From Myxococcus sp. RHSTA-1-4 (GTDB taxonomy: Bacteria; Myxococcota; Myxococcia; Myxococcales; Myxococcaceae): 64,000 bases of DNA. How positions within the stretch are numbered: the first letter of the stretch is position 1; each line of letters begins with the position of its first letter. Both the position numbers and the translations under genes were made by a program. Positions 1 to 64,000 of this stretch are shown one piece after another. Where the stretch lies: NCBI RefSeq assembly GCF_020037125.1, contig NZ_JAIQDG010000002.1:310001-374000 (forward strand), written 5' to 3'. The notes beneath the pieces are model-generated. The model worked only from the letters and a program-made list of their open reading frames with translations, was not told where the DNA came from and made no database searches.

Positions 1-1
1 G

Positions 2-859
2 CTTGGGGCCGGAGTGGAGGGCGCGAGCCCCACCGGGCTGCTCCGGGCGCTGGAGGACCACGCGCGGTGCGCGCCTCGCGAGGTGGTCCCGGCGCGGAGG
101 TGGTCCGTGGCCGTCGAGGTGCTGCCCGATGACCTGCCCGCGCTGCGGGACGTCTCCACGTTCGGCACGCTGCTGCGAGACCTCTTCGCCGAGCCCCGAG
201 ACTTCGCCGGGCCGCCGCCGCTTCGGGATGATGACCTCGCGGTGCTGCGGCGGCAGTGGCCGGTGGGGGAGGCGGCGCTCTCCGTGTGCTGGGCGCGGCT
301 CGCGGGTGTCGACCCGGCGGGAGGTGTCGAGGCGGAGGTGCGCAAGCGCGCGGGGCGTGAATCGCACCACGCGCCGCACGACGGACCCGAGCACCTCGCA
401 CGGGCCGAGTACTGGTTCCAGACGGCACGGGCATGGCTCGACTCGCTCGTCCGCGAGCGCCTGGAGAACTTCCAGCCCACGCCCGCCGAGTGGCCGGACG
501 TGTCGTTCTGGCTCTGCGCGCGCGAGCGGTCGCCCGACGCGCGGCTGGGTGCCTCGAACGCCGTGCCGGAGGTCCGGGCCGGACTCTTCGAGCTGGCTTA
601 TGAGCTGTGGGAGGCGCTCCACCCCGAGCGTTTCGAAGCCGAGCGCTGGCCGGAGCATCGGTGGATGCGAATGGTGGAGAGCGCCCGCCGCGCGGCACCG
701 GCGTCCCTGAGCCCGGAAGCGTCGAGGGTGCGCGGGGTCCTGCGCACGTTCATCGTGTCCCGCTCGGTGGGGACGTCGATGGCGCGGGGCTGGTGGGAGC
801 CTGACTCACTGGAGGGACTGGTGCTGCGGGCCTGGGAGGCCGCTCGCGTGGACGCCTGA
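2..859 (+). CDS. Hypothetical protein, 5' end cut by window edge
   Basis: The reading frame is open to the left edge, so the true start lies outside the window; the first in-window start codon is GTG at 14 (281 residues). The product is a soluble, acidic, Arg/Trp/Glu-rich protein with no signal peptide, membrane segment or motif I recognise. Codon third positions are almost all G or C, in line with neighbours, so it is a genuine host-type gene. It is followed after 30 bp by a lipoprotein gene on the same strand. Function unknown. Confidence 0.75.
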   Translation, partial: LGAGVEGASPTGLLRALEDHARCAPREVVPARRWSVAVEVLPDDLPALRDVSTFGTLLRDLFAEPRDFAGPPPLRDDDLAVLRRQWPVGEAALSVCWARLAGVDPAGGVEAEVRKRAGRESHHAPHDGPEHLARAEYWFQTARAWLDSLVRERLENFQPTPAEWPDVSFWLCARERSPDARLGASNAVPEVRAGLFELAYELWEALHPERFEAERWPEHRWMRMVESARRAAPASLSPEASRVRGVLRTFIVSRSVGTSMARGWWEPDSLEGLVLRAWEAARVDA

Positions 860-889
860 GGCCCCGGACGCGCGTGTTAAGCAGGCGCG

Positions 890-1351
890 ATGCGAACCGC
901 TCTCCTCATTCCCCTCGTACTCACGCTCGTCACCGGCTGTGCCACCGGCCGGAGCGCCGCCGGCCCCCAGCCCGAGCCGGAGAAGAAGTTCTCCATGCGC
1001 ACCTATTACATGGCCTTCCTGCGGCGCGGGCCGGCGTGGACGAAGGAGCGCACGCCGGAGGCCGTCGAGGCCGGCAAGGGGCACATGGCCAACATCGAGC
1101 GGCTGGCGAAGTGCGGGAAGCTGGTCATCGCCGGCCCCTTCGACGTGCCGGCCGACGCACCGCCGGACGCCCTCGCCGGCATCTTCATCTTCGACGTCGC
1201 CACGCGTGAGGAGGCGCTCGCCCTCACGGCCCAGGACCCGGCCGTGAAGGCCGGCCGCTTCACCATCGAAGTGCTGCCCTGGTACGGCCCCACCGGCCTC
1301 ACCTATGAAGGACACATTCCTCCCGAGCCCGGCCTGTCCTGCACGCCGTAG
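890..1351 (+). CDS. YCII-domain-like lipoprotein
   Basis: A 153-residue protein. Residues 1-16 form a signal peptide ending in the lipobox LVTGC, so Cys17 should be lipidated and the protein anchored to a membrane. Residues about 36-140 resemble the YCII ferredoxin-like fold: a strand with YYMAFLRRGPAW, a helix with HMANIERLAKCGKLVIAGPF, and a segment with GIFIFDVATREEA that matches the usual YCII layout. Many YCII proteins are small enzymes or ligand-binding domains, but a lipidated periplasmic form has no assigned reaction. It follows the first gene closely and faces a convergent cupin gene. Family call is moderate, function unknown. Confidence 0.75.
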   Translation: MRTALLIPLVLTLVTGCATGRSAAGPQPEPEKKFSMRTYYMAFLRRGPAWTKERTPEAVEAGKGHMANIERLAKCGKLVIAGPFDVPADAPPDALAGIFIFDVATREEALALTAQDPAVKAGRFTIEVLPWYGPTGLTYEGHIPPEPGLSCTP

Positions 1352-1371
1352 CAGCCGAGCGGAGCGCCGGC

Positions 1372-1788
1372 TCAGTGAATGCCGGGAGCCACCTCCTCGG
1401 TGACTCCGGGCCGCGTGCCCGCCTCCTCGCGGCGCGCGTACTGGGACATGCCCTCGAAGTCCACCAGGGTGCAGGGTTCATCACCCACGACCCAGGCATC
1501 ATGGCCGGGCGGGATGATGGCCATGTCCCCCGGCCCCAGCTCGCCCCGGGTGCCGTCGTCCATGGCGATGGCCAGCCGGCCGGAGACGACGAAGCAGGTG
1601 TGGGCGACCTGGCAGCTGTCCGTGCCAGCGATGGGCCGGATATCTTCCGACCACTTCCAGCCCGGCTCGAAGACGCCCAGCCCCGTGGTGCGTCCGCCCT
1701 CGAAATTCAGGATGTCGGCATGTCCGTGCGCGACGAAAGGACGGCGCTCGTCCGGTGTCGAGAAGTGCTTGATGATGAGTTGGCTCAT
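1372..1788 (-). CDS. Cupin-domain protein
   Basis: A 138-residue single-domain cupin. The first motif region (about residues 60-75) contains QVAHTCFVVSGRLAIAMDDG and the second (about 84-110) contains LGPGDMAIIPPGHDAWVVGD, the usual G(X)5-P-x-G-(X)2-H pattern of the conserved beta-barrel. The canonical HxH of motif 1 is reduced to a single His, so metal binding may be altered or absent. No signal peptide, so cytoplasmic. It could be a small-molecule binding or isomerase-type cupin; substrate cannot be read from the sequence. It is divergent from nothing and convergent with the YCII lipoprotein, with about 20 bp between stops. Confidence 0.85.
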   Translation of the reverse strand: MSQLIIKHFSTPDERRPFVAHGHADILNFEGGRTTGLGVFEPGWKWSEDIRPIAGTDSCQVAHTCFVVSGRLAIAMDDGTRGELGPGDMAIIPPGHDAWVVGDEPCTLVDFEGMSQYARREEAGTRPGVTEEVAPGIH

Positions 1789-1857
1789 GGCGCGTTCCTC
1801 CGCGGTTGTCCCTGTCTTCCAGTGGAAGCTAGGGGCGCGCGCGAGCCCGGGCAGCGC

Positions 1858-2190
1858 TCAGGCGAGGAACTCCAGGTTCATGGACAGCCCGGCCTCGAAC
1901 TCCGGCGCCTGCCGGAGCTGCTCCAGCACGCCCTGCGTGCAGTGCAGCGTCACCAGGGGCAGGGCGCCCGGCTCGCTGATCCACCGCACCGCGCTCATCA
2001 GGCGGCGTGCCTGCAGGAAGCCCAGCACCGCGTCGCGGAAGCGCCGGCCCTCTTCGCCCCCGGAGGCATGGAGCCGCGGGCGCTCGGGGGCAGGCGGGGA
2101 AACGGCCGCCCGGCTGCCCCGTGAACGCCGCGACAGCGACCGGGTCGGCCGGGGATTCTCTCGGGGCATGACGATGGCCTCAATCCACAT
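1858..2190 (-). CDS. Small hypothetical protein
   Basis: A 110-residue minus-strand protein. The N-terminal 45 residues are Arg/Pro/Ser-rich and probably disordered; an internal ATG at 2169 could be the true start. The C-terminal half, from about residue 50, looks folded, with alternating helix and strand (RDAVLGFLQARRLMSAVRWI then ALPLVTLHCTQGVLEQL). I do not recognise the family. It lies upstream of the cupin gene with 69 bp between, so the two may be co-transcribed. Confidence 0.5.
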   Translation of the reverse strand: MWIEAIVMPRENPRPTRSLSRRSRGSRAAVSPPAPERPRLHASGGEEGRRFRDAVLGFLQARRLMSAVRWISEPGALPLVTLHCTQGVLEQLRQAPEFEAGLSMNLEFLA

Positions 2191-2496
2191 CGCGTCATCC
2201 TCCGCGCACCACGTCGTGCAACGTTCCTTGAAGATTATCGGACAGGTCGCGTCCCGGTTTCTTGGAACCGTTGTCGCCCTGGAGGGTGGGGTCGCGTCAC
2301 CTCAATGGCACGGGTGGGCCGAAAGGCCCCCGTTCGCCAACCCGGAAGGGGGGCGCCCGGACAGGTGCTCGCCCGTCTGCCTGCTCTTCCCCCAAGTCGC
2401 CTGAACGCCAGGGCTGACGGGCGCTTGCCGAAAACCGGCGCGGGCGCACCCGGGGAGCGCCTGCCACGCGGCCCGCCACTTCCTACCTTGAGGGAC
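2191..2496. other. Intergenic region between divergent genes
   Basis: About 306 bp separate the small hypothetical gene (minus) from the permease gene (plus). It should hold both promoters. The stretch near 2220-2270 is lower in GC than its surroundings and is the likeliest promoter position, but no clear -35/-10 pair or RNA gene was seen. Confidence 0.5.
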
Positions 2497-3696
2497 ATGA
2501 AGGCCACGCGTCGGCAGCTCCCGGTCTATGTACCCCCGCGCACGGTGTGGGCCGTGGGGCTGCAGGTCCTGCTGCTCGGCCTGTGCTGGCTGGCCATCCG
2601 GCAGTTGTATCCCGTGCTCACGCTGCTGGCCGTGGTGGTGCTGGTATCCATCGCGCTGGACCCGCTGGTGCGCCGGCTGGAGCGCTGGGGGCTGAAGCGC
2701 GGGCTGGGCGTGGCCGTCGTGGCCTTGCTGCTGCTGGGGGTGATGGCCCTGCTGGTGGGCACGCTGGTGCCCATGCTGGTGCAGCAGCTCCAGTCCCTGG
2801 TGCAGTCCCTGCCCGGGCGGCTGCAGGCGCTCTCGGAGGCGGAGTGGGTGAGGGACTTGAGCAGGCGCTACGACGTCCAGCTCAGGACGGAGGACCTGCT
2901 GGCCCGCTTCGAGCCGGCGGACCTCGCGGGCCGCGCCATCGACGTCCTGTCCTCCACGCTGGGGTTGGTGGCGACGGGCATCACCGTCGTGGCCCTCACC
3001 GTCTTCACGCTCCTCTTCGGCGCGGACCTCTACGAGAGCATCCTCCAGTGGGTGTCCCCGCGCCGCAGGCCGCGCGTGCGCCTGCTGGTGTCGCGGATGC
3101 GCGAGGCGGTGGGCAACTACCTGGCGGGCACCCTGCTGGTGATGACCATCGGCGGCACGGTGGCCGCCACCGTGGCGCTCATCCAGGGCGTGCCGTACTT
3201 CCTGGCGCTCGGGCTGGTGGTGATGCTGCTGGGAATCATCCCCTACATCGGCAGCGTCATCAGCGCGGTGCTGGTGGCGTTCACCACGCTCGCCACCCTG
3301 GGCCTCAAGCCCGCGCTCATCGCGCTGGTGGTGTTCATGGTGTACCAGCAGATTGAGTCCAACGTGCTCGGGCCCATCATCCAGCGGCGCGCCATCCGGA
3401 TGAACCCGCTGCTCATCTCCATCGTGGTGCTCTTCGGAGGCGCGCTGGCGGGACTGTCCGGCGTCGTGCTCGCCGTGCCGCTGGCGGCGGCGGCGCAGGT
3501 GCTCGTCCAGGAGGTGCTCCGCTACCGCCACGAGGGGTACAAGGAGGCGCACCGGCGCGAGCAGGCGCGGCGCGAGACGGGCCGGGGCGCGGTGGAGGAG
3601 GGGCTCCTGTTCGCCGGGCCCATGGAGGAGCCCCGGCCGTCCGTGCCGGAGCGGCCCGAGCACGCCGAGCCCCCGGAGCGGAACGAGCCCCACTGA
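2497..3696 (+). CDS. AI-2E family transporter (PerM/TqsA-like permease)
   Basis: A 399-residue integral membrane protein. The ATG at 2497 is chosen over longer in-frame starts because the first membrane helix and family similarity begin right after it. The order is two close N-terminal membrane helices (residues about 22-60), a third near 68-90, a long soluble loop with amphipathic helices (90-150), then five helices including the family-typical GVPYFLALGLVVMLLGIIPY and VFMVYQQIESNVLGPIIQRR. The YQQIESNVLGP segment is a signature of the AI-2E/PerM family (8 helices). Members export signalling molecules or sodium/protons; the substrate here is unknown. The last 50 residues are a charged cytoplasmic tail rich in Glu, Pro and Arg. 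Confidence 0.92.
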   Translation: MKATRRQLPVYVPPRTVWAVGLQVLLLGLCWLAIRQLYPVLTLLAVVVLVSIALDPLVRRLERWGLKRGLGVAVVALLLLGVMALLVGTLVPMLVQQLQSLVQSLPGRLQALSEAEWVRDLSRRYDVQLRTEDLLARFEPADLAGRAIDVLSSTLGLVATGITVVALTVFTLLFGADLYESILQWVSPRRRPRVRLLVSRMREAVGNYLAGTLLVMTIGGTVAATVALIQGVPYFLALGLVVMLLGIIPYIGSVISAVLVAFTTLATLGLKPALIALVVFMVYQQIESNVLGPIIQRRAIRMNPLLISIVVLFGGALAGLSGVVLAVPLAAAAQVLVQEVLRYRHEGYKEAHRREQARRETGRGAVEEGLLFAGPMEEPRPSVPERPEHAEPPERNEPH

Positions 3697-3717
3697 GGTC
3701 CGCGGCCCGCGAAGAAG

Positions 3718-3753
3718 CGAAGGGCCCCCGGAGCGCTTCCCGGGAGCCCTTCG
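3718..3753. terminator. Hairpin terminator between convergent genes
   Basis: CGAAGGGC (3718-3725) pairs with GCCCTTCG (3746-3753), and inner G/C bases extend the stem. It lies 21 bp after the permease stop and before the metallopeptidase stop, so it can serve both. Only a weak T-rich tract (TCTATT) follows. Confidence 0.7.
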
Positions 3754-3820
3754 TCTATTCAGGTGTCACACCGGACAGGCCCACCCCGGCTCGGGGCCGG
3801 GGCGGGAGACCGGCGGGACG

Positions 3821-6800
3821 TCAGCGGTCCGCGGGAGCGGAGCGGCCCTGCGCGCTGCTCTTCTTGCCCGAGGGCGAGGCCGCCACCGTCGAACCGACGC
3901 CGAACACCAGGTCGTCGCGGTCGTTGTAGCTGCCGGAGGTGCAGGCGCTGGCCGTGCCGCCGTAGCGGAACTGCGCGCGGATGGCGTGCGTGCCCGCCGT
4001 GGCGCCCAGGGTGAAGGTGTGCGTGAACACCCGGGCCGCGCCACCGCCGGTGCAGGCCTGGTTCGTGGTCAGCGCCGTCCAGGTCGGCGTCGCCGCGTTG
4101 GTCGTGTAGTACAGGTCGAACTGGTCCGACGTGCCCCAGCACCAGGCCGTCACTTCCACCGTCACCTGCTTGCCCACCGCGAAGGGCCCGTTGTCCACCG
4201 TCTTGATGACCACCCGGTCGATGCTCTCGTCGGAGTGGTACGTGCCGGAGTTTCCGTCCGCGCACGAGTCGGCGATGGTGTTGGGCTGGTTGGGCTCGTT
4301 GCCGCCGGACAGCGTGCCGCGGCCGTTGACCAGCGTGGTGCCGGTGTCGCAGCCGCACACCGTGCCGCAGGCCGGGGCCTGGCGGGTGGTGTCGAACGCG
4401 GCGGCGACCGGCGTGCAGATGTTGGTGGTGGTGAAGCTGTTCGTCGCGCTGTAGGCGCTGGTGCCGCAGCTATCCGCGGCGCGGGCCCGCCAGTAGTACA
4501 CGGTGGAGCTGGACAGGGCCGGCGACACCGTCCACGTGCTCGCGGCCAGCGTGGTGTTGGAGCGCACCACGTTGGTGAAGGCGGAGTCGGTGGCGACCTG
4601 CACCTCGTAGCGGGCGGCGCCCGTCACGTCGTTCCAGTCGAGCACCGCGGAGGTGCCGATGCCCGTGGCGCCGTTGGCCGGGGAGACCAGCGTGGGGGCG
4701 GCCAGGGTGATGCAGCCGCGCGTGGTGTAGCTGAACGTGGAGGACCACGCGCCCACGCCGCCGCACGAGTTCTTCGCGCGCACGCGCCAGTAGTAGGTGG
4801 CGTTGGTGTTGAGCGCCGGGGACACCGTCCAGTTGCTGCTCACGAGCGTGGTGGCGGTGGCCACGACGTTGGTGAAGGCGGAGTCGGAGGCCACCTGCAC
4901 CTCGTACGTGGAGGCACCCGACACGTCGGCCCAGTCCAGCGCGGCGGCCGGCTCCACGCCGGTGGCGCCGTTGGCGGGCGTGGACAGCGAGGCGACGCCC
5001 GGCGCCGTGCAGCTCGGCGTGGCGCAGCTGCAGGTGCTGGCGCGGCCGTAGCAGGCGTTCGAGGAGGCCGGGACGATGGAGTAGCAGTACTGACGGCCGT
5101 TGGCGACCTCGGTGTCGGTGTAGCTGGTGCCGGTGACGGTGGCGACCTTGGCCTTGCCGAAGTCACAGCCGGCGAAGCCCTCGGTCTTCATCACCCAGTA
5201 CTCGGAGGCGCCCGCGGAGGCCGTCCAGCTCAGGGCCACCTGGCCGTCACCCGGGGTGGCGGTGTGGGTGGGGGCGGCGGTGGGGCCACCGGAGCAGCCC
5301 GAGTTGACGGGAGCCGGCGTGCTGCACGCGATGTTGTGGCGGTTGTAGGCGGCGTAGATGGCCGTCATGTGCGGCGTGCCGTCGTTCAGGTTGCCGTTGT
5401 CGTCGTCCGCGGCCAGCCACTGCATGTAGCCGTTGGTGGCGCCACAGCCGTCGGAGGTGCCGGCGGTGCAGTTACAGCCGTGCCACGTGCCGATGTTGCC
5501 GCTACCCTGGTAGAAGACCTTGTTGCCGACGATGAAGGCGGTGTTGGAGTCGTAGTTGAACGGCGCCGCCCTCAGGTCACGCGTGACGAGGTCCCAGGCG
5601 GCCTGGCGCGCGGGAGACGCGGCGCAGTGCACCTGGCGGCCGCAGGGGCCGGTGCTGGAGCTGCACATGGGGCACACGAAGTTCTGCGGCGTGGCCGGGG
5701 TGTTGGGGACGCTGGCCGCCCAGTCCGCGTCGCGAACGCCGGAGCACTTCGTGTTGCACCACGACTGGCCGGTGACCTGGGACTCCTGCTGGTTGTAGCC
5801 GGAGCCGTCCGGCGTCTGGCCGCAGCCGCGGTTGCTGGTGTGGAAGAAGCCGTAGCCCACGCACGAGGTCTGCAGGCGGTAGATGGCGGCGATGTCCGCG
5901 TAGCCCTCGGAGGAGTTGGACAGCGTGCCGTTGGCGTCGAAGTCGTCGATGCCGTGGCCCCACTCGTGGTCGAACACGGCGCCAATCTCACCGGTGTTCC
6001 GGCAGCCACCGCCGCTGCGGTAGAAGTTGACGGAGGAGCCGTTCCAGAAGGCGTTGCAGGTGCTGTTGATGTTGACGTTGGAGACGAGCTGGCCCTGGAG
6101 CCAGGTGTTGGTGGGGAGCCAGCCGCGGGCCTGCTCGGCCAGCTTGTTCAGCTCGTAGAAGCTGGAGCGCGAGGCGGAGGTGTTGCCCGGGGAGGAGCCG
6201 GGGGGCACGGTGCAGTCATGCTGGCCGTTGGTGCCGCCCATGTCGATGTTGCCCGTGGTGGAGCTCTCGCTGATGGCGCCGCAGCTGTCCGACACGCGGA
6301 CGTACTTGCCGGCCAGGGTGGTGGTGGCGGTGCCGGACGTGAAGTTGTAGATGCCGGCGCCGTCGGTGAAGTTGTTGGGGGACGCCACGCCCGTGTTGGC
6401 CCACGGCATGGGCGTGTTGGGCTGCATGGTGCCGCAGACGGTGTTGTCGGCGCAGGTCTCGATGTTGGTGGACGGGTAGACGCCGCCCTTGATCTGCGCG
6501 TCGAAGTAGTGGTTGTCGTCCTCGATGGCGAGCACCTCGCCGGAGTGGGCGTCCACCGTCACCTTCCAGCGCTGGTGGGCGTCCGGGTCCTGGAAGCCGT
6601 AGGCGTAGACGAGCTGGTGCTCGTAGCCGGTACCGACGGCGCCGCTGAAGGCCTCACCCTGGCGGGCGACGGGGGCGACCTCGAGCGTGGGCTGCTGCCA
6701 GAGCACCTGCGGGGAGGTGTTCAGGCCGACGAAGCCGTTGCCGGCCACGAGCGCGTCGGCGGGGGCGAGCGTGGGGCGGGTGTCGATGCCCACGTTGGCC

Positions 6801-7393
6801 CAGGCCTCGGTGCCCAGGAGGATGAGGTTGCCGTGGCTGATGGTGGCGGCCAGGCGGCCGTGGCGCACGGCGACGCCGTTGATCTGCTGCGGGATGTGGA
6901 CCTGCCACAGGTGCTCGGCCACCTGGGTGACGCGGGGCGAGCCCAGCTGCATCAGGTCGATGTTGAACGCGGCCTGGTTGTCCGCGATGAACTTGAGGAC
7001 GAGGTCCTCGACGACGGACGCGTCCACGTCCGCGACGGAGCGGCCGATGGACTCGCGCACCTGGTCGAGGGTGACCTTGTTGTTGAAGCCGTCACCGGGG
7101 ATGAGGGGAATCGAGCCCTGCACGGCGGTGGGAGCGCCGGTGCGCGGGTCGATATAGACGTGGAAGTCCTTCCCGTTGCGGGCGAAGAAGTCATCCCACG
7201 CGTCGGCGCTGAGCGAGTTCATGCTCCGGCGCGCGGTGTCCAGCGGGACGTTCTGGATGGGGAGGTACAGCTCGGGCTTGAAGAAAGCCTTGTCTGCGAC
7301 GGCGCTCTGCCCGGCCTCGGGTGGCTGGAACGCCCAGCTCACTCCTGCCACGAGCAGGGCAAGACATGCTGCTGACACCTTGGTGTGGCGCAT
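3821..7393 (-). CDS. Secreted zinc metallopeptidase with Fn3-like repeats
   Basis: A 1190-residue exported protease. The ATG at 7393 is chosen because GAGGAGAA sits just upstream and a signal peptide follows (residues 1-21, cleavage near SWA-FQ); the frame is open further upstream but without protein-like sequence. Residues about 25-330 form an FTP/PepSY-like propeptide. The catalytic domain has HEWGH at 476-480 and a downstream SSEGYAD with Glu496 as the likely third zinc ligand, a gluzincin arrangement. A region with many Cys follows (520-690). From about residue 700 there is one Fn3-like domain and then two near-identical Fn3-like repeats of about 95 residues (each with TPANGATG and YEVQVA-DSAFTNVV), and finally a C-terminal beta domain with several Cys. 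Probably a scavenging or predation enzyme. No MYXO-CTERM tail. Confidence 0.9.
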   Translation of the reverse strand: MRHTKVSAACLALLVAGVSWAFQPPEAGQSAVADKAFFKPELYLPIQNVPLDTARRSMNSLSADAWDDFFARNGKDFHVYIDPRTGAPTAVQGSIPLIPGDGFNNKVTLDQVRESIGRSVADVDASVVEDLVLKFIADNQAAFNIDLMQLGSPRVTQVAEHLWQVHIPQQINGVAVRHGRLAATISHGNLILLGTEAWANVGIDTRPTLAPADALVAGNGFVGLNTSPQVLWQQPTLEVAPVARQGEAFSGAVGTGYEHQLVYAYGFQDPDAHQRWKVTVDAHSGEVLAIEDDNHYFDAQIKGGVYPSTNIETCADNTVCGTMQPNTPMPWANTGVASPNNFTDGAGIYNFTSGTATTTLAGKYVRVSDSCGAISESSTTGNIDMGGTNGQHDCTVPPGSSPGNTSASRSSFYELNKLAEQARGWLPTNTWLQGQLVSNVNINSTCNAFWNGSSVNFYRSGGGCRNTGEIGAVFDHEWGHGIDDFDANGTLSNSSEGYADIAAIYRLQTSCVGYGFFHTSNRGCGQTPDGSGYNQQESQVTGQSWCNTKCSGVRDADWAASVPNTPATPQNFVCPMCSSSTGPCGRQVHCAASPARQAAWDLVTRDLRAAPFNYDSNTAFIVGNKVFYQGSGNIGTWHGCNCTAGTSDGCGATNGYMQWLAADDDNGNLNDGTPHMTAIYAAYNRHNIACSTPAPVNSGCSGGPTAAPTHTATPGDGQVALSWTASAGASEYWVMKTEGFAGCDFGKAKVATVTGTSYTDTEVANGRQYCYSIVPASSNACYGRASTCSCATPSCTAPGVASLSTPANGATGVEPAAALDWADVSGASTYEVQVASDSAFTNVVATATTLVSSNWTVSPALNTNATYYWRVRAKNSCGGVGAWSSTFSYTTRGCITLAAPTLVSPANGATGIGTSAVLDWNDVTGAARYEVQVATDSAFTNVVRSNTTLAASTWTVSPALSSSTVYYWRARAADSCGTSAYSATNSFTTTNICTPVAAAFDTTRQAPACGTVCGCDTGTTLVNGRGTLSGGNEPNQPNTIADSCADGNSGTYHSDESIDRVVIKTVDNGPFAVGKQVTVEVTAWCWGTSDQFDLYYTTNAATPTWTALTTNQACTGGGAARVFTHTFTLGATAGTHAIRAQFRYGGTASACTSGSYNDRDDLVFGVGSTVAASPSGKKSSAQGRSAPADR
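4475..5010 (-). repeat. Tandem coding repeat: two Fn3-like units
   Basis: Within the metallopeptidase gene, two adjacent units of roughly 280 bp encode nearly the same sequence (TYEVQVASDSAFTNVV versus RYEVQVATDSAFTNVV, and TYYWRVRAKNSCG versus VYYWRARAADSCG). The pair reflects an internal domain duplication. Confidence 0.7.
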
Positions 7394-7596
7394 GCGGTTC
7401 TCCTCGACGGGGGCCCGCGGGGTTACGGACCCGGGGTGGCTCCAAGACCGGAGCCCGCACACGCAATTAGCGACACTGACACAAATTGAGAATCCGGGTA
7501 ATTCCCAGGGAGACCATTGAAAGCAGATCCTCAAGGAAAATCAGGGGTAGGAGTGTTGACTGGAGGACACTGCCGCGCACCGAGTGTGAAACCGGC

Positions 7597-7625
7597 AATG
7601 TCTCCGAGCATCACTCGGAGACATT
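7597..7625. terminator. Perfect 12-bp inverted repeat, 5-nt loop
   Basis: AATGTCTCCGAG (7597-7608), loop CATCA, CTCGGAGACATT (7614-7625). It lies 37 bp past the stop codon of the minus-strand glycosyltransferase gene and about 200 bp upstream of the metallopeptidase start. No T-tract follows on the minus strand. It may be a terminator-like RNA hairpin for the glycosyltransferase message, or an operator for the metallopeptidase promoter. Confidence 0.6.
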
Positions 7626-7661
7626 GGTGGCGGATTTGTATTGACAGGCTGGTTCTTGCCG

Positions 7662-9158
7662 CTAGCGCGGCCAGATGCGCACCCAGTCGTCCTGGATGAG
7701 CTTCCCGCTGGTGCTGTCGGTGCTGCCGCTGGCCATGAAGCCGCGGGGCGCGCCGAGCGCGAGCGCGCCGGCCTCCACCCACAAGAGGAGCAGCAGGGCG
7801 GCGGCGTACGCGGGCAGCCGCGAGGCCAGCGAGGGACGGCGCGCGGCGAGGGCGACGAGGGGGAGCAGCAGCAGCGGGAGGAGCGCGGGGAAGATGGCGA
7901 GCAGCCCGCGGGAGTAGCCGAAGAAGGCGAGGGTGATGAGGGCGCGGTGCAGCAGCACCGCGGTGAAGAGGGCGAAGGTGCGCCAGGGGGGCAGCAGCGA
8001 CAGCGCCGCGCCGGCGAGGAGCAGGAGGAGCAGCGGCCACTTGAGCCAGGCGCCCTCGGGCACGAAGAGGTCCACGGGCGCGCGGGCGCCGCTCAGGCCG
8101 GAGGGCAGGTTGGACGCGCCGAAGCCCAGGCTCAAGCCGTCCAGCCACCGGTCCAGCTTGGCCACGCACAGCCGGGCCGCGTCGGCGGGGTGCTCGCGCA
8201 TCCACGCCAGTCCCTCCGTGTAGCCGTGCAGCAGCAGGCGGCGCTGGGCGGGGTTGGCCACGTCCAGGTTTCCGTCCTGGCCGAGCCGGTTGACGGCGTC
8301 CGGCGTGAAGCCGCCGGTGGCGCCGGCGTGGTTGGCCATGGCGAAGTTGATGGGGCCGTAGACGGTGATGGGGGCCAGGGTGGGCAGCGGCTCCAGCCCC
8401 GGGGTGCGCGCGTTGATTTCGCGCAGCACGCGCGCGTTGTGGATGGCCCACGGCGCCAGCACCAGCGCGGAGACGAGCACCGCCGCGCTCCAGCGCATGG
8501 CCAGCGCGGGCAGCGGCGTCTTCCCCCGGTACAGCCACGCCCAGGCGGTGAGGAAGGGCCAGAGGTAGAGGTGCTCGGCGCGCGTCAGCGAGCCCAGGCC
8601 CATGACGGTGCCCAGCAGCACGGCGCCCATCCACGTGGGCCCGGCGCGGTAGCGCAGCATCAGCGCGCAGGTGGCGGAGAGGAAGAGGGCGTACAGCACC
8701 TCATTGCTGTACGTGGTGGAGAGCACCAGCCAGCCGAAGCTGGAGGCGAAGAGGGCCGCGCCCAGGAGGCTCCAGCCGGTGCCGAGCACCTTGCGCCACC
8801 ACACCCAGGTGAAGGCCACCGTGGCCGAGTTCAGCAGCGCGAGGACGAGCTTGTACGGGTACGCGCTGCCCTGGGGCTCGCCGAGCACGCGGTAGAGCAG
8901 CCCCAGGCTCCAGGGGAACAGGGGCGGGTGGTAGGGCAGGGTGGCCTGGGCCGGCGTGCCCCGCGCCCAGTCCAGGGCGTACGTGTGGAAGAAGCGCGAG
9001 TCACCATAGAAGAAGATGGAGAAGGGCCAGTTGCGGTCCGGCGTCCCCTGGAGGAACAGCCACCGCAAGAGCAGGCTCAGGCCGAACGCCGCCGTGGCAC
9101 CCAGGGCCACCGGGTGCCGAGTCCACAGCTCCCTCGCGCTGATGACGAGCCGGCGCAT
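7662..9158 (-). CDS. ArnT/PMT-like membrane glycosyltransferase (GT39/GT83 type)
   Basis: A 498-residue polytopic membrane protein starting at ATG 9158; upstream in-frame codons lack protein character. Domain order: an N-terminal helix (15-35), a first periplasmic loop with FYGDSRFFHTYALDWARG (an Asp/Glu-bearing loop typical of GT-C catalytic loops), PYHPPLFPWSL, then about ten further helices rich in Leu/Ala. The polyprenol-phosphate sugar-dependent GT-C fold is known to glycosylate proteins or lipids on the outer face of the inner membrane. The H-P-P-L/F-P motif is characteristic of the PMT_2/ArnT-like group. No glycan operon is adjacent, so the acceptor cannot be predicted. Confidence 0.85.
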   Translation of the reverse strand: MRRLVISARELWTRHPVALGATAAFGLSLLLRWLFLQGTPDRNWPFSIFFYGDSRFFHTYALDWARGTPAQATLPYHPPLFPWSLGLLYRVLGEPQGSAYPYKLVLALLNSATVAFTWVWWRKVLGTGWSLLGAALFASSFGWLVLSTTYSNEVLYALFLSATCALMLRYRAGPTWMGAVLLGTVMGLGSLTRAEHLYLWPFLTAWAWLYRGKTPLPALAMRWSAAVLVSALVLAPWAIHNARVLREINARTPGLEPLPTLAPITVYGPINFAMANHAGATGGFTPDAVNRLGQDGNLDVANPAQRRLLLHGYTEGLAWMREHPADAARLCVAKLDRWLDGLSLGFGASNLPSGLSGARAPVDLFVPEGAWLKWPLLLLLLAGAALSLLPPWRTFALFTAVLLHRALITLAFFGYSRGLLAIFPALLPLLLLPLVALAARRPSLASRLPAYAAALLLLLWVEAGALALGAPRGFMASGSTDSTSGKLIQDDWVRIWPR

Positions 9159-9286
9159 GCCACCCCCCACTCCAGGTCCGGGGCCTACGTTACACAGGCC
9201 CGGCTCGCGGCGGCCAGGGTGGCCCGGCCAGGGCCCTGCCCGGATTGGAGCAGTTGATCGACTCCCATGCTCCACACTGGTGGGGC

Positions 9287-9670
9287 ATGAACTCCCAGCC
9301 GGGCAAGGAGAATTTCGAGTTGCGTCGGGCGCTGGTAATGATGGTCGGCGCGGACAGAAAGCGGAAACACTGCCTCGTGCCGACGCTCGTTCTGGATGAC
9401 CGCGGACGAACGGTGACCCTGGGCGATTACCACAGTCATCCCTGGTTTCCTTCTCCCATGTCCCAGGAGGACAGGTGGAACGAAAGTCAGCACTGGACCA
9501 TCCGCATCCAGTTCGACTCCGAGTGCACGATCATGAAGCTGATTCCCTACAAGGGTGAACGCCGCCCGGGAGAGGTCTATCTGCGGCAGTCCAAGACCTG
9601 GAAGCTTGTCGGGTACATCCTCGAGGGGGACAAGGAAACCGGCTTCATTACGCCCGTGGATGGAGAGTAG
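9287..9670 (+). CDS. Short JAMM/MPN-motif protein, probably 5'-truncated
   Basis: A 127-residue protein from ATG 9287 (a TTG at 9245 would add 14 residues; neither has a good ribosome-binding site). It contains HSHPWFPSPMSQED: His49-x-His51, seven residues, Ser59, two residues, Asp62. This exactly fits the zinc-binding JAMM core H-x-H-x7-S-x2-D of JAB/MPN isopeptidases. The family also needs an upstream Glu on a preceding strand, and the upstream part here is short, so the gene may be a remnant of a longer JAB protein. Base composition is clearly lower in GC than its neighbours. It is followed by a lipoprotein gene 55 bp downstream. In myxobacteria such domains occur in polymorphic-toxin contexts, but function here is inferred only. 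Confidence 0.6.
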   Translation: MNSQPGKENFELRRALVMMVGADRKRKHCLVPTLVLDDRGRTVTLGDYHSHPWFPSPMSQEDRWNESQHWTIRIQFDSECTIMKLIPYKGERRPGEVYLRQSKTWKLVGYILEGDKETGFITPVDGE

Positions 9671-9725
9671 CGGCGGTGATGTGGATGTTCGTTCGGATGT
9701 CTCCCTTGATGCCCAGGAACGCCTC

Positions 9726-10145
9726 ATGAAACGGAGCCTGCTGATTCTGCTGGGGCTTGGCCTCCCTGCGTGTGCGCTGCTCTATCGCCCCTATCGTCCC
9801 GTGCATGCTCCTCCCGATGAAGCGGCCCGGTTCACGTTTCCGTTGGACCTGCCCGCCGAGGGGCGGATGAAGATTCACGCCAACGTCGCTGTAGCAACGC
9901 AGATCGCGATGGACGACTTCCGCCCATTGGACGTGAAGCCCCACAAAGGGGCGACGCCAGATGAAGTGTGTCTCTACAGGAGGGACTCCTTCGATGTGTG
10001 GACGGCACCCGGACCGGAAGGGGTGATGTTCGTACGATTCGTCCCCAAGCCGCAGACCTGCGACTCAGAAGGGCCCGTTACCGATGTCAGCGCGACCTAT
10101 GCCATCGACATGCGTCAGTGGCGCATCCTCGCGGTGCAGCGTTAG
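9726..10145 (+). CDS. Small lipoprotein of unknown function
   Basis: A 139-residue protein beginning MKRSLLILLGLGLPACAL, a signal peptide with a lipobox ending at Cys16. The mature part has beta-rich character and two further Cys (CLYRRDSF and PQTCDSEG) that may form a disulfide. No family recognised. It lies 55 bp downstream of the JAMM-motif gene on the same strand, with similar lower-GC composition, so the two probably arrived or evolve together. Confidence 0.7.
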   Translation: MKRSLLILLGLGLPACALLYRPYRPVHAPPDEAARFTFPLDLPAEGRMKIHANVAVATQIAMDDFRPLDVKPHKGATPDEVCLYRRDSFDVWTAPGPEGVMFVRFVPKPQTCDSEGPVTDVSATYAIDMRQWRILAVQR

Positions 10146-10367
10146 GTCCGCAGTACCTCGGCTCGACTTCAAGCGCGGAGTATTACAGAACCACCGCACA
10201 TCCCCGTGCTCGCCGGGGCTCCCGGTGGCCAGTCCTCCCGTCAGGCGCCACGCGATTTCCGAAATGGAACTTTCTTCGGCGTTTCGATGTCGGCATCTGT
10301 TACGCACTCCCTGGAGTTGGTGGAGTCTCTCGTCCGACGACTCCTGACCCGCAGCAGGGAGGGCCGC

Positions 10368-11972
10368 GTGTCCCACGCAGGTGAGCAGTGCATCCTGGCC
10401 ATCGACCTTGGCACCTCGGCCGTCAAGCTGGCCGTGGTGTCCCTGCGGGGAAGAATTCTCGGCGGAGACGTGGAGCCGCTGGAAATCGACCTGCTCCCCG
10501 ACGGAGGCGCCGAGCAGGACCCCGAGTCGTGGTGGCGCGCCATCGTCCATGGCACGCGGCGGCTGCTGGCGTCCGGCCGCGTCCGCGCCGAGGACATCAT
10601 CGGCGTCAACTGCAGCTCGCAGTGGTCCGGCACCGTGGCCGTGGATACGGCGGGCAGGCCCCTGCGCCCCGCGCTCATCTGGATGGACTCGCGCGGCGCG
10701 GCCCATGTGAAGCGCGTGGCCGACGGCTTCATCCCCATCGAGGGCTACGGCATCCGCCGCCTGCTCACGTGGATACGCCTGTCCGGAGGGGTGCCGAGCC
10801 TGTCCGGGAAGGACCCGGTGGGCCACATCCTCTACCTTCAGAAGGAGCACCCCGGCGTCTACCGGAACACCTACAAGTTCCTGGAGCCCAAGGACTGGCT
10901 CAACCTGCGGCTGAGCGGCCGCTTCGCCGCCTCGTACGACTCCATCACCCTGCACTGGGTGACGGACAACCGCGACTTGAGCCACGTCACCTACGACGAG
11001 CGCCTCCTGGCGATAACGGGGCTCGAGCGCGAGAAGCTGCCGGACCTGGTGCCCGCCGCCACGGTGCTCGGCCCCCTGCGGCCGGAGGCCGCGCGGGAGC
11101 TGGGCCTGAGCGAGGACGTGCAGGTGGTGACGGGCGCTCCGGACATCCTCGCCGCCGCGGTGGGCTCCGGCGCGGTGCGCGACAACGAGCCGCACCTGTG
11201 CGTGGGCACCTCGTCGTGGCTGAGCTGCCACGTGCCCTACAAGAAGACGGACCTCTTCCACCAGATGGCCTCGGTGCCGTCCGCGCTGCCGGGACGCTAC
11301 CTGCTGGCCAACGAGCAGGAGTCCGCCGGCATCTGCCTCACCTTCCTCAAGGACAACATCCTCTACAGCCGGGACACGCAGCCCGGGCACCCGGAGGCGG
11401 AGGACGACTCGGCGGAGGTCTACAAGCTGATGGAGCGTCAGGCCGGCAGCGTCCCCGCCGGGAGCGACCGCCTCATCTTCATGCCCTGGCTCAACGGCGA
11501 GCGCAGCCCCGTGGACGACAAGGCGCTGCGCGGCGGCTTCTTCAACCAGTCGCTGAAGACGACGCGCGCCCACATGGTGCGGGCGGTGATGGAGGGCGTG
11601 GCGTACAACTCGCGCTGGCTGTTCACCTACGTGGAGCAGTTCGTGGGCCGCCGGCTGGAGTCGATGCGCATCATCGGCGGCGGGGCCCGCTCCCCGCTGT
11701 GGTGCCAGATTCACGCGGACGTGCTGGGCCGCACCATTCAGCAGGTGGACGAGCCCGTGCTGGCCAATGCCCGGGGCGCCGCGTTCCAGGCGGCGGTGGC
11801 GCTGGGGAAGCTCACGGTGGAGGAGATTCCCTCGCTCGTCCCCATCGCCCGCACGTATGAGCCGGACCCGAAGAACCGGGCGCTCTACGACGAGTTGTTC
11901 CGCGAGTTCGTCAACCTCTACAAGGCCAACAAGGCCATCTTCGCGCGGCTCAACCGCGCCCGGAGCGCCTGA
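10368..11972 (+). CDS. FGGY-family carbohydrate kinase
   Basis: A 534-residue sugar kinase. The GTG at 10368 is chosen because GGAGG lies 5-6 nt upstream and because the family starts only a few residues before the first phosphate-binding loop; an ATG at 10287 is possible and would add 27 residues with no ribosome-binding site. The N-terminal ATPase half shows [16 protein letters not shown] (phosphate-1 loop), then WMDSRGA and the [14 protein letters not shown] region. The C-terminal half has [15 protein letters not shown] and [18 protein letters not shown], all typical of xylulokinase-like FGGY enzymes that phosphorylate pentoses, polyols or related compounds. The substrate is unknown. It lies 26 bp ahead of a PLP-dependent lyase-like gene and is likely in one operon with it. 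Confidence 0.93.
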
Positions 11973-11998
11973 AGCCCGGCACACGGAAAGGAACCCCC

Positions 11999-13528
11999 AT
12001 GGCACTGCCCGACCTGAAGTCGATGCGCCTGCTGAACCACGTGCCGCCGCGCCTGCTGTCCAAGGCCGAGCGCTACCTCAAGGCCGTGCCGATGGTGCGC
12101 GACCTGCTGTCGAAGGAGACGGACTCGCTGATGTCCGAGCTGGAGGGCAGCCTCAAGCCGTACCGGGGCAAGGTGCCCAGCTTCGACCACCTGCCGGTGA
12201 CGGGGCGCTCGCGCGAGGAGGTGCTGAAGGAATTGCAGGCGCTGGAGCTGAAGGAGGAGTCGCGCTGGCGCGAGGGCAAGGTGTCCGGAGCCGTGTACAA
12301 CGGCGACTCGGAGCACATCGACTTCCTCAATCGCGTCTACGCGCTCCACTCGCAGAGCAACCCGCTCCACGCGGACCTGTGGCCCAGCGCCACCAAGTTC
12401 GAGGCCGAGGTGGTGGCCATGACGGCGGGCATGCTGGGCGCCGATGCCGCCAACGCGGGCCGGCCCGCGAATGAGCACATCTGCGGCTCCATGTCGTCCG
12501 GTGGCACCGAGAGCATCATGCTCGCCATCAAGACGTACCGTGATTGGGCGCGCGAGAAGAAGGGCATCACGAAGCCGGAGATGGTGGCGCCGGCGAGCGC
12601 CCACCCCGCCTTCGACAAGGCGGCGCACTACTTCGGCGTGAAGATGGTGCGCGTGCCGGTGGGGCCGGACTACCGCGCGGACGTGGCCGCGACGAGGAAG
12701 GCCATCAACCGGAACACGATTGTGCTCATCGGCTCGGCGCCGGGCTTCCCCCACGGTGTCATCGACCCCATCGAGGAGCTGTCCGAGCTGGCGCGCAAGA
12801 AGCGCATCGGCTTCCACACCGACGCGTGCCTGGGCGGCTTCGTGCTGCCCTTCGCCAAGAAGCTGGGCTACGAGGTGCCGCCCTTCGACTTCCGGCTGCC
12901 CGGCGTGACGTCCATCTCCGTGGACACGCACAAGTTCGGCTACGCGGCGAAGGGCTCGTCCGTGGTGCTGTACCGGGGCACGGAGCTGCGCTCGTTCCAG
13001 TACTTCACGGCCACGGACTGGCCGGGTGGCATCTACTTCTCGCCCACCTTCTCCGGCAGCCGGCCCGGCGCGCTCATCGCGACGGCCTGGGCGTCCCTGG
13101 TGAGCATGGGCGAGCAGGGCTACCTGGAGGCCACGCGCCGCATCCTGGAGACGGCCTCCACCATCAAGCAGGGCATCCGCGCCATCCCCGAGCTGCACGT
13201 GCTGGGAGAGCCGCTGTTCGTCATCGCGTTCGGCTCGGAGACGGTGGACGTGTTCAAGGTGATGGAGCGGATGAGCGAGCGCGGGTGGAGCCTCAACGGC
13301 CTGCACAAGCCCTCCGCGGTCCACCTGTGTGTCACCCTGCGGCACACGCAGCCCGGCGTGGCGGAGCAGTTCCTGGAGGACCTCCGCGCCGCCGTGGAGC
13401 ACGTGAAGGCACACCCCGGCGAGAAGGGGACGATGGCGCCCGTCTACGGCATGGCGGCCAGCGTGCCCTTCCGCGGGTTGGTGAGCGACCTGCTCAAGAA
13501 GTACATGGACCTGCTCTACAAGGTGTGA
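11999..13528 (+). CDS. Sphingosine-1-phosphate-lyase-like PLP enzyme
   Basis: A 509-residue fold-type I PLP enzyme of the group II decarboxylase/S1P lyase family. Key elements: [10 protein letters not shown] (phosphate clamp, about 164-173), HTDACLGGF with the Asp that pairs with the PLP ring nitrogen, and [15 protein letters not shown] with the Schiff-base Lys312 after His311. The [10 protein letters not shown] string is much closer to S1P lyases than to glutamate decarboxylases. S1P lyases split phosphorylated long-chain bases by retro-aldol cleavage; unlike the eukaryotic enzyme there is no N-terminal membrane helix. Myxobacteria contain sphingolipids, so a role in sphingoid-base phosphate turnover is plausible but not proven. 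AAAGGA lies before the start, and the upstream kinase gene is 26 bp away. Confidence 0.88.
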
Positions 13529-13603
13529 GGCCTCCTCGGCCCTGCCTCCTCGGCGGGGCCGGGCCGCTCAGGCCCACAGGTGCATGGGCCCGCGCTGCGA
13601 GGT

Positions 13604-13630
13604 GTGAGGCCGCGGGGGCCGTGGCCTCAC
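13604..13630. terminator. Hairpin terminator between convergent genes
   Basis: GTGAGGCC (13604-13611) and GGCCTCAC (13623-13630) form an 8-bp stem with an 11-nt loop. It sits between the stops of the PLP lyase gene (plus) and the PheRS-like gene (minus). No clear T-run. Confidence 0.6.
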
Positions 13631-13636
13631 GTCTCG

Positions 13637-14791
13637 TCAGTGGGGCCGGGCCGCCCACTCCCACGCGGTGCCCCGGTGCAGCGCCGCGTAGATGTCGTCC
13701 CGGAGCGTGTTGCACTCGTCGTGTGTCAGCGTGCGGTCCAGCGCGCGCAGCACCACGCGCAGCAGCACGTTCTTCTGTCCGGGCGTGACGCCCATCCGCT
13801 TCACCGCGCTCGCGGGCAGCGCGGCGTAGGGCGTCTCCGAGAGCACCTGCACCGTCTCCACCAGCTCCGCCCGCTCGCCCAGCGCCGCGCGCACGGCGTC
13901 TCCGAGCTCCTCGGGGGTCTGCTGCTCGTCGAGCACGATGGAGAGGTCCCTGCGCACCTCCGGCATGGAGGACACGGGGCGGTAGGGCTCCAGGTCCAGG
14001 AGCTGTGAGGCGATTCGTGGGTCCGAGGTGCGCAGGAGGCGGATGTCGTCCAGGCCCTTGCGCAGCATCAGGATGCGGTCCAGCCCGATGCCCATGGCGA
14101 GGCCCGTGGTGGTGCCGGTGTCCAGCCCGCTCTCCTCCAACAGCGCGGGGAGCGCCAGGCCGCACTCGCCAATCTCCACCCACTCCGTGCCGTGGCGCAC
14201 GTCCACCTGGAGCCCGTCCGTGGTGTACGGGTGGACGGCCGGCGTCAGCTTCATCTCGCGGCCCGGGAGAAGCGCGCGCACGACAGTGGCAATCATGTCG
14301 CGCAGGTCGTCCGTGGTGAGGGGCGGCCCCCGGCGGATGCGCCAGAGGTCCATCTGGTGGGGCTCGCCGGTGTGCAGCCGGTCGATGCAGTCGCGGCGGT
14401 AGACGAGCCCGGGGCAGGCGAGCAGCACGTCCTCGGGCGGCGCCACGGACAGCCGGCGCAAGAGCCCCGGAATCATGGCCGAGGTCTGCGAGCGCAAGAG
14501 CGCGGTGTCACAGACGTAGCGCGTGTAGCGCGCGTCCCGCGCGGCGCCACCCGGTGGATAGTGCAGCCGGTCGTAGTTGTCGGCGATGGAGACGACGGGG
14601 TTCTGACGGTGGATGCGCACCTCGCAGCCCCAGGTGGAGCGCAGGGCGTCCAGCGCCGCGGACACGAGGAGTTGCATGGCGTGCGGGCCGGCGGCGGGGT
14701 CGGTGAGGTCGCGGACGGACAGGGCGCGCCGGAGCTCGTCGGCGCTGAGGATGGAGATGGACGTGGAGACAGGGAGGGAGACGGACGACAT
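13637..14791 (-). CDS. Free-standing PheRS-like ligase (class II core plus FDX-ACB)
   Basis: A 384-residue one-chain protein. Residues about 35-265 match the catalytic core of the phenylalanyl-tRNA synthetase alpha subunit: LLRSQTSAMIPGLL (equivalent of the HTS segment), motif 2 around YRRDCIDRLHTGEPHQMDL, an active-site segment with HPYTTDGLQVDV and WVEIGECGLALP, and motif 3 with GLAMGIGLDRILML followed by GLDDIRLL. Residues about 274-384 form a ferredoxin-fold anticodon-binding (FDX-ACB) domain (PEVRRDLSIVLDE). This is the layout of monomeric mitochondrial PheRS, not of the bacterial alpha2-beta2 enzyme, and there is no pheT partner next door. It lacks the alpha-subunit N-terminal coiled coil. 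A normal PheRS is presumably encoded elsewhere, so this may be a paralogue acting on another amino acid or substrate. Confidence 0.85.
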   Translation of the reverse strand: MSSVSLPVSTSISILSADELRRALSVRDLTDPAAGPHAMQLLVSAALDALRSTWGCEVRIHRQNPVVSIADNYDRLHYPPGGAARDARYTRYVCDTALLRSQTSAMIPGLLRRLSVAPPEDVLLACPGLVYRRDCIDRLHTGEPHQMDLWRIRRGPPLTTDDLRDMIATVVRALLPGREMKLTPAVHPYTTDGLQVDVRHGTEWVEIGECGLALPALLEESGLDTGTTTGLAMGIGLDRILMLRKGLDDIRLLRTSDPRIASQLLDLEPYRPVSSMPEVRRDLSIVLDEQQTPEELGDAVRAALGERAELVETVQVLSETPYAALPASAVKRMGVTPGQKNVLLRVVLRALDRTLTHDECNTLRDDIYAALHRGTAWEWAARPH

Positions 14792-15162
14792 GGGAAACCT
14801 CTCGGTGGAGCGATGGAACGGAACGGTCTCCGGGACGCCGGGCGGGAAGGCCGCCTTGCGCCACCGGCCTCGGATGTCCCCCCGGCGAGTTCGGGAGGGC
14901 GTCGCGCCTGACGGCGTTCCACCAACGAGAGGGGCGTGCGCTCAGTCGAACAGCACGGCCTCCCGACTCCCAAACGGGGCCGGGGGGCGGCTAAATCGAC
15001 GTGCGCTCACCACGAGGTGCATGGCGACAGGATTAACGATGCCGGTGCTTCCTGGCAAGTGGGCCCATGGAGACTCCATCACGCAAGCACGCATGCCCGG
15101 TGCCCCGGTGCGGAGTCGTGGCAGGATGCGTCCACGGGCCGGCGTTTCGAAGGAGCGCTTCC
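14792..15162. other. Intergenic region between divergent genes
   Basis: About 370 bp between the PheRS-like gene (minus) and the small surface-protein gene (plus). GAGAGG precedes the minus-strand start and AAGGAG (15150-15155) the plus-strand start. The part around 14985-15060 is lower in GC and probably holds promoters. No RNA gene or confident attenuator was found. Confidence 0.5.
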
Positions 15163-15690
15163 ATGCGTGAGATTCATCTCCGGACCCGTGGAGTGGTGAC
15201 GGGGCTCGGATTGTTCCTGGGGCTGTGCGCGAGCGTGGCGTGGGCGAATGACGACGAGCCATGTCCCTGTCAGGCGACGAACCGGAAGGTGGTCTCCGAG
15301 GTGTCGTGCCTCGATGTCAGCCTGGAGCAGGGCTGCAGCATCAGCACTGTCTGGAATGAATGCGACCAGCCCGTGACGCTGGTCGGCTGGTCCATCTTCC
15401 ACTGTCGGACGGAGCCGTGTGTCGTCGAGCTGGCGCCGGGCGAGTGGAAGGGCTTCGATTACGCGGACCTGGAGCGCCCGGGCGGTGGGCGCGGGGACGG
15501 CTTCGTGGAGCAGACGTTCCACGTCGTGATGGATGGCCGCGAGTACCCCCTTACCCTCTCGGCGGACGTGGACTGCCGGCAGCGCGCTTCGTCCGCTGAT
15601 GGAGCCTGTGCCGCGGCTCCCGGCGCGCTGGTGGCCGCGGGGCTGCTGTGGCTCGTCGGGCCCCTGCTGCGGGGACGCCGACGAGGCTGA
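15163..15690 (+). CDS. Small exported protein with MYXO-CTERM-like tail
   Basis: A 175-residue protein from ATG 15163, preceded by AAGGAG. A signal peptide (about 1-28, ending AWA-ND) is followed by a Cys-rich domain (Cys in CPCQATNRK, SCLDV, GCSI, ECDQ, HCRTEPC), suggesting several disulfides in a periplasmic or surface domain. The C-terminus reads GAC, a hydrophobic helix of about 20 residues and then RGRRRG. A Cys, a membrane helix and an Arg cluster in that order is the layout of the MYXO-CTERM sorting signal, by which myxobacteria anchor lipid-modified proteins on the surface. No functional family was recognised. Confidence 0.75.
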   Translation: MREIHLRTRGVVTGLGLFLGLCASVAWANDDEPCPCQATNRKVVSEVSCLDVSLEQGCSISTVWNECDQPVTLVGWSIFHCRTEPCVVELAPGEWKGFDYADLERPGGGRGDGFVEQTFHVVMDGREYPLTLSADVDCRQRASSADGACAAAPGALVAAGLLWLVGPLLRGRRRG

Positions 15691-15695
15691 GCGGC

Positions 15696-16436
15696 TCAGG
15701 TCCGCAGCGTCCGGTTGAACAGGTCGAGCAGCCGCTGCCAGTGCTGCTCGGCCGCCTCTTCGTCGTACGCCGCCGTGCCCGCCACCGCGTAGCCGTGGCG
15801 CTTGCCCGCGAACAGCTCGGAGCGGTGCTTGACGCCTGCTTCCTTCAGCGCGGCCTCCAGCTTCTGGATGGCCTCGGCGGGCATCGAGTTGTCATTGTCC
15901 GCGTGGCCGAAGTACAGCTCGCCCTTCACCCTGCCGACGAGCCGGTGGGGACTGTCGGGCGCGTCCGTCGCCAGGCGCCCGCCATGGGACGAGGCCGCCG
16001 CGGCGATGCGGTCCGGGGAGTCCGCGGCCATGCGCACCGCGATGCCGCCGCTCATGCAGTACCCGGCCACGCCCACCTTCGGCCCCTTCACCCTGGGATG
16101 ACGGGCGAGGAAGTCGAGCTCCGCGGCGGCGTCCACCCTGAGCCGCTCGGGCGTCAGCCCTCCGATGAGCGCGTAGATGCGCTTTCGGAACGCCTCGTCC
16201 TCGAAGGAGCCGTTGAGGTCCAGCTTCGACGCGTGGCCCTCCCGGTAGAAGACGTTGGGCAGCAGGACGACGTAGCCCTCCTTCGCGAGCCGGTGCGCCA
16301 TCTCCTCGAACACCGGCCGGATGCCGAACGCATCCACCAGCAGGATGACGGCGGGCCACGGCCCCTGGCCTTCCTCCGGGTGGAACAGCTTCGCATCCAT
16401 CGTTCCGTTTGAAGTCTTGATGTCGATGTCCTGCAT
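15696..16436 (-). CDS. Dienelactone hydrolase family protein
   Basis: A 246-residue alpha/beta hydrolase from ATG 16436 with GGAGG-like sequence upstream. The family's nucleophile elbow is GYCMSGG with Cys127; the acid is Asp180 or Asp182 (FGHADNDNSMP) and the base His214 (GKRHGYAV). A nucleophilic Cys rather than Ser is typical of dienelactone hydrolase (carboxymethylenebutenolidase), which opens dienelactone to maleylacetate in chlorocatechol-type pathways. No signal peptide. It is the last gene of a three-gene operon, 23 bp after the Fe-ADH gene. Many family members act on other esters, so the substrate is uncertain. Confidence 0.9.
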   Translation of the reverse strand: MQDIDIKTSNGTMDAKLFHPEEGQGPWPAVILLVDAFGIRPVFEEMAHRLAKEGYVVLLPNVFYREGHASKLDLNGSFEDEAFRKRIYALIGGLTPERLRVDAAAELDFLARHPRVKGPKVGVAGYCMSGGIAVRMAADSPDRIAAAASSHGGRLATDAPDSPHRLVGRVKGELYFGHADNDNSMPAEAIQKLEAALKEAGVKHRSELFAGKRHGYAVAGTAAYDEEAAEQHWQRLLDLFNRTLRT

Positions 16437-16459
16437 ACGCCTCTCCGACCTCCAGTGGG

Positions 16460-17626
16460 TTACATCGAACGGGTGGCAATCTCCGTGAGCTCCGCGTCCG
16501 TGAGCACCAGGGGATTCGCCTTCATGCTGCTCGCGGCCTTCGCCCTGGCCACCAGCGCCGGGACTTCCGCCGCCGTCAATCCATAACGCCCCAGGCCCGG
16601 GACTTGGAGCGCGGCGCGCAATCCCTCCACCCAGACGAGCGCATCCTCCGCGCGTGCATCCGGCCGGCCCGTCAGCAGCGCCGCGACCTCCTGGAAGCGA
16701 GGCACCGCCGGGTGTTCCGGCGCGCGTGCGCGCAGGGCCCGCAGGTTGACGTCCAGCACCGCGGGCAGCAATGCCGCGCACACCGCGCCGTGGGGCGCCT
16801 CGAACATGCCGCCCACCGGCGCCGCGAAGCCATGCACCGCGCCCAGGCCGGAGTTGGCCAGACACAGCCCGCCGAAGAGACTGGCCAGCGCCAGGTCCTC
16901 GCGCGCGGACGCGTCCGGCCCCTCCTGCACCGCGCGCCGCAGCGAGCGCGCCGAGCGCCTCATGCCCTCGCGCGCCAGCGAGTCCGTGAGCGGGTTGGCG
17001 CGCGCGGAGAGGAAGGGCTCGATGAGCTGCGACAGCGCGTCCAGCCCGCTGGAGGCCAGCACGGCGGCGGGCGCCCCGGTGAGCAGGTCCGGGTCCACCA
17101 GCGCCAGCCGCGGCAGCATGTGCGGGCTGCGCAGGCTGGCCTTCACCTTCGCCTCCTTCGAGCCCAGCACCGCGTTGCGCGTCACCTCCGAGCCCGTGCC
17201 CGCCGTGGTGGGAATGGCCACGAAGGGCAGGGCGGGGCGTGTCAGCGGCTTGCCCCGTCCGATGACCTCCAGGTAGTCCAGCGGGTCGCCCCCATTGGCC
17301 GCCAGTGCGGCGATGGCCTTGCCCGCGTCCAGCGCGCTGCCGCCGCCGAAGGCCACCACCGCGTCGCAGCGGGACTCCACGGCCGCGGCCGTGCCCTCCC
17401 GCGCCAGCTCCACCGTGGGCTCTCCGTCCACGGGGAAGACGCGCACGGGCAGGCCTGGCCGCTCCAGCGCCTCATGCAGCGTCCGGGCGCGCGCCGGGTC
17501 CTTCCCGGTGACGAGCAGCACGCGGCTTCCACCCAGGCCGCGCACCGCCTCGGGGGCGTCGGAGACGCGGCCGGGGCCGAAGACGATGCGGGTGGCGGTG
17601 GCGAACTCGAAGGAGAGGCCGCTCAC
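16460..17626 (-). CDS. Iron-type alcohol dehydrogenase family, altered metal site
   Basis: A 388-residue group III (Fe-type) dehydrogenase. NAD(P)-binding half: [12 protein letters not shown] (about 93-104) and [15 protein letters not shown]. Metal half: [14 protein letters not shown] (194-207), [17 protein letters not shown] with His265, and APHGAVCA with His279. The usual metal ligand pattern is Asp, His, His, His; here the first His is replaced by Gln200, as in some family members of unknown metal dependence. Enzymes of this group reduce aldehydes or act as maleylacetate reductases, which would pair with the downstream dienelactone hydrolase. Its start is 1 bp from the stop of the upstream ABM gene, so translation is probably coupled. 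Confidence 0.9.
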
Positions 17627-17627
17627 G

Positions 17628-17945
17628 TCACCACCCGGCGTCGTCGGGGAAGCGGTTGACGTACTTCCGGCTGGTACGCGGCTCCGCCATCATCGGCGCC
17701 ACCGTGTCGCGCCAGGTGAGGTAGTGGGCCGTCTCCTTGTGCGCGGCCGGAGCCTGCGGCGTCCGGTACACCTCCACGAGCACGAAGCGCGTCGCGTCCT
17801 CCATGTCCTGGATGACGTCGAAGCGGGCGATGCCGGGCTCCTTCACGCTCTCGCGGGCATTGGCCAGGGTGGCCTCGCGGAACGCCTCCACGTGCTCCGG
17901 CTTCACGTGGACATGGACATGGACGACCAGCAGGGTCTGGGACAT
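17628..17945 (-). CDS. ABM-domain (antibiotic biosynthesis) monooxygenase
   Basis: A 105-residue single ABM domain with the ferredoxin-like dimeric fold: first strand [16 protein letters not shown], helix [22 protein letters not shown], strand [23 protein letters not shown] and a terminal WRDTVAPMM. The E-P-G-x-x-R-F-D-V and H-K-x-T-x-H-Y elements are typical of the YgiN/LsrG-like group (quinol monooxygenase or signal-processing enzymes). It is the first gene of an operon with the Fe-ADH and dienelactone hydrolase genes, suggesting oxidative handling of an aromatic or quinone-like compound. Confidence 0.9.
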
Positions 17946-18030
17946 GCCCGGAAACTACTCCGGGCCGGGGCCGCGCGGGTGGACGGCCTTCGGCCCGGGA
18001 GTCACTCCGGTGTCCGCTGCCGGGCAGCCG

Positions 18031-19251
18031 CTACGGCGCGGTGACGACCGACGTCGGGCTGAGGACGTCCTGCAGCGAGCGGGCCATGGTCCACCCGTCG
18101 TGATAGACGATGCCCGTCTGGGTGATGGTGTCGTTCCGGTACAGGCCCACCTTCAGGTAGTTGAGCTGGCCCGGGAACTGGGTGGCGATGTAGCGCCTGG
18201 GCAGGACGAGCTGGCCATTGAGGTACAGCTCCACGAAGCCCACCGACGCGTCCGGCGACCACTTCGCGTGGAAGATGAAGTCCTGCCACTGCCCGCGCAC
18301 CAGCGGCGTGCGCCAGACGATGACGCCCGGGTTGCCGCCGATGTTGAGGCGAATCTCCTCGCCGTAGACGTAGAACTCCACCGGCGGCGAGCCCGAGTCG
18401 CCCTCGTGGTGCCACTGGGTGAAGAGCTGCCACGTCCTCACGCTGGGGAAGGTGGAGTCGAACATCGTGCTCCAGCGGTAGTAGTACTCGGAGCCCACCG
18501 GCTCGCGCGTCATCTTCACCAGCTCATTGCGGTTGCCGCTGGAGTTGATGGGGTCGTCGCCCTGCCTCACCGTGGCCTTGATGGCGTAGCGGCCCTGGCG
18601 CAGCGGCGAGGCCACCACGGCCAGCCGGTCCGCGCTCACCATCTGCGTGTGGCTCCACTGCGAGCGGTCACCCGTCTCGAAGTCACCCACCCACACCACG
18701 CTGGAGCCGGTGGGCGGCGGGGGCGTCGTCACCGTGCCGGCGCAGGCGCGGGCCTCGGCGATGCTGGCCCAGTCATTCAACGTGTTGCCATTGACGGTGA
18801 TGCGCAGGCGGCGGGCGGACACGGCCGGGAAGGTGTAGGTCTCCGCCGCCGTCGTCGTGCCGGAGCTCCTGCCGGAGAAGACCTGCGTGTACGTGTAGCC
18901 GTCCGGAGAGACGGACACCGTGAAGGTGTTGGACCGCGTGTTGCCGTTGTGCCACGCGACGGTGGCACCGGCGACCGTCCTGGTGGTGCCCAGGTCGTAG
19001 TCAATCCACGAGCCCTTGCCCAGGCTGCTCCACCGCGTGTCCAGACGGTCGTCCAGGGTGTTCGCGGGGACGTTGCCGTCATTGCCGCTGGCGATGACCG
19101 AGGTGGCCGTGAGCTGCGCGCAGTTGGACGCGGTGAGCCCGGAGGCGGAGGTGTCCGGGGCCTCGCCCGCTTCGGTGGAGGGGGCGTACGCGCCACAGCC
19201 AGCGCCGCCGACGCCGAGCAGCGTTCCAACCAGCAGGAGGGTCTTCTTCAT
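18031..19251 (-). CDS. Discoidin-domain polysaccharide-lyase-like lipoprotein
   Basis: A 406-residue protein from ATG 19251. The signal peptide ends at a lipobox GGAGC (Cys19). Residues about 40-160 form an F5/8 type C (discoidin) carbohydrate-binding domain (ANTLDDRLDTRWSSLGKG, DYDLGTTRTVAGATVAWH, RRLRITVNGN). A TPPPP linker follows. Residues about 175-406 form a jelly-roll domain like heparin-lyase/PL20-type polysaccharide lyases: FETGDRSQW, RNELVKM, YYYRWSTMFDS, WQLFTQWHH, and LYLNGQLV...GLYRND near the end. Lyases of this kind cleave uronate-containing glycans at the cell surface. Likely an outer-membrane enzyme for glycan use or predation. Confidence 0.82.
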   Translation of the reverse strand: MKKTLLLVGTLLGVGGAGCGAYAPSTEAGEAPDTSASGLTASNCAQLTATSVIASGNDGNVPANTLDDRLDTRWSSLGKGSWIDYDLGTTRTVAGATVAWHNGNTRSNTFTVSVSPDGYTYTQVFSGRSSGTTTAAETYTFPAVSARRLRITVNGNTLNDWASIAEARACAGTVTTPPPPTGSSVVWVGDFETGDRSQWSHTQMVSADRLAVVASPLRQGRYAIKATVRQGDDPINSSGNRNELVKMTREPVGSEYYYRWSTMFDSTFPSVRTWQLFTQWHHEGDSGSPPVEFYVYGEEIRLNIGGNPGVIVWRTPLVRGQWQDFIFHAKWSPDASVGFVELYLNGQLVLPRRYIATQFPGQLNYLKVGLYRNDTITQTGIVYHDGWTMARSLQDVLSPTSVVTAP

Positions 19252-19629
19252 GATGGCTCTCTGGGGGGGCAAAGGCAGACGGGGAGTGAAGCCGCGCCGC
19301 GGAGCGCGGGCGGGTGGGCGTCTGGCTTTGAGGGATGGGGGCTTCGCTGCGACGAGAACGAGTATCAGGGAGAACTATTTCGTACTCAACACTTCCCCCT
19401 GGAGCCTGCCTGCCCTCCAGGAAGGAAAGCGAGACATGCATCGCGGTATTTGGAGTAACCGGGTTGTAATTGTTCGTCGCGGCGCGATTGTCGTCCCGTT
19501 GTCAGCCCGAAGGTCCATGTGCACCGTGGGGTGACGACACTCGTACAGCCCTGAGGCGCGAGGCGCGCGAAATACCCGGGGCGTTAGAACTCCAGGGTCG
19601 CCCCACACATCATTTCAATGGAGGTGGCC
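19252..19629. other. Divergent intergenic region, lower GC
   Basis: About 378 bp between the lyase-like lipoprotein gene and the STAND ATPase gene. The central part (about 19360-19500) is richer in A/T than anything nearby and should contain promoters for both directions. No palindrome or RNA gene I trust. Confidence 0.5.
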
Positions 19630-21897
19630 ATGGCCTCGTCCTCGGGCATTTGTGTTGCCTGTGGGGCTCGAATTCCGGCGGGCACCCTCGCATGCCCGCG
19701 GACCCCACCCGGGGGGCGACAGGGCGCACCGGTGCGCAGGTGGACGCCACCCACCTGCCAGCCCCCACTGGTCGGGAGAGCGGCGCAACTGGGCCGGCTG
19801 CGGGGCCTCGCCGCGGAGACACGGCGAGGGCAGGGGCGCGCGGTCTGGCTGGTGGGCGAGGCGGGCCTGGGCAAGTCCCGGTTGAAGGATGCACTCGTGG
19901 TGGAGCTGGCCCTCGGAGGTTTCGAGGTGTGGGAGGGCAGTGGCATGGCCCTGCCCGGCACGCCCGCCGGCCCCTTTCGCGAGCTGCTGGAGGCCACGCG
20001 CGCCCTGCAGCCGCCTCCCGGGGTGGGCCGTGTGTCCAGCTCGGATGCGGAGCTGCTCGCACGTTTCCTGGAGGGCCGTGAGCGGCAGGGGGTGCCCGCG
20101 AGCCTCGCCGCGGAGCGCACCGCGCTGTTCGACGCCGTCTGCCATGCGTTGATGCCCCACCGCCAGCCCCGGCTGCTCGTGCTGGAGGACTGGCAGCACG
20201 CGGACCCGCTGAGCCATGCGCTCCTCGAGGTCCTGGTGTCTCGCCTGAGCCACACGCCGCTGCTGCTGCTCGCGCTCCAGCGCCCCGGTGGCACGGCGCC
20301 GATGCCGCTGCCGGTCGAGGTTCTCACGGTGGGGCCGCTGTCCGACGAGGAGTCCGCGGCCCTGTTCTCACAGCGCGTGCACTCCAGCTGGGTGGCACCC
20401 GAGGCGCGTGAGGCGCTGCTCCGTGGCAGCGCCGGACATCCGCTGCACCTGCTGCATGCCATCACCCTCCACGAGGAGTGCCCCGGAGCCCCGGTGCCGC
20501 TCACGGGCACGGAGGCGCTCGCGGCGCGCCTGGAGGCGCTGTCCCCCGGGCAGCGCGAGGCGCTCCATGCGGCGTCCGTGCTCGGGCCTTCCTTCCCCCG
20601 GCCGGTGCTGGGCGCGCTGGTGGGCGGCTACGCGCCGCTCGCGTGGCTGGAGACGGGTGGGTGGCTGCGGGCCGCGGCGGGCGGACGGTACATCTGGGCC
20701 GCCAGCCTTTCCGAGGGCGGGGCGGACGAGGGCGGGGAGGACTCGTACGCGCTGCACCGCCGGGCCGCGGAGGCCTACGAGGCGCTGCCCGTGGAGCTGC
20801 GGCGCAGGGCCTGCGCGGAGCTGAGCCGGCACTGGCTCGCCGCCGGCCAGCCGGAGCGCGCACTGCCCCACCTGCTGGAGCTGGCGGGATGGCACCGCGC
20901 GGCGCTGGAGCCGGCCTCCGCGCTCGCGGTGTATCGCTTCGCGCTCGGGCTCGCGCTCGGACTGGAGCCGGCCGCATCCCGCGAGTGGCAGCGCGTGCTC
21001 TGGGAGCAGCAGGGCGATGCGCACCGGCTGTCCGGGGCGAAGGAGGAGGCCGAGTCCGCGTGGCGCAGCGCCCGTACGCTGGACCTGGAGGACCCACCGC
21101 CCACGGGCGTGGACCGGGCGAGACGCCTGCACAAGCTGGCCTCCGTGGTGTTCGCCCTGGGCCGTCATGAGGAGGTGGTGGCGCTGGCGGAGGAGGGCTA
21201 CCGAGAGGGATTGGAGACGGTGCCCACGCTGGCGGCGGCGCTGGATGCGCTCGCCGCGCTCGCGCTCTGTGCGATGGGACGGTTCGAGCCGGCCCGCGCG
21301 CGGCTTCGCATCGCTCGCGAGCGGCTGCGGCTGGCGCCTCCGGAGTACGGGCCCGCGCGCGCCAGCGTGGAGGCGGCCCTGCACCGCGCCATGGGCAACG
21401 TGCTGATGGGCCTGGGCCGTCCCCGGCAGGCCACCGCGGAGTATGCCGCCGTGCTGCGCTGGAGCGAGCGCGCGGGGGACACGTGGGAGCACTCCATGGC
21501 CCTGCTCCACCTGGGAGATGCCCACGCGCGCGCGGGAGACAGGGAGCGCGCGGCGCACTTCTTCCAGCTCGCGCTGGACCTGGAGTCGCGCACCGGTGAC
21601 CGCTGGGGCATGGCGTACACGCACCACGGGCTGGCGCTGCTTCACATCCAGGCGGACGCGCCGGAGCTGGCGAAGGAGGACGCCGTCCGTGGCTTGCAGC
21701 TCGCCGCGAGGATGGGAGACCGCAAGCTCCAGTCGCTGCTGCGCTGCACGCTGGGCCGCGCCCAGTTGCGGCTGGGGGAGCTGGAGGAGGCCGGGCGCCA
21801 GCTCCAGCTCGCCGCGCAGGACGCCGCCGCGGTGGGGGCCCGCTCGGAGCAGCTCCAGGCGGAGGCCGTGCTCCGGACGCTCGACTCCCTCCGTTGA
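19630..21897 (+). CDS. STAND-type ATPase with zinc ribbon and TPR repeats
   Basis: A 755-residue protein. ATG 19630 is preferred to ATG 19618 because GGAGG (19620-19624) lies 5 nt before it. A short N-terminal zinc ribbon (CVACGARIPAGTLACP) is followed by a AAA/STAND NTPase module: LVGRAAQLGRL, Walker A GEAGLGKS (near residues 76-83), Walker B RLLVLEDWQHAD and the winged-helix-like region with LEALSPGQREALHAASVLG. From about residue 420 to the end there are TPR-like helical pairs (ALDALAALALCAMGRFEPARA, EYAAVLRWSERAGDTW, YTHHGLALLHIQAD). This is the architecture of myxobacterial signalling ATPases usually attached to a kinase or cyclase; here the effector domain is missing, so it may act with a partner. 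Confidence 0.85.
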   Translation: MASSSGICVACGARIPAGTLACPRTPPGGRQGAPVRRWTPPTCQPPLVGRAAQLGRLRGLAAETRRGQGRAVWLVGEAGLGKSRLKDALVVELALGGFEVWEGSGMALPGTPAGPFRELLEATRALQPPPGVGRVSSSDAELLARFLEGRERQGVPASLAAERTALFDAVCHALMPHRQPRLLVLEDWQHADPLSHALLEVLVSRLSHTPLLLLALQRPGGTAPMPLPVEVLTVGPLSDEESAALFSQRVHSSWVAPEAREALLRGSAGHPLHLLHAITLHEECPGAPVPLTGTEALAARLEALSPGQREALHAASVLGPSFPRPVLGALVGGYAPLAWLETGGWLRAAAGGRYIWAASLSEGGADEGGEDSYALHRRAAEAYEALPVELRRRACAELSRHWLAAGQPERALPHLLELAGWHRAALEPASALAVYRFALGLALGLEPAASREWQRVLWEQQGDAHRLSGAKEEAESAWRSARTLDLEDPPPTGVDRARRLHKLASVVFALGRHEEVVALAEEGYREGLETVPTLAAALDALAALALCAMGRFEPARARLRIARERLRLAPPEYGPARASVEAALHRAMGNVLMGLGRPRQATAEYAAVLRWSERAGDTWEHSMALLHLGDAHARAGDRERAAHFFQLALDLESRTGDRWGMAYTHHGLALLHIQADAPELAKEDAVRGLQLAARMGDRKLQSLLRCTLGRAQLRLGELEEAGRQLQLAAQDAAAVGARSEQLQAEAVLRTLDSLR

Positions 21898-21945
21898 GTG
21901 GGGAACCCCTACCGTCCCGGGCGACAGACGTGGAATCCTCCGGGG

Positions 21946-23094
21946 GTGATCGAGATCGAAACCATCGACGCGTTCGAACGGCACCTCCGCGCGGGAGCGC
22001 ATTTCTCCAACGCCGTCATCCAGGGACTGGACCTGCGGCGGTACACCCGCGAGCTGGCCTCCGCCGAGCTCGCGGGCACCGTCTTCCTGGGCTGTGAGCT
22101 GGAGAAGGAAGCCCTGAGCGCCGCGCTCGCGCACGGGGCCATGGTGTTCCCTCCGTTCTCGGGGCTGCCCTACCAGCCCTACCGCGGCGGCCTCTACTCG
22201 CCGGAGGAGCTGTACGCCGGCTTCGACCCCGCGCGGCCGGAGACGTACGCCGACACGCCGGACGCCCGCATCTACGCGCACTGGGCCTCCCACGGCCGGG
22301 GCAACCCGCCCACCCTCCTGGAGACGCTGTCGCAGCGCCTCCATGACCATGCCGTCACCGATGCGATGGAGGACCTGCTCGGAGCCGAGGGCGGCGCGCG
22401 CAAGGTGGTGGCCATCATGGGCGGTCACTCCATGAAGCGCGGGCAGCCTGACTACCGCGCGGTGGCGGCACTGTCCCGGGAGCTGACCCGCCAGGGCTTC
22501 TTCATGGTCAGCGGCGGCGGCCCGGGCGCCATGGAGGCCACCCACGTGGGCGCCTGGTTCGCCCGCCGCACCGAGGCGGAGCTGGACGCAGGGCTCGCCA
22601 TCCTCGCGAAGGCCCCCAGCTACACGGACCGCGAGTGGCTGTCGCGCGCCTTCGAGGCGCGCAACGCGTTCCCGCTGCGTGACGAGGACAGGCCCCACTG
22701 CGACAGCCTGGGCATCCCCACCTGGCACTACGGGCACGAGCCGCCCAACCCCTTCGCCACCCACATCGCCAAGTACTTCGCCAACAGCGTGCGCGAGGAC
22801 GGCCTGCTCACGATTGCCCGCGGCGGCATCGTCTACGCGCCCGGCAGCGCGGGCACCATCCAGGAGGTCTTCCAGGACGCCTGCCAGAACCACTACAACT
22901 CCGTGGGCGTCATCAGCCCGATGATCTTCCTCGGCACCGAGTTCTGGACGCGCACCCGGCCCGTGTACCCGCTGCTGGTCCAGCTCGCCCAGGGACAGGA
23001 ATACGCGCGCTACCTCCGGCTGACGGACTCTCAGGAGGAGGTCGTCCAGGCCCTGGTGGAGTACGACCGCGCGCGGCACGGCCCGAGGCAATGA
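21946..23094 (+). CDS. LOG-family (Rossmann-fold nucleotide-binding) protein
   Basis: A 382-residue protein. GTG 21946 is chosen; a GTG at 21898, directly after the previous stop, is possible and neither has a strong ribosome-binding site. Residues about 1-130 form an extra N-terminal domain with pentapeptide-like strands (FSNAVIQGLDLRRY, AELAGTVFLGCELE). The Rossmann part begins KVVAIMGGHSMKRG and continues RQGFFMVSGGGPGAMEATHVGAWFA; the family motif PGGxGTxxE appears as APGSAGTIQE. LOG proteins release cytokinin-type bases from nucleoside monophosphates, and many bacterial ones are nucleotide hydrolases of unknown role. It follows the STAND ATPase gene by 48 bp and may be co-transcribed. 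Confidence 0.88.
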   Translation: MIEIETIDAFERHLRAGAHFSNAVIQGLDLRRYTRELASAELAGTVFLGCELEKEALSAALAHGAMVFPPFSGLPYQPYRGGLYSPEELYAGFDPARPETYADTPDARIYAHWASHGRGNPPTLLETLSQRLHDHAVTDAMEDLLGAEGGARKVVAIMGGHSMKRGQPDYRAVAALSRELTRQGFFMVSGGGPGAMEATHVGAWFARRTEAELDAGLAILAKAPSYTDREWLSRAFEARNAFPLRDEDRPHCDSLGIPTWHYGHEPPNPFATHIAKYFANSVREDGLLTIARGGIVYAPGSAGTIQEVFQDACQNHYNSVGVISPMIFLGTEFWTRTRPVYPLLVQLAQGQEYARYLRLTDSQEEVVQALVEYDRARHGPRQ

Positions 23095-23106
23095 CCTCAC
23101 GGCCAG

Positions 23107-23140
23107 CTCCGCCCGCCGCGAGACGGCGCGGCGAGCGGAG
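23107..23140. terminator. Strong hairpin terminator, convergent genes
   Basis: CTCCGCCCGCCGC (23107-23119) pairs with GCGGCGAGCGGAG (23128-23140), 12 of 13 positions, around an 8-nt loop. It lies between the stops of the LOG gene and the protease-nuclease fusion gene. No long T-run on either strand. Confidence 0.75.
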
Positions 23141-23160
23141 TGGCTGACGGGGTGGACGGC

Positions 23161-26082
23161 TCAGTCCCCCAGCCCCAGCCGGAAGTCCACGTGGTCCGCC
23201 CACTCGGGACGGTCGATGAAGGGGTTCCGGTTCCCCTGCACCTCGTGAATGGCCTGGTTGCGATGCCGCTCGTGGTCCGAGACCGGGTCCGCGCGATGCC
23301 AGCTCAGGAGGACCTGGAGCCGCTCGGCCTCGAGCTCCGCGCTCGAGTCATTGACGATGCCAGGGTAGCGGACGAGGAAGTAGAGCGTCGCGCGCGCGAC
23401 CGCGCCCTTGCCGTGGACCGGCTCGAAGCCATTGTTCTCGGAGCGGCCGCACTCATCCCTCCAGGCCTCTTCGCCCCCCTTGAAGTCGAAGTACGGCGTG
23501 TTGCTCCGGAAGCTATTGCACCGCGACTCGCACGTGAAGAGGTGGTGGAGGTCGCCGCGCATCGGCTCCTTCTCCCGGAACCAGGACTGGGGAACGACGT
23601 GCTCGCAGTTGTACGGGAGGTCGGACTCCAGCCGGGCCGCCTCCTCGGTCAGGTCCTCGTAGACAATCATGCGCTCGGGGCGGAAGAGCTCCCGGAGGCG
23701 CTCGGCGCGCGCTCTCTCCACCTCGGCGTCGAGGCGGAGGATTTCTTCCGGCGAGAACGGCTTGCCCGAGTAGATGCTGCGCAGCCGCCAGTCCGGATGG
23801 AGGTCGACCCAGGTGTAGAGGTGCTCCGCACGCGCGCGCCGGTAGGAGACGGGGCGTGTATGGGACTGCTTCACGAGCCTGCTCAGGTCCTCGAAGGACG
23901 GGCGGCTGGGAAGCCCGCGGTAGTAGTCATTCCTCGCCTGGGTGTCCGCCGCCGCGTCGTAGTAGGTGCGGCGGCGGGATTCCTCCAGCCGCTCGAGCCC
24001 GGTCTCCAGCGAGGCCCGTGGAGGCACCATGCTCGTTGCCGGCCGCCTGGGAGGCTCGGGCGCGGTGGCCTCCGCCGTGAGCTGGTTCAGGACGGACATC
24101 AAACCGGCGTGGGGCGTGGAGCCTCCGCGCCTCGCGCGCGAGGCTTCAGGCCGGCTTTGATTGAGGCTCATCCGGATGAGCACGGGGCGGTGGTCGCTCA
24201 GGTCGGTGAGATAGGTTGGCAGGGTGCGATCGGCGGCGACCACGAAGAAGTCCTTCGCGCCGTAGGTCTTCGCCAGGTTGGGCGACAGGAAGACGTGGTC
24301 GATGAACGAGCGATGGGGCGCCTTCACGTAGGTGATGGCGCCAGCGCCTTCGTCCTCGGCACTGGCCGCGAGGTGGCCTGCCTGCGACAAGTGGGAGAAG
24401 TCCTCTGACGCGAGGGCCGCGTTGAGGTCACCCCCGATGACCCAGTCCTCGTCCTTGCCGTACTGGTTGATCATCCGGTCCACGGCGACGGAGAGGATTC
24501 GGGTGGCGAGCCTTCTGCGCTGGGAGCCCGAGGCGAAGGCCTTGAGGTGCAGGGGCAGGAGGAAGAAGTCCAGGGTGTGTCCGCCATCGCCGTTGGCGGC
24601 GGAGACCCGGTAGAGGGCGGGGTAGCGCGGAAAGATGCGCCCGCCTTCCGAGTCGCGCTGGGGCTCCAGGTCGAGCCCGTCGAAATCCTCGGTGTGTGCA
24701 TGCAGCCAACGCTCGATGTCCTGAGGCCACGGCTCCTTCTGGAGCTTCACCGTCTTGGCGTTCCACAAGACAGTCACGGTCTGCTGGGTGTGAGGCGCGC
24801 CGGGTTCGGAGGCTTCCATCCGGAAGTCCAGCCCGTAGTCCTCGCGAAGGCGTCTGGCCAGCAGCTCGGCCGACCGGGCCGAGGACTCGCTGAGCGCCCA
24901 GACGTCCAGGTTCATGGAGGCGATCATTCGCGCGACCTCGTCCACCTTGCGCGCGTAGTCCCGCTCGAAGTGCTCGACGTTCCAGAAGCCCACGTCGACA
25001 TCGCCGGCCTCGCCGCGATACGCGTTCACGACGTATTCGAAGTCCGCGTTTCCTCGCTGGGGACGTCCCAGCGTTCCGAAGAAGCCGCTCAGGGCGTCCG
25101 TGCCCCTGAAGAGGGAGAGGATTTCGAGCGCCACCTCCGTGTCGCGCCCCGTGTCGCGCCTTCTCTCCAGGTCCGCCGCGATGGCGGAGAAGAGAATGCC
25201 TTCGTTGAGGAAGCGTCCCGTCTCTCCCAGGGTGGGCAGGCCGTCCTTCGGCGCCTCCCGGCTCGCATGGTGAAGCGCGATGGGGGCCCATTCATTGTTG
25301 AAGATGGGCGCGCCGGAGCTGCCGGATTCGGTGTCGGTGGTGTAGTGGACCGTGACGACGCTCTGCCGGATGACCCTGTTCTCCTGGAGCGTCACGGCCT
25401 TCAGCCCGCCACGGGGATGGTGGATGGCATTGGCGAACTCGTCAGGGGTGACCTTGAAGGCGCTCCGGTCGAGAGGGATGAACTGATGGGTGCTTCCGGG
25501 CTCCCCCTCCACCCAGACGAAGGTGTAGTCGAGCCCGTTCCGGGCCGGGCTGGTGATGAAGAGGCGTGAGGGATTGAGCCGGTAGGTCTGAGTCACTCCG
25601 ACCCCGCCGGTTTCGTCCGCCTGGTACTTGAAGAGACACGTGGCTCGCGTGGCGACGTCGGGGCTGTTGAGGACGTGGTGGTTGGTGAGCAGGATGTTGG
25701 GAGACACCAGGAAGCCCGTACCCGACCACTGCCCGGCCCTGCCCTCGTAGTCCGTGCCCGACGTGGAGATCTTGCAGACCGCGCTGGCGCGGTGTGCTCC
25801 CACCTCCAGGAAGCAGGCGGGGAGCTGGTTGGAACGCTCCAGGACCAGCTCCAGGAGGGCCTTCTCATCCATCCGGTGGGTTTCCCCACTCACCGGCAGT
25901 CCGGCTCCGGCCTGTGAATCCAGACGCAGCTTCAACCAGAGGCGCTCGGTCCTGAGCGGCGCCAGCCCGCGCTCCAATCGAGAGTCCAGGGCAATGATGC
26001 GATTGTCGTCCCGCGGAGCGGGGTCCTCGAGGAACTTGACTTCACGGCTCAATTCACGATCGGACGGCTGAAAGACTCTCAT
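23161..26082 (-). CDS. Trypsin-like protease / EEP nuclease / endonuclease I fusion
   Basis: A 973-residue protein from ATG 26082 (GGGGGG just upstream); no signal peptide or membrane helix, so probably cytoplasmic. Three enzymes in order. Residues about 90-300: trypsin/V8-like serine protease with LLTNHHVL (His136), GLDYTFV (Asp185) and ESGSSGAPIF (Ser256 nucleophile). Residues about 362-640: endonuclease/exonuclease/phosphatase fold with FWNVEHF (Glu370), VIGGDLNAAL (Asp552, Asn554), SFIDHVF and LSDHRPV (His631). Residues about 700-965: endonuclease I (Vvn/NucM type) with NCEHVVPQSWF, RGDLHHLF, CNSFRSNTPY, GKGAVARATLYF and GNRNPFIDRPEW. All catalytic residues are present. Such a combination suggests a protease-regulated DNase effector in host defence or conflict, but this is inference. 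Confidence 0.85.
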   Translation of the reverse strand: MRVFQPSDRELSREVKFLEDPAPRDDNRIIALDSRLERGLAPLRTERLWLKLRLDSQAGAGLPVSGETHRMDEKALLELVLERSNQLPACFLEVGAHRASAVCKISTSGTDYEGRAGQWSGTGFLVSPNILLTNHHVLNSPDVATRATCLFKYQADETGGVGVTQTYRLNPSRLFITSPARNGLDYTFVWVEGEPGSTHQFIPLDRSAFKVTPDEFANAIHHPRGGLKAVTLQENRVIRQSVVTVHYTTDTESGSSGAPIFNNEWAPIALHHASREAPKDGLPTLGETGRFLNEGILFSAIAADLERRRDTGRDTEVALEILSLFRGTDALSGFFGTLGRPQRGNADFEYVVNAYRGEAGDVDVGFWNVEHFERDYARKVDEVARMIASMNLDVWALSESSARSAELLARRLREDYGLDFRMEASEPGAPHTQQTVTVLWNAKTVKLQKEPWPQDIERWLHAHTEDFDGLDLEPQRDSEGGRIFPRYPALYRVSAANGDGGHTLDFFLLPLHLKAFASGSQRRRLATRILSVAVDRMINQYGKDEDWVIGGDLNAALASEDFSHLSQAGHLAASAEDEGAGAITYVKAPHRSFIDHVFLSPNLAKTYGAKDFFVVAADRTLPTYLTDLSDHRPVLIRMSLNQSRPEASRARRGGSTPHAGLMSVLNQLTAEATAPEPPRRPATSMVPPRASLETGLERLEESRRRTYYDAAADTQARNDYYRGLPSRPSFEDLSRLVKQSHTRPVSYRRARAEHLYTWVDLHPDWRLRSIYSGKPFSPEEILRLDAEVERARAERLRELFRPERMIVYEDLTEEAARLESDLPYNCEHVVPQSWFREKEPMRGDLHHLFTCESRCNSFRSNTPYFDFKGGEEAWRDECGRSENNGFEPVHGKGAVARATLYFLVRYPGIVNDSSAELEAERLQVLLSWHRADPVSDHERHRNQAIHEVQGNRNPFIDRPEWADHVDFRLGLGD

Positions 26083-26275
26083 GTTGTGCCCCCCGGCAAC
26101 GAGACCGTGGGATGAGGTCACGGTTCTTGCGGGATTTGCCATTGTTGGAATCCCGCATCTGTTGACTGGCAAATGATGGCCCCTGGGGGCTCCGGCCGGT
26201 CCGCGAGCGGCCCATGGCCCTGTTGCATGGGGGCAAGGCGGCGTATCCTCACCGCCCTTCGCGAGGAGTGCTCGG

Positions 26276-26959
26276 ATGCGGCCCCGGGCCGTCTTCTTCG
26301 ACCTGGATGACACGCTGATCGACCGCGCCGGCGCCTTCGCTCGCTACGTGGAGGACCTCATCCTCCGCCACCCGTCCGCGTTCCCGGAGGCCCGCAGGGC
26401 CGGGGACGTGGCCGCGCTGCACGCGATGGACGGGCGCGGCTCCTCGGACCGCACCGTCTTCTGCCGCCGCGTCATCGACACCTTTCCGGGCCTGGGGCTG
26501 TCGCCCGAGGCCCTCTGGCAGGACATGTCCTCCCGGCTCCCCACGTTCGTCCGGCCCTCCGCCGGGCCCGGTGCACTCGTGGAGGACTTGAGGAGGCGTG
26601 TGCCCGTGGCCGTGGTGTCCAATGGCTCGGGCCGCGTGCAGCGCGCGAAGCTGGAGCGAGCGCACCTCACGACGCTCCTTCCGGAAGTCTTCCTCTCCGG
26701 TGAGGTCGGCGCCGAGAAGCCCGACCCCCGTATCTTCCGCGCGGCGCTTGCGTGCGTGGACCGCGAGGCCGCGGAGGTGCTCCACGTCGGAGACGACCCG
26801 GAGCGGGACATCGCCGGCGCCGCCCGCCTGGGCATGGCCACCTGCTGGGTCTCCCACGGGCGCGCGTGGCCGAGCGGGCTGCCGCCTCCCACTTTCACCG
26901 TGGAGCGCATCGTGGGCAACACCGCGGAAATCTCCAGGGTGCTGGCGCAATGGACATGA
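26276..26959 (+). CDS. HAD-superfamily hydrolase (phosphatase)
   Basis: A 227-residue HAD subfamily IA enzyme. Motif I is FFDLDDTLID (nucleophile Asp9, acid Asp11), motif II VVSNGSG, motif III Lys in GEVGAEKPDPRIF, and motif IV HVGDDPERDIAGA. These are complete, so phosphatase activity on a small phosphorylated metabolite is expected. The helical cap lies between residues about 15 and 95. The gene overlaps the next one (start 26950) by 10 bp and is therefore part of the operon with the STM4013-like hydrolase and two radical SAM genes. Confidence 0.92.
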   Translation: MRPRAVFFDLDDTLIDRAGAFARYVEDLILRHPSAFPEARRAGDVAALHAMDGRGSSDRTVFCRRVIDTFPGLGLSPEALWQDMSSRLPTFVRPSAGPGALVEDLRRRVPVAVVSNGSGRVQRAKLERAHLTTLLPEVFLSGEVGAEKPDPRIFRAALACVDREAAEVLHVGDDPERDIAGAARLGMATCWVSHGRAWPSGLPPPTFTVERIVGNTAEISRVLAQWT

Positions 26960-27762
26960 ACGCCGTGGTGGGCACGCACGACCTGCTGTTCCTCACCCTG
27001 GACACCCTCCGCTACGACGTGGCCGAGGAGCTGGCCTCCCAGGGCCGCACGCCGAACCTCTCCGCGCTGTTGCCCGGGGGGCGCTGGGAGAAGCGGCACT
27101 CGCCCGCCAGCTTCACCTATGCCGCGCACCACGCCTTCTTCGCGGGCTTCCTGCCCACCCCCGCCGCGCCCGGCCTCTACCCGCGCCTGTTCGCCATGCG
27201 CTTCGAGGGCAGTGAGACCACCTCCCCGGACACCTGCGTCCTCGACGCTCCGGACCTCGTCACCGGCCTGGCCGCGCGCGGCTACCACACCGTCTGCATT
27301 GGCGGCGTCGGCTTCTTCAACAAGCGCAACCCGCTGGGCAACGTGCTCCCCGGCCTCTTCGCGGAGAGCCACTGGAGCCGCGAGCTGGGCGTGACGGACC
27401 CGCGCTCCACCGAGCACCAGGTCGCCCTCGCCGTGAGCCGCCTGGACGCGCTGCCTCGCGAGAAACGCGTCTTCCTCTTCATCAACGTGTCCGCGCTGCA
27501 CCAGCCCAACCGCCACTACCTGCCCGGCGCCACCCAGGACTCGCGCGCCTCACACGCCGCGGCGCTGGAGTACGTGGACGGCCAGCTCCCCCCTCTCTTC
27601 GACGCCCTGCGGCGCCGGGGGCCGGCCTTCTGCATCGTCTGCTCGGACCATGGGACGGCTTACGGCGAGGACGGCTACACCGGCCACCGCCTGGGCCACC
27701 CCGTCGTCTGGACGGTGCCCTACGCGGAGTTCGCGCTGCCCGCCAGCCCTCGCCCGCGGTAG
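26950..27762 (+). CDS. STM4013/SEN3800-like hydrolase (alkaline-phosphatase fold)
   Basis: A 270-residue protein starting at ATG 26950, inside the end of the HAD gene. It resembles the alkaline-phosphatase/sulfatase superfamily: LLFLTLDTLRYDV (metal Asp and nucleophile Thr region, about 12-24), RTPNLSALLPGGRWEKRHSP, SFTYAAHHAFFAGFLPT, and near the end FCIVCSDHGTAYGEDGYTGHRLGHP, where the D-H and H residues match the metal ligands. Members named after Salmonella STM4013 sit next to the radical SAM proteins STM4012 and STM4011, exactly as here. Phosphodiester or phosphonate cleavage is likely but the substrate is unknown. Confidence 0.85.
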   Translation: MDMNAVVGTHDLLFLTLDTLRYDVAEELASQGRTPNLSALLPGGRWEKRHSPASFTYAAHHAFFAGFLPTPAAPGLYPRLFAMRFEGSETTSPDTCVLDAPDLVTGLAARGYHTVCIGGVGFFNKRNPLGNVLPGLFAESHWSRELGVTDPRSTEHQVALAVSRLDALPREKRVFLFINVSALHQPNRHYLPGATQDSRASHAAALEYVDGQLPPLFDALRRRGPAFCIVCSDHGTAYGEDGYTGHRLGHPVVWTVPYAEFALPASPRPR

Positions 27763-27847
27763 GGGGGGCGGCCGCGTCACGGCGGGATGCTGTTCCGGAG
27801 GCGCGAGGCGGCATATCCTCCCGCCTTTCGGAGCCAGATACCGCACC

Positions 27848-29164
27848 ATGACGCGCCTGGAGCAGATGCTCGGAGAGACGCCCTATGTGGCGTACCTCTA
27901 CGGCTACCCCCACAAGACGGCCTACCGTCCCTTCACCCCCGCGCTGCCGCTGGAGTCCGTCTGGGCGGAGGAGCGGCGCGACGCGCTGTTCCTCTACGTC
28001 CACGTGCCCTTCTGCGAGATGCGCTGCGGTTTCTGCAACCTCTTCACCGCGGCCGGCCCGAAGCAGGACGTGGTGGACGGGTACCTCGGCGCGCTCGTCC
28101 GCGAGACGCGCCGGGTGAAGCAGGCGCTGGGGCAGGCCACCTTCGCCCGCGCCGCGATTGGCGGCGGCACGCCCACGCTGCTGGACGTGGCCGGCCTGCA
28201 CACCGTGTTCGACCTCATGGAGGGCACCCTGGGGGCAGCGATGAAGGACATCCCCGTCTCCGTGGAGGTGTCGCCGGAGACGGTGGACGCGGAGAAGCTC
28301 CGCGTGCTGCGCTCGCGCGGCACGGACCGGGTGAGCATCGGCGTGCAGAGCTTCATCGAGGCGGAGGTGGCCGCGGTGAAGCGGCCCCAGAAGACCGCGC
28401 AGGTGCAAGCCGCGCTGGACCTCATCCGCTCCACGGGCTTCCCCACGCTCAACCTCGACCTCATCTACGGGATGGAGGGGCAGACGGTGGAGAGCTTCCT
28501 CTTCTCCCTGCGCGAGGCGCTCCGCTTCACGCCGGAGGAGCTCTACCTCTACCCGCTCTACGTCCGGCCGCTCACCTTCCTGGGCAAGAAGGCGCGCGCG
28601 TGGGACGACCTGCGCCTGTCTCTCTACCGCGCCGGGCGCGACTTCCTCCTGTCGCAGGGCTACACCCAGGTCTCCATGCGCATGTTCCGCGCGCCGCACG
28701 CGCCGTCCGCCGGAGGCCCCGTGTACCGCTGCCAGGAGGACGGCATGGTGGGCCTGGGCTGCGGGGCGCGCTCGTACACCGGCGGCGTGCACTACTCGTC
28801 CGAGTACGCGGTGGGCTCGCGCGAGGTGCGCTCCATCATCGCCTCCTACAGCGAGCGCACCGAGGCGTCCTTCGGCGAGGTGGGCTACGGCTTCAGGCTG
28901 AGCCCCGAGGAGCAGCGGCGGCGGTACATGCTCCTGTCGCTGCTGGCGGAGGGCGTGGACCTGGCCGCGTACCGCCAGCGCTTCGGCGCCGAGGTGCTGG
29001 AGGACTTCCCGGAGCTGGCCGAGCTGGAGACGCACGGGCTGGGGCGCCAGGAGGCGGGCGTGCTCCGGCTCACCGCGGCGGGCGTGGAGCGCTCGGACCT
29101 GATTGGCCCGTGGCTGCACTCCGAGCCGGTGCGGGAGCAGATGAAGGAGTACGCCTGGCGATGA
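27848..29164 (+). CDS. STM4012-like radical SAM protein (HemW-like)
   Basis: A 438-residue radical SAM enzyme from ATG 27848. The 4Fe-4S site is CEMRCGFC (Cys56, Cys60, Cys63) in the strand YVHVPFC, as in HemW/coproporphyrinogen-type enzymes. Next come GGGTPTLL, ETVDAEKLRVLRSRG, RVSIGVQSF and NLDLIYGMEG, all hallmarks of the HemN/HemW radical SAM barrel. The C-terminal part contains a short HemW-like domain (EEQRRRYMLLSLLAEGVDLAAY). HemW proteins bind haem; whether this relative does is unknown. The stop overlaps the start of the STM4011-like gene by 4 bp (ATGA), so the two are translationally coupled. Confidence 0.92.
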   Translation: MTRLEQMLGETPYVAYLYGYPHKTAYRPFTPALPLESVWAEERRDALFLYVHVPFCEMRCGFCNLFTAAGPKQDVVDGYLGALVRETRRVKQALGQATFARAAIGGGTPTLLDVAGLHTVFDLMEGTLGAAMKDIPVSVEVSPETVDAEKLRVLRSRGTDRVSIGVQSFIEAEVAAVKRPQKTAQVQAALDLIRSTGFPTLNLDLIYGMEGQTVESFLFSLREALRFTPEELYLYPLYVRPLTFLGKKARAWDDLRLSLYRAGRDFLLSQGYTQVSMRMFRAPHAPSAGGPVYRCQEDGMVGLGCGARSYTGGVHYSSEYAVGSREVRSIIASYSERTEASFGEVGYGFRLSPEEQRRRYMLLSLLAEGVDLAAYRQRFGAEVLEDFPELAELETHGLGRQEAGVLRLTAAGVERSDLIGPWLHSEPVREQMKEYAWR

Positions 29165-30051
29165 CGCTCACCGTGCTCTACCGGGGCCCGCTGTCCGGCT
29201 GCAACTTCGGGTGCGAGTACTGCCCCTTCGGCAAGTGGAAGCAGAGCGAGGAGGAGCTCGCGAAGGACCGCGCGGACCTGGAGCGCTTCATGGCCTGGGT
29301 GGAGGCGCGCTCGCACCAGCGCATCTCCGTGTTCTTCACGCCCTGGGGCGAGGCCCTCATCTGGCCCTGGTACCAGGAGGCGCTCGCGCGGCTGACGCAC
29401 CTGGAGCACGTGGAGCGCGCCGCCGTGCAGACCAACCTCTCCTGCACGCTGGACTGGGTGTCGCGCTGCCGCGTGGAGAAGCTGGGCATCTGGGCGACGT
29501 ACCACCCCGAGTGGATGAAGCGCCGCCGCTTCGTGGCCCAGTGCGAGAAGCTGTCCGAGCTGGGCGTGCGGCACAGCGCCGGCATGGTGGGCTTCCTTCG
29601 CTTCGCCGAGGAGGCCGAGGCCCTGCGCCGCGAGCTGCCCGAGGACACCTACCTGTGGATCAACGCGGTGAAGGACGGGCAGGAGGAGCCGTACACGCCC
29701 GAGGACCTCGCGCGCTTCACCCGCGTGGACCCGCTCTTCCCCGTGAACAACACGCGCCACCCCAGCCTGGGCCGCGCGTGCAGGGGAGGGGAGTCCGTCA
29801 TCTCCGTGGACGGCGAGGGCACCGCGCGCCGGTGCCACTTCATCGACGAGCCCATTGGCAACATCTACGCGCCGGACTTCGATGAGGCGCTGAAGCCGCG
29901 TCCGTGCTCGAAGGCGGTGTGCGGGTGCCACATCGGCTACGTGCACCTGGAGTACCTGGAGCTGGACCGCGTCTTCGGCTCCGGCATCCTGGATCGCGTG
30001 CCGGCGTCGCCGCTGTGGCGGCAGCCGGGGCTCCCGCTCGCGCCGGGGTAG
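29161..30051 (+). CDS. STM4011-like radical SAM protein
   Basis: A 296-residue radical SAM protein overlapping the preceding gene by ATGA. The SAM-cluster motif CNFGCEYC gives Cys14, Cys18 and Cys21 in YRGPLSGCNFGCEYCPFGKW. A conserved GEAL region (TPWGEALIWPW) stands where most radical SAM proteins have GGEP. Near the C-terminus a second set of Cys (RRCHFIDEPIGN and PCSKAVCGCHIGY) could bind an auxiliary SPASM-like cluster. Enzymes of this class modify peptides or small molecules; its partner and substrate are not known. It ends the plus-strand half of the STM401x group. Confidence 0.92.
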   Translation: MTLTVLYRGPLSGCNFGCEYCPFGKWKQSEEELAKDRADLERFMAWVEARSHQRISVFFTPWGEALIWPWYQEALARLTHLEHVERAAVQTNLSCTLDWVSRCRVEKLGIWATYHPEWMKRRRFVAQCEKLSELGVRHSAGMVGFLRFAEEAEALRRELPEDTYLWINAVKDGQEEPYTPEDLARFTRVDPLFPVNNTRHPSLGRACRGGESVISVDGEGTARRCHFIDEPIGNIYAPDFDEALKPRPCSKAVCGCHIGYVHLEYLELDRVFGSGILDRVPASPLWRQPGLPLAPG

Positions 30052-30226
30052 GGCTCGGGCCCCGGACGTCCGGTCGCCGCGTCCCGGGATGACGCCGCCG
30101 CGTGTCCGCGGAACGCGACCGGGGGGCGGAGCGTGGCTTTCGCGCACTTCTCGTGGGACGATGCCGGGGACGCGGCTCTGGCTCGGGGGTTGCTACCTGG
30201 GGGCCGCGAACCGAGGTCATCCCCAT

Positions 30227-30850
30227 ATGCCACTCAGGTACGAGGTGCGGGTGGGAGACTGCCTGTCGAGCATTGCCTTCGAGCATGGCTTCCACCCCGA
30301 CACGCTCTGGAACCATCCCGACAACGCGGCCCTGCGCCAGCAGCGCGACAACCCGAACGTGCTCGTCGCCGGGGACGTCGTCTGGATTCCCGACCTCCGG
30401 CCGAAGCAGGTCCCCGTCACCACCGGCCGTGTCCACCGCTTCGTCCGGCGCGGCGTGCCGGAGACGTTCCGGCTGACGCTGCGGGAGATGGGCAAGCCCC
30501 AGGCGGGGCTCTCCTACACGCTGGAGGTCGACGGGCGGGAAGTGGCGCGCGGCACGCTGGGCGAGGACGGCGTGCTGGAGTGCCGCATCCCTCCCAACGC
30601 CCGGAAGGGCATCCTCACGCTGGGAGGCAAGGTGCGCCATGAGCTCCAACTGGGGGCCATTGCTCCGGCGGGAACGGCCGACGGCGCCCGCGCGCGCCTG
30701 TGCGCCCTGGGGCTGCTGGAGCGCGAGGACGCGTCCGACGAGGCGCTGGCCGAGGCCCTGGAGGCGTTCCAGTTCGAACAGGGACTGGAGGCCCATGGCC
30801 GGCTGGACGCTCCCACCCAGTCCCGCCTGCAGGAGGTGTTCGGATGCTGA
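30227..30850 (+). CDS. LysM and peptidoglycan-binding-domain protein
   Basis: A 207-residue protein from ATG 30227 (GAGG upstream). Residues about 3-57 form a LysM-like domain (YEVRVGDCLSSIAFEHGFHPDTLW and LVAGDVVWIPDL). A beta domain (70-135) follows, then a helical peptidoglycan-binding (PGBD_1-like) domain with RARLCALGLLERED, EALEAFQFEQGLEAHGRLDAPTQ. No signal peptide. This architecture is often seen beside contractile-injection or toxin genes, where it acts as a tail or adaptor protein. Its stop overlaps the start of the large MBL gene by 7 bp, so the two are a coupled pair inserted in the STM401x region. Confidence 0.82.
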   Translation: MPLRYEVRVGDCLSSIAFEHGFHPDTLWNHPDNAALRQQRDNPNVLVAGDVVWIPDLRPKQVPVTTGRVHRFVRRGVPETFRLTLREMGKPQAGLSYTLEVDGREVARGTLGEDGVLECRIPPNARKGILTLGGKVRHELQLGAIAPAGTADGARARLCALGLLEREDASDEALAEALEAFQFEQGLEAHGRLDAPTQSRLQEVFGC

Positions 30851-33800
30851 TGAACGAGAAGCGGGACCGGGACACGCCGGACGCTCCGCCGGCAAAGGCG
30901 AAGCGGCGGAAGGTCCGTACCGCCCGCAGGGCACCCAACTCCCTCGACCTGAGTCCCACCACCCACTACGCCTTCGTGGCCGGGGTGGAAGGGGACGACA
31001 CGACGGGCTACCACCTCGAGCTGCAGTGCGTGGAGTCCACGTGGATGGAGCGCCTGTGGCGCTTCTTCTTGTCGACCTCCGAGGGGCAGCGCTTCCTGCA
31101 GCTTTGGGACGCTCGGGACTTCGACGCCGCGTACCCGAAGCTGAGCCGGGACGACCTGCTCTTCTCCTATGAGACGTGGTGCTGGTTCGTGCTCCAGGTC
31201 CGGGACGACGGTGGGGACCTGAAGGGCGCGCCCGTCTCCGTGCTCCGCTGCTTCGCCGAGGCGGACAGCCCATTCTGGCGGGAGCATGGCGGCAAGCTGC
31301 GCGAGTCGGACTGGTTCTTCGTCTCCCTCCAGCCGGACGAGCCCGCCTCGGATACCTGTTGTCCGGGCGAGCTGTGCACGCTGGGCTGGACGGCCGGCCA
31401 GGACGTGCTGGACGACGTGTTCCTCGTGGCCCTGGAGCGCATTCCCGACTCGACGCGCGGGAAGCAGATTCCCCAGGCGGGACTCAAGGCGCTCCACTTC
31501 CCGCAGGTCCACCCGGACCTGCTGGCGAAGCCGGACCGCGCCCCGGAGATTGGCGCGGGGCCCGGGGTGGCCCGCCTCGACGTCACCTACGAGGAGGCGT
31601 CGCCGGTGGATACGCCGGACGGGTCCGTCCAGAAGTCGCTCTCCGCGTGGCTGGAGCGCGAGGTGCTCTCGCCCGTGGGCCGCGCCGTCGCCGGGCTCGT
31701 GGGGAAGGCGCGGGACTGGCTGGATTCGCTCGTGCCCGGCCTGCCGGGGCCGCTGGCCGTGGCGGGGGCCTGTCCGGGCCATGGTGGCGCGGCATGGGGG
31801 GAGCGGGACTGGCTGCGCGGTCCGTTCGCCTACATCGGCAGTGGCGTGCCCGGAGGAGCGCAGGCGCCCAATCCCATGGCCGAGCCCGCTCCGGCCGCGG
31901 CCATGCCGCCCCTTCTGCAGCCCTTCGTCGGCGTGCTCGACATCGGCCAGGGCAACTGCAGTGCCCTCTATGACTCGCAGGGCGTGCCCTTCGCGTACTT
32001 CGACTTCGGCCTCGCCAGCGGAGGGACGGCGTGGACGATGCCTCCCGCGCCGCCGGCGCCCTGCCTGTGCAACCACCCGCTCATCATCCTGTCGCACTGG
32101 GACCTGGACCACTACGACCTGGCGCGCAACAACCACGTGGCGTACCAGCTCCGGTGGCTCGCGCCGCAGCAGCACATGGGCACGCCCGATGTGCGTGAGT
32201 CCATCGCGCGCCTGGTGACGTACGGGGGGCAGCTCTCCCTCTACGTCTCGGCGGCCCCGTCCCACATCCGCTTCGACTGGGGGTGGGTGGAGAAGTGCAC
32301 CGGCCCGTGGGCCGTCCGGAACAACTCGGGCCTGGCGGCCTTCGTCTGCGTCAAGGACAACGGCGCGGTGCCGGCCGCCGCCGCGGGAGTCGCCCACCCG
32401 GCGCCGCTCGTGCCGGTGCTGCCGGGCGCGGCCGCGGCCGCCATCGCGGCGGTGATGCCCGTGGGCCCGGGCGCCTTCATCGCGCCGGCGCTGGTGACGG
32501 CCGCGCTCGCCTGGGCCGGGCTGCAGTGGGGCGCCATCACCGTCGCCCGCACCGCGGTCAACCAGGTGCGGGCCAATGCCGCGGCCCTGGGGGTCGCCTC
32601 CAATCCCGTCACCGAGGCGGTGGTGGCCACGGTGGCGCTCGGGGGCACGGGGGTGCCCGTCCCCGCGCTCGCGGTGCTGGGGCAGGCCGTCGTCGTGGCG
32701 GTGACGGCGCTCGGTGTGGCGGCGCTGCCCGGTGCCGTGCTGCTCAACGTGATTGGCCAGATTCCCGGCTTCGGTGTGCCGCTGGGCGGAGGCCCGGCCT
32801 TCGGACCGCTGCTGGCGGCCGCCCTGGCCGGGCTTGCTCCCGGCCTGCCGCCGGCGAACCTGAACAACGCGGTCGGCGCCACCGGCGGCGTCCATGCGTA
32901 CGTCCTCCAGGCCGCGCGGGCCCACCAGCCGCCGGGCCCCGCGCCGGTGATTCCGGCGGTGATGACGGGGCACGCCCCCTTTGACCCGGCCGAGCGGTAC
33001 GTGCTGCTCACGGGAGACGCGAACTTCAACGTCGTGCCGTCGCTCGGGCACAACGGCGTGGGGGGGCTGCCCGCCGCGCCGCCCTGCGTGGTGGGGCTCA
33101 TGGCCACCCACCACGGCTCCAACATGGTCAACGGCGCGGCCATCCACGCGGACACCATTCCCTGGGCTCCTGGAACGCAGGCCACGCGGGCCGCTTCGAA
33201 GGCCTCGGCCGCGGCGACGGGCGCGCTGGGGCTGGGCGCGGCCATGAACGTGGTGGCCGTCTGCGCCGCGGCCGCCGCGGCGGACGAATTGGCCGCGATG
33301 CCCGCGCTTCCCGCCGCGCCTCCGGGGGCCGTTCCCGCCGCCTACCTGGGAGGGGGCCTGGCCGGACAGGCCGCGGCGGCGCTGGCCGCGGCGCCGGCGG
33401 CGGCCAACGTGGGGGCCATGCCGGGCGCCAACGTGGACGTGGACTGGGCCGCGCTGGCGGTCTCCGCGGCCCAGAACATCCCGGGCAATGACCTGGCAAA
33501 CGCGTGGCTCGGCGTGACGGCGGTCATCTTCCCTCCCGCCGGGCTCGGGGTTCCCCCCGCCTTCTTCGGCGCCAACCTGCCCAACATCGAGCGCGTCGTG
33601 CCCGTGGTGCTCGCCGAGGCGCTCGCGGCGGGCTTCAGCCGCACCCAGGCGGTGCGCACCGCCGCGGCCGCCATGGCGGTCATCTCGGCGCTGCCCGGGC
33701 AGGACGCGGTGAACGTCGCGCGGGTGGCGCGGTTCGCGGCGGCGTCGATGATAGGAGGGGCCGGGGGCGCGGGCGCCATCCACGTCGCGGTGCTGGCGGG

Positions 33801-34509
33801 TCCGGCGGCGGCGGCGGCGGCCATCCCCGTCGCCATGGGAACCATGCTCGGGCAGGTCGTGGCGCAGGCGGTCTGGTGGGTGTGGAACGGAGCGGGAATC
33901 GGAGGCCTGGCCGTGGGCGGCGGGGGCCCGGTGTTCGCTCCCGGCAACAACCTGCTCGCGCGGACGGCGGCCATGGCGGTGGGGCGCAATCTCGGGCATG
34001 CGGTTCCCGCCCTGGTGAACCTCCCGCCGGCGTTCGCCAACCTGCCACCGCAGCTCGCCATCCTCCTCCGCGCGACGGAGGCGGCCGTGGCGCAGCAGGG
34101 GCAGCCCCGCCACTTCGCGGGAGCGGCCAATGCCTCGGACCGGATTGCCTACTCCTATGGTATCGGCCCCGGCCCCGGGTTCGCCCACCCGCACGTGAAT
34201 GTCGCGGGCGTCGGGCACCCGGACCCCAAGGCGGCGGACAAGTACGCCGGTCACGGCTGGGGGGGCCGGATGAATACCTCGGTGAATGCGTGGCAGAGCG
34301 CGCAGCCGTACCCGGCACCGGCGCTGCTCGCCGCCCCCGCCGCGCCACTGGCCGGTGGCCACCTGGCCCTGGGCTGGGAGGACTTCTCGGGCATGGGTGG
34401 CTACGAGGGGCCGCTGCGGGGCACCGCGGCTGCTGGCGGAGGCGTGGCCGCCGCCAACGCGCTCCCCCGGCCGTGCCCGACGTGCGCGGGGCTGAACTTC
34501 GTGTGCTGA
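30844..34509 (+). CDS. Giant ComEC-type MBL-fold protein with Ala-rich insertions
   Basis: A 1221-residue protein; ATG 30844 is chosen because AGGAGG sits 7 nt upstream (ATG 30850 is an alternative). Residues 1-30 are basic; 35-350 form an unrecognised soluble region. A metallo-beta-lactamase fold of the ComEC type starts at LDIGQGNCSAL (365) and has LSHWDLDHYD (His418, Asp420, Asp422, His423), LLTGDANF (Asp725), ATHHGSN (His756, His757) and a terminal AYSYGIGPGPGFAHPH near 1100. Between these motifs lie two hydrophobic Ala/Gly/Val/Pro-rich insertions, about 505-690 and 780-1095. Known relatives hydrolyse phosphoesters, often of nucleic acids. The insertions may be membrane-active or a spacer. 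The C-terminus has CPTCAGLNFVC. Confidence 0.75.
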   Translation: MLMNEKRDRDTPDAPPAKAKRRKVRTARRAPNSLDLSPTTHYAFVAGVEGDDTTGYHLELQCVESTWMERLWRFFLSTSEGQRFLQLWDARDFDAAYPKLSRDDLLFSYETWCWFVLQVRDDGGDLKGAPVSVLRCFAEADSPFWREHGGKLRESDWFFVSLQPDEPASDTCCPGELCTLGWTAGQDVLDDVFLVALERIPDSTRGKQIPQAGLKALHFPQVHPDLLAKPDRAPEIGAGPGVARLDVTYEEASPVDTPDGSVQKSLSAWLEREVLSPVGRAVAGLVGKARDWLDSLVPGLPGPLAVAGACPGHGGAAWGERDWLRGPFAYIGSGVPGGAQAPNPMAEPAPAAAMPPLLQPFVGVLDIGQGNCSALYDSQGVPFAYFDFGLASGGTAWTMPPAPPAPCLCNHPLIILSHWDLDHYDLARNNHVAYQLRWLAPQQHMGTPDVRESIARLVTYGGQLSLYVSAAPSHIRFDWGWVEKCTGPWAVRNNSGLAAFVCVKDNGAVPAAAAGVAHPAPLVPVLPGAAAAAIAAVMPVGPGAFIAPALVTAALAWAGLQWGAITVARTAVNQVRANAAALGVASNPVTEAVVATVALGGTGVPVPALAVLGQAVVVAVTALGVAALPGAVLLNVIGQIPGFGVPLGGGPAFGPLLAAALAGLAPGLPPANLNNAVGATGGVHAYVLQAARAHQPPGPAPVIPAVMTGHAPFDPAERYVLLTGDANFNVVPSLGHNGVGGLPAAPPCVVGLMATHHGSNMVNGAAIHADTIPWAPGTQATRAASKASAAATGALGLGAAMNVVAVCAAAAAADELAAMPALPAAPPGAVPAAYLGGGLAGQAAAALAAAPAAANVGAMPGANVDVDWAALAVSAAQNIPGNDLANAWLGVTAVIFPPAGLGVPPAFFGANLPNIERVVPVVLAEALAAGFSRTQAVRTAAAAMAVISALPGQDAVNVARVARFAAASMIGGAGGAGAIHVAVLAGPAAAAAAIPVAMGTMLGQVVAQAVWWVWNGAGIGGLAVGGGGPVFAPGNNLLARTAAMAVGRNLGHAVPALVNLPPAFANLPPQLAILLRATEAAVAQQGQPRHFAGAANASDRIAYSYGIGPGPGFAHPHVNVAGVGHPDPKAADKYAGHGWGGRMNTSVNAWQSAQPYPAPALLAAPAAPLAGGHLALGWEDFSGMGGYEGPLRGTAAAGGGVAAANALPRPCPTCAGLNFVC

Positions 34510-34512
34510 AGC

Positions 34513-35646
34513 TCACGCCCCGCGCAGGGCCTCGCGAATCTCCCACTCGTACACGGTGAGCCCGTCGCGGCGCAGGTTGGGCAGCAGGTCGCCGAAGGCG
34601 TTGGCCTCCAGTACGCGGTGTCCCGTGAAGTACTCCTCGAACATCAGGTCGATGCCCACGTGCAGGCAGTCGTGCGCGCGGGCCACGGCGCGGCAGCTCT
34701 CCAGGGCCTCCTCCCACTCGTTCGCGGGCGCCGCCGCGCGCAGTTCCTCCAGGTCCCCGCGCCAGCCGCCCAGGTGCAGGTTGGTGACGGGGTGCCGGCT
34801 CTGCCGCACCACCGTGAAGGCCGGCTCGCCGCGGACCATCAGCATCCGGCAGTCGAAGTAGTCGCCGCCCAGCCGCGCCTTGGGGATGGAGCGCTCCACC
34901 TGCGAGCCCTCGGCCAGGAGGAACTCCAGCACCTCGTCCACCCGCGAGGGCTCGTCGATGCGGCGGACCTTCAGCGAGTTGTACCAGCCCGTCTCCGCCT
35001 GCTCGATGGTGGTGACCAGGGTGTCCCGGGCGCGCCCCCGCCGGTAGATGGCCAGGCACGACGCCGACGAGCCGCAGGACAGCTTCACGAACACCTCGCG
35101 GCAGTCGTGCGCCCGCATCCGCTCGCGCAGCGACTCCGCGTCCGTCACCCCGTCCAGCGGCTCGGGCACGGGCACGCCCAGGGCCGCGTACTTCCGGGAG
35201 GTGAGGCGCTTGTCGAAGAGCTCCGCGATGCTCGCGGGCGACTGGAGCACCCGCCAGCGCGGGTGCGCCGTGAAGATGGACTCCAGCTCCGCCAGCGCGC
35301 GCAGGAAGCCCAGGTGGTGCTGCCGGGGGAAGAGGATGCGCCCGTGGTCGTACTCCAGGGCGTCCACCTCCTCCGGTGACAGGCGCCCGCATTCCAGGGC
35401 CCGGGCCTCCGGGAACCCGCGCTTGAGCAGCGCCTTCTCCACCTCCCAGCTCTCACCCGCCGAGTCGATGCGGACCAGCGCCTCCGTGTCCGGCAGGTCC
35501 GCGAGGAGCCCCGGGTGGGCGAGGAAGTCCACCCAGGGCACCACCCGGGCGGGTGGCAGCCCCTGGTGGGCCAAGGCCTCCTGGAAGAGGGTGACGCGGC
35601 GGTTCTCCGCGTTGCCGATGAGGATGAAGGGAGGGGCCGCCGCCAT
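34513..35646 (-). CDS. STM4014-like ATP-grasp protein
   Basis: A 377-residue protein with ATP-grasp character: an N-terminal Rossmann-like part (FILIGNAENRRVTLFQEALAHQ), a linker, then REVFVKLSCGSSASCLAIYRR (ATP-binding Lys and loop), and near the C-terminus HVGIDLMFEEYFTGHRVLEANAFGDLLPN, where Asp, Glu and Asn match the magnesium ligands of ATP-grasp enzymes. Such enzymes join a carboxylate to an amine or thiol using ATP. The name comes from the Salmonella STM4011-STM4015 cluster; its members are found elsewhere in this window. The gene starts 6 bp after the stop of the WGR/LRR gene and ends 3 bp from the convergent MBL gene. Confidence 0.82.
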   Translation of the reverse strand: MAAAPPFILIGNAENRRVTLFQEALAHQGLPPARVVPWVDFLAHPGLLADLPDTEALVRIDSAGESWEVEKALLKRGFPEARALECGRLSPEEVDALEYDHGRILFPRQHHLGFLRALAELESIFTAHPRWRVLQSPASIAELFDKRLTSRKYAALGVPVPEPLDGVTDAESLRERMRAHDCREVFVKLSCGSSASCLAIYRRGRARDTLVTTIEQAETGWYNSLKVRRIDEPSRVDEVLEFLLAEGSQVERSIPKARLGGDYFDCRMLMVRGEPAFTVVRQSRHPVTNLHLGGWRGDLEELRAAAPANEWEEALESCRAVARAHDCLHVGIDLMFEEYFTGHRVLEANAFGDLLPNLRRDGLTVYEWEIREALRGA

Positions 35647-35652
35647 CCGGCG

Positions 35653-37005
35653 TTACTCGCCCACCGCCACGTAGCGGTGGTCGTCGTCCTCGTCGAAGTC
35701 GTGGCGGCGCTGGTGGCCGCGGGCCACGTCCGGGCACAGCTTCGCCAGCGACTTCGCGGCCTTGTCGCTGAGCAGGTTCTGGGTGACGTCCAGGTGCTTG
35801 AGGTGCTTGAAGGCCGCGGCGTTGGCGACCAGCACCTCCGCGCCCTTGTCCGTCAGGGTTCCCCGGGACAGGTCCAGCGTCTCGAGCTGCTTGAGCACCT
35901 TGGACTTCGGCAGCGCGTCGCACAGCGCGTCGGTGAACTCCGCGTTGCACAGCCCCAGGTGCTTCAGCTCCGGCAGACCCGTGGCGTCCAGGATGGGCTG
36001 GATGTGGCTCACCTCGCCCCCGGCGCCGTACTCCTCGGCGCCGAACCAGACCTCCAGCCGCTCCAGCTTCGGCCAGTGCGCGGCGGCAATGGACTTCACC
36101 GCCGGGCGGGGCAGGCCGCCCGTCTCCACGGTGAACTCACGCAGCTCCGGCAGGTCGACCTTCCCCAGGCTCACGTCGCCGCCGCGCAGGTGCAGCGAGC
36201 GGAGCTGGGGCAGGGCCTTGTACAGCGGCGCCACGTTGCCCACGTGGGTCCAGGAGATCTCCGTGTCGTCGGGGAACACGAAGTCTCCGATGAACAGTTT
36301 CCGGAGCGCCTTGGGGGCCGCCTTCGCGATGAGGCGGATGAGGTCGCCGTACTCGTTCTCCCCCTCGTTGTCCGCCAGGCCGAGGCTCAGCTCCTGGAGG
36401 AAGCGCGCGGACGGGTGGGCGAGGAGCATCGACAGCGTCTCGTCGATGGCGAACTCCACGTCCTGGCCATACTCCGCGGCCGCCACGCGGGCCTTCCGGA
36501 TGAAGCCCAGGTGCCACTCCACCGACAGCGTCGGGTCGCCGAGCATCGTCGAGAGGCGCGTGCCCAGCAGCAGGCCCTGGTGCTTCTTGAGGTGGGCGGC
36601 CACCTTCCGCTTGAGCGCGGTGGCCTCCGCGCCCTTCGCCTGGAGCAGCGCGTGCTGGAGGGCAATCAGCTCGCCGCGGGGGTCTCCCTGGGACTGGAGC
36701 CAGTCGCCATAGACGAGATAGCCGTCCGGCGCTTCCGGAGCGCGGAGGATGGCGGCCTCCAGCTCCTTGTTGGACTTCGGCGCGGGCCCGGTCTCCGTCG
36801 GCTTGACGCGGGCGTAGCCCTTCTTCTCCTTCTCCAGGACCTGCTTCTGGTACGCGTTGCGCGCTTCCCAGCTGCCGTCGAACTTCTGGGTCTTCTCCTG
36901 ACCGTCGGTGCCGATGCGCCCCCAGCGCGTGGTGAGGACGTTCTCCTGCCGGGTGATTTCCCAGAACTTGTTCGACGTGCCTTCCTTGAACTCGTAGCGC
37001 GGCAT
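35653..37005 (-). CDS. STM4015-like WGR/TIGR02996/leucine-rich protein, copy 1
   Basis: A 450-residue protein. Residues 1-75 form a WGR domain (MPRYEFKEGTSNKFWEIT, TTRWGRIGTDGQEKTQKF), a DNA/PARP-associated fold in eukaryotes. Residues about 79-125 hold a TIGR02996 motif (EAAILRAPEAPDGYLVYGDW and GDPRGELIALQ). From about 160 a leucine-rich region runs to the end (ALPQLRSLHLRGG, LPELREFTVETG, WPKLERLEVWFG, LETLDLSRGTLTDKGAEVL, LKHLDVTQNLLSDKAA). It likely works as a protein-binding scaffold. It is the second of two tandem homologues; the gap to the upstream copy is 33 bp. Confidence 0.88.
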   Translation of the reverse strand: MPRYEFKEGTSNKFWEITRQENVLTTRWGRIGTDGQEKTQKFDGSWEARNAYQKQVLEKEKKGYARVKPTETGPAPKSNKELEAAILRAPEAPDGYLVYGDWLQSQGDPRGELIALQHALLQAKGAEATALKRKVAAHLKKHQGLLLGTRLSTMLGDPTLSVEWHLGFIRKARVAAAEYGQDVEFAIDETLSMLLAHPSARFLQELSLGLADNEGENEYGDLIRLIAKAAPKALRKLFIGDFVFPDDTEISWTHVGNVAPLYKALPQLRSLHLRGGDVSLGKVDLPELREFTVETGGLPRPAVKSIAAAHWPKLERLEVWFGAEEYGAGGEVSHIQPILDATGLPELKHLGLCNAEFTDALCDALPKSKVLKQLETLDLSRGTLTDKGAEVLVANAAAFKHLKHLDVTQNLLSDKAAKSLAKLCPDVARGHQRRHDFDEDDDHRYVAVGE

Positions 37006-37038
37006 GGTGTGCCCCCCTCGGGCGTGGTGCGGGTGGTG

Positions 37039-38406
37039 CTACTCGCCCACGGCGGCGTAGCGGTAGTCCTCTTCGTAGTCGCGCTGGTTGCCCGCGCTCA
37101 CGCTGGGGCACAGCTTCGCCACCAGCCGCTCGCCCTCGCCGGTGAGCGTGTTCTCGGTGAGGTCGATGTGCTTGAGGTGGGCGAAGGCCGCCGCGTTCTC
37201 CGCGAGGATGCGAGCGCCCTCGTCGGACAGGATACCTCGGGACAGGTCCAGCCGCTCGAGCTGGGGGAGCACCTTCGCCTTCGGGAGCAGCTTGCAGAGC
37301 TCGTCGGTGAACTCCGAGTTGCACAGGCCCAGCGACTTGAGGTTGGGCAGGCCCTTGCCGTCGAGGATGGGCTGGATGTCCTCCACGCCGCCCTCGGCGC
37401 CGTAGTTGTCGTTGCCGAACCAGACCTCCAGCCGCTCCAGCTTCGGCCACTTCGCGGCGGCGATGGACTTCACGGCGGACAGGGGCAGGCCGCCGGTCTC
37501 CACGGTGAACTCGCGCAGCTCCGGCAGGTCGATGTTGCCCAGCTCCACGGAGCCGCCGCGCAGGCGCAGGGAGCGCAGGTGGGGGAGCAGCTTGTACAGC
37601 TCCGAGATGTCATGGATGTGGGACCAGGAGATCTCCGTGTCGTCCGGATACTCGAAGTCACCGATGAACAGGCTCTGGAGCGTCTTGGAGCCGCCCAGCT
37701 CCTGGAGCGCCTCCGTGAGGCCCGAGACGACGTCGCTGTAGTCGTTCTCGTCGTCGAAGTGCGCCATGCCGATGGTGAGCCCGCGGAGGAACTTCGCGGA
37801 CGGGTGGGCGAGCAGCTCCTTCACCAGCTCCGCCACGTCGCGGCCGGAGTCGTAGTCCTTCTGGCCCACGCGCGCGGAGCGGATGAAGCCCAGGTGCCAC
37901 TCCACCTTCAGCTCCTCCTCGTCCGCGGCGTCCGCGAGGTCTCCGAGCAGCGCGGCCTTGTGGCTCTTGAGGAACTTGTTGATCTGCTTCTTGAGGTTCG
38001 CGGCCTCGTCGCCGCTGGCCTGCATCGCGGCGTGCTGGAGGGCGATGAGCTCGCCGCGCGGGTCACCCTGGCGCTGCAGCCAGTCGCCGTAGACGAGGTA
38101 CGCGTCCACGTTGTCCGGGTTCGTGAGGATGGCGGCCTCCAGCTCCGGGTTGGACGCGGACTCGCCGGCCTCGCCTTCAGCCTCCTCGCCGGCCTCGCCG
38201 TCGCCCACCAGCTCGTAGCCCTTCTTCTCCTTCTCGCGGACGAGCTTCTCGTACTCCTTCTTCGCCTTGTCCGGGGAGTCGAAGGTCTGGGTCTTCTCCT
38301 GCCCGTCGGTGCCGATGCGGCCCCAGCGCGTGGTGAAGGTGGTGCCGGAGAGGGTGATCTCCCAGAACTTGCTGGAGCTGCCTTCCTTGAACTCGTACCG
38401 CGGCAT
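37039..38406 (-). CDS. STM4015-like WGR/TIGR02996/leucine-rich protein, copy 2
   Basis: A 455-residue paralogue of the next gene downstream, from ATG 38406. Same order: WGR (MPRYEFKEGSSSKFWEIT, TTRWGRIGTDGQEKTQ), an acidic linker with EAGEEAEGEAGES, TIGR02996 (AYLVYGDWLQRQGDPRGELIALQHAAM) and leucine-rich repeats (LPHLRSLRLRGGSVELG, WPKLERLEVWFGNDNYG, LERLDLSRGILSDEGARI). The two copies are clearly related at both DNA and protein level, so they arose by tandem duplication and may form a heterodimer. Upstream, 43 bp away on the same strand, is the putative vWA-like gene, so the run vWA-like, LRR, LRR, ATP-grasp may be one transcript. Confidence 0.88.
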   Translation of the reverse strand: MPRYEFKEGSSSKFWEITLSGTTFTTRWGRIGTDGQEKTQTFDSPDKAKKEYEKLVREKEKKGYELVGDGEAGEEAEGEAGESASNPELEAAILTNPDNVDAYLVYGDWLQRQGDPRGELIALQHAAMQASGDEAANLKKQINKFLKSHKAALLGDLADAADEEELKVEWHLGFIRSARVGQKDYDSGRDVAELVKELLAHPSAKFLRGLTIGMAHFDDENDYSDVVSGLTEALQELGGSKTLQSLFIGDFEYPDDTEISWSHIHDISELYKLLPHLRSLRLRGGSVELGNIDLPELREFTVETGGLPLSAVKSIAAAKWPKLERLEVWFGNDNYGAEGGVEDIQPILDGKGLPNLKSLGLCNSEFTDELCKLLPKAKVLPQLERLDLSRGILSDEGARILAENAAAFAHLKHIDLTENTLTGEGERLVAKLCPSVSAGNQRDYEEDYRYAAVGE

Positions 38407-38449
38407 GGACGTCCTCCGCGCGCCGTCGTGGCGCGTCCGGGACCGGACG

Positions 38450-39922
38450 CTAGAGAAGCCCCCGGGCAAGCTCAAGCGTCGCGCCAGTCCACGCCTCCCA
38501 GGGGCCGTCGGCGGCGGGCTCGGTGGCGGGGGCCGCCCTGTTTCCGAGCACGCGGACCCGGGGGCCCGGCCCGCTCAGGTCGAGGAGGTGCAGGCCTACC
38601 CGGGTATCCGGCTCCAGTGCGTCGTGCCCGCCATGACGGGCCGCGTCCAGGAGGAGCACGTCCACCCGGGCCCGCTTCGTGCCCGCGGCGGCCTCGGAGA
38701 GCACGGAGTCCAGGTCGGGGGCGGTGAGAACCTCCGCCGTGCCCCGGGCGCGCCACTCGCGCAGGAGCAGCTCGCACAGGCCGCGCTCCGCCTCCAGGGG
38801 GGAGAGGCCCTTTGCGTCCTGCACGAAGACCACCCGGAAGCGGAGGTCCTCGGCGGTCAGCCATGCGGACAGCCGGCGCACGAGGCACAGCACCAACCCC
38901 AGCGCGACGACGGCCCGCTGCCAGCGCACGCCCGCGTCCTTCACCCGCGCGTCCGCCAGGTCCGGCAGCAGGGCGAAGGTGATGACCCGCCGCCTGCGCA
39001 CCGCGAGGCTCTCATCGCGCGTGTAGTAGAGGAGCTCGCCCTCCACGTAGCGCACGTCGAACAAGTCCAGGGTGGGCTCGTCCTCCATGTAGACCAGCTC
39101 GGAGGTGACGAGGTTCTCCAGGCTGCCCACGTTGGACACGGAGGCGAAGCCTCCCTGCGGGAAGGCGGCGTCGTCTTCCATCGCGGTGGGCGTGGGGCCG
39201 GAGGAGACGGGACGCGCGCGGAGCTTCGGAGGCAGTGTGCGGGACAGCGCCTCGGCGGCCTCCACCGCCTGTTCCAGGGCCAGCCGCTGGGCCTTGCCCT
39301 GGAGGTGCTCCAGGTTCTCCAGCGTGAAGGCCTCCGCGTCACCCATCAGCGCCTGGGCGCGGCGGGCCGCGCCGGCCAACGCCTCGTAGCCCTCCGCCAG
39401 CCGCTCCAGCACGGCGTGGGCTCCTGGCTCTCGCAGGGCGCTGTAGCCGGCGTGCAGCAATTCGGTGGGAGGACGGTCCAGCACCCGCCGCGCCAGGGCC
39501 GGGCTCAGCGCCGTGCCGGCCGTGAAGCCGAGCCGTGTCAGGACTCGCGCTACGAGGAAGGCCACGCCCCTGGCGCGGAGCGGCTCGGGCAGGCGGGCCA
39601 GGGCGGAGGAGACGGCCTCCAGGTGCGGCTCCGCGGCCAGCCGTGCCAGCACGTGGTCGTCATACGCGCGCACGGCGGCGCGGAGCCGGGGCAGCGTGTC
39701 CGGGACGGGCAGGGTGGGGGAGAGCGGGACGCCGGAGACGAGCCGGCCGAGGTCGGAGACGAAGGCCGGTGGAGGCAGGTCCGGCGACTCCGCGAGCGTG
39801 GCCAGCAGCCAGGGCACGGCCGCCGTCAGCGCCTCGGACGTGGGGCCGTCCTGACGGGCAAGGCAGAGTCCGGCGCACAGCCAGCGCTCCGCATCCTGGG
39901 GTCCTCGCAGCTCCGCGCTCAT
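38450..39922 (-). CDS. Putative degenerate vWA-like protein
   Basis: A 490-residue soluble protein. The N-terminal 230 residues are helical, with Leu/Ala-rich repeats. From about residue 260 the pattern is RRRVITFALLPDLADARVKDAG, a long helix RWQRAVVALGLVLCLVRRLSAWL, and strand FRVVFVQDA, followed by another helix and strand VDVLLLDAARHGG. This looks like a von Willebrand factor A fold in which the metal-binding DxSxS is not kept, as in the vWA proteins of FtsH-vWA-MoxR ternary systems. That identification is inference from secondary structure and genome context (MoxR and FtsH genes nearby, same strand). If it is not a vWA domain, it is a protein of unknown fold. Confidence 0.6.
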   Translation of the reverse strand: MSAELRGPQDAERWLCAGLCLARQDGPTSEALTAAVPWLLATLAESPDLPPPAFVSDLGRLVSGVPLSPTLPVPDTLPRLRAAVRAYDDHVLARLAAEPHLEAVSSALARLPEPLRARGVAFLVARVLTRLGFTAGTALSPALARRVLDRPPTELLHAGYSALREPGAHAVLERLAEGYEALAGAARRAQALMGDAEAFTLENLEHLQGKAQRLALEQAVEAAEALSRTLPPKLRARPVSSGPTPTAMEDDAAFPQGGFASVSNVGSLENLVTSELVYMEDEPTLDLFDVRYVEGELLYYTRDESLAVRRRRVITFALLPDLADARVKDAGVRWQRAVVALGLVLCLVRRLSAWLTAEDLRFRVVFVQDAKGLSPLEAERGLCELLLREWRARGTAEVLTAPDLDSVLSEAAAGTKRARVDVLLLDAARHGGHDALEPDTRVGLHLLDLSGPGPRVRVLGNRAAPATEPAADGPWEAWTGATLELARGLL

Positions 39923-40011
39923 GGGTGCTCGTCACGAAGGCGGGGTGGGACGCGGGTCCGCACCCCGGAGTGAGCCAGAGCCTATCAGCCGCCCGTGGAC
40001 CCGCGCGCGCC

Positions 40012-40836
40012 CTACCGGGTGCTGGCGTGCAGGTAGACGGTGCGGCCGTTGAGCGGCTGCGGCGGCCGGTTGTTGGGGTTGAGGTGCGGCAGCCGCTGGA
40101 AGGAGGCGATTTCGGCGTCCGACATCTCGATGGGGTCCTTCATCACGTACCACTCGACACCCTCGGTGCACGGGGGCGTCGTCAGCGAGCCGTGGTACTG
40201 GAAGAAGGCCTTGTTCTTCGGCAGCAGCGCGGAGGCGTTGATGCTCGCGCCCTTGGGCTCGCTGTGGTCACCCTTGTTCCACGGCAGGTGGTGGAAGGCG
40301 TCGTCCAGGGCGCGGTTGACCGAGCCCGCCTTGATGAAGACTCCCACGACGAGGACGCCGCCGCTGGTGTTCTTGTGCACCAGGTGCAGCTCGAGCGGGA
40401 AGTGGACTCCGTCCTCGGTGTGCTCGCTGGGCGTGTGGAAGTGGAACTGCGCGAGCTGGTACTCCTTCTCGCCCACGCGCACGGTGCTCCCCGCGTCGTA
40501 CTCGAACTCCACGGTGTGGCCGTTGTTGACCATGCGCACGCGGCTGGGGCGGTAGTTGAAGGAGGGCGCCGGGTGGGTGTCGGGCGTGGTGTTGGCCGTC
40601 ACCAGCTCGACGGGCGACTCCTCCTTTCCGGTCGCGCAGGTGGTGGCGCCGGGCAGGTCTCCCCAGTGCGCCGGTCCGACGGCTTCGCCATAGCCCCAGT
40701 GCCCTCCGGTGTGGCTGGTGGCCTCGGGCGGGGGAGCGTGCGCCGGCTCGGAGGCCCAGGCAGCGGTGGAGCAGAGGAGGGAGAGCAGCAGCGCCCGGCG
40801 TACGCCGGGCAGGGACGGACGAGGGGGGAGGTGCAT
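40012..40836 (-). CDS. Alpha-type carbonic anhydrase, exported
   Basis: A 274-residue protein from ATG 40836. A signal peptide (1-29, ending AWA-SE) is followed by an alpha-class carbonic anhydrase domain. Zinc ligands are His132 and His134 (LAQFHFHTPSEH) and His151 (LELHLVHK); the gatekeeper Glu138 and YHGSLTTPPCTEGVEWYV near the end are also conserved. Cys67 and the Cys of TTPPC probably form the usual disulfide. It interconverts CO2 and bicarbonate in the periplasm. It lies between the vWA-like gene and the AraC-type regulator and is not obviously part of either system. Confidence 0.95.
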   Translation of the reverse strand: MHLPPRPSLPGVRRALLLSLLCSTAAWASEPAHAPPPEATSHTGGHWGYGEAVGPAHWGDLPGATTCATGKEESPVELVTANTTPDTHPAPSFNYRPSRVRMVNNGHTVEFEYDAGSTVRVGEKEYQLAQFHFHTPSEHTEDGVHFPLELHLVHKNTSGGVLVVGVFIKAGSVNRALDDAFHHLPWNKGDHSEPKGASINASALLPKNKAFFQYHGSLTTPPCTEGVEWYVMKDPIEMSDAEIASFQRLPHLNPNNRPPQPLNGRTVYLHASTR

Positions 40837-41097
40837 GTCGAGAGGCTCCTGGCCCGGCGCCATCCTGCCGGGCACCTGAGATTGCAGCGCGCCGCCGAGG
40901 GCGTGTCCAGCCGCCCTCCGGACAGATGGAACAGGCGGACTGCTGCCTTCATTTACGACTCGCGGGCGGGCTCGCCCTCGTGTCGCGCGGGGCCGAGCAA
41001 CGAACCTTTCCGAAGCCAACAGCTTTCCTTCGGACGAGGTGCGGACTCCTGCGACACGGCGGTGCTGGAGCTCTTGGCGGTGGACGTGAAGGGCTCG

Positions 41098-41952
41098 ATG
41101 GAGAAGATGCACGCGGAGGGTGTCGCGCGAGGAGAGCGCATGGAGATGGCCGAGCAGTCCCCCACACATGCGCTCCGGCCCTTTGTCGACCGCTTCTGGA
41201 GCATGCGCACCGCGCCCGGTGAGGCGGTGACCTTCGCCGAGCTTCTTCCCGGCACCGGCGCGGAGCTGATGGTGCACCTCGGTATTCCGCTCCAGCGCGC
41301 CGACGGCGCTTCGCTGCCCGCGAGCCACCTGCTGTGTCTGCGCGAGAGCACATTGCGGACGGCGGCGGGGGCGGGTGGGCTCGACATGTTCTGCGTGCGT
41401 TTCCGCGCGGGGGCGCTCCGCCACTTCATCGACGCGGAGGTCGGTGACGTCGTGGACGCCAACGCCTCCTTCGACGACCTCGCGGGGCCGCTGTCTCGCG
41501 TGCTGCGCGAGGGGCTCGCACAGCGGTACGCCTTCGTGGACCGGGTGGCGTTCGCCGAGCGCGTCCTCCAGGAACTGCGCGCGCGCTTCGTGCGTCCCGA
41601 CGTGCTCGTCGACCGAGCGCTTCACCGCATCTATGCCTCGGGTGGCGAGCTGCGCATCGGGGCGGTGGCACGCGAGCTGGGCGTGGTGCCGCGCCATCTC
41701 GCGCGCCGATTCCAGGCGACGGCCGGCGTCTCACCGAAGCGGTTCGCGCGGCTCGTGCGCTTCTCCAAGACGGTGCGTGCGCTCATTCTCGAGCGGGGGC
41801 ACGACATCGGGCGCGCCGCGGTGGAGCACGGCTACTTCGACCAGGCGCATTTCACGCACGAGTTCGTCGCGCTCGCGCGTCAGCCGCCGGGGGCGTTCCT
41901 GCGCGCCGTGACGAACAGGTCTCATTTCTACAAGCCGTCGCTCGCGCGCTGA
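41098..41952 (+). CDS. AraC-family transcriptional regulator
   Basis: A 284-residue regulator. ATG 41098 has AAGGG upstream; another ATG at 41140 is possible. Residues about 15-160 form an N-terminal sensor domain (HALRPFVDRFWSMRT, FAELLPGTGAELMVHLG, DMFCVRFRAGALRHFI), of the type with the P-x-V-x-x-F/W pattern found in DUF6597-like AraC regulators. Residues about 175-275 form two helix-turn-helix motifs (LRIGAVARELGVVPRHLARRFQATAGVSPKRFARLVRFSKTV and the second with IGRAAVEHGYFDQAHFTHEF). It is followed, 60 bp downstream, by a small ABM monooxygenase gene, its likely target. Confidence 0.92.
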   Translation: MEKMHAEGVARGERMEMAEQSPTHALRPFVDRFWSMRTAPGEAVTFAELLPGTGAELMVHLGIPLQRADGASLPASHLLCLRESTLRTAAGAGGLDMFCVRFRAGALRHFIDAEVGDVVDANASFDDLAGPLSRVLREGLAQRYAFVDRVAFAERVLQELRARFVRPDVLVDRALHRIYASGGELRIGAVARELGVVPRHLARRFQATAGVSPKRFARLVRFSKTVRALILERGHDIGRAAVEHGYFDQAHFTHEFVALARQPPGAFLRAVTNRSHFYKPSLAR

Positions 41953-42012
41953 CGCAGGTTCTCGTCAACGGCCGCGGCCCACGGACAGGACGCGTGCCAC
42001 AAGGAGAGCCAG

Positions 42013-42321
42013 ATGCGAGTTGCCATTGCCGTCCTCGAAGCCAGACCGGAGGCAGTCGAGACCGTCGAACACGCGCTTCGTGCGCTCGTGGAGCCCACGA
42101 GCCGGGAGGCCGGGGCGGTCACCTACGTCGTGCACCGGGACTCCAAGCGCAGCACCCGCTTCGTCGTCTACGAGCGCTACGTGGACCGCGACGCGCTCGA
42201 ACGTCACATGAGCGCCCCCTGGCTCACCGGGGCGGTCGGCGCGCTCCAGGCCCACCTCGCGTCGCCGCCCGCGGTCGAGTTCCTTGATGAGCTCGCCGCT
42301 TTCGACCGGCCAGCGAGGTAG
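42013..42321 (+). CDS. ABM-domain monooxygenase, putative quinol oxygenase
   Basis: A 102-residue ABM domain starting MRVAIAVLEARPEAVETVEHALRALVEP, preceded by AAGGAGAG. Conserved parts include EAGAVTYVVHRDSKRSTRFVVYERYVDRDALERHM, typical of YgiN-like enzymes and putative quinol monooxygenases. It is the only gene apparently controlled with the AraC regulator upstream. It is distinct from the other ABM gene at 17.6-17.9 kb. Confidence 0.92.
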   Translation: MRVAIAVLEARPEAVETVEHALRALVEPTSREAGAVTYVVHRDSKRSTRFVVYERYVDRDALERHMSAPWLTGAVGALQAHLASPPAVEFLDELAAFDRPAR

Positions 42322-42396
42322 GGGATCACGGCCCGCGGACCGGAGCGCCGCGGCCACCCGCCTGGAGGTACGAAGGCCCGCACCGGCTGAAGCCCG

Positions 42397-43443
42397 TTAT
42401 GTGAGGCCCAGCAGCCGGGGCACCTTCTCCTCCAGCAAATCAATCTCCTCGCGGCTCTCGCCCAGGTAGGAGAGGAGCTGGAGGTCCTGCCGCTCCACCG
42501 CGCCGCCATGGAAGATCCACGCACGCGTGCGCAGCAGCCGGTAGAGCTTCACCAGCTTGCGGTCGCTGATGAAGACGCCGTCCTCGCGCGTCAGCGTCTG
42601 CACCACCCGGCGGAACTCCCGCAGCAGCTCGTCCCGGAAGAAGAGGTCCCTGTCGCGCAGCTCGCGTCCGTCCGGGCCCGTCTCCCTCCGGCCCATCATC
42701 AGCGTCAGGTAGCGGTGCGCCTTCAGCACGTCATCCAGCGTGGCGTGCCCCTCCGCCCACGGCTTCTGGTTCAGCTCGCGGTACGTCTGCGACTCCAGGC
42801 CGGAGTCCAGCAGCTCCAGGAAGTAGCGGTCCTGCACCGGGCGGCATGCCGCCTTGAGGCAGAAGCGGTCCTTCAGCGCGCCCAGCTCCGCGTGCTCGGG
42901 CAGCTCGTTGGTGGCCGCGAAGAGCACCTTCAGCCGCACCGGCTGCGGCGCACCGTCCTGGTAGAACTTGCGCTCGTTGATGACCGTCAGGAGTGCGTTG
43001 AGGATGGCCGAGCTGGCCTTGAACACCTCATCCAGGAAGACGAGCCGCGCGGTGGGCAGCTTGCCGCCCTCGCGCCGGATGTAGCGGCCCTGGCGCAGCA
43101 GGTTGATGTCGATGGGGCCCAGCACCTCTGACGGCTCCGTGAAGCGCGTCAGCAGGTACTCGAAGTAGTCCTCATTCGGGATGCGCAGCGCGTCCCGGAA
43201 CTTGAGCACCAGGTCCGACTTCGCCGTGCCCGGGGGGCCCACCAGCAGCAGCGGCTCCTGCGCCACCGCCGCCACCGTCATCAGGTCCACCAGCGACTGC
43301 TTGCCCACGAAGTGCCGGCCCAGCGACAGCCGGAAGCGATTGAGCCGCTCGCGCAGGGCATGGGCCTCGCGGGAGAGCGCGTCCAACGACAGCTCGCTGA
43401 TGGGGTCGGCGGCGGATGCCTCGCGCCGGGGAAGACTGCTCAT
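42397..43443 (-). CDS. MoxR-family AAA+ ATPase (RavA-like)
   Basis: A 348-residue MoxR ATPase. An N-terminal helical segment is followed by FVGKQSLVDLM, Walker A GPPGTAKS (69-76), FTEPSEVLGPIDI, Walker B LVFLDE (134-139), a sensor-1 region with VLFAATNELPEHAELGALKDRFCLKA, and a C-terminal lid domain with DRKLVKLYRLLRTRAW. It shows the MoxR insertion in helix 2. MoxR ATPases remodel proteins with a vWA partner. Its start overlaps the stop of the upstream 1091-residue gene by 4 bp (ATGA), so it is the last gene of the large operon. RavA-like MoxR proteins with these unique neighbours belong to the predicted ternary conflict systems. Confidence 0.93.
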   Translation of the reverse strand: MSSLPRREASAADPISELSLDALSREAHALRERLNRFRLSLGRHFVGKQSLVDLMTVAAVAQEPLLLVGPPGTAKSDLVLKFRDALRIPNEDYFEYLLTRFTEPSEVLGPIDINLLRQGRYIRREGGKLPTARLVFLDEVFKASSAILNALLTVINERKFYQDGAPQPVRLKVLFAATNELPEHAELGALKDRFCLKAACRPVQDRYFLELLDSGLESQTYRELNQKPWAEGHATLDDVLKAHRYLTLMMGRRETGPDGRELRDRDLFFRDELLREFRRVVQTLTREDGVFISDRKLVKLYRLLRTRAWIFHGGAVERQDLQLLSYLGESREEIDLLEEKVPRLLGLT

Positions 43444-46400
43444 GTTGTGCGCTCCTCCAGCTCCCGATGGATGCGCCGTCGCACCAGGAATTCGTCCTCG
43501 TCCAGCCAGCTCCGCGCGCGCTCACCGGTGCCCTGGCCCACTTCCACGTGGCCCAGCACGAGCGCATCCGCAAGCTCCACCACGGAGAGGCAGAAGTGGC
43601 TGTTCGTGTTGTAGCTGTCCGTCACCGCCGGCAGGCCTTCCGACAGCCGCGCCAGCCCCGGCAGGGCCACCTCCACCGGCGCGTACGCCAGCGCTCCCGC
43701 GAGACTCCGCGTCAGCGCCAGCCGCTCCGGCAGGGCGCCCTTCGCCGCCGCCAGTGAGTCGAAGGCCCGGTCGAACACGGCGACCGCCTCGGGCGTCTGG
43801 CCCAGCATCGCCAGTCCCGCGGCCACACCAAGCTGCGCCGGCAGCGGCGTCTTGGGGCGGGTGAGGAGCCCCTGGGCCGCCTCCACCAACTCGGCGGCCT
43901 GGCGGGACAGGCCCACCCGGCGCAGGCCGCGCAGGCTCATCCCGAGCAGGCCCTGGGCCCACGCGGGGGACTCCGGCGGCAGCGCCACCAGCACCTTGCG
44001 CAGCCGCGCCGCCAGCGCCGTCGCGCGGTCCGCCCGGCCGAAGAGGGCCGCCAGCGTGAGCGCGTCGCCGAGCATCTGTCCCTGCGCCTCGCCGGGAAGC
44101 CCCTCCAGGGCCCCCACCAGGCTGTCCAGCAGGGGCAGCGCGCGAGCCGGGGAGAGACGGGGGAGCGTGTCCAGCAGCCCTCCCACGAGCCGCTGGCGCT
44201 CCGGCGCGGGCAGCTTCGGGGCCAGGGCCCGGGCGGTGAGCGCCTCCACCTCGGCGGCCACCTTGCCCGCATCCTTTATGTCCCGCAGCGCCGCGAACTC
44301 CTCGCCGCGCAAGTCCCGCGCGCCGCGCCCGAAGGCCCGCGCCGGGTCCAGCCGCTCGCTGGGCTCCAGCAGCGCGGAGGCTTGCCGCAGCCGGTCCACC
44401 TTGTACCGCTGGAAGGTGCTCAGCGCGTTCAGCTCCGCGGCGATGTCCGCCGGCAGCGGCGTCTCCGGCGGCAGGCCCTCCAGCGCCTGCGCCACGCGCG
44501 CCCCGTAGGCCCGCGAGAGAAAGCCGTGGATGGGCTCCTGCGCGTCGAGCGCTCCGGCCGCGGTGGCCACCAGCGCGCGCGCCCGGTCCGCCTGTCCCAG
44601 CCGCGCCAGCCCGCAGGCGAAGACGAAGTGGACATACGCCTGGGTGAGCGCGGGCGGAGCCTCGACGGAGGAGCGGCGGCGCGCCGTGCGCTCGAAGCGC
44701 TCCAGCAGCGCCTCCAGCTGCCCCACCAACCGGGGCGCGTGCGCCGCGTTCGTTCCCGCGCGGAGGAAGCGGGGCACGTCCCTCGCCAGCGACAGGCCGC
44801 GCTGGAGCATCCCCAGCAGCCGGTCTCCGGCCCGGGCCAGTCCGAGCGGGTCTCCTCCCGCCAGCCGGTCCAGCGAGGCCCGCGCCAGCCACAGGGAGCG
44901 CACGTCGAGCGCCGCGTCGTGCTTGTCCAACCAGCGCTGCACGGAGGGCACGTCCCCGGGCGCCGCCTCGCCGGGCACCAGCACCGCGCGCGCCAGGGCA
45001 CTGGCCAGCGCCCGCACGTCGTCGCCCGACGGCTCGGCGCGGGAGAGCAGCTCGGCGGCGGAGGCGGCGCCGTCCGCCTCGGCCCAGCGCGAGGCCAGCT
45101 CGGCGGCCTCGCTGCCCGTGGCTTCCCACAGCGCGCGTGTCCAGCACAGGCCCGCTTCGCGCCGGTGCCCGAGCTGCCCGTTCAGCTCCGCCATGCGCAC
45201 CCAGAGCTGCCGCCGCTCGTCCGAGTCCGCGGGCGCGTCGAGGGCGAGGAAGGACTTCTCCAGCTTCGTCAGCTCCTCCTCGGCGGCGCTGACCTGTGAG
45301 GGCGTGAGCGGCGCCAGCCGCGCCCTGGAGGACGGGGCCTGGGCGGCGCGAGTCGTGGTGACCTGGACCGGCCTGGACGGAGCGGCAGGCTCCGAGGGAG
45401 CGCTCCGGCGTGAGCGGCGGGACGTCCGCGAGTCCTTCTCGTCCTCCTCGTCGGACTTCGTGGGCCTGGACGAGAGGGTCATCCACTCGCCCGACGTGGC
45501 CTCGAAGGCGTCGAAGTCGAAGGTCGTCCCGCGCACCCACGGCGCCAGCGCGGAGGCGCCCGTGTCCACCACGTAGTCCACCCAGGTGTCGAGCGGGTGG
45601 AAGGCCGACTCGGGCAGGCGCTCGGCGCGGAAGGCTCCGCTGCCCGTGGGGTGCAGCCAGGTGACGGTGTCTCGCTCGGGGGCGAGCAGCGCGCGCAGCC
45701 TGTCCCTCCGCACGGGCGGCTCCAGCAGGCCGTCACAGGGCAGGAAGAGGTCCGCCAGTTGCGGCAGCGGTGCGTACGCCATGCCGGACAGGCCCAGCTC
45801 CGGCGGGCGCTCGCGGCCCGGTCTCGCGCGGAGGACGATGCACGGCGATTCCGGCGGCCCGGCCACCGCGAAGCGGAGCTGCGCCAGCAGTGCCTCCGGC
45901 AGCGTGTGGACGAGCGACTCCACCTGGGCCACGGCATTCTCGCGCAGCACCCAGAGGCTGGCCGGCTCCGTGCGCGCCGCGCGGGTGAGGCGCAGCGGCA
46001 CCGAGAGGCGCCCCGGTGCGGGCACGGGTTCCCAGTCCTCCGCCGGCTCGGGGAGCCGCAGGTCGGTGAGCTGGTACAGGTCCGTCCACGGCCCGTCGGA
46101 CGCGGTCAGCCAGGGCCCCTCGCCGGTGATGAGCAGCAGCGTCCGGGGCGCGGGCTGGAGCGTGCGCGCGAGCGGGTGCGTGTGCCCCAGCTCCACCCAG
46201 ACGGAGTGTTGCCCGGGCACCGCGGGCACGAAGGCGCGCAGTCCACCCGTGTGGTCCAGCGCGCCCGTGAGGGTGAAGTAGGGCGGCGCCATCGCGCGCA
46301 GCAGGGCCCGCTGTCTGGAGTCACCGCTGCCGTGGCTCGCGAAGCAGACCTCCTGCCGGTCGCAGCCCAGGCGCAGCATCTCGCCGGCCAGCGGGAGCAG

Positions 46401-46715
46401 CGCCTCCGGGGCCGCCGGAAGGAAGAGCACAGGTCCCGAGGGCGCGGCATCGACGGAGACTCGGCGCGTGGAGATGAGCTCCGCCCAGCACAGCACCGGA
46501 GCCGACTCGCCGGAGTCCGGCTTCGCCACCCTGACGCCGAAGGACGTCAGTTGCTGGAGCGCGGCCTTGCCCGGAGACACCTCCGGGGTGACGTGGAGCG
46601 CACCCTCCGCGGTCCGGCGGTAGCGCGCCGGCGCGGCCTGCACTTCGGAAGGGACGAGGCCGGAGGTGAGCGCGAGCTGGAGCGCTTCCTCGCTGGGGAA
46701 GACGAGCGTGGGCAT
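43440..46715 (-). CDS. Large unique protein of ternary system (bpX/X-domain-like)
   Basis: A 1091-residue protein starting at ATG 46715 (GTG 46718 just before; GAGGG lies upstream). Residues about 1-110 form a domain starting PTLVFPSEEALQLALTSGLVPSEV; 110-400 a mixed region with GHTHPLARTLQPAPRTLLLITGEG; 400-450 an acidic/basic low-complexity linker (SDEEDEKDSRTSRRSRRS); and 460-1085 a long run of helical repeats (LTKLEKSFLALDAPADSDERRQLW, AAELLSRAEPSGDDVRALA and many more) like an alpha-solenoid. No enzyme motif was seen. In MoxR-vWA and FtsH ternary systems, unique X-type proteins lie next to the ATPase as here. Its start codon region overlaps nothing, and the LysM gene lies 167 bp upstream. 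Confidence 0.75.
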   Translation of the reverse strand: MPTLVFPSEEALQLALTSGLVPSEVQAAPARYRRTAEGALHVTPEVSPGKAALQQLTSFGVRVAKPDSGESAPVLCWAELISTRRVSVDAAPSGPVLFLPAAPEALLPLAGEMLRLGCDRQEVCFASHGSGDSRQRALLRAMAPPYFTLTGALDHTGGLRAFVPAVPGQHSVWVELGHTHPLARTLQPAPRTLLLITGEGPWLTASDGPWTDLYQLTDLRLPEPAEDWEPVPAPGRLSVPLRLTRAARTEPASLWVLRENAVAQVESLVHTLPEALLAQLRFAVAGPPESPCIVLRARPGRERPPELGLSGMAYAPLPQLADLFLPCDGLLEPPVRRDRLRALLAPERDTVTWLHPTGSGAFRAERLPESAFHPLDTWVDYVVDTGASALAPWVRGTTFDFDAFEATSGEWMTLSSRPTKSDEEDEKDSRTSRRSRRSAPSEPAAPSRPVQVTTTRAAQAPSSRARLAPLTPSQVSAAEEELTKLEKSFLALDAPADSDERRQLWVRMAELNGQLGHRREAGLCWTRALWEATGSEAAELASRWAEADGAASAAELLSRAEPSGDDVRALASALARAVLVPGEAAPGDVPSVQRWLDKHDAALDVRSLWLARASLDRLAGGDPLGLARAGDRLLGMLQRGLSLARDVPRFLRAGTNAAHAPRLVGQLEALLERFERTARRRSSVEAPPALTQAYVHFVFACGLARLGQADRARALVATAAGALDAQEPIHGFLSRAYGARVAQALEGLPPETPLPADIAAELNALSTFQRYKVDRLRQASALLEPSERLDPARAFGRGARDLRGEEFAALRDIKDAGKVAAEVEALTARALAPKLPAPERQRLVGGLLDTLPRLSPARALPLLDSLVGALEGLPGEAQGQMLGDALTLAALFGRADRATALAARLRKVLVALPPESPAWAQGLLGMSLRGLRRVGLSRQAAELVEAAQGLLTRPKTPLPAQLGVAAGLAMLGQTPEAVAVFDRAFDSLAAAKGALPERLALTRSLAGALAYAPVEVALPGLARLSEGLPAVTDSYNTNSHFCLSVVELADALVLGHVEVGQGTGERARSWLDEDEFLVRRRIHRELEERTT

Positions 46716-46881
46716 CACCAGACGCCCTCGCGGGGCGTCCGACTCCCTGTCCTGGGCAGACCCATGGCCGGAGCATAGGGCAGGAGCACGGCGAGGAGCA
46801 GAGGGACCTCGCCGCCAGACATGCCGCCCGCTCGTGCTCCGCCCGGGCCGGGGGCGGCGGTGTGCCGCCTCGCGGCGGGCG

Positions 46882-47673
46882 CTACATCGTCGGCATGAAG
46901 ATCTTCAGCCCGGAGCGGCCTCCCGCGCCGAGCGTGTTGCGCTCGATGAAGTCGCTCACGGACGAGCGGCCGTCGCCGGTGGTGATGGCGGTGTGGCCGT
47001 AGATGCTGCCCAGCCGCGTCGAGGTCTTCTCCCAGGTGAGGACGAGGCCCGGAATCTTCAGCGCCTCCTCGAGCGACATGTTGACCTGCTTGAACTTGTC
47101 GCGCGGCAGGTTGTTGTCGATCTGGTTCCCGTTGCCCCAGACCTTGAAGCCGAAGGCGTTCTGGATGGCCCTGCTGACGCCGGTGGCGCACAGGCCCTGG
47201 CTGGTGTACCCGCCCATGCCCAGCGCGGCCGCCCGGCCCGCGTTCGCGAGCTTGAGCATCGCGGGCGTTGCCTTGCCCGGCTTGCCGGCGCCCTGGCTGC
47301 CCTCGGTCTTCCCGCCGCCCTGGGGAGGAGCCTGGGTGCCGCCTCGCCCCGGGATGCGCAGGGTGGTGCCCGCGTGGATGAGGTTCGGGTTGGAGATGTT
47401 GTTGGCGCGCGCCAGCTCCGAGACGGTGGTCTTGAAGCGCGCGGCGATGCCCGAGAGGGTGTCGCCGGGGCGGATGCGGTAGGTGGACGCGGCGCCGCCG
47501 CTCTTCGCGGGCTCGAAGCTGTCGCCCCGTCCCGGGACGCGCAGGGTGGCGCCCGCGCGGATGAGGTTCGGGTTGGAGATGTTGTTGGCGCGCGCCAGCT
47601 CCGAGACGGTGGTCTTGAAGCGCGTGGCGAGGGCGGAGAGGGTGTCGCCGGGGCGGATGCGGTAGGTGGACAT
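46882..47673 (-). CDS. Double-LysM protein with papain-like cell-wall domain
   Basis: A 263-residue protein from ATG 47673. It begins MSTYRIRPGDTLSALATRFKTT, a LysM domain, then a second, nearly identical LysM (residues about 62-112). A Gly/Pro linker follows (115-135). The C-terminal domain has QGLCATGVSRAIQNAF, where the Cys could be a nucleophile, and GSIYGHTAITTGDG with a possible catalytic His, reminiscent of CHAP/NlpC-P60 amidases. No signal peptide. It sits inside the operon that otherwise encodes the FtsH-MoxR system, so it may be a passenger or an effector acting on peptidoglycan. Confidence 0.8.
   Translation of the reverse strand: MSTYRIRPGDTLSALATRFKTTVSELARANNISNPNLIRAGATLRVPGRGDSFEPAKSGGAASTYRIRPGDTLSGIAARFKTTVSELARANNISNPNLIHAGTTLRIPGRGGTQAPPQGGGKTEGSQGAGKPGKATPAMLKLANAGRAAALGMGGYTSQGLCATGVSRAIQNAFGFKVWGNGNQIDNNLPRDKFKQVNMSLEEALKIPGLVLTWEKTSTRLGSIYGHTAITTGDGRSSVSDFIERNTLGAGGRSGLKIFMPTM
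47351..47670 (-). repeat. Direct repeat encoding the two LysM domains
   Basis: Bases 47351-47487 and 47534-47670 are nearly identical, offset by 183 bp (61 codons). They encode the two LysM domains. The high DNA identity suggests recent duplication or gene conversion. Confidence 0.8.
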
Positions 47674-47754
47674 GGGCGGTTCCTGACACCATTGTCGGGG
47701 CAGCCCTTGCCGAGTTGCGTAGAGCGCTCTCGATTTCTCGGATTTCACTCCGCA

Positions 47755-48021
47755 TCAGGCTTTCTGGCCCACCTTTCCGGAAGTCTCCTCGGCCGAGGAC
47801 GTGGGCTCCGCGACCTGCCCGGCCGGGGTGTCGCGCTGGACGATGACGCGGCCCACCTCGGACGCCTTCAGCGTGCCGCCGGCGATGAGCTTGTCCACGA
47901 GGCGGCGGTGCTCCTCCTCGTGCTCCATGGGGAGCGCGTCCGAGTCGCTCTCGTACTGGATGATGACGTCCTTGCGGCCCGTCGCGGGGTCCACCTGGAG
48001 GCGGAGGATGAGGCTAGCCAA
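47755..48021 (-). CDS. Small X-protein of ternary system
   Basis: An 88-residue acidic protein that begins MASLILRLQVDPATGRKDVIIQYESDSDALPMEHEEEHRRLVDKL, with a beta-hairpin followed by helices and an acidic tail. It overlaps the end of the FtsH gene by 8 bp. I do not recognise a family beyond its position as one of the small unique proteins that accompany FtsH-vWA-MoxR systems. It may be an adaptor for the FtsH-like protease. Confidence 0.7.
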   Translation of the reverse strand: MASLILRLQVDPATGRKDVIIQYESDSDALPMEHEEEHRRLVDKLIAGGTLKASEVGRVIVQRDTPAGQVAEPTSSAEETSGKVGQKA

Positions 48022-50131
48022 GGGCGGACTCCTTCTTCGGCGCCTGCGCGGGCGCCAGGTGGGTGAAGGCCTCGCGGTCCAACACCTTGCGTTCGATGAG
48101 CAAATCCCTCAGGGCCACGAGGCGGGCCTTCTCGCGCTGGAGGATGTCGCGGGCCCGGGTGCGCTGCTCCGCCAGCACCTGCTCCACCGCGGCCTCCAGC
48201 GTGCTGCGCGTGGCATCGGAGAGGGCATGCCGGTCCGCCTGCCGCCCCGGGGCGTCGAAGCGGCGCACCGGCACCCGGTCGCCGCCCATGCCCAGCTCCT
48301 CCACCAACTCGCGGGCCATCTCCGTGGCGCGCTGCAGGTCGTGCGCGCTGCCCAGGGACAGGTCGTCCAGCAGCAGCGCCTCCGCCTCGCGGCCACCGAA
48401 GAGCATGCAGATGCTGTCGAGCATCTGCCCGCGCGTGACGACGTAGCGGTGCGCCGGGTCCGCGTACTGCACGAAGCCGAGCGAGCCCGCCAGGTCCCCG
48501 CGGATGCTGATGCGGTCGATGGCGGGCGCATGCGGGCAGAAGAGGGCGCACACCGCGTGGCCGGCCTCGTGCGTGGCCACCACCTTCTCTTCCGCGGGCG
48601 TGAGCTCCGGCCGGTCCAGGAACTCGGTGAGGGCGCGCTCCACGTCCACCGCCTCGGTGGGGCCTTGCGAGGCGTCGCGCAGCCGGCGCCGCGCCAGGGC
48701 CCGGCACAGGGCCTGGATGTGGTCGCCGGAGAAGCGCGTGCCGGTGCCCTCCACGAGGTCCCCCGTGCGCTTCACCGCGTAGTCCAGCGCCCGCTCCGTC
48801 ATCGCGAGGCCCAGCTTCTTGTCGTAGATGGACAGGATGGCGCGGCGGTCCGTGCTGTTCGGGTAGGGGATGCAGAGCTGGAACTCGAAGCGGCCGGGGC
48901 GCAGCAGCGCCGGGTCCAGCGACTCCACGAAGTTGGTGGTGCCCACCACGAAGACCAGCTCCTCCTTGCGGAAGCCGTCCATCTCCGTGAGGAGCTGGTT
49001 CACCATGGAGTGCTCCACGCCGGAGCCGGTGAAGGTGCCGCGCGCGGCGGCGAAGGAGTCCAGCTCGTCGAAGACGATGATGCTGGGCGCGGCCTGCCGG
49101 GCGCGGACGAAGATCTGCCGCAGGTTCTCCTCGCTCTCGCCCACCCAGCGGCTCTTGAGCTCCGGGCCGCTCACCACCTGCACCGCAGCGCCGAGCGAGG
49201 ACGCCATCGCCTTGGCGAAGAGCGTCTTGCCCGTGCCCGGAGGGCCCCAGAAAATCATCCCGCGCGGCAGCAGCGCCTCCACGCGCTTCACCGCCTCCGG
49301 GTCGCTCAGCATGTCCTTGTGCGCGAGCACGTCCAGGATTTCCTGCTGGAGCCGCTGCTTCACCTTGGCGTACCCGCCGATGTCCCCGTGCAGGTCCAGC
49401 TCCGGCACGCTGAGGTTGCCGGTGAGCGTGGCGGTGCGGAGCTGCGCGTACGCGGGCCGAGGGTCCGCGGGGTAGTCCTCGCCCGTAATCGCGCCCAGCA
49501 GCCGGCGCAGGCGCACGGCGTTGACACCGGACACGTGCTTGTAGAGCGCGTACGGCTGGAGGCCCCGGCCGAACTTGCGGCTCTCTCGCTGGGTGATGAG
49601 GTAGCGCAGCCTGTCCCGGCTCACGCCGAGGATGCTCTCCTTGTGGGGGAAGAGGTTCTCGATGACGCGCGGCACCGGGAAGGACGGGTCCTTGAAGCCG
49701 ACCCAGACCATCTCCGGGTTCTCGTACAGCAGGGGGATGACCTCGCGCGCTTCGGAGGTGAGGCCGCCGCTGCTGGTGGTGAGCAGGTCCAGGTGGGGCA
49801 GCACGACGATGCGCTCGCGCACCGCGCCTCGCACCGCGTCCCGGAGCTGGCCGATGAGCGTGGCCATCATGCTCGGCGCGGGCATGCCCGGGGGCGGCTC
49901 CTGCGCGGCGCGGCCGTCCAGGTAGAGGAACTGCTTGCCGTCCTTCTTCAGCCTGTCCCGCAGGCACTTGTAGAAGAAGGGCGTCAGCTCCTTGTCCGCC
50001 TCAATCATCACCGGCAGGCCGCGCAGCAGCGCCTCACAGATGCGGCCCAGCTCCGCGGGATAGGCGGCCTCCACGGCGGCGAAGGGCGACAGCTCGGTGG
50101 GGAGGGACTCCTCGGGGATGCGCTGGCTCAT
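48014..50131 (-). CDS. Soluble FtsH-like AAA+ protease (AAA plus M41)
   Basis: A 705-residue protein without membrane helices. Residues 20-240 form a degenerate AAA-like domain without a Walker A loop (EVIPLLYENPEMVWVGFKDPSFPV). The active AAA module has Walker A GPPGTGKT (296-303), Walker B FDELD (354-358), and a RPGRF (411-415) with arginine-finger residues. The M41 zinc protease has HEAGH (521-525) and Asp598 in LGSAHDLQRATEMAREL as the third ligand, so both ATPase and protease sites are intact. FtsH normally sits in the membrane; loss of the N-terminal helices is a mark of the cytoplasmic FtsH of the predicted ternary conflict systems. It overlaps the upstream X gene by 4 bp and the downstream one by 8 bp. 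Confidence 0.9.
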   Translation of the reverse strand: MSQRIPEESLPTELSPFAAVEAAYPAELGRICEALLRGLPVMIEADKELTPFFYKCLRDRLKKDGKQFLYLDGRAAQEPPPGMPAPSMMATLIGQLRDAVRGAVRERIVVLPHLDLLTTSSGGLTSEAREVIPLLYENPEMVWVGFKDPSFPVPRVIENLFPHKESILGVSRDRLRYLITQRESRKFGRGLQPYALYKHVSGVNAVRLRRLLGAITGEDYPADPRPAYAQLRTATLTGNLSVPELDLHGDIGGYAKVKQRLQQEILDVLAHKDMLSDPEAVKRVEALLPRGMIFWGPPGTGKTLFAKAMASSLGAAVQVVSGPELKSRWVGESEENLRQIFVRARQAAPSIIVFDELDSFAAARGTFTGSGVEHSMVNQLLTEMDGFRKEELVFVVGTTNFVESLDPALLRPGRFEFQLCIPYPNSTDRRAILSIYDKKLGLAMTERALDYAVKRTGDLVEGTGTRFSGDHIQALCRALARRRLRDASQGPTEAVDVERALTEFLDRPELTPAEEKVVATHEAGHAVCALFCPHAPAIDRISIRGDLAGSLGFVQYADPAHRYVVTRGQMLDSICMLFGGREAEALLLDDLSLGSAHDLQRATEMARELVEELGMGGDRVPVRRFDAPGRQADRHALSDATRSTLEAAVEQVLAEQRTRARDILQREKARLVALRDLLIERKVLDREAFTHLAPAQAPKKESALG

Positions 50132-50694
50132 ACGCGAACCTTGATGGTGAGCGAGCCGGTGGCCGCGTCCTCGTGAATCTCCTCCACGGTGCCGAGCTGA
50201 CGGGCGCGCAGCTTGAGGGCCTCGGCCGTCACCTTGTTGGACACGGAGTCCAGCTCCGACTTGAGGTCGCGCAGCCGGCCTTCGAGGCGGCGGGTGACCT
50301 GCTCGCGCAGGCGCTCCGAGGCGTCCCTGGCTTCGTCCTCCAGCTTGGAGAGGGCCTTCTGCCGCGCTTGGACTTCCGCCTCCTTCGTCTCGGACTCCCG
50401 GGCGACACGCACCTCGCCCGTCGCGGTCAGCTTCACCTGCGCCTCGTCCGCGAGCGTGACGCTCACGTCTCCGGTGGTGACGTCCACGGCGATACGGACG
50501 CCGTCCGACTCGGTGCGCACGGCGACGTCGCGGTCGCGGGTGAAGCCCCGGCTCGTGAGCTCCTCCGCGAGCAGGCCGGCCAGCTCCTCACGGGACAGCA
50601 GGGGGAGCAGCTCCAGCTTGGAGCAGATGCCGTCCTCGGCCTGCACCACGCGGTTGAGGGACTCGGAGACGGAGACTCGGTAGGCGCGGCTCAT
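50128..50694 (-). CDS. Coiled-coil X-protein of ternary system
   Basis: A 188-residue protein from ATG 50694. N-terminal half: SLNRVVQAEDGICSKLELLPLLSREELAGLLAEELTSRGF, a small alpha/beta domain, followed by the strands VRIAVDVTTGDVSVTLADEAQVKLT. C-terminal half: a long charged coiled coil (VQARQKALSKLEDEARDASERLREQVTRRLEGRLRDLKSEL). It overlaps both neighbours by ATGA, so its product is made in step with the FtsH-like protease. Not assigned to a known enzyme family; one of the unique partner proteins of the system. Confidence 0.75.
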   Translation of the reverse strand: MSRAYRVSVSESLNRVVQAEDGICSKLELLPLLSREELAGLLAEELTSRGFTRDRDVAVRTESDGVRIAVDVTTGDVSVTLADEAQVKLTATGEVRVARESETKEAEVQARQKALSKLEDEARDASERLREQVTRRLEGRLRDLKSELDSVSNKVTAEALKLRARQLGTVEEIHEDAATGSLTIKVRV

Positions 50695-51776
50695 GGGGCG
50701 CTCCCGGTGGAAGGTGGGGGAAGGGTACCTGGAATCGCACTGGCGGTCGTGAGCGGCGTGGACAGCTCGCGCTCCAGGTCCGCGGCGCGGCGGAAGCCGG
50801 CCTCGCCGAAGGCGCTCCACTCGGACAGGAGGAGCTGGGCGGCGTCGTAGTTGTCGTCGAAGAAGCGCACGGTGCGGTGCTCCGCGTCCCAGCGCGCGAG
50901 CCGGCCCAGCGTGCGGAGGAAGGCTCCCGCGGCCTTCGCGGCACTGGCCCTCAGGCTCAGGGACTCGGACAGGGAGAGGCCCTCCACCCAGCGTGCCGCG
51001 GGCTGCTCCATGAGGGGGCGCGCAGACTCAAGCAGGAAGCCCGCGAGGTCTCGGCGGCCGGCGGAGTCCACGGCGTCGAGGAACACGGACAGCACCGCCT
51101 CCTGCGCGGTGCCGAGCGCCACCAGGTCCTCGGGCTCGAGGATGAGGCGCTTTGACTCCTCCAGCCGGCGCCAGCGGTGCGCGAGGTCCTCTCGCAGGGC
51201 TTCGAGCAGCCAGCCATTGCCCGCGAGCAGCGGGGCGAAGGAAGCGGCGGTGAGACTTGGAGGCGGCGTGCCGAGCAGCTCCGGGAAGCCGAGCCAGCAG
51301 AGGGCGGAGTTCCGGAAGTGGGGCTGTGCGCCCACGGACTTCGCGCAGGGTGTGCCCGCGACGAGGCGGCAGCAGAGGTAGAGGAACAGCTCGTCCGCGA
51401 CCGTGGGGACGCCGTCACTGTGCAGCGTTGCGCAGCCGTGCTTCACGAGCGGCTGTTCCAGGAGCCAGCGCAGGGTGTGGAAGGTCTGGGGGGAGAAGTG
51501 GAGCTCGGGGGGCGGGTGACGCTCCCAGAGCCGGGCGGAGCGCTCCTGCCCATTGTCGAGGTAGCGCTGCTTCCGCCAGCCACCGCAGCGGGCGAGGGCG
51601 AGGACGCTGCCCTTGGAGAGGGTGTCTCGCAGGACGTGCATCGCGCCGGGGCTCAGGCGCTCGGGGACGGTGTGGCGGTCGCGGAGCAGGTCCTCCACGG
51701 GGGCGTACTGCCCCAGGCCCACGATGGCGCGGGCGAGCGTGAGCAGCTCGTGCTCGGTGGGGGAGACCTGGATCAT
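50691..51776 (-). CDS. X-protein of ternary system, helical
   Basis: A 361-residue soluble, mostly helical protein. It starts MIQVSPTEHELLTLARAIVGLGQYAPVEDLL and contains Trp/Leu-rich helices (LHFSPQTFHTLRWLLEQPLVKHGC, TVADELFLYLCCRLVAG, LARWDAEHRTVRFFDDNYDAAQLLLSEWSAFGEAGFRRAADL). No enzyme motif recognised. It overlaps the radical SAM gene upstream and the coiled-coil X gene downstream by ATGA-type overlaps, which shows that the operon is translated as a chain. Role is probably recognition or scaffolding; this is inference. Confidence 0.75.
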   Translation of the reverse strand: MIQVSPTEHELLTLARAIVGLGQYAPVEDLLRDRHTVPERLSPGAMHVLRDTLSKGSVLALARCGGWRKQRYLDNGQERSARLWERHPPPELHFSPQTFHTLRWLLEQPLVKHGCATLHSDGVPTVADELFLYLCCRLVAGTPCAKSVGAQPHFRNSALCWLGFPELLGTPPPSLTAASFAPLLAGNGWLLEALREDLAHRWRRLEESKRLILEPEDLVALGTAQEAVLSVFLDAVDSAGRRDLAGFLLESARPLMEQPAARWVEGLSLSESLSLRASAAKAAGAFLRTLGRLARWDAEHRTVRFFDDNYDAAQLLLSEWSAFGEAGFRRAADLERELSTPLTTASAIPGTLPPPSTGSAP

Positions 51777-52384
51777 GGACGCAGCCGGTTGGCGAGCTCG
51801 GGCCAGCCGTTGATGACGAGCTTCCCCTCGACGAGGTGGACCTCGGCGGTGTTGGGAGCGGTGAACCGGGGCTCATCCGGCGAGTAGCGCGGGGTGAGGA
51901 AGTGCATGACCTGGTTGCGCGAGCCAATCCAGCGGCGTTGAGTCTCCGGCTGGTCCTTCTCGAAGCGGCCATCTACCAGAAGGTCGGCGGTTGCAAGCAG
52001 CCGCTCCACGTCTGGGTGCGCCTGGGCCTTCAGCTCCGCCAGCGTGAAGCCGGTGAAGACCATGATGCTGAGGCCAGCCGCGCGGACGCGTTCGCACAGG
52101 TCGGCGGCGGGGCCGGGCTGGGAGAAAGGTTCTCCACCCAGGAGGCTGAGGCCCTCGATGCCGGGGGTGGCCAGGACTCGCGCGGCGATGGACTCCACCG
52201 TCATGAGGGGGCCGCGCTCGAAGGCGAACATCTCCGGGTTGCAGCAGCCCGGGCAGCGCAGGGCACAGCCCTGGACCCACAGCGCGAAGCGGTTGCCCGG
52301 TCCTTCCGCCTCGGTGCGGGGGACGACCTGGGCCACCCGGAGCACCGGAGCGCTGCTGGGGGAGTTTCCTTCGACGGGGGACAT
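51773..52384 (-). CDS. NrdG-like radical SAM activating protein
   Basis: A 203-residue small radical SAM protein from ATG 52384 with GGGGG upstream. The cluster motif CALRCPGC gives Cys40, Cys44 and Cys47 in GPGNRFALWVQGCALRCPGC, the pattern of NrdG/PflA-type activases. A GGEPF motif (SLLGGEPFSQPG) binds SAM. The rest has a short barrel with LSIMVFTGFTLAEL. No ribonucleotide reductase gene is nearby, so its target is probably another protein of the operon. It is the first gene of the long minus-strand operon. Confidence 0.9.
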   Translation of the reverse strand: MSPVEGNSPSSAPVLRVAQVVPRTEAEGPGNRFALWVQGCALRCPGCCNPEMFAFERGPLMTVESIAARVLATPGIEGLSLLGGEPFSQPGPAADLCERVRAAGLSIMVFTGFTLAELKAQAHPDVERLLATADLLVDGRFEKDQPETQRRWIGSRNQVMHFLTPRYSPDEPRFTAPNTAEVHLVEGKLVINGWPELANRLRP

Positions 52385-52762
52385 GGAACCCCCGCAGCAT
52401 GCCAGGAGCGATGCGGTCCGGGGAGTGGGCCCTTGCTCCCCTGGCCACCAGGCTAGCTCCTGGCGTCCCGGCTCCGCCGCCGCGAACCCGCACGGACGGG
52501 TTCGCTCGTCCTCGGGGCCCTGGGATGGGACGCGGCACGTTAGGCGTTCGCACATAGAGCCATGTGTTCCTCCGCCATCGCCACATCTCTGAGTCGTCAT
52601 GGGCTCTCGAGGTCCGGGCGACAGGTGTGCATCGAGGCCGCGGCCTTTCTTGGAGACCGCGCCCACCGCTGAGTCGCGGGCGCGTCCGCCATCCACTCAT
52701 GGCCCGTGAAGGCGCGGGCACGAGCATTTCCACAACCCCATCACCCGGAAAGGAGCAGGTCC
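52385..52762. other. Divergent intergenic region
   Basis: About 378 bp between the radical SAM gene (minus) and the M48 peptidase gene (plus). It should carry the promoter of the ternary-system operon and that of the peptidase. AAGGAG at about 52749-52754 is the peptidase ribosome-binding site. The rest shows no clear motif, palindrome or RNA gene. Confidence 0.5.
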
Positions 52763-53766
52763 ATGTGGGCGCTGTCCGCCATTGCTTCGTTCGCGGCCCA
52801 GGTTCCCGGGCTGGCACTTGCCCCTGTAGGACTTCACGCGGTGGCGCTCTTCACCGCGCTGGCTGGACTCGTGTGTTGGTTCTACATGCGCATGGCCTCC
52901 TTCGTGGTCCGGCACCATGGCGCGCGCCGGCTCCACTTCGAGGAGGCTCCCCGGCTGCATGAGCTGGTGGCCCACCTCAGCATCGTCGCGAGGATTCCCT
53001 GTCCCCCCATCTACGTGGTGTGGCGCCCACAGCCGAATGCCTTCTCCCTCGGCTCGGGCCCCCGTGCTTCCTGCATCATCCTGACGAGCGCCGCCCTCGA
53101 CGAGCTCGATGAGGTCGAGCTGTGCGCCATGGTCGCTCATGAGCTGGCGCATATCAGTCTCGGCCATACGCGCCGGGCCACGCTCGTGGCTGCGCTATCC
53201 ACGGGGATGATGATGGCCGGGGCGCTGTGCGGACGACGCGGAGGCCGGCACGCGCGGGGCACCGCGGTGGCGAGACGGCAAGTGGCCACTTCCCGCGAGA
53301 TGCTCGCGCGGCTGCATCGGCTGGGGGCTCCGCCAGGGCGGGACCTGGCCGCTGACAGAACCGCTGCCAGGCTGCTGGAGGACGCCCGGGGCCTCGCGGC
53401 CCTGCTGGCACGGCTCAAGGCGAGTGCCATCGGGAGCGGGCCGGCCTCGCTCTCCGAGGCGGGGACCCCCTACATGGCGCCCGCCGGGGAGGGGATTCCG
53501 GGGGCCTTCCTCGATGAGCGCATCCATCGGCTCCGGAGGATGGCCGCCGAGGAGCAGGCGCGGCGCGCGAAGGCCATCCTTCGCCGCTCGCGCCGTCACG
53601 GCTCCCGGCTCTCGCCACGTTCAGGCGCACTTCGGCGGCGAATGCTCGTTCGCCCACTGCCAGGAGGCCGCGTCGCGCGCCTGGAGGGGGAGGGCCAGCC
53701 GCCTCCCCAGGTTCGACGTTCGACCCACTGCTCCCACCCCGCATTCCCCCTACTCGACAGCCATGA
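52763..53766 (+). pseudogene. M48 (HtpX-like) metallopeptidase, frame broken at 3' end
   Basis: From ATG 52763 the protein shows an N-terminal helix, a second membrane helix (FTALAGLVCWFYMRMASFVV), LVAHLSIVARIPCPPIYVVW, and the zinc motif AHELAHISLGH (His126, Glu127, His130), followed by a helix and Arg-rich region. This fits M48 peptidases of the HtpX type. Up to about 53590 the reading frame has host-like codons. Beyond that, the initial frame runs on in improbable sequence to 54406 while the plus-3 frame (gcg cac ttc ggc ...) has good codons near 53625-53720, and a third frame ends with TGA at 53764, overlapping the next gene's ATG by 4 bp. The 3' end is therefore frameshifted, either in nature or by sequencing error. 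The end given here is the TGA that overlaps the transporter start. Confidence 0.55.
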
Positions 53767-55556
53767 TGACGACAGTTGCCCTGGGCGTGGTGGTCATCGC
53801 CATCGTCCTCCTCTCCATCGAGCGCATTCCCATCGAGGTGAGCTCGCTTGCCATCGTCGTGTTGCTGGTGCTGAGCGGGCTCGTGACGCCGCCGGAGGCC
53901 CTCTCCGGGTTCTCGAGCGAGCCGGCCATCTTCATCTTCACGCTCCTGGCGCTGACGCAGGGGCTCGGTGCGACTGGTGTGATGCAGCTCGTGGGGCGGA
54001 GGCTGCTCTCCCTCTCGCGGTTCAACCCCCGGGCCTTCAGGGTCATGCTGCTGGTCGCCGTCGGCGTGTTCTCCTCCGTGGCCTCGAATACGGCGGTGAC
54101 GGCGGCGTTCCTCCCCGTCGCGACCGCGGCGTCCTCCCAGGCGAGAGTGTCCTCGCGCGGGTTGTTGATGCCCATGGCGTTCAGCTCCATGTTGGGTGGC
54201 ACCATCTTCCTGTTTGGCACGTCCACCAACCTCGTCGTCAGCGCGGCGATGGAGCAACGGGGGCTCGAGCGCATTGGCTTCGCCGAGCTCGCGCCGGTGG
54301 GACTCCTCCTCGCGGTTGCGGGAATCACCGCGACGTTGGTCCTCGTGCGGCGGCTCCTCCCCGAGCGCGGCGTGGAGACAGCCTCGAGGGCTTCGCCGCG
54401 CCGTGAATACGTGACGGAGGCGGTGCTCACTCCGGGCTCCCGCCTCGTGGGGCGAGAGCTTCGCTACCTCACCGAGGGGCTTGGCATCCCGGTGCGGGGA
54501 GTCGTGCGCGATGGCTCGCTGCGGCTCCCCGAGCCCCGGGATGTGCTCGGGCCACGGGAGCACCTCCTCATCGCTGGCGGCCTGGACGACATCCTGCGGG
54601 TGAAGGACCTGCGCAGCATCGGTCTGCGAGCCGATCTCCGGATTCCCGAGAGGCACCGCCAGGCGTATACCCTCATCGAGGTATCGGTGCCGCCGACGTC
54701 GGCCCTGGCCGGCAGGTCCTTGCGCGACATCCGCTTCGCGGAGCGCTACGGCCTCGTGGTGCTGGCCATCCACCGCCATCCCTCGCTCCTGGGCGGCCAT
54801 CACCTGGGCTTGATGGGGAAGCTCTCCGGCGGTGAGGTCCTGAAGAACATCCCCCTTTCGGTGGGCGACATGCTGCTGCTGGGTGGGCCCGAGCGGCGTG
54901 CTCGCGAGCTCGCGCGGGACGAAGAGCTGACCGTGCTCGGCGGCATCGAGTATCAACGGCCGCGCTACCGGCGTGCCGTGCTCGCCGTGTGCATCTTTGC
55001 CTGCACGGTCGTTGTCGCGGGGCTGCGAATCACCTCACCGGCCATCGCGGGGCTGGCGGGGATGCTGGCGATGGTGGCGACGGGTTGTGTCGACGCACGC
55101 ACGGCGTTCCGCGTGGATTGGCGGGTCGTCATCATGATTGGCGCGTTGCTGGCCCTGGGGGCGGCGGTGGAGAAGAGCGGCGTGGGAGAGCTTCTTGCCC
55201 GAGGCGTCATTCCCTTGATGGGAGCCGTGGGGCCACGAGGGGTGCTCTGCGTGCTCATGAGTGCCACCGTCCTGCTCTCCGTACCCATGAGCAACCAGGC
55301 CGCCGCGCTCATCATGCTTCCCGTCGGAATCCATGCCGCGGTGGACCTGGGGCTCGACCCGCGGACGTTCGCCATGGGGATATGCCTCGCCGCGTCGTGC
55401 TCGTTCCTCACCCCACTGGAGCCGTCCGCGGCCCTGGTGTACGGCCCCGGGCGCTATCGCTTCCGCGACTTCCTCCGCGTGGGGACACCCCTCACGGTGC
55501 TGATGCTCGCGCTGCTGACGCTCGCCGTGCCGCTCGCATGGCCGTTCACGGGGTGA
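53763..55556 (+). CDS. SLC13/DASS-type transporter with RCK_C domains
   Basis: A 597-residue membrane protein from ATG 53763. N-terminal half: several helices with VSSLAIVVLLVLSGLVTPPEALSGFSSEPAIFIFTLLAL, the conserved SNTAVTAAF and the LFGTSTNLVV motif (sodium/anion binding in SLC13 proteins). The middle (about 215-400) is cytoplasmic with two RCK_C/TrkA_C domains (REYVTEAVLTPGSRLVGREL, and YTLIEVSVPPTSALAGRSLRDIRF). C-terminal helices include TVLLSVPMSNQAAALIMLP and SCSFLTPLEPSAALVYGPG. Such proteins carry sulfate, dicarboxylates or similar anions; the RCK_C domains probably bind a regulator. No clear ribosome-binding site lies before the ATG, so translation may depend on coupling to the M48 gene. 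Confidence 0.88.
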   Translation: MMTTVALGVVVIAIVLLSIERIPIEVSSLAIVVLLVLSGLVTPPEALSGFSSEPAIFIFTLLALTQGLGATGVMQLVGRRLLSLSRFNPRAFRVMLLVAVGVFSSVASNTAVTAAFLPVATAASSQARVSSRGLLMPMAFSSMLGGTIFLFGTSTNLVVSAAMEQRGLERIGFAELAPVGLLLAVAGITATLVLVRRLLPERGVETASRASPRREYVTEAVLTPGSRLVGRELRYLTEGLGIPVRGVVRDGSLRLPEPRDVLGPREHLLIAGGLDDILRVKDLRSIGLRADLRIPERHRQAYTLIEVSVPPTSALAGRSLRDIRFAERYGLVVLAIHRHPSLLGGHHLGLMGKLSGGEVLKNIPLSVGDMLLLGGPERRARELARDEELTVLGGIEYQRPRYRRAVLAVCIFACTVVVAGLRITSPAIAGLAGMLAMVATGCVDARTAFRVDWRVVIMIGALLALGAAVEKSGVGELLARGVIPLMGAVGPRGVLCVLMSATVLLSVPMSNQAAALIMLPVGIHAAVDLGLDPRTFAMGICLAASCSFLTPLEPSAALVYGPGRYRFRDFLRVGTPLTVLMLALLTLAVPLAWPFTG

Positions 55557-55604
55557 GGCGGGGGGCCATGAGGCCGTGGTCCTGGTTCCCGCCAGGCCCA
55601 CGAG

Positions 55605-56003
55605 CTACTCCGTGTCTGGAGGGTATTTCTTCATCAGCTCTTCCGGCAGGGGCGTCCGCAGGAGTGTCAACCCAGTTCCTTGTCGCATAGGTATGACCTG
55701 GAAGCCCTGGCCGGCGACCCTCACCAGTTCACCTTCCTGAGCCTTCCCGCTGGCAAGCCACGCGTCTGCTTCTTCTCTCGACGAGAACGTCTGGGAGACG
55801 GTGATGGAGTCAATGGCCGGGGTGTAGAACGAGCGGAAGAAATCACGGTAGTCGTCAAGCTTTCGGTTCTCGCGGATGTAGAGCAGCGCAACCGCGGCGA
55901 TTCGGAGTGCCTCGTCCTCCTGTGAGCCTTCTTTGTATTTTTCGTTAATGATGCGCAAGGCGTCGAGAACCGAGTCAACGTCGAAGTCGGGGTTGTATTT
56001 CAT
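55605..56003 (-). CDS. Hypothetical protein, lower-GC region
   Basis: A 132-residue soluble protein from ATG 56003 (MKYNPDFDVDSVLDALRIINEKYKEG); further in-frame ATGs upstream lack a ribosome-binding site. It has a helical N-terminal region (DEALRIAAVALLYIRENRKLDDYRDFFRSF) and a small C-terminal domain (FSSREEADAWLASGKAQEGELVRVAG). No family recognised. Codon use is richer in A/T than the surroundings. It faces a SUKH-domain gene and may belong to the same toxin/immunity-type context. Confidence 0.6.
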   Translation of the reverse strand: MKYNPDFDVDSVLDALRIINEKYKEGSQEDEALRIAAVALLYIRENRKLDDYRDFFRSFYTPAIDSITVSQTFSSREEADAWLASGKAQEGELVRVAGQGFQVIPMRQGTGLTLLRTPLPEELMKKYPPDTE

Positions 56004-56123
56004 TTGTGCATCCAGGTCAGAGGGCGAGGGGAGCCAATAAGGCCTACCCCATGTGCTACGGAGGCGATGCTCAGTGGAAGACCGTTGGACCTGGCTTGCC
56101 ATACTCGGAACTAGCCATTCGCC

Positions 56124-56585
56124 ATGTTGATGGAACAACTGTTGGTTGAAATCTCGCGCGCTCACTTCCCGAATGCGCCAGCACCCCCCGCCCAGGTTGC
56201 GGCGTTCGAGGAGCGGGTGGGGTGGACGCTCGACCCCGACTTGCGAGCGTTCTATCTGAACTGCGACGGAGCCACGCTGTTCCGGCCCCGACCGTACGCG
56301 AAATACCGCATCCTGCCGCTCGCGGAAGTCCAGCGTGCACGGGTCGTCATGCGAGGGGAGGATGATGATTCAATGGGTGCCGCGTCCTGGTACACCCTCC
56401 TGTACCTCCAGGACTCGGACTACGTACTGCTGGATGTGTCTCGGCAGCAGGATGGCCGCTACCCGTTGCTGGACGCTTTTCACGAGACATACCCGCTCGA
56501 GGTCCGGCAGATAGCCGCCTCGTTCAGGGAGTTCCTGGAGCGGGCGTTGAGTGGCGGCAATCGGTTGTTCTGGCTGGGCGAGTAG
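56124..56585 (+). CDS. SUKH (SMI1/KNR4) domain protein
   Basis: A 153-residue protein of the SUKH superfamily. Signature-like parts: APPAQVAAFEERVGWTLDPDLRAFYLNCDGATLF (the characteristic L-P-x-x-Y/L-x-x-F-Y-x-x-x-N/D-G segment) and a terminal YPLEVRQIAASFREFLERALSGG. SUKH proteins are common immunity proteins that neutralise polymorphic toxins; no toxin gene is next to it. Start ATG 56124 is followed by a second ATG two codons later. Composition is lower in GC than the neighbouring core genes. Confidence 0.82.
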   Translation: MLMEQLLVEISRAHFPNAPAPPAQVAAFEERVGWTLDPDLRAFYLNCDGATLFRPRPYAKYRILPLAEVQRARVVMRGEDDDSMGAASWYTLLYLQDSDYVLLDVSRQQDGRYPLLDAFHETYPLEVRQIAASFREFLERALSGGNRLFWLGE

Positions 56586-56630
56586 GCGAACCACCCACGC
56601 AGAAGGCTTCCTGGGTGCCAGCCGCGGGTA

Positions 56631-57428
56631 TCAGCCCGCGCGGCGCGAAGTCTCTCCCGCGATTCCCTCCCGAACCTGCGCGTCCAGGCGGCGCCCTTCA
56701 CCCGCCACCGAACCCAGCGCCCCGCGAACCGCATCCTGTGCCTTGCCCGCGAGCCGCAGGTCCAGCCTCACCGCCACGGGCACATCCGCCCGGCACTTCG
56801 GGCAGCGCGAGGCCTCCTGCCGGATGCGCGCACCGCACCCCGCCGGGCAGGCCCTCCGCGAGCGCGCCTCCATCCGGCGCGCCACCATGCTCGCCACCGC
56901 GCACCCCACGGTGAACACAATCACGAGTGTCAGCGCCAGCGGCGCCCACAGGATGGCCGCAGCCGCCACGCCCAGGCCGAAGAGGTCCTCCGTGCGCAGC
57001 AGCCACCGGTGCGGGTGGAGCAACTCATTCTCCAGTTGCGCCACATTCCCCTGCAGCCATTGCCGGAGCTGCAGCGTCCCCACCGCGATGCACGCGCCCA
57101 CGACACCCACGGCCCAGGGAGGCATCTCGCCCGTCTGTACCCCCGCCGACGCCAGCGCCACCGTCGCGCCGCTCCCCGCGCTCAAGCCGAGCTGCGCCAG
57201 CCCCAGCAGCACGCGCAGGTCATTGTCCCGCTGCGTGAACATCTCGAAGGCCAGCAGGGCCACGAAGATGCCCATGGCCTCCGGAGTGGCCATCCACGCC
57301 ATCTCCGGCGGCAGCGCCACGTAGTGAAACTGAGCGGCCAGCGCCACGAGCAGCAGACTTCCCCCTGCGCGAGTGCCGGACGCGCTGCTCAGCCCGATGA
57401 GCTGTGAAACGAGTGCGAAGGAAATCAC
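56631..57428 (-). CDS. DUF4126-like membrane protein with C-terminal zinc ribbon
   Basis: A 265-residue membrane protein. About five hydrophobic helices in residues 1-180 (ISFALVSQLIGLSSASG with GTRAGGSLLLVALA, AMGIFVALLAFEMFTQRDND, VGVVGACIAVGT, AAAILWAPLALTLVIVFTVGCAVAS) resemble DUF4126. A four-Cys zinc ribbon follows (CPAGCGARIRQEASRCPKC), then an amphipathic tail. It starts 3 bp after the stop of the next membrane gene, so they form a pair. Function unknown. Confidence 0.8.
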   Translation of the reverse strand: MISFALVSQLIGLSSASGTRAGGSLLLVALAAQFHYVALPPEMAWMATPEAMGIFVALLAFEMFTQRDNDLRVLLGLAQLGLSAGSGATVALASAGVQTGEMPPWAVGVVGACIAVGTLQLRQWLQGNVAQLENELLHPHRWLLRTEDLFGLGVAAAAILWAPLALTLVIVFTVGCAVASMVARRMEARSRRACPAGCGARIRQEASRCPKCRADVPVAVRLDLRLAGKAQDAVRGALGSVAGEGRRLDAQVREGIAGETSRRAG

Positions 57429-57431
57429 GGC

Positions 57432-58133
57432 TCAGCCTCCCACCACCGGTCCGGCGAGGAACGTCTGGAGAACGCCAATCTTCTGGAACACCCACCACAG
57501 CAACATGGCCGCCGCGGTGGTGAAGGCCAGCAGCATCAGCAGGAACCCCACGAGCAGCGCCACCTCCCACTTCGCCAGCGGAATCCCCAGACCCTCGCGC
57601 TCCGTCTGCCACGACAGGTAGCGGCGCGCGAAGATGCCGGCGGCGGCGACCTGGCCCGCGCTCAGGGCCACCTTCGCCAGCGCGCCGAAGGCGGGGACGA
57701 ACGTGAGCAGCTCGTGCGCGAGGATGGCCGCCGCCACGAAGCAGCCCGCCGCCAGCCGCAGCGTCAGGCGCGACACCATCCTCCGCTGCGGCGTGAGGAA
57801 CTGGAGCGCCGGCCGGACAATCTTCACGCGAATCCACACCAGCGCGAGGATGAGCAGTACCGACGTGAGCAGCGGGAACCAACTCGCCGCCAGGGCCGCC
57901 GCTCCCACGGCAAGCACCGCCACCCAGAGGTGCGCCGAGGCGCGCTCGGAGGCCAGTTGGTGCAGCACCTCGCGATCGACGGGGCTCGGCAGGGTCCGCT
58001 CGCCGCACCGGGGGCACGGCTGTCCTCGCAGCGCGATGCCTCCCGGGATTCTCTCGGCGCAGCTTCGGCAACGGCCGCCCAGCAGCAACGCGAGCTCATG
58101 CTCCTCGCTGCCGGCGACCGCGGTGACACTCAT
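57432..58133 (-). CDS. Membrane protein with N-terminal zinc ribbon
   Basis: A 233-residue protein; ATG 58133 is used (a TTG two codons upstream is possible). An N-terminal zinc ribbon CRSCAERIPGGIALRGQPCPRCG (residues about 22-44) precedes five to six membrane helices (ASAHLWVAVLAVGAAALAASWFPLLTSVLLILAL, LRLAAGCFVAAAIL, KWEVALLVGFLLMLLAFTTAAAMLLWWVFQ). It forms a two-gene unit with the DUF4126-like gene (3-bp gap); both carry a zinc ribbon at opposite ends, so they may form one complex. Function unknown. Confidence 0.8.
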   Translation of the reverse strand: MSVTAVAGSEEHELALLLGGRCRSCAERIPGGIALRGQPCPRCGERTLPSPVDREVLHQLASERASAHLWVAVLAVGAAALAASWFPLLTSVLLILALVWIRVKIVRPALQFLTPQRRMVSRLTLRLAAGCFVAAAILAHELLTFVPAFGALAKVALSAGQVAAAGIFARRYLSWQTEREGLGIPLAKWEVALLVGFLLMLLAFTTAAAMLLWWVFQKIGVLQTFLAGPVVGG

Positions 58134-58187
58134 CGTCAAGGCGATTTCCCCCTCATCGGCCCACCTCAGGGCCCCCGGAAGGCAAGG

Positions 58188-59267
58188 CTACTGGCGCGTG
58201 AAGGTGATGCCAATGGGCCGGACCAGCTCTCCCGTGGGCGGGACGAAGATGGCGCCGGTGTTACCGGAGGAGGGCAGGGGAGCGTTCGTGCGCCCATCGA
58301 ACCGGAGGACGGCGCCGCGGAGGTCCCCGTCCTGGGCATTGTCGAAGCCCACCGTGTAGAGCCGGCCCTCGTCGTCGAACGTGAGGCCACCCAGGTTGTT
58401 TCCCGAGGGCACCGTGCCGGAGTAGTTCGTGGACAGGGTGGCCTCCAGCGCGCGGGTCTCCAGGTCATAGCGCCGGATGTCATTGGCGAAGTCGCTGACG
58501 AACAGGTCGCACGCGCCGCCCGTCTTTCCACAGTCCGGACCGAACGCGAGCCCGAGCAGGCTGACGTAGCCGAGCCCCGCGGGGGACAGCGCGGGCTGGT
58601 CGATGAAGACCTCGGACTCGCCCGTGGTGATGTCGAAGCGCAGCACCTGGCTGGGCAGTCCGGGGAACGTGGGCTGGCCATCCACCGCGACGGTGCCCTC
58701 GGTGGTGACATAGAGCTTGCCATCCGGCCCGAAGGCCAGCCCGTTGGGGCCGTTGAGCCCGCCCGGCTGTCCGTTCCCCGTGGCGAACACGTCGACGAAG
58801 CTCCCCGTCTCCGCTTCGAAGCGCAGGATGCGGTCCGTCAGGAAGCTGCTCACGTAGAGCCGGCCATCCGGCCCGAAGGCGAGGCCATAAGGACGCACCA
58901 TTCCCCGCGCCACGGCGAACACGGTCTCGAACTCGCCCGTCTCTCCGTTGTAGCGGACCACCGCCGAGTTCTCCGCCGTGTCCCCGCTGGACACGAGCAG
59001 GTCCCCATCGGGGCCGAAGACCAGAGCATCCGGAGCGACGAGGCCGGCGGGGCCGTCGTCCGCGATGAAGTCACCGAGGAACTCGCCCGTCTCCGCGTCG
59101 AACCGCACCACGTTGTCAGCGCGTGTGTTTCCGACGAGCAGGACGCCGCGCCTGACGGGCGTCTTTGGCTCGTCGTCGTCGCAGCCCGGTGTGAAGGCCA
59201 GAATGCAGGCGGTCAGTACGGCGAGGGGGAAGCGGTAAACGGGGAGGCGGGGGGCTCGGTAATTCAT
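58188..59267 (-). CDS. Beta-propeller lipoprotein (NHL/SMP-30-like)
   Basis: A 359-residue protein from ATG 59267. Signal peptide with lipobox FTPGC (Cys29), followed by DDDEP. The mature part is a six-bladed propeller of repeats such as GLAFGPDGRLYVSSFLTDRILRFEAETGSFVDVF, repeated with GLAFGPDGKLYV and ALVFGPDGDLLVSS. Such proteins bind ligands or sugars on the cell surface or act as lactonases. The Asp after the lipidated Cys may act as an inner-membrane retention cue in gamma-proteobacteria, but myxobacterial rules differ. No operon partner visible. Confidence 0.85.
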   Translation of the reverse strand: MNYRAPRLPVYRFPLAVLTACILAFTPGCDDDEPKTPVRRGVLLVGNTRADNVVRFDAETGEFLGDFIADDGPAGLVAPDALVFGPDGDLLVSSGDTAENSAVVRYNGETGEFETVFAVARGMVRPYGLAFGPDGRLYVSSFLTDRILRFEAETGSFVDVFATGNGQPGGLNGPNGLAFGPDGKLYVTTEGTVAVDGQPTFPGLPSQVLRFDITTGESEVFIDQPALSPAGLGYVSLLGLAFGPDCGKTGGACDLFVSDFANDIRRYDLETRALEATLSTNYSGTVPSGNNLGGLTFDDEGRLYTVGFDNAQDGDLRGAVLRFDGRTNAPLPSSGNTGAIFVPPTGELVRPIGITFTRQ

Positions 59268-59339
59268 GCGCCGCAAGATATGAGAGCGCGTGGCGGGCCA
59301 GGGAGTCGTATCCACCGCCAGATGCGCGGGCCCACACCC

Positions 59340-59933
59340 ATGTACTTCCACCCCCTCCAGGTTCCACTCCGCGACGGCCGCTCCGCCGTCATCCGCGAGG
59401 CCACGCGCGAGGACTCCGCAGCCCTCTTCGAACTGGAGCGCGCCATTGTCCGGGCCCGTCAGGGCATCGTGAAGCACGAGGACGAGCTCCCCCCGGACGC
59501 GGCCACCTTCGCCGCGCAGCGCGAGCGCGCCGGGCTCATGAAGACGGACGGCTCGGCGTTCCCGCTGCTCGTGGAAGGGGAAGGGGGCGTCCTCCTGGGC
59601 GAGGCCTCCGTCCTGCGAATCGGCTACCGGATGCTGCGCCATGTGGGCGTGCTCGGCATCGGCGTGCACCCCTCGGCGCAGGGGCTGGGCGTGGGCCGCC
59701 TGCTGATGCGGCACCTGCTCCAGTGGGTGCGCTCACATCGGGACGGGGACGGGGGCCGGGTGCTGCGCGTGGAACTGTACGTGCGGGCCGACAACTCGCG
59801 CGCCATCGCCCTCTACCGCTCCATGGGCTTCACCCATGAGGGCTCGCGCCGGGCCTTCCTCCGCGCCGATGACGGCACACTCGTGGACGACCTGCTCATG
59901 GGACTGCTGCTGGCGGAGGCTGATGCGTCGTAG
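59340..59933 (+). CDS. GNAT-family N-acetyltransferase
   Basis: A 197-residue acetyltransferase from ATG 59340 (another ATG at 59322 is possible). The core shows AVIREATREDSAALFELER, the acetyl-CoA-binding motif A HVGVLGIGVHPSAQGLGVGRLLMRHL (Q-G-x-G-x-G/A pattern), and motif B LRVELYVRADNSRAIALYRSMGFTHEG. Substrate unknown. It is divergent from the propeller lipoprotein gene with 72 bp between starts. Confidence 0.92.
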   Translation: MYFHPLQVPLRDGRSAVIREATREDSAALFELERAIVRARQGIVKHEDELPPDAATFAAQRERAGLMKTDGSAFPLLVEGEGGVLLGEASVLRIGYRMLRHVGVLGIGVHPSAQGLGVGRLLMRHLLQWVRSHRDGDGGRVLRVELYVRADNSRAIALYRSMGFTHEGSRRAFLRADDGTLVDDLLMGLLLAEADAS

Positions 59934-59937
59934 GTGC

Positions 59938-59953
59938 CGGAACGGACGTTCCG
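59938..59953. promoter_or_regulatory. Short palindrome after GNAT gene
   Basis: CGGAACG and CGTTCCG surround a 2-bp centre. The palindrome is too tight for an RNA hairpin and looks more like a protein-binding site. It lies between the GNAT stop and the giant helical protein gene. Confidence 0.3.
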
Positions 59954-60156
59954 TTCCACGCCATCCTCCCGAGGGGCCATGCCCACTGTGAAACCGAAGC
60001 GCCACCCCCGGCGTACCTGCCGGCACGGGCGAGGGTGGAAAGCCACCCACGAAGCGCCGTTCCGGTGAGGCTGTAAGCAACCTGCCCCCGTCATCTTCCG
60101 AAAATCTGGGAGACCCGGCGTTCTGTGCCCGGAGTCCCAGGAATCAGGAGCGCATC

Positions 60157-63100
60157 ATGTCCCGGCCCGTCGATAACAGTTCCGCTGAAGCCGCCCGCCG
60201 CGCCGCCGAGGCCGCCGCTCGTGCCGCCGCCGAGGCCGCCCGCCGCGCCGCCGAGGCCGCCGCCCGCCAGCAGCAGCAGGCCGCGAAGAGCGCGTCCCAG
60301 AATCAGGCCCGCCCGCAGGCCTTCACCAACGACCAGTTCTCCGCCCAGGCGGCCCGCCCGCAGGTGAACCTGAATGGTGCACCCGCGCCCACGAACGCCG
60401 CGCAGACTCGCGCCGCGGACGGCACCCCGGGCACGGAGGGGACTTCCCAGGCGCAGGGCAACAGTCCGCTGCCTCCGACGCCCGAGGAACTTCCCAAGCT
60501 CTTCCCCGAGCTGAAGGACAAGTCCAAGGAGGACCTCCAGAAGGCGTACGACGCGCTCACCAAGCTGGCCACCGGCTCCTTCTCGGAGAAGGCCACCGCA
60601 CTGGGCGAGCTCTCCAAGCAGTTCCCGGAGACGGTGCCCAACGCCCTCGAGCGGCTGGGCCTGAAGGACAGCAAGCTGGCGAAGCTGGCCACCAACTCCG
60701 ACGCACTGGGCGCGCTCGGCACGCTGAGCGACCCCGCCGCCTCCACGGTGGACAAGGCCAAGGCCGCCCTCACGCTGGCGAAGAGCGCCGGTGACATCTT
60801 CAAGCCCGAGGACCTCAAGGGCGTCCTCAACACCGCCCTCAACGGCCTGCCTGCGGCGGAGAAGCTCATCAACGCCGTGGCCACCTGGAGCGACCCGTCC
60901 AAGACGGGCCTGGACAAGGCCAAGGCCACGCTGGAGCTGGCCGGCGCGCTCAAGGAGTTCGCCGGGGCGGACTCCGCGAAGCTCGCCAACGACTTGCGCA
61001 AGCTGGACGGCACGCTGCGCGCCGCGGGCGCCGCCCTGACGCTGCTGGACCCGAGCGCCTCCATGCAGGACAAGGCGCTGGCCGCCGCGCAGCTCGCCGC
61101 GGAGATTCCGGACCTCCAGAAGGACATCAAGGCCTTCGCGGACCTGCTCAAGAGCGGGGGCCTCTCCCAGAAGCAGGCCACGGAGCTGGCGCAGCAGGGC
61201 GCCAACCTCGCCAACGTCGCGGTGAAGGGCCTGGACCCGGCGCTCGCCGCGAAGCTCACCCCCGCGCAGCTCCAGAAGCTGAACGACGTGGCCACGAAGC
61301 TGGGCGGCCCGGACAAGCTGGAGTCGGTGCTCAAGGGCATCACCGACCCGAAGGTGCTCGACGGTCTCGTGGGTCAGCTCGACACGCTGGACCCCGCCGC
61401 GGGCAAGCGCCTCGTCAGCGCGCTGGGCGGGCTGGAGCACGGCGTGCTGGCCAAGGCGCTGAGCGACCCGAAGATGGCGGAGCAGCTCGGCACGCTCGCC
61501 ACCAAGCTGGATGACGAGGCCGCCGCCGTGGTGGCCAAGGCCATCAAGGAGTTCGACAGCGAGGCGCTCGGCTTCCTCCTCAAGCTGTCCGACGGCGCCG
61601 GGGCCGATGCCCTCAACACCAGCCTCAAGGGCCTGGGGCCCCTGCTGGAGAAGGGTGGCAGCAAGCTGCTGGCCCAGGGCCTCAAGGCGCTGGACGGAAT
61701 GCTGGGCAAGCTCGGCGTGGAGATGGGCAAGGAGGTCGCCGAGAAGGTCTTCAAGAACCTCTCCAAGGCCATTCCCTTCCTCGGCGCCGTGCCCGGCGTC
61801 ATCGACGCGGCGAAGTACGCCAACGAGTCCGTGCAGCTCCAGTCCAAGAACAAGGACCTGGGCTACTTCGCGCTCGTGGGCGCGCAGCTCAACGGCGCCG
61901 ATGCCGTCGTGGGCACCCTCCTCGACTTCACCGGCGTGGGCGCCGCGGTGAATGCGGGCGTGGGCCTGGGCTTCGGCGTGGCGGAGCTGGCGTTCGACAT
62001 CGCCTTCGAGGCCGAGAAGAAGAAGTTCGAGGCCGACCCGCAGGGCTACCAGGCCCCGGACTGGATGAAGGCCATCAACGTGGCCACCGCCGCCGCGCAG
62101 GGCCCGCAGGGCCTGGCCACGCTCGCCGCCTACTACGGGCCGGAGGAGGCCGCGAAGCTGGTGGAGTGGGGCGTGGAGAAGGGCGCCAAGGGCGCGGTGC
62201 AGCTCGCCGAGTGGGCGGGGGTCTCCGCCGCCGAGGCCACCGGTGACGGCCTCAAGACGGCCGCCGGCATCGTCCGCCAGCTCGCCGACGTCATCCGCAA
62301 CCCCAGCAAGTACGGTGACGCCGTCGCGAAGAAGGCCCTCGAGACGTACAACGCCGTCATCGAGAAGGGCGGCCAGCTCGCGGACGAGGCGAAGAAGGTC
62401 CTCGCCGACGTCGTCGACAAGGCGAAGCAGGCCGGCCTCAAGGGGCTGGAGACGCTCAAGTGGATTGCCCAGAACCCCGGCCCCGCCGCGAAGCAGGCGC
62501 TGGACGGCATCAAGAGCCTCATCGACTCCGGCGTGGACTTCGCCAAGGAGACCGGCAAGGAGCTCTTCAAGAAGGCCGTGTCCACGCTGAACGAGCTGCA
62601 GGCCGGCTACGAGAAGCTCACCGGCGCGGCGAAGGAGAAGGCGAAGGAGCTCCTCGACAGCGCGAGGGCCGGGCTGTCCTCCGCCATCGACAGCGCGAAG
62701 CGGGCCGGTGAGAAGGGGCTGGAGCTGCTGACGTGGGCCGCCAAGAATCCCGGCCAGGTCGCGGACCTGGCGAAGAAGGCCCTCACCGACATCCTCGCGC
62801 AGGGCGGGGAGCTGGCGAAGAAGGCGTGGGACGGCATCCGCGGCCTGGGCGAACAGGGCAAGGCCATCGCCGAGAGCGTCATCAAGGGCCTGAAGGACGC
62901 CGGTGCCAAGGGCGTGGAGACGCTGCGCTACATCGCGGAGAACCCGGGCGCCGCCGCGCGCGAGGTGCGCGAGTGGGTGGGCCAGACGCTGTCCGACCTC
63001 GCGCGCAAGACGGGCGACGCCGCGAAGGCCGCCGCCACCGCCATCAAGGACTTCGTCGACCGCCGCGCGGACTGGGCGAAGAAGTTCGCGGTGGACCTGC

Positions 63101-63468
63101 TCAAGGACGGCGTGGCGTCCTTCAAGGAAGTGGCCCAGGCGTGGAAGGACAACCTCACCGAGGGCGGCAAGGAGCTGCTCTCCGCGCTCAAGGACCTGGG
63201 GGACGCCGGCGTGGACGCGCTGAAGGACCTGGCCAGCTACGGCGGGCAGCTCGCGGGCGAGGCCGTCAGCCACCTCAACAACCTCGCGCAGCAGGGCATC
63301 AGCGCCGCGAAGAGCGCGCTGGAGGGACTGCAGGCGCTGGGCGGAGAGGTGGGCCGCATCGCCGGCAACGCGCTCGACGCCATCGCGGACACCGCCACGG
63401 ACATCGCCAGCGGCGAGGTCTCCGTCGGCGGCGTCACCATCGACTTCAACCCCTTCTACGACAAGTAG
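60157..63468 (+). CDS. Giant Ala/Lys-rich helical protein with hydrophobic core
   Basis: A 1103-residue protein. Residues 10-45 are an Ala/Glu/Arg coiled-coil of repeats (EAARRAAEAAARAAAEAARRA) and 45-110 a disordered linker. Residues 110-540 are helical repeats (ELPKLFPELKDKSKEDLQKAY, TVDKAKAALTLAKSAGD, LDKAKATLELAGALKEF). Residues about 545-640 form a strongly hydrophobic section (KAIPFLGAVPGVIDAAKY, DLGYFALVGAQLNG, GVGAAVNAGVGLGFGVAELAFD), reminiscent of pore-forming hairpins. From about 650 to the end are amphipathic Lys/Ala/Glu helices with three copies of a segment like LKGLETLKWIAQNPGPA (near 761, 852 and 917). No signal peptide or enzyme motif. It could be an exported toxin, a structural or a desiccation-type protein. 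No partner gene is adjacent. Confidence 0.75.
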   Translation: MSRPVDNSSAEAARRAAEAAARAAAEAARRAAEAAARQQQQAAKSASQNQARPQAFTNDQFSAQAARPQVNLNGAPAPTNAAQTRAADGTPGTEGTSQAQGNSPLPPTPEELPKLFPELKDKSKEDLQKAYDALTKLATGSFSEKATALGELSKQFPETVPNALERLGLKDSKLAKLATNSDALGALGTLSDPAASTVDKAKAALTLAKSAGDIFKPEDLKGVLNTALNGLPAAEKLINAVATWSDPSKTGLDKAKATLELAGALKEFAGADSAKLANDLRKLDGTLRAAGAALTLLDPSASMQDKALAAAQLAAEIPDLQKDIKAFADLLKSGGLSQKQATELAQQGANLANVAVKGLDPALAAKLTPAQLQKLNDVATKLGGPDKLESVLKGITDPKVLDGLVGQLDTLDPAAGKRLVSALGGLEHGVLAKALSDPKMAEQLGTLATKLDDEAAAVVAKAIKEFDSEALGFLLKLSDGAGADALNTSLKGLGPLLEKGGSKLLAQGLKALDGMLGKLGVEMGKEVAEKVFKNLSKAIPFLGAVPGVIDAAKYANESVQLQSKNKDLGYFALVGAQLNGADAVVGTLLDFTGVGAAVNAGVGLGFGVAELAFDIAFEAEKKKFEADPQGYQAPDWMKAINVATAAAQGPQGLATLAAYYGPEEAAKLVEWGVEKGAKGAVQLAEWAGVSAAEATGDGLKTAAGIVRQLADVIRNPSKYGDAVAKKALETYNAVIEKGGQLADEAKKVLADVVDKAKQAGLKGLETLKWIAQNPGPAAKQALDGIKSLIDSGVDFAKETGKELFKKAVSTLNELQAGYEKLTGAAKEKAKELLDSARAGLSSAIDSAKRAGEKGLELLTWAAKNPGQVADLAKKALTDILAQGGELAKKAWDGIRGLGEQGKAIAESVIKGLKDAGAKGVETLRYIAENPGAAAREVREWVGQTLSDLARKTGDAAKAAATAIKDFVDRRADWAKKFAVDLLKDGVASFKEVAQAWKDNLTEGGKELLSALKDLGDAGVDALKDLASYGGQLAGEAVSHLNNLAQQGISAAKSALEGLQALGGEVGRIAGNALDAIADTATDIASGEVSVGGVTIDFNPFYDK
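60188..60284 (+). repeat. Tandem Ala-codon repeat at 5' end of giant gene
   Basis: Repeats of GCCGCCCGCCGCGCCGCCGA-like units, spaced by about 45 bp, encode the Ala/Glu/Arg coiled-coil. Confidence 0.6.
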
Positions 63469-63610
63469 CGGTTGACGCGCGGGGGGCAGTCTTCCGGAAG
63501 CCTCGGCCCGTGAAGGCGCCCCTCACGCCGCGCACGAGTGATGGGTCCTGAATCCTCTTTCGCGGCAACTTCCCGCCCGAGCTTCAATCCTGAAGTAGAG
63601 TGCGTCACCC

Positions 63611-64000
63611 ATGACGCGGCCTGTGTCCGCCTACGCCCCTCGAAGCGAGCGCAAGCCGTTGTACGTGAAGGTGGTGACGCAGCCCGCGCTCCATGGGTGC
63701 TGGGCCGTCAACATCAGCGCGACGGGCATTGGCCTCATCGCCACGCCGCGCGGTGCCTCGGAGGGGCCTCGCGAGGGCGAGGAGGTGGAGCTGTCCTTCT
63801 CGCTGCCCGACTCCGGGGAGCACGTCCGTGTGCGTGGGGACGTGCGGTGGCGGCATGAGGCGTCCGGGGCGGTGACGGCGCTGGGGGTGAGCTTCCGCGC
63901 CTTCGAGGGCTCCGACGGGGTGAAGCTGGCGCGCTACCTGGCGGCCTCGCACACCCAGGTGGTGGTGGCGTTCGCCAGCGAGTGGGAGGCGCACGCGGTG
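63611..64000 (+). CDS. PilZ-domain protein, 3' end cut by window edge
   Basis: From ATG 63611 the frame stays open to the window edge (130 codons seen). The protein starts MTRPVSAYAPRSERKPLYVKV and shows the PilZ features WAVNISATGIGL, then ELSFSLP, VRVRGDVRWRHEAS and ALGVSFRAF; the usual RxxxR is represented by the R-S-E-R start and D/N-x-S-x-x-G by NISATGIG. PilZ domains bind cyclic di-GMP. After the domain the chain continues (HTQVVVAFASEWEAHAV), which may be the start of a second, possibly receiver-like, domain; this cannot be checked inside the window. Confidence 0.82.
   Translation, partial: MTRPVSAYAPRSERKPLYVKVVTQPALHGCWAVNISATGIGLIATPRGASEGPREGEEVELSFSLPDSGEHVRVRGDVRWRHEASGAVTALGVSFRAFEGSDGVKLARYLAASHTQVVVAFASEWEAHAV

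Follow-up and report, generated by a model that had tools for sequence, protein, structure and literature searches.

The vWA partner of a Myxococcus MoxR ATPase: an ivWA protein of an FtsH ternary system, probably set apart by a lineage-specific insertion

The question raised by this locus is whether the MoxR gene in a 64,000-nucleotide stretch of DNA from Myxococcus sp. RHSTA-1-4 (hereafter the window) has a vWA partner, and if so how the two came to be separated by three unrelated genes (Table 1). A preliminary description, which expected MoxR to have such a partner, singled out a 490-residue protein encoded on the same strand, and suggested either that an operon had been interrupted by insertion or that the vWA gene had been recruited to the WGR/LRR genes downstream; it proposed structure prediction and a comparison of gene order in related genomes as checks. 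Taken together, our results indicate that this protein is the ivWA of a simple FtsH ternary system and that its gene was ancestrally the operon neighbour and partner of MoxR, that a lineage insertion has split the two genes, and that the pair probably still works, a reading to which we give a probability of roughly 0.87.

Table 1. Features of the window discussed in the text
Feature	Position	Strand	Evidence and remarks
STM4013 family hydrolase	26947..27762	+	NF038075 2.5e-132
STM4012 family radical SAM	27650..29164	+	NF006067 3e-183
STM4011 family radical SAM	29146..30051	+	NF038073 4.1e-119
STM4014 family protein	34513..35646	-	NF038074 1.8e-117
Second WGR + LRR, STM4015-like	35653..37005	-	PF05406 2.7e-16; NF038076 (STM4015) 239 bits, under the cut-off of 275 bits
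WGR + TIGR02996 + LRR, STM4015-like	37039..38406	-	PF05406 2.9e-21; NF038076 226 bits, under the same cut-off; 43 bp after ivWA
ivWA, vWA component of FtsH ternary system	38450..39922	-	490 aa, ATG start; Pfam, AF2, structural matches
Inserted segment	39990..42396 (approximate limits)	.	2474-bp gap vs 7 bp in L051/L050
Exported alpha-type carbonic anhydrase	40012..40836	-	PF00194 1.6e-47
AraC-family regulator	41098..41952 (approximate)	+	HTH_18 1.3e-15; divergent from carbonic anhydrase
ABM-domain monooxygenase-like protein	42013..42321	+	PF03992 3.5e-15; convergent with MoxR
MoxR AAA+ ATPase	42397..43443	-	PF20030 bpMoxR 9.4e-60; P-loop GPPGTAKS at residue 69
fvmX7	43440..46718	-	PF20005 6.6e-76; 4-bp overlap with MoxR (gap -4)
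LysM x2 protein, weak C-terminal CHAP match	46882..47640	-	LysM 1.8e-30, CHAP 1e-4
fvmX3-analog, small protein	47755..48020 (start approximate)	-	PF20002 6.2e-29
FtsH-type AAA+ / M41 protease	48014..50131	-	PF00004 2.8e-39, PF01434 5.7e-34; GPPGTGKT, HEAGH
fvmX5	50128..50820	-	PF20003 1.2e-50
fvmX6	50691..51776	-	PF20004 3.6e-71
NrdG-like standalone radical SAM (rSAM), first gene of operon	51773..52400	-	PF13353 4.4e-33

The candidate had been called vWA-like, and both its Pfam matches and its predicted structure bear this out. The reading frame is intact, with 83-88% identity to its nearest relatives, and a Pfam search matched the protein to PF19996 (ivWA-helical_N, 4.7e-19, residues 10-230) and to PF19997 (ivWA, 9.3e-31, 107 bits against a cut-off of 35, residues 255-430), the latter family representing the vWA domains found in FtsH ternary systems. 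Its layout is an all-helical N-terminal domain at residues 10-230 and a divergent vWA domain at residues ~285-490. An AF2 model of the whole protein (25 relatives in the alignment; pLDDT 80) has helices at residues 8-227 followed by a C-terminal α/β domain, and its best match in VIA-align was TFIIH p44/Ssl1 (Z 9.4, rmsd 3.5 Å, 135 residues), with Ku and collagen VI N2 among the other vWA matches and the MIDAS domains of Rea1 and MDN1 lower down. When the vWA domain was modelled by itself (41 sequences; pLDDT 89, pTM 0.84), vWA domains, including NorD from the NorQ complex and Rpn10, made up most of the top 50 VIA-align matches, and malonyl-CoA reductase and some nucleases also appeared. Z scores of 8-9 are near the level reached by common Rossmann-like arrangements and are weak if taken alone. 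For the ivWA models Foldseek on its own found nothing at E ≤ 0.001, so that our fold call is based on Pfam together with VIA-align Z scores of 8-9; a profile search of PDB sequences with ivWA returned nothing. We find the combination of these structural matches with a curated Pfam family convincing for a predicted vWA fold. That the protein instead has another Rossmann-like fold, its pairing with MoxR being a coincidence of gene order, is highly improbable: the best Foldseek matches of the vWA domain (flap nucleases and a glycogen synthase domain, E ≥ 2e-3) and the incomplete metal site would agree with this, but the curated status of PF19997, the predominance of vWA domains in VIA-align and a gene order with MoxR that is kept across the phylum all speak for a vWA domain.

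The metal site, also described earlier as degenerate, indeed lacks in the window protein the aspartate that should close the first core strand (FALLPDLADAR), with the later-strand aspartate of LLLDA kept. This is the pattern of ivWA in Myxococcus, the first aspartate being lost (FVLPPSL, FALLPDL) and LLLDA retained after the later strand; in several other genera D-x-S is kept after strand 1 and the later aspartate is mostly missing. Compared with a canonical MIDAS, which has DxSxS after strand 1 and a conserved Asp after strand 4, the Myxococcus proteins have no D-x-S following the first strand (FALLPDL). Losses of metal-site aspartates in the divergent vWA domains of this class were already noted by Kaur et al. 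2020 (PMC7159879).

Judged by its gene content, the operon of which MoxR and ivWA are part is a simple-type FtsH ternary system, in which the helical domain is fused to the vWA domain, and its gene set and architecture agree with subsystem 3 of Kaur et al. 2020 (PMC7159879). From upstream to downstream the order is rSAM, fvmX6, fvmX5, FtsH, fvmX3-analog, fvmX7, MoxR and then ivWA. Shared with the published systems are the GXXXTAKS P-loop variant of MoxR described for them in that study, FtsH, a standalone radical SAM enzyme, the fvmX proteins, the fusion of a helical N-terminus to vWA, and a divergent vWA lacking a metal-site aspartate. However, in the window MoxR and ivWA are parted by three inserted genes, a LysM gene has entered the fvmX3-analog/fvmX7 junction, neither NEFF1 nor a peptide gene was identified, and the system is contiguous with STM4011-STM4015 genes. 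The matches of fvmX7, fvmX5, fvmX6 and fvmX3-analog are all above the Pfam cut-off. By Pfam and motif search the AAA+ domain of FtsH is of the active type (PF00004, GPPGTGKT) and is accompanied by the M41 motif HEAGH; within residues 1-260, where an inactive N-terminal AAA+ domain would be expected in a system of this type, Pfam reported no AAA stretch. The radical SAM open reading frame extends to 52696, and its start was placed from relatives (~200 aa conserved). Upstream of it tblastx found no conserved small gene or coding sequence, and so we claim no peptide effector; Pfam matched neither of two minus-strand frames there, 52697-53167 and 53415-54956, and both were left out of the analysis. 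The LysM gene is a second insert in the operon, present in none of the relatives examined, with a gap of 1295 bp in the window versus 252-263 bp in relatives. A minus-strand frame at 46715-47755 was dropped because it only shadows the LysM gene in another reading frame. PADLOC made no system call and had no match for ivWA, fvmX or rSAM; assignment of FtsH to its IetA/TRIP13 models was rejected, the match being only through the AAA domain. Since this is not the only MoxR of the source genome (the bpMoxR profile has 12 matches in it, 9 of them over the cut-off), we draw the pairing of MoxR with ivWA from gene order and not from uniqueness.

In a survey of 145 genomes of the order PF19997 was present in 47, once per genome, and the loci were compared over up to 20 kb each (Myxococcus here includes Pyxidicoccus). 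Throughout Myxococcus and the sister genus g7 the genes run rSAM-X6-X5-FtsH-X3a-X7-MoxR-ivWA-WGR/LRR-STM4014 without variation, and the part from rSAM to ivWA reaches Nannocystis and other distant genomes in which ivWA identity is ~28-39%. Spacing in the relatives is -4 bp at both rSAM|X6 and X5|FtsH and mostly -4 to -10 bp at X7|MoxR. At MoxR|ivWA 18 of the 30 other loci, outgroups included, have a tight spacing (-16 to 76 bp) and 12 have ≥255 bp: the sister genus has -4 bp, outgroup L040 has -16 bp, Myxococcus loci without an insert have 7-76 bp, and M. xanthus (L067) carries an uninterrupted version with ~10 bp, against 2474 bp in the window. Because MoxR and ivWA are neighbours in outgroups, in most Myxococcus genomes and in Nannocystis, the adjacency is, when set on the tree, ancestral and the state of the window derived, which makes ivWA the ancestral neighbour, and the expected vWA partner, of MoxR.

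The three intervening genes were identified by Pfam as first described, with the correction that only the carbonic anhydrase is on the strand of the operon, the AraC-ABM pair being on the opposite one. Their composition also sets the latter two apart, as GC3 is 0.87 in AraC and 0.85 in ABM versus 0.92-0.97 in ivWA, MoxR and FtsH. In 26 congeneric genomes AraC is without an ortholog, the best other match in the genus being ~37%, and carbonic anhydrase homologs with 56-69% identity sit elsewhere in other Myxococcus genomes. Ancestral adjacency together with an AraC gene that has no ortholog in the genus indicates that carbonic anhydrase, AraC and ABM were inserted into the operon in this lineage, and the first of the two original suggestions is thus supported, MoxR and ivWA adjoining or overlapping in most genomes of Myxococcus as well as in the outgroups. 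About 70 bp before ivWA resemble the leader of locus L056 (78% over 68 bp) and, more weakly, those of L055 and L057, which argues that the start region of ivWA was retained. A scan of the insert for sigma-70 promoters and terminators found none, a result that is weakly informative for a high-GC myxobacterium. Loci L055-L057 have another insert at the same junction and L051, which groups with them, has 7 bp, so that the history takes either one loss or two gains; judging from these sequences, the junction could have been hit twice, or a single opening could have been refilled later.

In fact the Myxococcus relatives have at least five other inserts between MoxR and ivWA, each of different content: an exported protein with repeated WRTDGTEAGT-like motifs (L038/L041), a methyltransferase (L042), a 903-aa low-GC P-loop protein (L048), a 152-aa protein (L055-L057) and ~220 bp of non-coding DNA (L033). 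Moreover, Archangium-like loci hold 5-7 kb here, with genes resembling SDR/SCP2 and thiolase metabolic genes. In the loci compared no other core junction has inserts except X3|X7, with two (the LysM protein of the window and a 370-aa exported protein in L056), and overlapping junctions have none. By eye the L056 protein is pectinacetylesterase-like. The number and variety of inserts at MoxR|ivWA, and their scarcity elsewhere in the core, could mean that this junction is a preferred loading site for effector-like cargo, such as the carbonic anhydrase, AraC and ABM genes would then be. We consider this unlikely, as the contents have no common theme, lie on both strands and in the Archangium-like loci include metabolic genes, and as most other junctions overlap by 4-10 bp, where selection for translational coupling would be enough to explain the bias. 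Selection is the simplest account: overlapping, translationally coupled genes refuse inserts, and the MoxR|ivWA junction of Myxococcus no longer overlaps.

The second of the original suggestions was that ivWA had been recruited from MoxR to the WGR/LRR (STM4014-4015) genes, their separation reflecting changed allegiance. From their sequences these genes appear to belong to a second module, STM4011-STM4015. As in the NCBIfam set of that name, the window has two radical SAM enzymes, a hydrolase, STM4014 (which we take to be ATP-grasp-like) and LRR proteins near ivWA, with the STM4011, STM4012, STM4013 and STM4014 members all over their NCBIfam cut-offs; it differs from that set in that its LRR proteins have a WGR domain at the N-terminus and fall short of the STM4015 cut-off, and in that it adjoins an FtsH ternary system. 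The spacing of ivWA|WGR, 24-50 bp in Myxococcus and the sister genus, is tighter and more constant there than that of MoxR|ivWA, and by tblastn the STM4011-4015 block also lies beside ivWA in the distant MAGs L095 and L098, in two different arrangements. However, ivWA of close relatives is tight to both neighbours simultaneously, and the adjacency of MoxR and ivWA extends to Nannocystis, whose ivWA is not followed by any detected WGR gene. In 22 genomes of the family STM4014 is present while ivWA is absent, and in 8 genomes that have both it lies on a separate contig, which marks the set as a separate module. As a cause of the split, recruitment is therefore quite improbable, and what stands of that suggestion is the linkage itself, which is real at 24-50 bp and recurs in a few distant MAGs. 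Since STM4011-4015 sets abut ivWA not only in Myxococcus and the sister genus but also in two or more distant MAGs, one might tentatively suppose, though we rather doubt it, that both modules form one larger functional system in which the junction inserts are passengers, and in which three radical SAM enzymes, STM4014, the hydrolase and the WGR-LRR proteins would supply or recognise a modified substrate for MoxR, ivWA and FtsH. The literature search found almost nothing on STM4012, STM4014 and STM4015, the last being merely named, and the main text of Kaur et al. 2020 (PMC7159879) contains neither of the terms “WGR” and “ATP-grasp”.

Returning to ivWA as the ancestral partner of MoxR, the pair would follow the same two-part logic, an AAA+ motor and a vWA adaptor, as RavA-ViaA, NorQ-NorD and Rea1, and the vWA domains of NorD and Rea1 are among the structural matches of ivWA; unlike the window pair, these systems lie outside any FtsH/fvm operon, and unlike the vWA/MIDAS partners of MoxR-type AAA+ proteins ivWA has no canonical MIDAS. 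By analogy with MoxR-vWA systems in general, MoxR would be a motor that remodels substrates presented by ivWA, and ivWA an adaptor no longer using the standard metal-dependent (MIDAS) contact, the two perhaps working in complex with FtsH and the fvmX proteins, with the radical SAM enzyme presumably modifying some substrate of the system. The insertion lies upstream of the ivWA leader and probably changed transcription only, not protein function. With the carbonic anhydrase gene now preceding it on the same strand, ivWA may owe its transcription to the region between carbonic anhydrase and AraC or to its own leader, and not to the operon promoter only.

What is known here is the FtsH ternary system, which the preliminary description had not recognised and of which the window operon is an ordinary family member, and what is new is the insertion between MoxR and ivWA and the recurrent coupling to STM4011-4015. 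A role of such systems in conflicts with viruses is a published prediction (Kaur et al. 2020, PMC7159879), which by analogy would extend to the window system. These results settle the vWA partner of the window MoxR and place both proteins in a described, apparently experimentally uncharacterised and putative conflict system, the function of which is testable in a laboratory strain, as M. xanthus has the operon uninterrupted. The interrupted junction offers a natural experiment on whether co-transcription of MoxR and ivWA is required, and the recurrent neighbourhood gives a first context for STM4011-STM4015, a gene set on which the literature searched has almost nothing.

The FtsH ternary operon and the STM4011-STM4015 set are also neighbours elsewhere in Myxococcus, in its sister genus g7 and in two distant MAGs, L095 and L098, and in these two MAGs their arrangements differ. 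Within the window, STM4011 and STM4014 are split by a 4.4-kb segment, the distance between them being only tens of bases in several relatives. This segment holds an alanine-rich ORF whose HWDLDH motif appears by eye to be metallo-beta-lactamase-like; a Pfam search with the ORF gave no match.

Features in the window
Feature	Position	Strand	Remark
STM4011-STM4015 gene set	26947-38406		adjoins FtsH ternary operon
Segment between STM4011 and STM4014	30052-34512
1269-aa ORF	within 30052-34512	+
STM4014 and WGR/LRR genes	34513-38406		WGR/LRR genes lie between ivWA and STM4014
ivWA metal-site region	38450-39079		ends of vWA strands 1 and 4
Two-LysM protein	46882-47640	-	between fvmX3-analog and fvmX7; weak CHAP match

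Of the inserts within the operon, the two-LysM gene was found at its junction in the window only, and the same junction in the relative L056 carries another exported protein, by eye pectinacetylesterase-like. Between MoxR and the vWA gene (ivWA), the relative L048 has an insert (L048:8522-11328) with a GC content of 0.51, far under that usual for the genus, and a single 903-aa ORF. This ORF, KAP-NTPase-like by eye, carries a P-loop (GTLGSGKT) and is hydrophobic in stretches of its N-terminal part.

Metal-site aspartates of ivWA show complementary losses, in that Myxococcus proteins lack the strand-1 Asp and those of several other genera have mostly lost the later one. Because a Myxococcus-type operon (MoxR 93%, ivWA 74% identical) is present in L072, this record, titled Comamonas sp. 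KCTC 72670, is probably mislabelled. One to four WGR/LRR genes lie between ivWA and STM4014 in Myxococcus-group genomes, and this variation suggests repeated duplication or loss.
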